A stretch of DNA of 23,846 nt from a virus (IMGVR_UViG_3300017987_000360:1-23846), one strand, 5' to 3'. Shown: positions 1-23,846, counted from the first letter of the stretch. Numbers and translations are program-made. The notes: generated from the sequence alone by a model not told the origin.

Positions 1-678
1 GACGGCATCGCTCACGAACACGGAAGCGATGAAGAATGGGGCGTTGAATGTAAGTGTACGACGTGGCGGATGTACGACGCCCACGGGGACAGCGAAGACG
101 CGTTTGGAGAAGACGGAACGGATCAGGTGCCAACGGTGTATTTGTTGCAAGGGCACTGGCAGATGGCGGTCATGGGATGGGACCGCGTGGACTTTCCGGT
201 CTTGTTCGATGGTTCGAAGTTGCGTGTGTATTCAATACGCCGAAACGAAGACATCATCGAACAGCTGATCCAGTCGGGGAAGAATCTGATGGAACAGATT
301 CTGGCAGGGACGCCCCCCGATCCGGAATGGTCCCACGATGGAACAGCCGGGGCGATTCGGGCGCTGTATGGATTCAACGCGGAAACGGACGCGGTGGAAC
401 TGGATGACAGCCACGAAGCCCTGTGGTGGCAGTACAAAGAACTCGGCGCCACGATCAAGGAAATAGAAGCGAAGAAGTCCGAAATTCACAATCGGCTTCT
501 GGCCAGTTTTCGCGGGGCGGCCGTGGCGGAATTCCCGAACGGCCAGAAGTTGAAGCGTTCCGTGATCGCTGACAGTTACGTCACGGAAGAAGACGTCGTG
601 AAGTTCGCGGAACGTGTCGGGGAAGTGAAACGCAAGGGCCACGAACGCCTGTCAGGTCCACGGAAGCGGAAGGATTGA
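1..678 (+). CDS. YqaJ-type phage exonuclease, 3' part (gene begins before the window)
   Basis: The reading frame is open from the first base, so the gene is cut at the window edge and 225 codons remain. Near the start is GVECKCTTW, the E-x-K half of a PD-(D/E)xK nuclease site. It is followed by a Gln-containing helix (QGHWQMAVMGWDR) and a segment like the YqaJ viral recombinase C-terminus (RVDFPVLFDGSKLRVYSI, RRNEDIIEQLIQ, then GTPPDPEW). In this family the enzyme digests duplex DNA to expose single strands for an annealing protein, and a RecT-like gene does follow. The C-terminal 70 or so residues are helical and basic. The call rests on motif order. The N-terminal part is not visible, so family membership is likely but not proven; a related PD-(D/E)xK phage nuclease is the alternative. 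Confidence 0.8.
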   Translation, partial: DGIAHEHGSDEEWGVECKCTTWRMYDAHGDSEDAFGEDGTDQVPTVYLLQGHWQMAVMGWDRVDFPVLFDGSKLRVYSIRRNEDIIEQLIQSGKNLMEQILAGTPPDPEWSHDGTAGAIRALYGFNAETDAVELDDSHEALWWQYKELGATIKEIEAKKSEIHNRLLASFRGAAVAEFPNGQKLKRSVIADSYVTEEDVVKFAERVGEVKRKGHERLSGPRKRKD

Positions 679-694
679 CCTTGCCCCCGGAGTG

Positions 695-721
695 ATCCCG
701 TCCGGGCTCCCCAAACGGGAT
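695..721 (+). other. Short hairpin just upstream of the tRNA-like element
   Basis: ATCCCGT (695-701) pairs perfectly with ACGGGAT (715-721) around a 13-base loop. It lies between the exonuclease stop codon and the tRNA-like structure. No T-tract follows, so a simple intrinsic terminator is not supported; an RNA processing signal is possible. Confidence 0.4.
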
Positions 722-725
722 ATCT

Positions 726-795
726 GCCGTGATGTGTATGGGAACACGCCTGACAGGACGTCAGGAAAAGCCGGGTTCGAATCCCGGTCGCGGCT
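726..795 (+). tRNA. tRNA-like element with a non-canonical anticodon loop (GGA position)
   Basis: A full cloverleaf can be drawn by eye. The acceptor GCCGTGA (726-732) pairs with TCGCGGC (788-794), with one G-U. The D stem GTGT/ACAC (734-737/744-747) has a short loop containing GGG. The anticodon stem CCTGA/TCAGG is at 749-753/761-765. The T stem CCGGG/CCCGG (771-775/783-787) has the canonical loop TTCGAAT. The seven-base anticodon loop is CAGGACG: position 33 is A instead of the near-universal U, and positions 34-36 read GGA (Ser), yet there is no long variable arm as expected of tRNA-Ser. No CCA is encoded. It sits in the 152-base gap between the exonuclease and RecT genes. It is either a degenerate tRNA or a tRNA mimic. 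Confidence 0.6.
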
Positions 796-830
796 TTCAG
801 ATCACCACTTGAAATGGAAAGAAGAACAAC

Positions 831-1868
831 ATGGCAAACGCACTATCAACATGGCTTAGTCAGGGCGAAATTCGGGACCGCATCGGGAAGGCGCTGGGGA
901 AGTCGTTCGATCCGGACTTCTACATCGAACAGATTCTGATTGCGTTGAACCATCCCACGCTGGCCCTGTGTTCCGACGAATCGAAGTTCAAGGCGGCCCA
1001 CACTTGCGCGGCGTTGGGGATGTTGCCTTCCATGCAACACGTTGCCCTGATCCCCCGGAAGATGAAGGGGAGCGGGGAAGAAGTAACGGTCATGCCACAG
1101 TGGCAAGGGCTGGCGGCGTTGATGTTGCGTCACCCGAACGTCCAGCGTATCAGCCATTCGCTGGTTCATCCGACGGACGAATTCGAATTCGATGGGACCA
1201 CACAGACGGTAACACATCACCAGTTCGACCCATTCGGGGACCGGGAATTCAAGACGCCAGCCGACATCCGTGGTGGTTATATCACTGTGTTCTTCAAGGA
1301 TGGACAACCCCCCGTTTTTCACACGGTGAAGGCGTCCACGATTGCGAAGGCTCGCAAGTGTGCGCAGGCCGACAACATCTGGAAGAACTGGTTCGAAGAA
1401 CAGTGTATCAAAACCCTGTATCGAAACGCGTTCGCCCGTCGTGTGGTGCCGATCGATCCGATGTTGAATCAGTTACAGATTCAGGCGGCGCTGGCTCAGG
1501 AAGATGAAGTTCTGGAAAACAACCCGGATCGCGTGGCGGAACCAGCCAGCAACGGGCGGGCCATCCCGGCCCCTGTCAGCCGAACGGCGGCCGTAGCGGG
1601 ACGACTTCGAGCCCCGGCCACGACACCAGACCAGGCGGAACAGATCGACGCCACACCGGACGACGCCCCGGAAGTCGTGGTGTTGGAAGACGAAGCCACA
1701 GACGGGCTATTCGAAGAACTGAAGGCGGCGGTTCTGTCGGCGGCATCCGTGGAAGAACTAAACGCGGCCAGTCAGGCCATGGCGAAAGATGCGGGCAGTC
1801 TGACGAATTCGCAACTGGCGGAACTGACCGGCCTGATGGACACGGCGGCGGACGCCCTGAAGAAGTAA
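831..1868 (+). CDS. RecT-family single-strand annealing protein
   Basis: The 345-residue product has the RecT pattern. An N-terminal helical region contains DFYIEQILIALNHPTLALCS. Then come a small/aromatic stretch (AAHTCAALGMLPSMQHVALI), the conserved core VTVMPQWQGLAALMLRHPNV, and VFFKDGQPPVFHTV with KNWFEEQCIKTLYRNAFARR. RecT proteins pair complementary single strands during phage recombination and usually sit next to an exonuclease, as here. The tail after about residue 225 is Ala/Pro/acid-rich and likely disordered, ending in a short helical segment. The ATG is preceded by a purine-rich stretch (GGAAAGAAGAA). Family assignment is confident; the specific annealing activity is inferred. Confidence 0.87.
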   Translation: MANALSTWLSQGEIRDRIGKALGKSFDPDFYIEQILIALNHPTLALCSDESKFKAAHTCAALGMLPSMQHVALIPRKMKGSGEEVTVMPQWQGLAALMLRHPNVQRISHSLVHPTDEFEFDGTTQTVTHHQFDPFGDREFKTPADIRGGYITVFFKDGQPPVFHTVKASTIAKARKCAQADNIWKNWFEEQCIKTLYRNAFARRVVPIDPMLNQLQIQAALAQEDEVLENNPDRVAEPASNGRAIPAPVSRTAAVAGRLRAPATTPDQAEQIDATPDDAPEVVVLEDEATDGLFEELKAAVLSAASVEELNAASQAMAKDAGSLTNSQLAELTGLMDTAADALKK

Positions 1869-1899
1869 CGCGACATCCATGGTGGGTGTTGGACCATTC

Positions 1900-1914
1900 G
1901 CGCCATCGTGGCGC
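1900..1914 (+). other. Small GC-rich hairpin in the intergenic gap
   Basis: GCGCCA and TGGCGC (1900-1905 and 1909-1914) form a six-pair stem with a TCG loop between the RecT gene and the next gene. There is no strong T-run after it. It could modulate transcript stability; its function is unknown. Confidence 0.3.
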
Positions 1915-1940
1915 TGTCTTATTGCTGAAGGACGGGAGAA

Positions 1941-2381
1941 ATGGCAGGAACACGAAAACAACTAACGCGGGCCGAAGCCGTGAAAGTGGGGGCGGTTCTG
2001 ATCGGGAAGGCCGACACGATCAACCAGTTGAACATTCGGGAGATCGGAACGATTGTGAAGCAATCAGACTGTGGCGTGAAAGTCAGTGAAGGCCAGTTGC
2101 GCCATCTACTGAAGGATTGCGGGCTAACCTACCTGTCGCGTCGGGGTGAACGGCGGGCGGGAAGTCAGACCATGGCCGACAAACTGGTTACGATCGCGAA
2201 GGCGATTCGAGAACTGGCACAGGCACAGGGCCACGAACTCAGCCAGATCGGCGAACTGAACGCGATCATCGGGCGAAAGGCGGTTCCGGGGGCCAGTGAA
2301 ACCCCCACGGAACCCGAGGAAACGGAAGACACGAACGGAACGGATGTCCCATCACGGTTCCGATTGTCGGCCCACGGCTGA
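1941..2381 (+). CDS. Small protein of unknown function in the recombination block
   Basis: This 146-residue protein has a GGACGGGAGAA ribosome-binding region before the ATG; a similar GGACGGGAG lead precedes the next gene. Residues 5-75 are charged and helical (RAEAVKVGAVLIGKADTINQ, then GVKVSEGQLRHLLKDCG), suggesting a small winged or helix-turn-helix fold. A middle helix (residues 80-105) follows, and the C-terminus is Pro/Glu/Thr-rich and probably disordered. I do not recognise the family. Its position between recombination genes suggests a DNA-metabolism accessory, but that is context only. Confidence 0.65.
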   Translation: MAGTRKQLTRAEAVKVGAVLIGKADTINQLNIREIGTIVKQSDCGVKVSEGQLRHLLKDCGLTYLSRRGERRAGSQTMADKLVTIAKAIRELAQAQGHELSQIGELNAIIGRKAVPGASETPTEPEETEDTNGTDVPSRFRLSAHG

Positions 2382-2427
2382 TCGATCGGGAATTCTTTTC
2401 ACACACACAGGACGGGAGAACGGCACA

Positions 2428-3540
2428 GTGGCAACAGCAACAGAAGAAACCACGGAGATCATCGAACAGCCAGTCCAGCCACTTAGCGTGGTGGATCAGT
2501 TGGAAGTGTTCGTGAAGGAAACGGACGAAGCCATCGCAACAATGGCGGACGACTTCGCGGGGCTGGAAGTGACGGACGTGGACGATACGGCCGTCGTGGC
2601 CAAAGTCACGGAAGCCCACAAGCGCGTGAAGGCGGTACGCGTGAAGGTGGAAAAGACACGCAAGGCATTAAAAGAAGACGCGTTGAAGTGGGGCCAGCTG
2701 GTCGACAAACAGGCGCGGCGGCTGAAGGAAGCCATAGCGCCGATCGAAGGCCGACTGAAGGCCGAACGGGATAAGGTGGACGCGGAGAAGGCCAGGCGGA
2801 AGGCCCAAAGGGACGCGGAACGGGCGGCCCGTCTACAGGATCGCGTGGACAAACTGACGGCCGTGGGCGGGGACACGACCGGGGACGGAACCAGCCTGGC
2901 GGTTCTGGGATCTATGGCAGACTCGGACTTCGAAGCGCTGTTGAAACACCAGACCGAAAGCTACGCGGAACAGCAACGCGTGGAGAAGATCCGAGCGGTG
3001 GCGGAAGAAGTGGCCGGGAAGCTGACGGAGTACGGCCGGAACGTCACGGCGGAAGAATTGCTGGATGTGCCCCACGATGACCAGTGGGAAATGGTGAAGG
3101 CGGCCCGCGAAGCCTTCGAAGAACGCCAGGCGGAAGAACAGAAGGCCCGCGAAGAACAGGAAGCCCGGGAACAGAAGGAACGGGAGAAACTGGAAGCGAA
3201 GCTGAAGGCACAACAGGACGAACTGGACCGGCTGAAAGCGCAGGAAGAAGCCCGGGAAGAAGAAGAACGGAAACGACTGGAAGCCGAAGAAGCCCAGCGG
3301 CGGGAAGAAGAAGAACGGAAACTGGAACAGGAACGCGAACGCCAGGCGGCGGAAGAAGAAGCGGCCCTGAAAGCTCAGGAAGAAGCCCTGAAGCCGATTC
3401 GGGAACAACTGGCAGCGTTCGCGGTCGTCGTCGAATCGATGGACATCCCCAACACGTTGATAGATGACGCGATCGACTACGCGGCCGACATCCAGCGAAT
3501 CCTGAACGACGCGGCGGAACAGATCCGAACGCTGGTGTAG
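2428..3540 (+). CDS. Long coiled-coil phage protein (DUF1351-like)
   Basis: The frame stays open upstream to 2296, but that part overlaps the previous gene. The GTG at 2428 follows GACGGGAGAA at a suitable distance, so it is the chosen start, giving 370 residues. The N-terminal third contains KTRKALKEDALKWGQLVDKQ and ARRLKEAIAPIEGRLKAERD, the pattern of phage DUF1351-like proteins found in recombination or early operons. Residues about 225-335 are a very long, highly charged coiled coil rich in Glu, Lys, Arg and Ala. A short hydrophobic/acidic C-terminal region follows (AAFAVVVESMDIPNTLIDDA). The function is not established; a structural or DNA-associated accessory role is possible. Confidence 0.75.
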   Translation: MATATEETTEIIEQPVQPLSVVDQLEVFVKETDEAIATMADDFAGLEVTDVDDTAVVAKVTEAHKRVKAVRVKVEKTRKALKEDALKWGQLVDKQARRLKEAIAPIEGRLKAERDKVDAEKARRKAQRDAERAARLQDRVDKLTAVGGDTTGDGTSLAVLGSMADSDFEALLKHQTESYAEQQRVEKIRAVAEEVAGKLTEYGRNVTAEELLDVPHDDQWEMVKAAREAFEERQAEEQKAREEQEAREQKEREKLEAKLKAQQDELDRLKAQEEAREEEERKRLEAEEAQRREEEERKLEQERERQAAEEEAALKAQEEALKPIREQLAAFAVVVESMDIPNTLIDDAIDYAADIQRILNDAAEQIRTLV

Positions 3541-3597
3541 GAGACAGGTTAAGCGGGGAAGCCGGAATGCTATTCCATCAAAACAAAAGGCACAGGC

Positions 3598-3626
3598 TTG
3601 ACGGCCCGGAGAGACGGGCATCTGAC
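3598..3626 (+). other. GAGAGA-loop hairpin upstream of a small gene
   Basis: GCCCG (3604-3608) pairs with CGGGC (3615-3619) around the loop GAGAGA, with TGAC just before and just after. A very similar element is at 7223-7250, where the stem changes one C-G pair to G-U while the loop is unchanged. It lies about 20 bases before the start at 3646, inside the untranslated leader. Confidence 0.4.
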
Positions 3627-3645
3627 ACACACGAAAGGAAACACC

Positions 3646-3813
3646 ATGGGACGCGGCGAACCAAAAGACAGGACACACTGGAAGAACGAAGCGGACGCCC
3701 CTGTCCCGACAGTGACGGATCAGAAACCCGTGAAGCCACTACCTGGCCAGATGGGATTATTTGGAAACGATTCTCGGTCCACGGCCCCCGAAGACGAAAC
3801 GGGGACGAAATGA
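3646..3813 (+). CDS. Small 55-residue protein of unknown function
   Basis: The ATG is preceded by AAAGGAA at good spacing. The product is short and polar with Pro, Lys, Asp and Thr, and contains PLPGQMGLFGND near the C-terminal half. That resembles a short binding motif such as a clamp-binding QxxLF peptide (here QMGLF), although this is a suggestion from a five-residue pattern only. The stop codon overlaps the next start as ATGA, so translation is probably coupled to the DUF1643 gene. No domain is recognised. Confidence 0.6.
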   Translation: MGRGEPKDRTHWKNEADAPVPTVTDQKPVKPLPGQMGLFGNDSRSTAPEDETGTK

Positions 3814-4307
3814 AGTGGGATCTTCAGGAATCCGGGGCGATGTTTTCGTCCTGTCGCGTGTGGCGGTATTCGCTGTGGCGGCGATGGGGCGGGACGGTGA
3901 ATCGTCCCCTCGTGGCGTTCGTGGGCCTGAACCCATCCACGGCGGACGAAACACAGGACGATCCCACCGTCCGGCGATGTATTCAGTTCGCGAAGGACTG
4001 GGGGTTCGCGGGAATGTTCATGTTGAACGCCTACGCCTTCCGAGCAACGGACCCGCGCGTGATGCAAGCGGCCCCGGACCCGGAAGGGCCAGCCAATAAT
4101 TCAACACTGGCCTACTGGGGCGAACACGTTGACCTGATCGTAGCGGCCTGGGGGAACCATTGCACAGACGAACGGCAGGCCGAAATCTGCAAGGTGATCG
4201 GGCGGCCGATTCACTGTCTGGGAACCAACAAAACAGGGAAGCCGAAGCATCCCCTATATCTGTCATCCAACACCACAACGGAACTTTTCTGGGAACCACG
4301 GGCATGA
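3810..4307 (+). CDS. DUF1643 family protein
   Basis: The start is the ATG that overlaps the previous stop by four bases, giving 165 residues. The sequence carries the family's order of motifs: CRVWRYSLWRRWGG near residues 15-28, then VAFVGLNPSTADETQDDPTV with RRC, then WGFAGMFMLNAYAFRATDP, the segment EGPANNSTL and AAWGNH near residue 115. DUF1643 proteins are widespread in phages and bacteria and their biochemical activity is not established. The next gene again starts in an ATGA overlap, so this is a translationally coupled group. Confidence 0.87.
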   Translation: MKWDLQESGAMFSSCRVWRYSLWRRWGGTVNRPLVAFVGLNPSTADETQDDPTVRRCIQFAKDWGFAGMFMLNAYAFRATDPRVMQAAPDPEGPANNSTLAYWGEHVDLIVAAWGNHCTDERQAEICKVIGRPIHCLGTNKTGKPKHPLYLSSNTTTELFWEPRA

Positions 4308-5272
4308 TGCCGGAACAGATCACACAACAGGCCGAAGAAACCGAAGAAGAACTGTTCGCCCGATGCCGGGCGGCCCTGTCGGACAGCGACTGGACGACGG
4401 GCGAATGTGCCAGCAAGTGGACGGAGAAGTTTTCGCGGGGCCGAACGGATGAAGACTTCGGCCGACGTGTTGGGCTGTCAGGGGAACAGGTCCGGCAACG
4501 GCGGACGGTCTGGGAACGGTTCGGAAGTTCCAATTCAAATTGGAAAGTGTCGTTCACACATCACTACACGGCCATGAACTGGCCGGACTGCGAAGACGCC
4601 CTGACATGGGCCGAAGACACCGGGGCCACAGTGGCCGAAATGAAGGCATGGCACAGGGCCAGAAACGGGGAAGATCTGACACAGCCGGAAGCGGACCCTG
4701 TCACCACGCCCACGATCACGGCCCCGGAACCCGACGAACCGATCTGGAAGCCAGCGGAGAATCCACAGGCCCCGAAGAAGACACAGCCAGCGGCCACATC
4801 GACGAAGGCCACGAAGACGGAGAAGGGGCCACGGAAGGCCCCGAAAAACAAGCCCGATCCACATGCTGTGATCCCCGTGGTTCCGATTGCGGACCAGATC
4901 ACGCTGAAGGCCGGAATTGACATGGTCGCGAAGACGATTCGGAAACTGTCAGCGGTCACGGACATGAAACAGAGACGGCGGGGCGCTCAGAAGCTGAGAA
5001 AACTGGCGGACGAAATGGATCCCCCAGCCACAGACATTCCCCCTCGGATCGAAGACGTGGCGGCCTACTGTGCGGAGAACGCGCCGGACGTGTGCCCCCA
5101 CAAGTTCTGGTTCTTCTATGACCAGAAGGGGTGGACTGTGGACCGGGAAGGTAAACAGATCATGCGGAAATGGACGTCGGCAGTGATGCGGGCACAACAC
5201 GAAGGCTACTTCAAAGGAACAGCGAGCAATGGACAGCCAGGCGATAACAGTTACGGAAGTGTCCCGTTCTGA
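4304..5272 (+). CDS. Probable phage replication-organiser protein
   Basis: The ATG at 4304 overlaps the previous stop; a second ATG follows at once, so 322 or 321 residues result. Residues about 30-75 look like a DNA-binding helical region (DEDFGRRVGLSGEQVRQRR). A second helical block, TAMNWPDCEDALTWAEDTGA with VAEMKAWHRA, follows. The middle (about 130-200) is Pro/Lys/Thr-rich linker. The C-terminal 50 residues (VAAYCAENAPDVCPHKFWFF, YDQKGWTVDR, then MRKWTSAVMRA) resemble the small C-terminal module seen in many phage replication-initiation proteins (YC...FYDYYESKGW...WKAAV). A perfect 18-base palindrome lies inside the coding region at 4528-4545. Replication function is inferred from the C-terminal module and position. 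Confidence 0.65.
   Translation: MMPEQITQQAEETEEELFARCRAALSDSDWTTGECASKWTEKFSRGRTDEDFGRRVGLSGEQVRQRRTVWERFGSSNSNWKVSFTHHYTAMNWPDCEDALTWAEDTGATVAEMKAWHRARNGEDLTQPEADPVTTPTITAPEPDEPIWKPAENPQAPKKTQPAATSTKATKTEKGPRKAPKNKPDPHAVIPVVPIADQITLKAGIDMVAKTIRKLSAVTDMKQRRRGAQKLRKLADEMDPPATDIPPRIEDVAAYCAENAPDVCPHKFWFFYDQKGWTVDREGKQIMRKWTSAVMRAQHEGYFKGTASNGQPGDNSYGSVPF
4528..4545 (+). repeat. 18-base dyad TTCCAATTCAAATTGGAA, copy 1
   Basis: Arms TTCCAATT and AATTGGAA are separated by CA. This copy is inside the probable replication gene and is translated as SSNSNWK. It shares a longer flank with copy 3 (GGAAG before, AGT after). All four copies in the window have the CA in the same orientation. Confidence 0.9.
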
Positions 5273-5885
5273 ATCCGTCACCTGGGGCGATGTGCTGGAC
5301 GATTGCAGCGCCCTGATGACGAAACAGGAATTCTGGGAACTGTTGTGTGGATTATTCGACGCGGCGGGATGGAAGCCCCCCACGCGGGAACGTGGGCGTG
5401 TGTGGTATCTGGCCCTGTCCGATGTGACGGCCCCGGAATTCGCCAGGGCCATCGGAGTCTATGCCAGACAGCATTCGAAAGAATTCCTTTCCATCCAGCT
5501 GATCCGGGAACTGGCCGGGGTTCAGACCACCACGGAAGACGCGGCGGTGTTGGCGTGGGACGCGGTCCTGAAGGCAATTCGACAGTACGGGGCCTACTAC
5601 TCCGTCCAGTTCGAAGATCCAGCCATCAGCGCGGCGATCGACGCCATGGGGGGATGGGTGGTGTTATGCAACAAGACATCCGAAGAACTACTGAAGTGGA
5701 CGCCCAAAGAATTTCAGAAGATCTATCGGGCGATGTCCAACACCAGCCGGGCGGCGGTCCCTTTGGTGGGCGTGATCGAACGGAACAATGGGTTTCTCGG
5801 ACATCGTGGGGCGGCGGTCCCCGTGGCCCACATCGGGGAAGCCGTGAACAGTTACAAAACCATTGAAGCACAAGGGGTGAAGTAA
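5229..5885 (+). CDS. Phage protein of unknown function, possible DUF6475-like
   Basis: The ATG at 5229 follows AAAGGAACAGC and overlaps the preceding gene by 44 bases; an in-frame GTG at 5259 is the alternative. The 218-residue product has an N-terminal part with KQEFWELLCGLFDAAGWKPP and a central block with RQYGAYYSVQFEDPAISAAI, AMGGWVVLC and LLKWTPKEFQKIYRAM. This resembles a family seen beside phage replication genes (gGYYSV.F.DP.I..aI..MGGW), but the name is from memory and its function is unknown. Codon use matches the phage core. Its TAA stop forms the first bases of the attC-like element, so the foreign island starts exactly at the gene's end. Confidence 0.7.
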   Translation: MDSQAITVTEVSRSESVTWGDVLDDCSALMTKQEFWELLCGLFDAAGWKPPTRERGRVWYLALSDVTAPEFARAIGVYARQHSKEFLSIQLIRELAGVQTTTEDAAVLAWDAVLKAIRQYGAYYSVQFEDPAISAAIDAMGGWVVLCNKTSEELLKWTPKEFQKIYRAMSNTSRAAVPLVGVIERNNGFLGHRGAAVPVAHIGEAVNSYKTIEAQGVK

Positions 5886-5968
5886 CGCCCATTTTTACCG
5901 GGTTGCCGCGTGTGGCTTCCCACTTCAGAAAGGTGTGCCGGCAACTCCGGTACAAAATATTGTTATGC
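5883..5968 (+). repeat. attC-like recombination site 1 (integron cassette type)
   Basis: The element begins TAACGCC and ends GTTATGC, the positions of the outer attC core boxes. Inside, ACCGGGTTGCCG (5897-5908) pairs with CGGCAACTCCGGT (5939-5951) as a 12-pair stem with one extra-helical T, a hallmark of attC folding. The terminal part contains another small hairpin, GTGG/CCAC (5912-5915/5920-5923). A homologous element of the same length with conserved arms and a different centre is at 7352-7438. No integron integrase is visible in the window. Confidence 0.65.
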
Positions 5969-6594
5969 CGCTGCTGTTGGATCTGTACTGCAAAGCTGGA
6001 GGTGCCGCGATGGGCTACCACCGTGCAGGATTCGATGTTGTTGGCGTGGATATTGAGCCGCAGAAGAATTACCCGTTTGAGTTTTTTCAGGCGGACGCGA
6101 TTGAATACCTGAAAAAAAACGGCCGGCGGTTTGATGCGATACACGCAAGCCCACCGTGCCAAGCGTACAGCAACGCGGCGAAGATTATGAAACAGAAACA
6201 CCCCGAATTAATCGAAGCGACACGGCAAGCAATGCCGGCCAAACCGTGGGTGATTGAGAACGTGGAAGGATCGCCATTGATTGATCCGATAGTGTTGTGC
6301 GGGTATTCGTTCGGGCTGGGAACGTATCGCCACAGACTGTTTGAATCGTCGATTAAGGTGACAGCACCGAAGCACCGAGACCACGACAAACGAACGACGA
6401 AAATGGGACGACCGCCACAACCGGGCGAGATGATGCACGTCGTCGGGAATTTCAGCGGCGTTGATCAGGCTCGCCGAGCGATGGGGATCGACTGGATGAC
6501 ACGAGACGAATTGCGGGAGGCCATACCACCCGCGTACACAGAGTATTTGGGCTGGCAACTTCGAGCCGCGTTGATGCTTCGATTGTCGGCATAA
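5965..6594 (+). CDS. Small cytosine-C5 DNA methyltransferase
   Basis: The ATG lies inside the attC core GTTATGC and gives 209 residues, the compact size typical of phage-borne orphan enzymes. Visible motifs are the SAM-binding motif I LDLYCKAGGAAMGYHRAGF (residues 5-23), motif II VVGVDI, the catalytic motif IV SPPCQ (Cys65), motif VI ENV (98-100), the motif VIII-like RHRLFE (122-127), and the C-terminal AIPPAYTEYLG (motif X). It should transfer a methyl group to C5 of cytosine; the target sequence cannot be read, and the target-recognition region is very short. There is no Shine-Dalgarno sequence before the start. It uses GAG codons freely, unlike the phage core, which fits acquisition on a cassette. 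No restriction endonuclease is nearby. Confidence 0.9.
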   Translation: MPLLLDLYCKAGGAAMGYHRAGFDVVGVDIEPQKNYPFEFFQADAIEYLKKNGRRFDAIHASPPCQAYSNAAKIMKQKHPELIEATRQAMPAKPWVIENVEGSPLIDPIVLCGYSFGLGTYRHRLFESSIKVTAPKHRDHDKRTTKMGRPPQPGEMMHVVGNFSGVDQARRAMGIDWMTRDELREAIPPAYTEYLGWQLRAALMLRLSA

Positions 6595-6623
6595 CGCTTC
6601 GGATCAACTGAAAGGAGATAGCT

Positions 6624-6971
6624 ATGGTTGGAACGTACTACTGTGAGCGGTGCCAATGCCCGCACCCGAAGATAATGCCATGCCCGTCAGTTGCATCCGA
6701 TTGTTCCGGTGCGGATGACCGGCAATCGGATGTGGAGCGTAGCGGAAATCCGAAGCGTTCCGGCGACAGCCGTTTTGATTCTGCGATATCAGCAATGTTG
6801 CGGGCCGCGTCGGAAATGCTGCGTCTTAGTGGCCATGATGAGATGGACTGCGAACGCGATCTAGCAGTTGAGTTGATGAAAATGGGGAACCGTCTGAAGT
6901 GGTACACCATAGAACTACGCCGAGTCAAAGCGAATCAAAACCAACGGGCACAGGTCACTGACGGACAGTGA
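6624..6971 (+). CDS. Unknown 115-residue protein, cassette-borne
   Basis: A strong AAAGGAGATAGCT precedes the ATG. The N-terminus has Cys and His spacing CERCQCPHPKIMPC, with a further Cys at SDC, suggesting a small metal-binding segment. A polar linker (residues 30-50) follows, then a helical region (FDSAISAMLRAASEMLRLSG, then VELMKMGNRLKWYTIELRRV). I do not recognise the family. The gene lies 29 bases after the methyltransferase and 22 bases before the second attC-like hairpin, so the two genes may share a cassette. Codon choice (GAG, TTG, GTT) differs from the surrounding phage genes. Confidence 0.6.
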   Translation: MVGTYYCERCQCPHPKIMPCPSVASDCSGADDRQSDVERSGNPKRSGDSRFDSAISAMLRAASEMLRLSGHDEMDCERDLAVELMKMGNRLKWYTIELRRVKANQNQRAQVTDGQ

Positions 6972-6993
6972 CACCCCGTCGCCGGAACGCTAT

Positions 6994-7060
6994 GCGTAAC
7001 GGGACGGCACCCGTTGACGATCTATTTCATGTCGGCGGGATGTGCCGTTCCCGTTGACGC
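6994..7060 (+). repeat. attC-like hairpin 2
   Basis: The left arm GCGTAACGGGACGGCAC (6994-7010) pairs along its full length with the right arm GTGCCGTTCCCGTTGACGC (7042-7060), apart from two single extra bases, both on the right arm. The outer parts read GCGTAAC and GTTGACGC, like the attC core boxes. Two unpaired bases on one arm are characteristic of attC folding. The core GTTGACG departs from the strict GTTRRRY pattern, so confidence is moderate. It differs in sequence from sites 1 and 3. Confidence 0.5.
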
Positions 7061-7072
7061 AATTGTTCATTT

Positions 7073-7216
7073 GCTTGGATGTGTAGAGGGATCACTTAGG
7101 TCATGGAACGTATGCCATTGACGATCTTAGAGGTTGCCCGCGAGCGGGGTCGAAACTCGCGTAGACTTTCGGAAGTAGGGGCATCACGTTGTCGGGTTCG
7201 ACTCCCGGCCCAAGCT
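7073..7216 (+). ncRNA. tRNA-like element A (acceptor, D and T arms; enlarged middle)
   Basis: The T arm TCGGG-TTCGACT-CCCGG (7192-7208) has a canonical T loop and is followed by CCCAAGC, which pairs six of seven with GCTTGGA at 7073-7079. After that 5' strand comes T-GTGT-AGAGGGAT-CAC, matching the D arm layout of the element at 726-795. The region between the D and T arms is far larger than in a tRNA and contains its own hairpins, for example CGCGAG/CTCGCG (7139-7144/7156-7161) and ACTT-TCGG-AAGT. No standard anticodon arm is seen. It may be a tRNA remnant, an interrupted tRNA or a tRNA mimic. Confidence 0.4.
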
Positions 7217-7222
7217 ATTGAG

Positions 7223-7250
7223 TGACAGCCGGGAGAGACTGGCAAGTGAC
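7223..7250 (+). other. Second GAGAGA-loop hairpin
   Basis: GCCGG and CTGGC (7228-7232 and 7239-7243) close the same GAGAGA loop as the hairpin at 3598-3626, again flanked by TGAC on both sides. One stem pair differs as G-U in place of C-G, so pairing is kept. Confidence 0.4.
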
Positions 7251-7344
7251 CGGGCCACCACGGGGGCATCTGGGTAAAGGGTAGGCATAGCTAAGCCGTG
7301 GCATTTTGGCCTACCCACAGCGGGTTCGAGTCCCGATCCGGTCA
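7248..7344 (+). ncRNA. tRNA-like element B (acceptor and T arm, long central hairpin)
   Basis: GACCGGG (7248-7254) pairs with TCCGGTC (7337-7343), with one G-U, as a seven-pair acceptor. Next to it is a T arm CGGG-TTCGAGT-CCCG (7321-7335) with a canonical loop. A three-pair D-like arm (CCA/TGG at 7258-7260/7271-7273) has a loop holding GGGGG. Instead of an anticodon arm there is a perfect eight-pair stem GGGTAGGC/GCCTACCC (7279-7286/7309-7316) with a 22-base loop. At 97 bases it is longer than ordinary tRNAs. It lies between the second and third attC-like sites. Confidence 0.45.
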
Positions 7345-7351
7345 ATCAAAT

Positions 7352-7438
7352 GAACGCTTAAATCACCGGGTTGCCGCCGGTGACGTTGAGTTCATTTTCC
7401 GCGTGGTCGGCAACTCCGCGTGTATTTTTTTGTTATCG
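7352..7438 (+). repeat. attC-like recombination site 3, homologous to site 1
   Basis: The element reads GAACGC, then ACCGGGTTGCCG (7365-7376), a variable centre, CGGCAACTCCG (7408-7418) and TTTTTGTTATC. Arm sequences, spacing and total length (about 85 bases) match site 1, while the centre is unrelated, which is the usual behaviour of attC sites. Its centre can also form TCACCGG/CCGGTGA and AAATGAAC/GTTCATTT pairings. It precedes the gene at 7448. Confidence 0.6.
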
Positions 7439-7447
7439 GGTATTGCG

Positions 7448-7768
7448 ATGGATTACACGGACAGCGAACAAGGTCAGCATGAGTTGATGCAGGCCGAAAA
7501 CGATGAACACTACAGCGTGCCGGAAGGCTACGCGGAAATGATGGATCGACTGGGAAACCCCGATTGCTGGGATGTACCGGGATTGATTAGCGACACAGCG
7601 GAACGCCTGCGGCGGGAGTCGATTGACGGTGAGATGCTTGCAGTGATTGACACGTTGACGTTTCGGATGGCGGACATTTGCAAGATGATCGACGCGGAAG
7701 AAAAACCGAATTACGAGATCATCAGCAAGGTCTACGAAGTGGCAGCACGGCTGACCATATCCCGATAA
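7448..7768 (+). CDS. Unknown 106-residue acidic protein, cassette-borne
   Basis: An open frame extends further upstream but would run through the attC-like site, so the ATG at 7448, which lies 12 bases after the GTTAT core, is the likely start. The product is acidic and mostly helical: residues 8-35 carry QHELMQAENDEHYSVPEGYA, and residues 47-85 include DTAERLRRESIDGEMLAVID and FRMADICKMIDAEEK. I recognise no domain. Codon use includes GAG and TTG as in the methyltransferase. The stop lies in GATAACTTGTTAT, where TAAC and GTTAT core-like words are almost adjacent; this could be a collapsed attC. Confidence 0.6.
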   Translation: MDYTDSEQGQHELMQAENDEHYSVPEGYAEMMDRLGNPDCWDVPGLISDTAERLRRESIDGEMLAVIDTLTFRMADICKMIDAEEKPNYEIISKVYEVAARLTISR

Positions 7769-7817
7769 CTTGTTATTTAACTGCGCGCTCGTTTAACACG
7801 GTCGCGATGAACAGAGA

Positions 7818-7835
7818 TTCCAATTCAAATTGGAA
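7818..7835 (+). repeat. 18-base dyad TTCCAATTCAAATTGGAA, copy 2
   Basis: Perfect copy lying 50 bases after the last cassette gene. It is followed by ACCGA, the same flank as copy 4 at 23793. Confidence 0.9.
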
Positions 7836-8049
7836 ACCGACATAGGCCCACCAGACGGGCAACACACGTTTGCGAGCGTGGAAGGCACGGACGGCCCTGA
7901 ATAGTCCAGAATATCGATCGCCGTGGAACCTTCACGATTCCCGCCACGGGCCAACGATCGACGCGGCAGGAATAGCCAACAGCCACTACCGCGTTTTGAA
8001 TGTGCTGTGAGCAGGTCAAGCGGTCATCACTCGGATGCCTTGCGGCTTG

Positions 8050-8076
8050 CCGGTTCCCCTTTCACTGGGGAATCGG
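8050..8076 (+). other. Strong hairpin with a possible alternative pairing
   Basis: CCGGTTCCCC (8050-8059) and GGGGAATCGG (8067-8076) form a ten-pair stem with one G-U around a seven-base loop. The bases TTCACTGGGG (8061-8070), which include part of the loop and stem, can instead pair perfectly with CCCCAGTGAA (8118-8127). The two folds exclude each other, as in an RNA switch or attenuator, but no known riboswitch class is recognised. Confidence 0.4.
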
Positions 8077-8165
8077 TGCGCGCAGCCAGCCTGGATGTTT
8101 GCGGAACAGGCGGTCAACCCCAGTGAAGACATGCTGAAGGCCGTAAACCGGAGCGAAACCGGAAG

Positions 8166-8183
8166 TTCCAATTCAAATTGGAA
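8166..8183 (+). repeat. 18-base dyad TTCCAATTCAAATTGGAA, copy 3
   Basis: Perfect copy whose flanks (GGAAG before, AGT after) equal those of copy 1 at 4528, so the shared block is longer than the palindrome itself. Confidence 0.9.
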
Positions 8184-8306
8184 AGTCGACAGGCGAAACG
8201 GATTCGCCAGTGTTTTCGCTGATGATCGACGGGGGAGGGGGTGAAACCCTACAGGATCGACGGGGACGGAATTCGACGTTTGTTCGACAGTTCGCGGGCC
8301 TTCATC

Positions 8307-8368
8307 TTGACAATTGACCAGCCGGGGCCACACTCCACGCGACAACTATTGTGACAACATTGTGACAA
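8307..8368 (+). promoter_or_regulatory. Possible late-operon promoter and tandem operator
   Basis: A consensus TTGACA (8307-8312) has only a weak -10 candidate (CACACT, 8329-8334) at 16 bases. Downstream are two copies of the odd-length palindrome TTGTGACAA (8349-8357 and 8360-8368), 11 bases apart, about one helical turn, as expected of protein binding on one face. They lie 27 bases or more before the start of the first late gene at 8395. This is a plausible control site; it is not proven. Confidence 0.35.
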
Positions 8369-8394
8369 GATCGCCACAAACGGAGTGCCTGACG

Positions 8395-8751
8395 ATGACG
8401 AAGGAAGAACTGGTTCGGCGTATTGTCCCCATTCTGAACAACCGAATCGACATCCTGGGCGACTGGGTATCTGAAGAAACCGAAGCGGAGATCCTGACTT
8501 CGGCGGTGATGGCGGTCGCTGGCCAGATCCCAATGGAAGCCCGGCCGTTTCTGGTCGACGCGGCGGATGGCCTGACGGACGAAGAACGGGACCGATACGC
8601 GGCTGTGACGCTGGACATGGCGGTCGCTTCGACGCTGGCAGCGGTTCCGGCGTGGGTTCGTGGCTTCGTGGAAGGCCCGGCCCGGGATGCCCTGAAACCT
8701 GTGATCGACGAAGTGTTTCGATTCGCCCAGAAAGGGCTGGCTATCGCATGA
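8395..8751 (+). CDS. Unknown 118-residue protein, first gene of the late operon
   Basis: The frame is open from 8314, but the ATG at 8395 follows CGGAGTGCC, a fair ribosome-binding site, and lies after the operator-like repeats. The protein is helical and rich in Ala, Val and acidic residues (LVRRIVPILNNRIDILGDWV, then SAVMAVAGQIPMEARPFLVD and AVASTLAAVPAWVRGFVEGP). It has no clear signal peptide or long transmembrane segment. It ends in an ATGA overlap with the next gene. No family is recognised. Confidence 0.65.
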   Translation: MTKEELVRRIVPILNNRIDILGDWVSEETEAEILTSAVMAVAGQIPMEARPFLVDAADGLTDEERDRYAAVTLDMAVASTLAAVPAWVRGFVEGPARDALKPVIDEVFRFAQKGLAIA

Positions 8752-9023
8752 TCGACTTAGACACCACGACAATCGTTCAGGGAATCGCGTTGGTGGTGGG
8801 CCTGTTGACGGCCTACGGAGCGAAGGCGGACGGGTTCAGGCGTTTCATCAGCCGATTCACCACGAAGGCCACACAGGAACGCATGGCGGAAGCCAACAAG
8901 GATGCCGCCTGGCGTGAACTGATCGACGACAGCCGAGCCCGGAAGTGTGCGCGGTCGGTCGAATTGCTGAACCAGTGGATACAATTACGGACATCAGACG
9001 GGCTGGATGGCCTGGAGGAATAG
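8748..9023 (+). CDS. Small single-span membrane protein
   Basis: This 91-residue product starts in an ATGA overlap with the previous gene. Residues 8-25 (TIVQGIALVVGLLTAYGA) form one membrane segment. The remaining 65 residues are charged and helical (ATQERMAEANKDAAWRELID). This is the shape of many small phage membrane proteins, including some holin or spanin-like types, but no family motif is visible. Its place before an exported protein and a protease fits a lysis or envelope group. Confidence 0.65.
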   Translation: MIDLDTTTIVQGIALVVGLLTAYGAKADGFRRFISRFTTKATQERMAEANKDAAWRELIDDSRARKCARSVELLNQWIQLRTSDGLDGLEE

Positions 9024-9028
9024 CGGCC

Positions 9029-9436
9029 ATGCGAACAACGATTCTGATAGTGTGCGCCCTGGTCGTGTTGGTTCCGTTGACGTTTCAGAAGCAACAACCC
9101 ACGCCAGACCCATCGCCCGCCCCAGATGAACTGTCCGAACTGGCTGTGGAGATTCAGACCGCCCTGGAAGGCCAGCCGGACGACATGGCGGCCCGATATG
9201 CGGGATGGTTCCGAGCGATCGCGGACACACTGGCGAACGGGGATGAATCCATCCCACAGCTACGGAAGGCATGGGTGAAGGCGGACCAGATTATCGACCT
9301 TCCGGGCGTGTTGGGTGACATCGTCAAACGGGAAACAGCGGACTACGAAACAACGGGCGTGGATCGGGATGACTACGCGGCCGTGTGGGTGAAGCTGGCG
9401 GACGCCTGTGAAGAACTGACGACTGGGGGCGACTGA
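9029..9436 (+). CDS. Small exported or membrane-anchored protein
   Basis: The ATG follows TGGAGGAATAGC. Residues 1-19 (MRTTILIVCALVVLVPLTF) are a signal peptide or N-terminal anchor. A Gln/Pro-rich linker (QKQQPTPDPSPAPDE) leads into a helical domain of about 95 residues (LSELAVEIQTALEGQPDDMA, YAGWFRAIADTLANGDES, then a Tyr/Asp-rich end). There is no Cys in a lipobox position that I would trust, although C9 lies in the hydrophobic segment. The function is unknown. It sits five bases before the protease gene, so coexpression is likely. Confidence 0.65.
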   Translation: MRTTILIVCALVVLVPLTFQKQQPTPDPSPAPDELSELAVEIQTALEGQPDDMAARYAGWFRAIADTLANGDESIPQLRKAWVKADQIIDLPGVLGDIVKRETADYETTGVDRDDYAAVWVKLADACEELTTGGD

Positions 9437-9441
9437 AGCCC

Positions 9442-10410
9442 ATGGCCAAGATCTGGATTCCACGTCAGAAGTTCGACGTTCCGGAACCACGGAACGCGGC
9501 GGATCGCGCGCAGCTATGCGGGTTCAACCTGGAAGAAGCCATTCGGTACTGGGATTCCAGCCAGGCGGCGGATGATCACGAACGGTTCTTCATCGCGGGG
9601 GCCACGACGGCCCGGCCAGACACGGTTCGTCTGTGGGAACTGTGGCGGGAGATCACGGGCATGGACCCGGATTGCACGCCCCAGCCTACGGGAAACTGTG
9701 TGGCGGCGGCATCCGATGACGTGGTCCAGGGCACGATGTGTGCTGACATCAAAGCGGGCGACCGCGAAGAATGGCGGGACATCCACAGCGCGTTCCACTA
9801 TGCCACAGGCCGTGTGTTGATCGGAAAGAACAGACTTCGCGGCGGTCCCGGATCCATCGGGGGCTGGCAGGCGAAAGCACACAAGGAATATGGCGTTCTG
9901 GCGATATCGGACGGGCTCCCGAACTACACGAAGAAGAACGTGGACGCGTGGGGCGATGACAAGCCAGCACAGGGCCAGACGTTCCGCGAACACATGCCAG
10001 CGGCGGCGGACTTCCTGATCAAGTCAACGGCCCAGGTGACGACGATGTCCGAAGTCATGGACAGCCTGGCAAACAATCACTTCCTGACGATCGCTTCGAA
10101 CTGTGGCTACACGATGAAGGCGAAAGGCGGGGAACGTGGCTTCCATCGGCCATCGGGGAACTGGTCCCATCAGATGTCGATCTGGGGCTACTCTGAGAAG
10201 TACGATTGGATTGCCATCAAGAACCAGTGGGGGCGCTCAGCACACGGGCATTTAGTAGACCTGGAAACAGGCGACCCGTGGCCCCCCGGATTCCTGCGTG
10301 TGCGGCTGGAAGACTTTGAACGGCATCATCTGCGGGGTTCGGAGTGTATCGCCTACAGTCGCTTCAAAGGGTTCCCGGAACAGCGGTTCGATCATTCGGT
10401 GCTGGGATGA
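9442..10410 (+). CDS. Papain-like (C1-type) cysteine protease
   Basis: The 322-residue product carries the papain-like triad in order. Q81 and C86 are in QPTGNCVAAA, H243 is in NWSHQMSIWGY, and N261 is in IKNQWGR, the equivalent of the papain NSWG motif. There is no evident signal peptide; residues 1-70 are a polar region and residues 265-322 a Pro/Arg-rich tail. Papain-fold peptidases cleave peptide bonds; the substrate here is unknown. The gene is surrounded by small membrane proteins, so a role in breaking down the host envelope is attractive, while virion protein maturation is the alternative. The next gene starts in an ATGA overlap. Confidence 0.8.
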   Translation: MAKIWIPRQKFDVPEPRNAADRAQLCGFNLEEAIRYWDSSQAADDHERFFIAGATTARPDTVRLWELWREITGMDPDCTPQPTGNCVAAASDDVVQGTMCADIKAGDREEWRDIHSAFHYATGRVLIGKNRLRGGPGSIGGWQAKAHKEYGVLAISDGLPNYTKKNVDAWGDDKPAQGQTFREHMPAAADFLIKSTAQVTTMSEVMDSLANNHFLTIASNCGYTMKAKGGERGFHRPSGNWSHQMSIWGYSEKYDWIAIKNQWGRSAHGHLVDLETGDPWPPGFLRVRLEDFERHHLRGSECIAYSRFKGFPEQRFDHSVLG

Positions 10411-10646
10411 ACGACGAAACGAACGGCTGTGGACAGCCATCCGGTGATGGTATGCGAAGCCCGGATCATCCCATCTGGCGGCTACTTCAGACGATCGTGT
10501 ATCTGATCGCGGCCGGTGTGTTCCTGAAGATGAACGCCACGTCGTTCGACTGGGACGGGGAAGGCGTCGTGTTGCTGGAACTGGCGGTCCTGTTCTTTGG
10601 CACAGAAGGCGTCAAGCAACAACTGAAAGCAAGGCGGAACGGATGA
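10407..10646 (+). CDS. Small membrane protein, holin-like in shape
   Basis: The 79-residue product has a polar N-terminus and two hydrophobic stretches (LLQTIVYLIAAGVFLKMNA at about 31-49, and VVLLELAVLFFGTEGV at about 57-72), then a short basic tail (KQQLKARRNG). Two spans, a length under 100 residues and a charged tail are typical of holins, but the family cannot be identified. It overlaps the protease stop codon by four bases and overlaps the following gene likewise. Confidence 0.6.
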   Translation: MNDETNGCGQPSGDGMRSPDHPIWRLLQTIVYLIAAGVFLKMNATSFDWDGEGVVLLELAVLFFGTEGVKQQLKARRNG

Positions 10647-11779
10647 CCAGAAACAACAAACAGAAGCCCAGCCGGATCAGTTGGGGGGATCTGTTGATCG
10701 TGGTGGCGATTATCGTGGTTTTCGCGTGGGTTCTGTCGACGGCCAGCGGTGGGGACGATGTCAGTTATCACCACGCGCGTTCGGCCATTGCTATCGCCCA
10801 CGGACTGACGGAGAACGCGCCGGACTCGGACACATGCCCCGCCTGTGATGGTCGGGGGGAAGTCGGCGACGGTCGAACGGTCATCAGATGCGAAGAATGT
10901 GACGGGACAGGAAAGAAACAGACCGGGGATTTCATCGAAATCGAATTCCAGCCGGTGATCGAAGCGGAAACTGTCGAACCCCCTGGCGAACCAGAACCCC
11001 TGATCGAACTACCCCCATCGCCCCCTGTCGTGGTGGAATGGTCCACGGAAGAAGCCCCCACAGCTGGGCCACGTCTTCCGCGTGTGCTGATGTTGACGTC
11101 TGACGCGTGTTCGCCCTGCCGGCGTGTGAAGGCGGAATCCGGGGATCTGATCGGGGACGCGTCGGCGGCCATAGAAGCCGTGGATGTTCTCGAGAACTCG
11201 AGCTATCCCAGCGGATACGGCATCCGGGCGGCCCCATCTATTCCCACGTTTGTTGTGTTGAATGAAGACGGGGGGGAAGTCTCGAGGCTAACGGGGTATC
11301 AATCCCGGGGAACTCTCGAGTGGCTTCTGCAACGCCACCAGGTCAATCAGGCGATCACGACATCCGAACCGGGCGTGACGGCCACGATTCACGCGGAACC
11401 CACCGTAGCGGCCGGGCTGGAAGCGCTGGCGTTGCATCTGGGACGACAGGAAGACGCGGCGGCCGTCCCTGTGGGCGGTCTATTCGATCGTGACGTGAAG
11501 ACGCCCGTGATCGTCCCGGAACTACTACGGCAATTGATGGCCGGGGACGTGGTGAACATCGAAGACGCGGGGATCCAGATATCGTGGATCGGGGATCGGC
11601 GATCGATCGTCCTGGAAGACACAGAACACGTCGTTTTCAAGCCCCCCGCTACTGTCAAACTGACGAAGTGGGGCCTGACAGTCGGAACCGCCCTGAATGG
11701 TGTGGGAGTAACGGACAACGGACGAACGGTTCGGTTCAATCTGACCGGCCCCGACTTCACTGTGAGATTCGTACCATGA
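10643..11779 (+). CDS. Membrane-anchored zinc-finger/thioredoxin-like fusion protein
   Basis: The 378-residue product combines parts rarely seen together. Residues 14-33 (WGDLLIVVAIIVVFAWVLST) are an N-terminal anchor. Residues 65-90 are a DnaJ-type cysteine pair region (CPACDGRG and CEECDGTG). A Pro/Glu-rich linker covers about 105-145. Residues 147-235 are thioredoxin-like: LMLTSDACSPCRRVKAE holds the CSPC pair (C156, C159), and APSIPTFVVLN holds the cis-Pro position (P201). Residues 240-378 form an unrecognised, beta-rich C-terminal domain. The likely role is disulphide or redox chemistry outside the cytoplasm, inferred from the CxxC site and the anchor. It starts in an ATGA overlap. Confidence 0.75.
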   Translation: MTRNNKQKPSRISWGDLLIVVAIIVVFAWVLSTASGGDDVSYHHARSAIAIAHGLTENAPDSDTCPACDGRGEVGDGRTVIRCEECDGTGKKQTGDFIEIEFQPVIEAETVEPPGEPEPLIELPPSPPVVVEWSTEEAPTAGPRLPRVLMLTSDACSPCRRVKAESGDLIGDASAAIEAVDVLENSSYPSGYGIRAAPSIPTFVVLNEDGGEVSRLTGYQSRGTLEWLLQRHQVNQAITTSEPGVTATIHAEPTVAAGLEALALHLGRQEDAAAVPVGGLFDRDVKTPVIVPELLRQLMAGDVVNIEDAGIQISWIGDRRSIVLEDTEHVVFKPPATVKLTKWGLTVGTALNGVGVTDNGRTVRFNLTGPDFTVRFVP

Positions 11780-12156
11780 AACACGCGATCACATCCCGCG
11801 AAGCTGAGGACGTCATCTGTTCGGACCCGGTTTTGATGCGCCGAGTCAGTGACGCGATCCGATCAACGGACACGCCAGCGATTCACCGGGACACGGCGCG
11901 GCGGTGTGTGGCCCATCTGACAGCGTCGGGCTGGCTTCCAACACTCCGTCCGTTCGGCGGTGACGAAGCGGGGTGGGTGTCCCTGGACGAACTGGTCGAA
12001 CTGGAAGCGCGTTCAGCGTTTCGGAATTGCGAGAAGGAAGGCCTGATCCCCAGCGGGTTTCTGGCCCCGCTGTTGTACTGGGGGTTACGCCAGGCAGTGT
12101 GGGCGGTGCTGGTGTGGGTGATTCGGTCACAACTCACGGAAGAACAGAAACCATGA
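11776..12156 (+). CDS. Unknown 126-residue protein with C-terminal membrane segment
   Basis: The ATG overlaps the previous stop. Residues 1-75 look like a soluble helical domain with a DNA-binding flavour (ITSREAEDVICSDPVLMRRV, HRDTARRCVAHLTASGWLPT). Residues 95-115 (FLAPLLYWGLRQAVWAVLVW) are hydrophobic and probably membrane-inserted, leaving a short charged tail. No family is recognised. The combination of a soluble head and a C-terminal span is unusual, and its membership of this operon points to an envelope function. Confidence 0.6.
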   Translation: MKHAITSREAEDVICSDPVLMRRVSDAIRSTDTPAIHRDTARRCVAHLTASGWLPTLRPFGGDEAGWVSLDELVELEARSAFRNCEKEGLIPSGFLAPLLYWGLRQAVWAVLVWVIRSQLTEEQKP

Positions 12157-12434
12157 ATCAGAGTTCAGGGATGAATCCCATTATTCAATTCGGCGATCGG
12201 TACGGGCCCTACGCGTTCGGCGTGATGGCGTTGTTGCTGATCTGGTTCGTGATCGTCAGGCCGGAACTGGCCAGATCGAAAACGGACTACGAAGAATTCA
12301 ACCGTGGCGCTCAGGTGTTGCGTGACACATCGCAGACGATGCGAATCACGGCCGACGTGATGGAACGAACATCGATTCGGCTGGAACGCATGGCCGAACA
12401 GGAACGGCGGGTGGCGTCAGGGGTTGGGGATTGA
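12153..12434 (+). CDS. Small single-span membrane protein with coiled-coil tail
   Basis: The 93-residue product begins in an ATGA overlap. Residues 20-40 (YAFGVMALLLIWFVIVRPEL) span the membrane. Residues 45-88 are a charged amphipathic helix (TSQTMRITADVMERTSIRLE, RMAEQERR). This architecture is seen in phage holin partners and spanin-like proteins, but no family motif is visible. Its stop overlaps the next ATG by one base. Confidence 0.65.
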   Translation: MNQSSGMNPIIQFGDRYGPYAFGVMALLLIWFVIVRPELARSKTDYEEFNRGAQVLRDTSQTMRITADVMERTSIRLERMAEQERRVASGVGD

Positions 12435-13024
12435 TGAAGAACACGCTTCACACTTTAGTAGCCGGAACCGGCCTGGTCGTATGTATCGGGTGGTTGGCAG
12501 GAGTGGATTCGCTGACGCGCGTGATCCCCGGGGCCGTCACGATGAAGTTCGTAACGGCTATGTCATTCATTCTGGCGGGGATCGGTGGGCTCGGACATCG
12601 ACAGGAAACAACGGGCCAGATGATCTATCGCCACGGAATGGCCATGGTTCTGTTCTGTCTACAGGTGGCAATTCTGTTGATAGGCCCGCCTGTGTTATTC
12701 GAAAACGAACAAGCGATCCATTCAGCGAAGCCGGGGGAACCGTCCATGATGACCGTGGTAGGTTTCATGTTGTGTTCGTTCGTGATGTGGGCGATGCCAA
12801 ACGCCAGCGTCTCGCGAATCGGTCTAGGCCTGATCTTCATCGGGGCGGTCGCCGTGGTGGGCCACGTCACTTCCTGGCATTCATTGCAGTGGTACATCCC
12901 GGGGGAGTCGTCGGCGATGGCAATACACACGGCCATCGGGTTCGTGTGTCTGGGGGTCAGTTATCGGCGAGCGGCCAGACAATACATCAGTTGTGAGAGG
13001 ATCAACCCGCAATGGGATTCATAG
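12434..13024 (+). CDS. Polytopic membrane protein of unknown function
   Basis: The ATG at 12434 overlaps the previous stop (TGATG); a TTG one codon earlier is a less likely start. The 196-residue product has about five or six hydrophobic segments, including TLVAGTGLVVCIGWLAG, KFVTAMSFILAGIGGLG, HGMAMVLFCLQVAILLIGPP and SRIGLGLIFIGAVAVVG. The last portion, SLQWYIPGESSAMAIHTAIG with FVCLGVSYRRAA, resembles the membrane domain of some sensor kinases, but no signalling domain follows. It is unusual in a phage operon and may be a captured host domain. Its 3' end overlaps the tail-fibre gene by 13 bases. Confidence 0.65.
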   Translation: MKNTLHTLVAGTGLVVCIGWLAGVDSLTRVIPGAVTMKFVTAMSFILAGIGGLGHRQETTGQMIYRHGMAMVLFCLQVAILLIGPPVLFENEQAIHSAKPGEPSMMTVVGFMLCSFVMWAMPNASVSRIGLGLIFIGAVAVVGHVTSWHSLQWYIPGESSAMAIHTAIGFVCLGVSYRRAARQYISCERINPQWDS

Positions 13025-14208
13025 CGACACACATGGTGGACATTTCAGATGGAAGTCTGAAGACAGCGGCCCAGCTGCAAACAGGGGCCGATGGCGATTC
13101 AGCCTACGATATCGCAGTGGCGGAAGGGTTCGTGGGTGACGAAGCGGCGTGGCTGGCTTCGTTGGTCGGTGCCGACGGTGCCGACGGAAGTGATGGGGCC
13201 GATGGCGCGGATGGGCTGGACGGGGCGGCCACATGGACGATCAGTAGCGTCACCACAGGTGCGGCGGGAAGTTCCGTGATCATCACGAACGTCGGAACGT
13301 CATCGAACGTCGATCTGGAAATCACGATCCCGCGTGGATCGGACGGAAATTCGGCCTATGAACTGGCGGTCGCGGCGGGATTCTCCGGGACGGAAGAAGA
13401 ATGGCTGGACAGCCTGGCGGGCGTTGATGGCACGAACGGAACGAATGGGGATTCCGCCTATGAAATTGCTGTCGATCAGGGCTTCGTGGGGACCGTCACG
13501 GACTGGCTGGATTCGCTGGAAGGGGCGGACGGCGCTGATGGTGCCGACGGCGCTGATGGCAATACTGTACTGAGCGGGATCGTGGCCCCAGACAATGGGG
13601 ACGGTGTGGATGGGGACTTCTACATCGACGCCGTGGCGAACAACGTCTACGGACCAAAAGCCACGGGAGCATGGCCAGCGGCCACATCGATGATCGGGCC
13701 GACTGGCCCAACAGGTGCGGATGGTGCCGACGGTGCTGACGGTGCCACAGTGTTGAGCGGTTCTGGTGCCCCGAGCGGCGGAACAGGTGCGGATGGGGAC
13801 TTCTACATCGACACGGCGGCCAGCGACATCTACGGCCCGAAGACAGGCGGCGCGTGGGGCTCGGCGACGTCACTGGTGGGCGCGGCTGGTGTCTCCAATC
13901 TGATGTATACGGCCACGGATGGGGCCACGGTCACGTTCGATCTTAGCAATTCGAACTTCCAGACGGTCACAATGGGCGGGAACAGAACACTGGCCCTGTC
14001 GAACGTGACGGTAGGACAGCGGTTCGTTCTTCGTTTGGTTCAGGATGGGACAGGATCCCGGGTTCCGACATGGTTCAGCGGAATCAGTTGGAGCGGCGGC
14101 GGAACTGTTCCCACGCTGACGACAGACGCGGGGGCGGTGGACGTGTTCGGCTTCATCTGTACTTCTTCAGGCGTGTACGAAGGATTCATCATCGGGCAGG
14201 ACGGATAG
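13012..14208 (+). CDS. Collagen-like tail-fibre protein
   Basis: The 398-residue protein is modular. A motif of about 26 residues (GDSAYDIAVAEGFVGDEAAW...SL) occurs three times, near residues 28-53, 111-137 and 146-171. Collagen-like G-x-y runs (GADGADGSDGADG) lie near 53-71, 171-184 and 229-246. A second module with GDFYIDTAASDIYGPK occurs twice, near 184-230 and 245-290. Residues 291-398 form a beta-rich C-terminal head (TVTFDLSNSNFQTVTMGGNR, GFICTSSGVYEGFIIGQDG). These are standard parts of phage receptor-binding fibres, which form trimeric shafts. It begins inside the previous gene by 13 bases. Confidence 0.85.
   Translation: MGFIATHMVDISDGSLKTAAQLQTGADGDSAYDIAVAEGFVGDEAAWLASLVGADGADGSDGADGADGLDGAATWTISSVTTGAAGSSVIITNVGTSSNVDLEITIPRGSDGNSAYELAVAAGFSGTEEEWLDSLAGVDGTNGTNGDSAYEIAVDQGFVGTVTDWLDSLEGADGADGADGADGNTVLSGIVAPDNGDGVDGDFYIDAVANNVYGPKATGAWPAATSMIGPTGPTGADGADGADGATVLSGSGAPSGGTGADGDFYIDTAASDIYGPKTGGAWGSATSLVGAAGVSNLMYTATDGATVTFDLSNSNFQTVTMGGNRTLALSNVTVGQRFVLRLVQDGTGSRVPTWFSGISWSGGGTVPTLTTDAGAVDVFGFICTSSGVYEGFIIGQDG
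13168..13750 (+). repeat. Collagen-like coding repeats (GGTGCCGACGGT-type units)
   Basis: Nine-base units encoding G-A-D and G-T/S-D recur in three clusters inside the fibre gene (near 13168-13225, 13525-13562 and 13716-13748). They are imperfect at DNA level. Such clusters can recombine and change shaft length. Confidence 0.7.
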
Positions 14209-14209
14209 G

Positions 14210-14728
14210 ATGTGGCACAACGCGAAAACAGGACAGGCGAACGCGGACTTCCAGCAGTTGCTGACAGAATGCGAAGATTACGCGCCCCATGTCTCCCGTG
14301 TGATGGTGAATCTACAGCGGGACGATGTGGCAATGTGGTACTGGTCCGGGCGTGGGTTCCGTCTGGCGTTGGCCTACAGGATCACTCCAGGGGATTGTCT
14401 GATTCTGGTCGGTGTCCCGTCCCCGGAAGGAACGCCCCGTCAGTGGTGTTCCACGATGATCAGGAAACTACGGAAGGAACTGGACGCGCTGGGAATCACA
14501 GACTGGCGAGCGTATCAACAGGACAGTTACGAATCGGAACACATGGCCGAGTTCGCGGATGGAATAGACCGTTTCTGTCACGAAGTGGAAGGGGATCAGA
14601 CACGCCACAATCGGCGCGAACTGAACTTCAAACGACGCGCGGAAAAGATGGGGCTGGATGAACTCTACGAAGGGCCGGGGAAAAACCGCCCACCACGAAA
14701 GAAGAAGCCGAAGAAGGGGGGTAGGTGA
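14210..14728 (+). CDS. Unknown 172-residue protein in the tail region
   Basis: The ATG at 14210 is two bases after the fibre stop, with GGACGGATAGG before it. Residues 1-110 mix beta and helix (DVAMWYWSGRGFRLALAYRI, GDCLILVGVPSPEG, CSTMIRKLRKELDALG). The C-terminal 40 residues are strongly basic (NRPPRKKKPKKGGR). The position next to a fibre gene suggests a virion assembly or fibre-linked role. A fibre chaperone or an enzyme-like fold cannot be separated by eye. The stop overlaps the next ATG. Confidence 0.6.
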   Translation: MWHNAKTGQANADFQQLLTECEDYAPHVSRVMVNLQRDDVAMWYWSGRGFRLALAYRITPGDCLILVGVPSPEGTPRQWCSTMIRKLRKELDALGITDWRAYQQDSYESEHMAEFADGIDRFCHEVEGDQTRHNRRELNFKRRAEKMGLDELYEGPGKNRPPRKKKPKKGGR

Positions 14729-15789
14729 TGCCGACGACAGCCTATCTGTACCCGGACGCAAACGGGGCCACGAACGACTGGAGCTATGGATCCTATACGA
14801 ACGTCGATGGCCAGGTGCTTCAACCGTCCACGCCCACAACCACGCCCACGAACAGCGAAAGAATCTACGCTGGCGCGGGCGGTTCCCTGGTCAACACGAT
14901 CGAATTCGATTCGATTCCGGGGGGCACAGACGAACGAATCACGAACCTGAAGTTGTGGTACTACGTGGCGGCTGAAGGGAATCAGACGACGACACTGGAA
15001 CTGTCGACGAACAGCGGCCAGGTGATGACGCCCAACAGTGTCACTGGAAGCGGTATCGGGTGGTATTCGCAGGAATTCGACGATGTGGGCATCCCGAAAG
15101 ACGGCGGCAACTTTAGTGACTACCTGCTGACGCTGACGGGACCGGCTACGATCGGCAAGGCGGACAGTGAAGACGAGTATGCCGAAATCTACATCGAATA
15201 CACCTATGACGATGTGTCAGCTGAGGATGAATGTTACACGGCGGCCGGAACAGACCTGGCACGGGAAACAGACGGGGGGACCGTCACGCGCGATCCGGGC
15301 GGAACTTCGAACATCGACGACGAAGACGAATGGATCGCGGCATGGTTCCAGGTGGTCTATTTGGAGCAGGGCGAAACCGTCACATCGGCCAGGCTGATGT
15401 TCACGCCTGGAAGTGACGCAGTGGGGGACTGTTTGATCAAGTGTGACGACGCCGACGCACCAGCGGCACTGGTGGAAACCACAAACAATGTGAGCGGCCG
15501 AACCCTGACGACAGCCAGCGTGACGATAGGCGATCGGGCCGGGGGCGTTCCGACACTTGTGGACGTGACGTCACTGGTTCAGGAAGTCGTGAACCGCGCA
15601 GGATGGACGACAGGGAATTCACTGGTGTTCGTTCTGGAAGGCCAGGAACACAATTCAGAAGACTTCCAGGTGAACATGGACGAAGACTTCACGCTGTGCC
15701 TGGACCATCCCCTGTCGATCCCGGATGGCGGCGGGAATCCAAACGATGGGACCGATCAAAACACAGCGTTCCTGTTCTTCTTAGAATAA
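14728..15789 (+). CDS. Beta-rich virion protein with two repeated-type domains
   Basis: The ATG overlaps the previous stop by one base; a GTG one codon earlier is the alternative. The 353-residue protein is rich in Thr, Ser, Gly and acidic residues, with two similar beta-sandwich-like halves. Residues 50-155 include ITNLKLWYYVAAEGN and IYIEYTYDD. Residues 175-335 include VVYLEQGETVTSARLMFTPG and VDVTSLVQEVVNRAGW, the latter like the DNRLRE-type surface domains. There is no signal peptide. It is probably an appendage or tail-surface protein, with carbohydrate or surface contact as a guess. Confidence 0.65.
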   Translation: MPTTAYLYPDANGATNDWSYGSYTNVDGQVLQPSTPTTTPTNSERIYAGAGGSLVNTIEFDSIPGGTDERITNLKLWYYVAAEGNQTTTLELSTNSGQVMTPNSVTGSGIGWYSQEFDDVGIPKDGGNFSDYLLTLTGPATIGKADSEDEYAEIYIEYTYDDVSAEDECYTAAGTDLARETDGGTVTRDPGGTSNIDDEDEWIAAWFQVVYLEQGETVTSARLMFTPGSDAVGDCLIKCDDADAPAALVETTNNVSGRTLTTASVTIGDRAGGVPTLVDVTSLVQEVVNRAGWTTGNSLVFVLEGQEHNSEDFQVNMDEDFTLCLDHPLSIPDGGGNPNDGTDQNTAFLFFLE

Positions 15790-15800
15790 AGGCGACAACA

Positions 15801-16481
15801 ATGGCCGACACAGAAATCAGATTCCCGGGGATGCCTACGGGACTCACAGCCACGGTTCGTGTGCGAAACGCGGACACGCTGGCGATACTGGAAACCGTTA
15901 CACTGTCAGAATCCGGGAACTATTACACCGGGGACGTGACAGGCGCCCACGCGGGCCAGTTCGTGTTCGAGACGCTGATCAGTGGAACCGTGGTCGGGGC
16001 ATCAATCCGGACGATCGCCGACGACGCTGGCCCGTACATCATTCACGACGCGATGGAAATGGAAGACAGCCACGCGGCCATTAAGGACCGAACAGACCGG
16101 ATCGGATCTGTCACGTTCCTTCTGTCGGGCGGTGCTGTGGCGTCGGATGGTTCCATGGTGATCAAAGCGGGGGACCGCCACGTCTTCACGATCACTTCGG
16201 ACACGGAAGATGTCGTCCCGGATCTGACGGGGAACACCATCCGGTTCGGGATCAAAGGAAACAGCGGGGACCAGTTACTGTCGAAGACCACAGATATCAG
16301 TATCGAAGAAGCGACGGGGTTCCAGTCGGTGGAAGTCACTATCCTTCCGGCCGAATCGATTCTTCTTCCACAGGGTGCCTGGCATTTCGACGTTCAGGCG
16401 GAATACAGCGCGACGGACGTTAGAACCTTCGTCACGGGATCAGTGACAGTCAAATCGGACTATTCAGGGACGGCGGCATAA
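15801..16481 (+). CDS. Beta-sandwich virion or baseplate-type protein
   Basis: The frame is open from further upstream but overlaps the preceding gene; the ATG at 15801 is just after its stop, with AAGGCGACAACA before it. The 226-residue product has an Ig-like first half (LTATVRVRNADTLAILETVT, SGNYYTGDVTGAHAGQFVFE), a connecting helix (EDSHAAIKDRTDRIG), and a second beta domain (GDRHVFTITSDTEDVVPDLT, GNTIRFGIKGN, ending in FVTGSVTVKSDYSG). It resembles the Ig-like modules of phage baseplate-upper proteins, but the family cannot be proven by eye. Confidence 0.6.
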   Translation: MADTEIRFPGMPTGLTATVRVRNADTLAILETVTLSESGNYYTGDVTGAHAGQFVFETLISGTVVGASIRTIADDAGPYIIHDAMEMEDSHAAIKDRTDRIGSVTFLLSGGAVASDGSMVIKAGDRHVFTITSDTEDVVPDLTGNTIRFGIKGNSGDQLLSKTTDISIEEATGFQSVEVTILPAESILLPQGAWHFDVQAEYSATDVRTFVTGSVTVKSDYSGTAA

Positions 16482-17011
16482 TGAGCAACGGAACGAACGA
16501 AAACGAGAAGGCCGGGCGGCTGTCAGCGAAAGCGCGGCCATTCCTGAAGGCCTACACGCAGTGTCTAAACAAGACCGTGGCGGCCGAAGTGACAGGGATT
16601 TCGCGAACACTCCACTACACCTGGCTGAAAAACCCGGCTTATGTGGAACTGTTCGAACAGGCCCACGCGGAAGGCGTCGAACTGATCGAAGCCGAAGTTC
16701 GGAAACGCGCGGTGATCGGCGAACCGAAAAAACGATTCACGTCCACGGGGGAACCATTGCTGGACCCGGAAACCGGGGAACAGGTGGTCGAATACATCAA
16801 GTCCGATCGTCTTCTGGAACGCTATCTGGAACGGCATTCGCCTGAATGGTGTGGCGCGACACACGTTCAGAATACAGTGGTCACACAGAACGGATCGACA
16901 ACGGCGGAAGTGCTGCAATCGATGCAACAGGATCCCGACTATCTGGAATTTCTGCGCCAGAAGGCCATGAAAACGATCGAAGGCCCAGCAGTGGAGACAC
17001 CAGCGGAATGA
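16481..17011 (+). CDS. Probable terminase small subunit
   Basis: This 176-residue product lies directly before the large terminase. Residues 10-60 follow the terminase small-subunit DNA-binding pattern (FLKAYTQCLNKTVAAEVTGI, RTLHYTWLKNPAYVELFEQA): a helix-turn-helix of the TAAAxxAGISRxTxYxWLK type. A charged helical middle follows (VELIEAEVRKRAVIGEP), then a region common in phage small subunits (LLERYLERHSPEW). It would recognise the phage DNA and hand it to the large subunit. The first base of its ATG is the last base of the preceding stop codon. Confidence 0.78.
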   Translation: MSNGTNENEKAGRLSAKARPFLKAYTQCLNKTVAAEVTGISRTLHYTWLKNPAYVELFEQAHAEGVELIEAEVRKRAVIGEPKKRFTSTGEPLLDPETGEQVVEYIKSDRLLERYLERHSPEWCGATHVQNTVVTQNGSTTAEVLQSMQQDPDYLEFLRQKAMKTIEGPAVETPAE

Positions 17012-18435
17012 TGGTGGCGGACCTAACACGAATCGCAACGCCCGCGCTGATGGCCATGGCTATCAGTGACGGACAGTGGATTCCTGCGCCCCACCTGATG
17101 GCGATAGACCGCGAAGTGACACGCGCCCTGGCGGGGTTCGGCCCGCGAATTATTGTGATCGAAGCGCCCCCACGACACGGGAAGTCGGAATACATATCGA
17201 AATACCTTCCGGCGTGGCAGGCGGCCACGCGTCCGAATCACAGAACGATACTGACGAGTTACGAAACGAAGTTCGCCAGATCGTGGGGACAGAAGGCCCG
17301 GAATCTGGTTCAGGAACACAGTGACATTTTGGGCGTTCAGGTGGACAAGTGGCGGAAGGCGGCGGCGGACTGGGGCATAGCGGGGCACGACGGCGGCATG
17401 ATCACAGCTGGTGCGGGCGGGGCCTTGACGGGCTACGGGGCGAACCTGTTGATTCTGGACGACACGATCAAGAACGCCGAACAGGCGCTATCGCCCACGA
17501 TCCGGGAAGGGCTGTGGGACTGGATGCAAACAACGGCCCTGACGCGTGTGGAACCGGGCGGCCTGACGATCCTGATGCAAACGCGCTGGCATAATGACGA
17601 CCTAAGCGGAAAGACGCTGGCGGCGGCGGCTTCCGGAGAAGGCCCCCCAGTGAATCGAATACGCCTTCCGGCGATCGCCGAAGCCGATGATTGGCTCGGA
17701 CGCGCGGAAGGGGAAGCGCTGTGGCCCGCGCGGTTCCCGCTGGATGTTCTGGAACAGAAGCGGCGGGCGATGGACGCCTATTGGTGGGAAGCCCTGTATC
17801 AACAGGCCCCCGGGCGGCATGGATCGACGGAATGGCCCGATGACTACTGGGGCGAACACTTGTGGGCGGATGACTTCCCCACGGAATTCGATTTCGGCGC
17901 GATCGGCGTGGACCCATCGAAGGGGAAAGACGGACGGCGGGGGGATTATTCGGCCATTGTGTTCGTCGGGGTGAAAGATGGGAAGTTGTGGGTGGATTCG
18001 TCTATCGATCGACGCCCCACGGAACGGATCGTGGAAGACGGCATCGATCACGCGTTGAAGTATCGCCATCATCTCCACGCGTTCGGCATCGAAACGAATC
18101 AGTTTCAGGAATTGCTGGTCGGGGAATACGAACGACAGATCGAAGAACGTGACCTGATGCCGTTGCCGATTCACACGATCGACAATCGGATCAATAAGAA
18201 ACTGAGAATCGGGCGGCTGGGCCCATACTTCGCGCGGCGAAAAGTCCGACTTCGGGACACACACCACAATCGGCTTCTGATCGATCAGTGTCGGTCATTT
18301 TCGATGAAAGAAATCAGCGGAGTACATGACGACGGGCCGGACGCGATGGAAATGGCGATCCGGATTCTGATCGAACTACAGGGCGGCGAAATTCGAGACG
18401 ATGGAATGGGTTCTTCTTTGGTGGAAATGGCATGA
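17008..18435 (+). CDS. terL: Terminase large subunit (packaging ATPase and nuclease)
   Basis: The frame is open from 16846, but that part overlaps the small subunit; the ATG at 17008 overlaps its stop as ATGA. The 475-residue protein has Walker A at PPRHGKS (54-60), Walker B at LLILDD (147-152), a coupling motif QTRWH (191-195), and a linker rich in aromatic residues. The RNase H-like nuclease follows, with D302 in VDPSKG, E362 in IET and acidic residues in HDDGPDAMEMA (about 440-450). It drives DNA into the prohead and cuts the genome. Length and motif order are standard. Confidence 0.93.
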   Translation: MMVADLTRIATPALMAMAISDGQWIPAPHLMAIDREVTRALAGFGPRIIVIEAPPRHGKSEYISKYLPAWQAATRPNHRTILTSYETKFARSWGQKARNLVQEHSDILGVQVDKWRKAAADWGIAGHDGGMITAGAGGALTGYGANLLILDDTIKNAEQALSPTIREGLWDWMQTTALTRVEPGGLTILMQTRWHNDDLSGKTLAAAASGEGPPVNRIRLPAIAEADDWLGRAEGEALWPARFPLDVLEQKRRAMDAYWWEALYQQAPGRHGSTEWPDDYWGEHLWADDFPTEFDFGAIGVDPSKGKDGRRGDYSAIVFVGVKDGKLWVDSSIDRRPTERIVEDGIDHALKYRHHLHAFGIETNQFQELLVGEYERQIEERDLMPLPIHTIDNRINKKLRIGRLGPYFARRKVRLRDTHHNRLLIDQCRSFSMKEISGVHDDGPDAMEMAIRILIELQGGEIRDDGMGSSLVEMA

Positions 18436-19937
18436 TGCAAGCAACGAACGAAATCGAACAACTGGTAGCGGCGACACATGCCGTGGCGAATCAACTCGGT
18501 TCCTTTCTGGAAGGCGTAACCACAGCCGATCCGATGGAGCCCTTCCTGGGCCCTGACGGCCAGATCTGGGAACCCGTGGGATCCGGTGACGGCGGCGGTT
18601 CGCTGAATCTACTGGAAAGTTCCACGCCCTACATCGACGAAACCGGACTCACACAGATTCGGCGGGTGTGTCGGCATTTCGCGAAAGAAAACCCGTTCGC
18701 GATCAACGGACACGAAAACCGAATCAGTTACATCATCGGAACCGGCCACACCTACACGGTGGTTGATCGCGAAGAAGGCAGCGCGTCGAAAGAACAGCGC
18801 CAGAAAGTCCAGTCCGTTCTGGATGACTTCAAGGAAGCCAATAAGTGGCCCAGCCGACAACAGGAAACCGTCCTGCGCGAAGATCGCGACGGGGAAGCCT
18901 TTCTTCGATTCTTCGAAGGGGAAGAAGGTGTCCTGTTGGTGCGGTACGTGGAACCGAGCGCGATCGCCACGCCGAAGAAGTATCAGCGGGCGAATCTGGG
19001 CCACTATTCGTTCGGCATCGAAACCGACCCGGGCGATCACGAGACAATTCTGGCCTACTTCGTGAACGGGGAATCGATCGACGCGGGGGAAATTCAACAC
19101 AGGAAGCGGGGGACGTCTGAAGCGAAACGCGGAACCCCGATCTTCTGGGCGGTGCGCCACAATCTCAGTCGAGCCCTGAAGATTCTACGGAACGGTTCCA
19201 CGGTGACGGAGATTCAGACGGCGATCGGGATGGTTCGGAAGTTCCTGAAGACGTCCGGGGCCACGGTTCAGGCATGGCAGGCCAAACAGTCGAAAGACGC
19301 CACCACGAAACCAGACGACGGCGACAAGACGCCCCTATATCAGCAGTTCGTCCCCGGGGCGATTGTGAACGCGTCCGGAAATATCGACTACGAATTCCCT
19401 GCCATGGGGATTGATCCAGCGAAGTATGTGGCATCCCTTCAGGCGGAACTTCGGACCATCGCGGCGCGTCTGGTGATGTCTGAATCGATGTTCAGCGCGA
19501 AGACGGACGACACCAGCCGAGCGGCGGCGGAAGTGGCGGAAGGCCCGGTGTGTCGGAACTTCGAACGATTGCAGGCCCACGAAGTCGACCATGACCGTGA
19601 AGTCATCGATCGGGTTCTGGACTATGCGAAGGAATCCGGGCGGATTACAGAAGAAGACATCGCGGCCACGCGTGTTGACATTCAGGGGCCGGACCTGAAA
19701 TCGAAAGACGGAAAACAGTTGGCAGAGCAACACGCGATCGATATTCAATCCGGAAAACTGTCGATACAGACGGCATCAGCCGAAAGCGGGTACGACTACG
19801 AACGCGAACAAAGCAACATCGACGCCCACGATGATCGTGGCGGCGTGGTTCCGGGCGTGTTGCCTACAGACTTCCTGTCAGATGATGGGCAGGACGGGGA
19901 CGACGAAGAGACCGATGATAGCGAAGCCGAAGAATGA
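18432..19937 (+). CDS. Portal protein
   Basis: The start overlaps terL by ATGA. The 501-residue protein shows a portal pattern: an N-terminal region with the helical RRVCRHFAKENPFAINGHEN, then RISYIIGTG, a beta/alpha wing with LREDRDGEAFLRFFEGEEG, and a helical core with AVRHNLSRALKILRNGSTVT and LQAELRTIAARLVMSESMFS. The C-terminus is acidic (DDGQDGDDEETDDSEAEE). The dodecameric portal is the DNA entry channel. Position between terminase and the MuF-like gene supports the call. Confidence 0.88.
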   Translation: MMQATNEIEQLVAATHAVANQLGSFLEGVTTADPMEPFLGPDGQIWEPVGSGDGGGSLNLLESSTPYIDETGLTQIRRVCRHFAKENPFAINGHENRISYIIGTGHTYTVVDREEGSASKEQRQKVQSVLDDFKEANKWPSRQQETVLREDRDGEAFLRFFEGEEGVLLVRYVEPSAIATPKKYQRANLGHYSFGIETDPGDHETILAYFVNGESIDAGEIQHRKRGTSEAKRGTPIFWAVRHNLSRALKILRNGSTVTEIQTAIGMVRKFLKTSGATVQAWQAKQSKDATTKPDDGDKTPLYQQFVPGAIVNASGNIDYEFPAMGIDPAKYVASLQAELRTIAARLVMSESMFSAKTDDTSRAAAEVAEGPVCRNFERLQAHEVDHDREVIDRVLDYAKESGRITEEDIAATRVDIQGPDLKSKDGKQLAEQHAIDIQSGKLSIQTASAESGYDYEREQSNIDAHDDRGGVVPGVLPTDFLSDDGQDGDDEETDDSEAEE

Positions 19938-22258
19938 TCAATCGACGACTGGCCACGCGGTTCACTCACCTACAGATCGAACGCGTTCTTCGTGTGGAAA
20001 CGATCGCGGAACTGATGTCCGCCCAGGTGGGACGCACGATTCGACAGGTGATGGGGAAACGAAATCCCCAGGGCATCTCGGACGAACTGGCTCAACTGCC
20101 GAACCGGCTGTCCCGGATCGCGGACACGGCCTTCGTGCGGTTGGCCCGTTGGTCCCATCGTGCAACCGTGTCTGTGCTGGTGGGGACACTTCCGCGCAAG
20201 TGGTTCCGAGCGGTGAACCCGGCCACGGTACTTGTCGGGGAAGACGTGGGCGATGGGGACAATACATTCCTGATCGGTGACGGAACCGGACCGATCGTGG
20301 GGAAACGCCTGGACGATGAAGAATGGGAAGCGTGGGTTCAGGAACACGTCTGGCCCCCGCCATCCGAAGAACGCGTCAGGGAGATCGTCCGACGTCCTAC
20401 CATGGGCCAGACATGGGAACAACGCATCGAAAAACTGTCTCGGCTGATCGAACCGGAAATCACGGCCATGAAACTGACCGACGCCTTCAGCGAAGGCCAG
20501 AACGTCGACCAGATCGCGCGGGAGATCCTGCCACACATCGACGGGAACATCCGCGCATCGGCCAAACGGATCGCGCGAACAGAAGGGCTCAGGATCGCCA
20601 ACACGATGCAACGGGAAATGTACGAAGACCTGGGGGATTTGATGGTCGGAACACAGATTCTGGCCACGCTGGACGAACACACGCGGCCCCATCATGCGAT
20701 TCGGAATGGGCGGATTCACTACAACGATCGAAGACGACAGCCGAACGTGGATACGCTCCCCGTGTTGCCAGATGAACCCAATTGCAGGTGCTTTGATGTC
20801 CCCGTAATGAAGATGCCGGACGAAGTGAAAAACGATCCGAAACTGGCGGCGGAATTCCAGAACGCGGACGGGGACGCCATCCCGGATCCTACCGTCTACA
20901 ATGAATGGTTTTCGAAGGCGGACGAATCGCGGCGAATGCTGGCCGTGGGGAAACGCCGGTACAACGAAGTGAAGAAGAAACTGGGAAGGGAACCGGACTG
21001 GCTGGACTTCGTGGATCCGGAAGGACGGCTGGTTCCTACGGAACGACTAAAGAACGAAACAGCGGAAAAACGGAACGCCCGACGTCAGGAAGTCCAGTTC
21101 GTGATCGACGAACGGCGCCAGATGATCGCCGATATTCGGGCCAGCGGGTTCGAGCTACCACGGCCGAAGCGGAAGCGACGGAAGAAGAAGCCCCCGGAGA
21201 TTGTCCAACCTGTCCAGCCGGTGAAGCCGAAGAAAAACACGCCAGACGCGAATGGCGGCCCGGATTCTGTCCAGCCGAAAGAAGACCGAAAGGCCATTCT
21301 TCAGCGCATCGCGGCCCGTCCCCTGAAGGACCGACTGAAGAAACGGCGTACCGTGAAGAAGCCACAGGACGAACTGGCGATATCGAAGGACCGGGTGGAT
21401 CTGGTCCAGAAGAAGATGAAGGAACAGGCCGGACGGGCGGAACAGATCCGGAAGGCGTTTCTGGACGCGGTCCCCGATGACAAACTGGACCGGGACGACT
21501 TCAGAAAACGCCAGGAAGAACTACGAAAAGAGCGGCGGAAAATCCCACCGAATCACGAACGCCTGAAAGAACTACGATCCTCGTTCCGGGAAGACGCCAT
21601 CGTGTTCACAGACCAGACGAACGAAGAACGGAAGGCGCTGATAGAAGCGATTCGGCCGGACCATCGCGTCCAGTTCGAATGGAAGGGGCGACAGGCAACA
21701 ATCGGAAAACACGGCGGACGGGCGGCGGACTTCCTGGCGGAGATCACGTCACTGGAACACGCAGCAAATCCCCACCATGGAACAACGGCGGGCGGCTATC
21801 ATGTCAAAGCGCGGAAGTCGGGGAAGAACCGCAGCTGGCATCGAAGCGGGGAAGGCGTATTCATGCGGGAGTATGCCCCAGCCACAACGTGGGTTCACGA
21901 AGCGGCCCACAGTATCGAAGAACTGGACGAAGTCCACGAGTTATGCAAGGGCTTTCTGTTGCATCGGGTAGGGGACGAAGCCCCGGTGTTGATGCGACAC
22001 GTTGTTCCTTCCGCGAATTACGACGCGTGGGAAACCGGGCGGAAAGATGACTTCCTGAAGACCTACCTGGACACAGGGCTTCGCGATCACGAAGACGCGG
22101 CGAACAGCGCCTACTATGCCGGGAAACACTACAACGGATCCACGGAGATCCTGTCGATGGGGGCGGAACTGTTGTACGAAGACCCGGCTGGATTCGCCCG
22201 AAGTGATCCGGAGTGGTTCGATTTCACAGTAGGGGTTCTGACGGGGGGGCTGTTGTGA
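19934..22258 (+). CDS. MuF-like head morphogenesis protein with a C-terminal zincin-type domain
   Basis: This 774-residue protein starts in an ATGA overlap with the portal gene. Residues about 165-290 match the MuF/SPP1 gp7 pattern (IARTEGLRIANTMQREMY, then ATLDEHTRPHHAIRNGRIHY and NCRCF at 283-287). Residues 330-560 are basic and partly coiled-coil. The last 150 residues contain WVHEAAHSIEE, an HExxH zinc site (H655, E656, H659), with further acidic residues downstream in STEILSMGAELLYEDP (E738, E745). MuF proteins enter the capsid and can be injected with DNA, and such C-terminal domains are often enzymes or toxins. Here a metallopeptidase is suggested but untested. Confidence 0.8.
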   Translation: MINRRLATRFTHLQIERVLRVETIAELMSAQVGRTIRQVMGKRNPQGISDELAQLPNRLSRIADTAFVRLARWSHRATVSVLVGTLPRKWFRAVNPATVLVGEDVGDGDNTFLIGDGTGPIVGKRLDDEEWEAWVQEHVWPPPSEERVREIVRRPTMGQTWEQRIEKLSRLIEPEITAMKLTDAFSEGQNVDQIAREILPHIDGNIRASAKRIARTEGLRIANTMQREMYEDLGDLMVGTQILATLDEHTRPHHAIRNGRIHYNDRRRQPNVDTLPVLPDEPNCRCFDVPVMKMPDEVKNDPKLAAEFQNADGDAIPDPTVYNEWFSKADESRRMLAVGKRRYNEVKKKLGREPDWLDFVDPEGRLVPTERLKNETAEKRNARRQEVQFVIDERRQMIADIRASGFELPRPKRKRRKKKPPEIVQPVQPVKPKKNTPDANGGPDSVQPKEDRKAILQRIAARPLKDRLKKRRTVKKPQDELAISKDRVDLVQKKMKEQAGRAEQIRKAFLDAVPDDKLDRDDFRKRQEELRKERRKIPPNHERLKELRSSFREDAIVFTDQTNEERKALIEAIRPDHRVQFEWKGRQATIGKHGGRAADFLAEITSLEHAANPHHGTTAGGYHVKARKSGKNRSWHRSGEGVFMREYAPATTWVHEAAHSIEELDEVHELCKGFLLHRVGDEAPVLMRHVVPSANYDAWETGRKDDFLKTYLDTGLRDHEDAANSAYYAGKHYNGSTEILSMGAELLYEDPAGFARSDPEWFDFTVGVLTGGLL

Positions 22259-22524
22259 TTCTATTGAAAGCCACGCGACCCGGATTCGAAGCGGTGTTGA
22301 ATGACGACATGACATGGGTTCGGCAGTTCGGCCCGAAGAAAGACCTGGCGGACCTGACCGAAGCCATGACGTTCACAGATTCCCCGTTCGGGTACATGCC
22401 GTTATGGGTGGGACTGAATCGACTGGCCGAACAGATCCAGTCTGTGGCGGACTTCGATGTGGAAATGGTCTACGCCCCAAAACAGGACGAAGACCCCGAC
22501 GAAGCCCCCGGGCGTGTGTACTGA
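22255..22524 (+). CDS. Small 89-residue protein downstream of the MuF-like gene
   Basis: The start is the GTG that overlaps the MuF-like stop (GTGA). The protein is compact and mixed (ILLKATRPGFEAVLNDDMTW, LADLTEAMTFTDSPFG, RLAEQIQSVADFDVEMVYAP) with an acidic C-terminus. No domain is recognised. In phages a small partner often follows the MuF gene, for example an antidote to a toxin domain, and immunity against the zincin-like end is possible, but that is inference. Confidence 0.6.
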   Translation: MILLKATRPGFEAVLNDDMTWVRQFGPKKDLADLTEAMTFTDSPFGYMPLWVGLNRLAEQIQSVADFDVEMVYAPKQDEDPDEAPGRVY

Positions 22525-22587
22525 CACGGATTCGACAGTAATAACACTAAAAACACACAGGCGTCGAAAAACAGCGGCGGTGAAACA

Positions 22588-22692
22588 GTGAACGGGGCGG
22601 AAACGATCAGGAAGGAACCCCACGGGCGGGGAACGTGGCGGGGCCGGAACCTATTCAATGCGGCGGCGGCTGTTGTGCTGTTGACGGTCTGA
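22588..22692 (+). CDS. Very short possible gene, 34 residues
   Basis: A GTG-start frame in the 208-base gap before the scaffold/protease gene encodes a basic N-terminus and a hydrophobic tail (NLFNAAAAVVLLTV). The base composition looks like the surrounding genes, but the ribosome-binding site is weak. It may be a true small protein or chance. Confidence 0.3.
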   Translation: MNGAETIRKEPHGRGTWRGRNLFNAAAAVVLLTV

Positions 22693-22732
22693 ATTGTATT
22701 CGCAACATCGAAGCAATTCTGAACCAGACGGC

Positions 22733-23710
22733 ATGGGACCAATGGTAAAAACGACGCCCAAGCAAATCAGCGAAACGATCGTCGAATCCCTGGCGGATAC
22801 ATCCTGTCAGGTGGATTCCGAATCGTTCGTGATCCGGGGCGTGAAGCTGATCGGGTTCGAATCACGGAACGGGCGCAGCTATCCGCCTTCCACGCTGAAG
22901 GCGGCTGTTCAGCACTACGAAAATACACCAGTCAATCTGGACCATCCCGCGAAGCCTACGGATTCCCGATCGGTTCGGGACCGAATCGGCGTCATTCGTT
23001 CCGCCAGGTTCATCGAAGGCCGGGGCGTGTTCGGGGACTTTCATTTCAACCCGAAACACGAAGCGGCGGAACAGATCGTCTGGGACGCCACGAACAATCC
23101 ATCCATCGTCGGGTTCAGTCACAACGCCAGCTTGCACATCGCCCGAAAGGGCGGGAAGTCCGTTGTGGAATCCATCGCGGGTGTTCGTTCGATGGATCTG
23201 GTGGCAGATCCGGCCACGACGTCAGGCTTTTTTGAATCAGTCACGGACGACGCGTCCGCCACGGAAGGCGTTTCTGATGACATCACAGATTCCGATTCTT
23301 TCACTGAAGGTGAAACCGTGAAACTAGAAGAACTCACACTGGAACAGATCGTGGAAGGCCGGGACGACGTGAAGGCGTTGGTGGTCAAGTCGGAACAACT
23401 GGAAGCCATTACGGCGGAACGTGACCAGCTGAAAGCGGAGAAGCGACAGCTGGAATTCGCGGCGGCCGTGGAATCAGAATTGGCAGCGTCCAAACTGACA
23501 GCCGAACAGGTGTCAGACGCCTTCCGAAAGACACTTCTGGCCACGGAATCGGCCGATGATCGGGAAGCCCTGATCGCCGATCGGGAATCCTGTTTCGAAG
23601 GACAGACCACGCCACCACCAAAGAAGAAACCAGCAACCACACCAGTCACGGAAGGCCAGGGCGAACCCCTGACGGCTCAGGATCTGGTGCGGGCGCTTCG
23701 AAGTCGATAA
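22733..23710 (+). CDS. Prohead protease fused to scaffold
   Basis: Several starts are possible: a TTG at 22694, and ATGs at 22733 and 22742. I chose 22733, giving 325 residues, without a strong ribosome-binding site to decide. Residues 30-165 look like a phage prohead protease of the herpesvirus/S78 style: VIRGVKLIGFESRNGRSYPP, the likely catalytic H71 in VNLDHPAKP, the likely nucleophile S129 in GFSHNASLHI, and SMDLVADPATTSGF. An acidic linker (170-210) leads to a coiled-coil scaffold region (EQLEAITAERDQLKAEKRQL) and a Pro/Lys-rich tail. It would guide capsid assembly and then cleave scaffold. A separate major capsid gene should follow outside the window. Confidence 0.82.
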   Translation: MGPMVKTTPKQISETIVESLADTSCQVDSESFVIRGVKLIGFESRNGRSYPPSTLKAAVQHYENTPVNLDHPAKPTDSRSVRDRIGVIRSARFIEGRGVFGDFHFNPKHEAAEQIVWDATNNPSIVGFSHNASLHIARKGGKSVVESIAGVRSMDLVADPATTSGFFESVTDDASATEGVSDDITDSDSFTEGETVKLEELTLEQIVEGRDDVKALVVKSEQLEAITAERDQLKAEKRQLEFAAAVESELAASKLTAEQVSDAFRKTLLATESADDREALIADRESCFEGQTTPPPKKKPATTPVTEGQGEPLTAQDLVRALRSR

Positions 23711-23718
23711 GCAACTAA

Positions 23719-23790
23719 CGCAGCGTGGGGAAGTAGTATCCCGTCGGGTTCATATCCCGAAGATCATCGGTGCAATTCCGGTCGCTGCCA
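23719..23790 (+). tRNA. tRNA-Met(CAT), initiator type
   Basis: A cloverleaf is clear. The acceptor is GCAGCG/CGCTGC (23720-23725/23783-23788) with an unpaired C1-C72. The D stem GGGA/TCCC (23728-23731/23739-23742) has loop AGTAGTA. The anticodon stem TCGGG/CCCGA (23744-23748/23756-23760) has loop TTCATAT, so the anticodon is CAT. The T stem ATCGG/CCGGT (23766-23770/23778-23782) has loop TGCAATT. Three consecutive G-C pairs next to the anticodon loop and the broken 1-72 pair are the classical initiator marks, and the central part resembles bacterial tRNA-fMet. Oddities are a D loop lacking GG and no encoded CCA. It follows the scaffold gene by eight bases. Confidence 0.85.
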
Positions 23791-23792
23791 TT

Positions 23793-23810
23793 TTCCAATT
23801 CAAATTGGAA
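23793..23810 (+). repeat. 18-base dyad TTCCAATTCAAATTGGAA, copy 4
   Basis: Perfect copy beginning three bases after the tRNA, followed by ACCGA as in copy 2. Its closeness to the tRNA end suggests a role in transcript ending, RNA processing or protein binding. The window ends 36 bases later with no further gene seen. Confidence 0.9.
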
Positions 23811-23846
23811 ACCGAACCTACCTCCTACCCTAAACGGGAACCGAAC

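Follow-up and report, generated by a model that had tools for sequence, protein, structure and literature searches.

We consider it likely that a cluster of gene cassettes in the early region of a viral genome is an integrase-less integron array belonging to a temperate tailed phage, served in trans by the integron integrase (IntI) of the host, and filled with reverse-coded cassettes that are selected by the direction of transcription. The array occupies positions 5886-7768 of what we call the window, i.e. the whole stretch of 23,846 nucleotides of viral DNA analysed here. The attC sites, the cassette boundaries, the variation between sister phages, the sharing of cassettes and the gene polarity described below are features of the nucleotide sequence itself.

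The phage and the flanks of the island

Positions 1-16748 of the window are identical, over the stretches compared, to a record of 39,364 bp, and the coordinates are consistent with the window being the first 23,846 bases of that record, reversed. The record encodes a terminase, portal, head protease, tape measure protein, RecE, RecT, RusA, CsrA and a P4-type integrase; the structural genes, together with RecE/RecT and the integrase, identify it as a temperate tailed phage, whose host, to judge from the type of attC site alone, is probably a planctomycete. Neither the window nor the 39-kb record has an intI gene over the cut-off. The island is preceded on the left by a phage gene of the DUF6475 family (5229-5885, plus strand; PF20081, E 1e-12), which uses GAG as rarely as the rest of the phage and has its TAA stop at the left junction. 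A search for promoters gave no match in the island region. The palindrome TTCCAATTCAAATTGGAA occurs in four copies (4522-4548, 7812-7838, 8160-8186 and 23787-23813), one of them about 45 bp to the right of the island, and these copies are possibly phage operators or some other regulatory site. The phage genome also contains tRNA-Ser(gga), called by ARAGORN, and tRNA-Met(cat), called by both ARAGORN and Rfam, at 726-795 and 23719-23790 of the window.

Four attC sites in the window

The original prediction described an attC cluster without intI in a tailed-phage early region, made of two homologous elements (5883-5968 and 7352-7438). Both are present at these places with the arms described, and the scores of the covariance model and the lack of intI bear the proposal out, except that the sites number four rather than two, the additional ones lying at about 6587-6711 and about 6980-7073. 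The model (R1) was built from bacterial copies only, nearly all of them planctomycete, and it gives the window sites attC1 to attC4 scores of 68, 9, 48 and 69 bits, far above background. All four are on the minus strand. The site attC1 (5880-5970; 68.3 bits) has a bulge on one arm, in agreement with the predicted stem with an extrahelical base, and its recombination point, G/TT on the classic (minus) strand, falls between 5885 and 5886. The site attC2 (6587-6711), with a long centre, reaches only 9.3 bits with the model (at 6594-6704), but the geometry scan recovers it as a stem with a bulge, and it has box matches to both adjoining cassettes. The site attC3 (6980-7073) scores 48.3 bits (E 2e-13; model match at 6982-7076), is found by the geometry scan and folds with a z-score of -3.3. 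The site attC4 (7347-7440; 68.8 bits) matches numerous host attC sites in blastn at 78-86% identity along its full length, the centre being part of the match, so that the centres are not simply unrelated, as had been thought; on folding, the expected hairpin is not its best structure.

The scan for stem-plus-bulge geometry found three sites in the window, compared with 0.07 in Markov null sequences. The inverted repeats R''/R' and L''/L' with one or more extrahelical bases on one arm are present, attC2 being weak by the model and recovered by geometry. Judged by these features, the elements are attC sites; at least two lie close together and intI is absent, which is the arrangement of a CALIN and not that of a complete integron.

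Relatives of the sites in Planctomycetota

Exact arms with free spacing, sought in public viral and bacterial collections, occur in 29 stretches of viral contigs and in 34 stretches of bacterial contigs, the latter almost all from Planctomycetota, mainly Pirellulales. All but about three of the matches have a common layout: a TAACG-type end, a spacer, ACCGGGTTGCCG, the centre, CGGCAACTCCG, a spacer and a GTTATGC-type end. Three bacterial matches to the exact pattern (L037, L040 and L056) lack ends of the attC kind and were discounted as chance matches. An alignment of 25 bacterial copies reveals a stem with bulges on one arm that is kept by paired changes: these host copies show 38 double-change cells where shuffles give 13.5, and the structure collapses when it is slid. 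An integron integrase exceeds the NCBIfam cut-off in 12 of the 15 element-carrying genomes and in none of the 14 controls; in Pirellulales genomes the arrays adjoin intI, with up to about 70 copies of the element in one genome. A model of planctomycete attC sites has been published by Ghaly et al. 2021 (PMC8352920). The sedentary chromosomal integrons of Planctomycetes, such as the array of Blastopirellula marina, share with the window the attC family, the bulge arm and a similar attI-side end, but they differ from it in that intI is adjacent and 113 of the 119 scored cassettes are coded with the polarity of their sites.

Cassettes and their cargo

Each cassette of an integron opens with TT and following bases that formerly completed its own attC, which makes the opening complementary to the R'' box of that cassette. 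The window contains four pairs of start and R'' box of this kind, arranged head to tail between 5962 and 7769, against a chance expectation of 0.12. Of these, three match exactly over 9 bases, and in cassette B, because attC2 has a long centre, the pair is either exact from 6757 or matched at 8/9 from the preferred R' at 6703. The island therefore consists of four cassettes, all on the minus strand. Cassette A (5886-6594; box pair GTTATGCCG at 5962 and CGGCATAAC at 6587) comprises attC1 and a gene for a C5-cytosine methyltransferase (5965-6594; PF00145, phrog_363), which is coded on the plus strand, against attC polarity, with its ATG inside one box and its TAA inside the next. The protein is 68% identical to methyltransferases of mycobacteriophages and has at best a weak likeness to anything in 294 planctomycete genomes; it therefore looks like a phage gene, whose product probably shields phage DNA from restriction. 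Cassette B (6595-6987; box pair to CGCCGGAAC at 6980) contains attC2 and a small plus-strand ORF of no assigned function, delimited by codon score (6732-6971, possibly from 6624). Cassette C (6988-7354; GTTCATTTG at 7065 and CAAATGAAC at 7347) contains attC3 and about 280 bp in which no clear ORF was found. Cassette D (7355-7768; GTTATCGGG at 7432 and CCCGATAAC at 7761) combines attC4 with another plus-strand ORF without an assigned function (7448-7768). The unusual codon use noted for the island genes is borne out by the counts, GAG making up 42% of Glu codons in the cassette ORFs vs 9% in the phage genes (p = 5e-6).

Cassette C (window 7073-7345) also contains tRNA-like stretches with a standard T arm (GGTTCGAGTCC) and an acceptor stem, and similar stretches border the arrays of phages G017 and G018 on the left (L107:10088-10185 and L103:13848-13947); they are called by permissive ARAGORN settings only, not by default ARAGORN or Rfam.

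To the right of the last cassette, the sequence AAC/TTGTTATTTAAC (7767-7800, minus strand) has a short resemblance to the ends that follow the last R'' box in host arrays beside intI, namely AAC/TTGTTTATAGG, AAC/TTGTAAATCTT or AAC/TTGGTTATCTC. The first 10 bases are AT-rich in both groups (79% in phage ends, 74% in host ends). This likeness is suggestive, and the right end of the window array may be an attI. A hairpin following it looks plausible by eye and was discarded, as it does not rise above background (mean z 0.18). In several phages (L107:11939-12010, L103:17488-17560 and L109:13230-13300) a palindromic motif of the form ATATGGAATTC.ACATATCACGG is repeated just past the array on its right.

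Arrays in other phages and the turnover of cassettes

The element was found in all 20 viral records tested, which had been picked because they carry it, mostly as arrays of 2 to about 15 copies. When terminase relatives of the window were fetched regardless of attC, one further record (G333) proved to have sites, so carriage is patchy. Several arrays adjoin early recombination or replication genes, including those for RecE, Sak4, a helicase, a primase and a replication initiator.

On both sides of the array, the flanks of the sister phages G017 and G021 agree at 94-96% identity, while the cassettes of the two phages differ. Conversely, the same cassette recurs in different phages, at 99% identity between G018 and G017, at 96% between G016 and L028, and in other cases too. 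In four of the six shared cases the gene moves with its left attC (84-96% identical) and never with the right one, which is the unit predicted by canonical attC polarity; in the remaining two the gene matches and neither attC does, which could be explained by homologous recombination. The possibility that the elements are fixed, non-mobile sequence, against which the original prediction was to be weighed, can be rejected for the group by G017/G021 and the shared cassettes. As for the window's own phage, the viral contigs yielded no empty-site sibling, i.e. no relative with its flank genes and no predicted junction. The terminase relative G328, whose record is free of attC and includes a homologue of the island's right-hand neighbour gene, was rejected as an empty site since its flanks are too diverged.

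These exchanges could in principle be the work of the phages alone. The sites may be attC by descent and now act as homology linkers of about 90 bp, at which annealing proteins of the phage (RecT, Sak4) shuffle genes with IntI uninvolved; the location of arrays beside RecE/RecT or Sak4 genes, phage attC sites alike enough to anneal, and the two shared cassettes that travel without either attC all agree with this. We nonetheless find it unlikely, given that the start and the R'' box of the same cassette are still matched, a mark of site-specific origin, that the cleavage point forms the end of four of the six units found in common, and that the stem is kept by paired changes in the host copies. 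A second option, that a tyrosine recombinase encoded by the phage moves the cassettes in place of host IntI, draws on the P4-type integrase of the 39-kb record and on weak tyrosine-recombinase matches in several viral records, near the array in G018 and G030. We regard it as quite improbable: the IntI cut-off is reached in none of the 20 viral records, the recombinases are found at differing places and sides of the arrays, and many arrays have none in the record.

Gene polarity in planctomycete-type viral arrays and in host arrays

Three marks give the direction of an attC site: the arm with the extrahelical base, which is known to set the recombining strand (PMC2727003), the end nearest intI or attI, and the unit that moves. 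The bulge is on the same arm in host (77:1) and viral (55:1) sites. In the window, the arm with the extrahelical base, the ends of the form TAACAA...CGTTA and the attI-like end all place the attC sites on the minus strand, and the island genes are on the plus strand, of opposite polarity. The canonical arrangement, with each gene in the direction of its attC, is therefore absent from the window, as it is from all planctomycete-type viral arrays tested. Among host cassettes, the ratio of genes with to genes against site polarity is 52:3 in a first set and 61:3 in a second (113:6 in total, a few loci of the same genomes being in both sets), and among viral cassettes it is 0:37, plus 0:2 in the terminase-found viral contig, so that all 39 run against. 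The split between hosts and viruses has a Fisher p of 1e-22 for the first set, with the qualification that independence does not hold between cassettes of one array, nor for some of the cassettes and contigs that are shared; counted by array, 12 of 12 viral arrays run against and 7 of 7 host arrays run with. Polarity was taken from codon-scored ORFs, which replaced noisy longest-ORF counts and crude ORF calls.

The same split bears on the origin of the records. Since these are metagenomic and have host-type attC sites, one might suspect host integron DNA that was mis-assembled or mis-binned into viral contigs. Phage genes of the same direction flank the island on both sides, the locus is present in sister phages, the coding direction is opposite to that of host arrays and the cargo is phage-type; with flanks, sister phages and polarity all against it, we have ruled contamination out and give it hardly any credence.

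Of the six rare host cassettes with reverse coding, four have matches among phage protein families, one of these being a methyltransferase; leakage of some cassettes from phages would produce such matches. A reverse-coded adenine methyltransferase cassette, 35% identical to a phage cassette gene, lies close to a broken intI in one host array (L099:2225-2977) and is a possible case of transfer between phage and host arrays. A 3.3-kb contig binned to Microbacteriaceae (L058, CAKZKU010000158.1) has planctomycete-type attC sites and reverse coding (3:0), and is probably a mis-binned piece of phage.

A model of the phage array

On our preferred reading, an integrase-less array served by host IntI, the enzyme would bind the folded single strand of the phage attC and, for as long as the phage genome is inside the cell, insert cassettes at the attI-like end or remove them there. 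This role for IntI is the most likely one given the sites and the assays published for attC sites of other phages (PMC9892861), and we infer that the right end works as an attI. The early operon of the phage would transcribe the cassettes, entering from the side opposite attI, which is most likely in view of the direction of the flank genes. With transcription from that end, only cassettes coded against attC polarity would be useful to the phage; these alone would be expressed and retained, and such selection by transcription direction, which we infer, would account for the measured polarity. Effects of the replication strand on attC folding are known (PMC8946536) and could contribute to the pattern. 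The cargo would be accessory genes of phage type, here the DNA methyltransferase, with a presumed anti-restriction role.

Relation to known phage and class 1 cassettes

Gene cassettes in the early region of a tailed phage were originally predicted to be unusual, which is partly right, as clusters of attC sites in phages have already been published: Qi et al. 2023 (PMC9892861) reported phage CALINs, methyltransferase cassettes and working attC sites. Among published phage arrays our comparison covered TJE1 alone. Tetrasphaera phage TJE1 is, like the phage of the window, a tailed phage with attC sites and cassettes but no intI, and methyltransferases are a cargo of phage CALINs as well. In TJE1, however, the genes follow attC polarity, whereas those of the window and of all tested planctomycete-type viral arrays run against it; an attI-like end in the window and variation between sister phages of the group are further points of difference from phage CALINs such as TJE1. 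Read along the strand of the gene, the attC sites of TJE1 and of the class 1 cassette aadA1 of plasmid R100 have the bulge in their 5' arm, which is the canonical polarity. The aadA1 cassette shares with the window the R''-L''-L'-R' layout, the bulge on one arm and the G/TT boundary, but there the attC comes after the gene and on the gene's own strand, opposite to the window. No convincing attC was found by the geometry scan in Pseudoalteromonas phage H101.

A limited literature search returned no description of systematic reverse coding, of cassette turnover between sister phages or of a phage cassette pool. What appears to be new is the presence of sites in no fewer than 20 viral records, where they often form arrays within early replication/recombination modules; the existence of sister phages that differ in cassettes and of the same cassettes in different phages; and the polarity split (39:0 viral vs 113:6 host) together with the attI-like end of the array.

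Implications

It is tempting to go further and propose that planctomycete phages keep an integron-like system of their own, with an attI-like landing site and a pool of reverse-coded phage genes that unrelated phages exchange via host IntI and that is separate from the host pool; we would give this even chances. The two pools would be kept apart because host cassettes are antisense in the phage and phage cassettes are antisense in the host. Integrons have been studied as bacterial gene-capture systems; phages appear to use the same machinery as a swap shop for accessory genes, including probable counter-restriction methyltransferases. The clean polarity split allows a cassette to be assigned to the phage or the host pool by a simple sequence test, and it has an explanation open to testing, namely that whatever transcribes the array decides which cassettes survive. 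That phage genes are made into cassettes bears on the question of where new cassettes originate. If the split is general, it would limit the spread of host cassettes by phages, at least in the planctomycete-type group.
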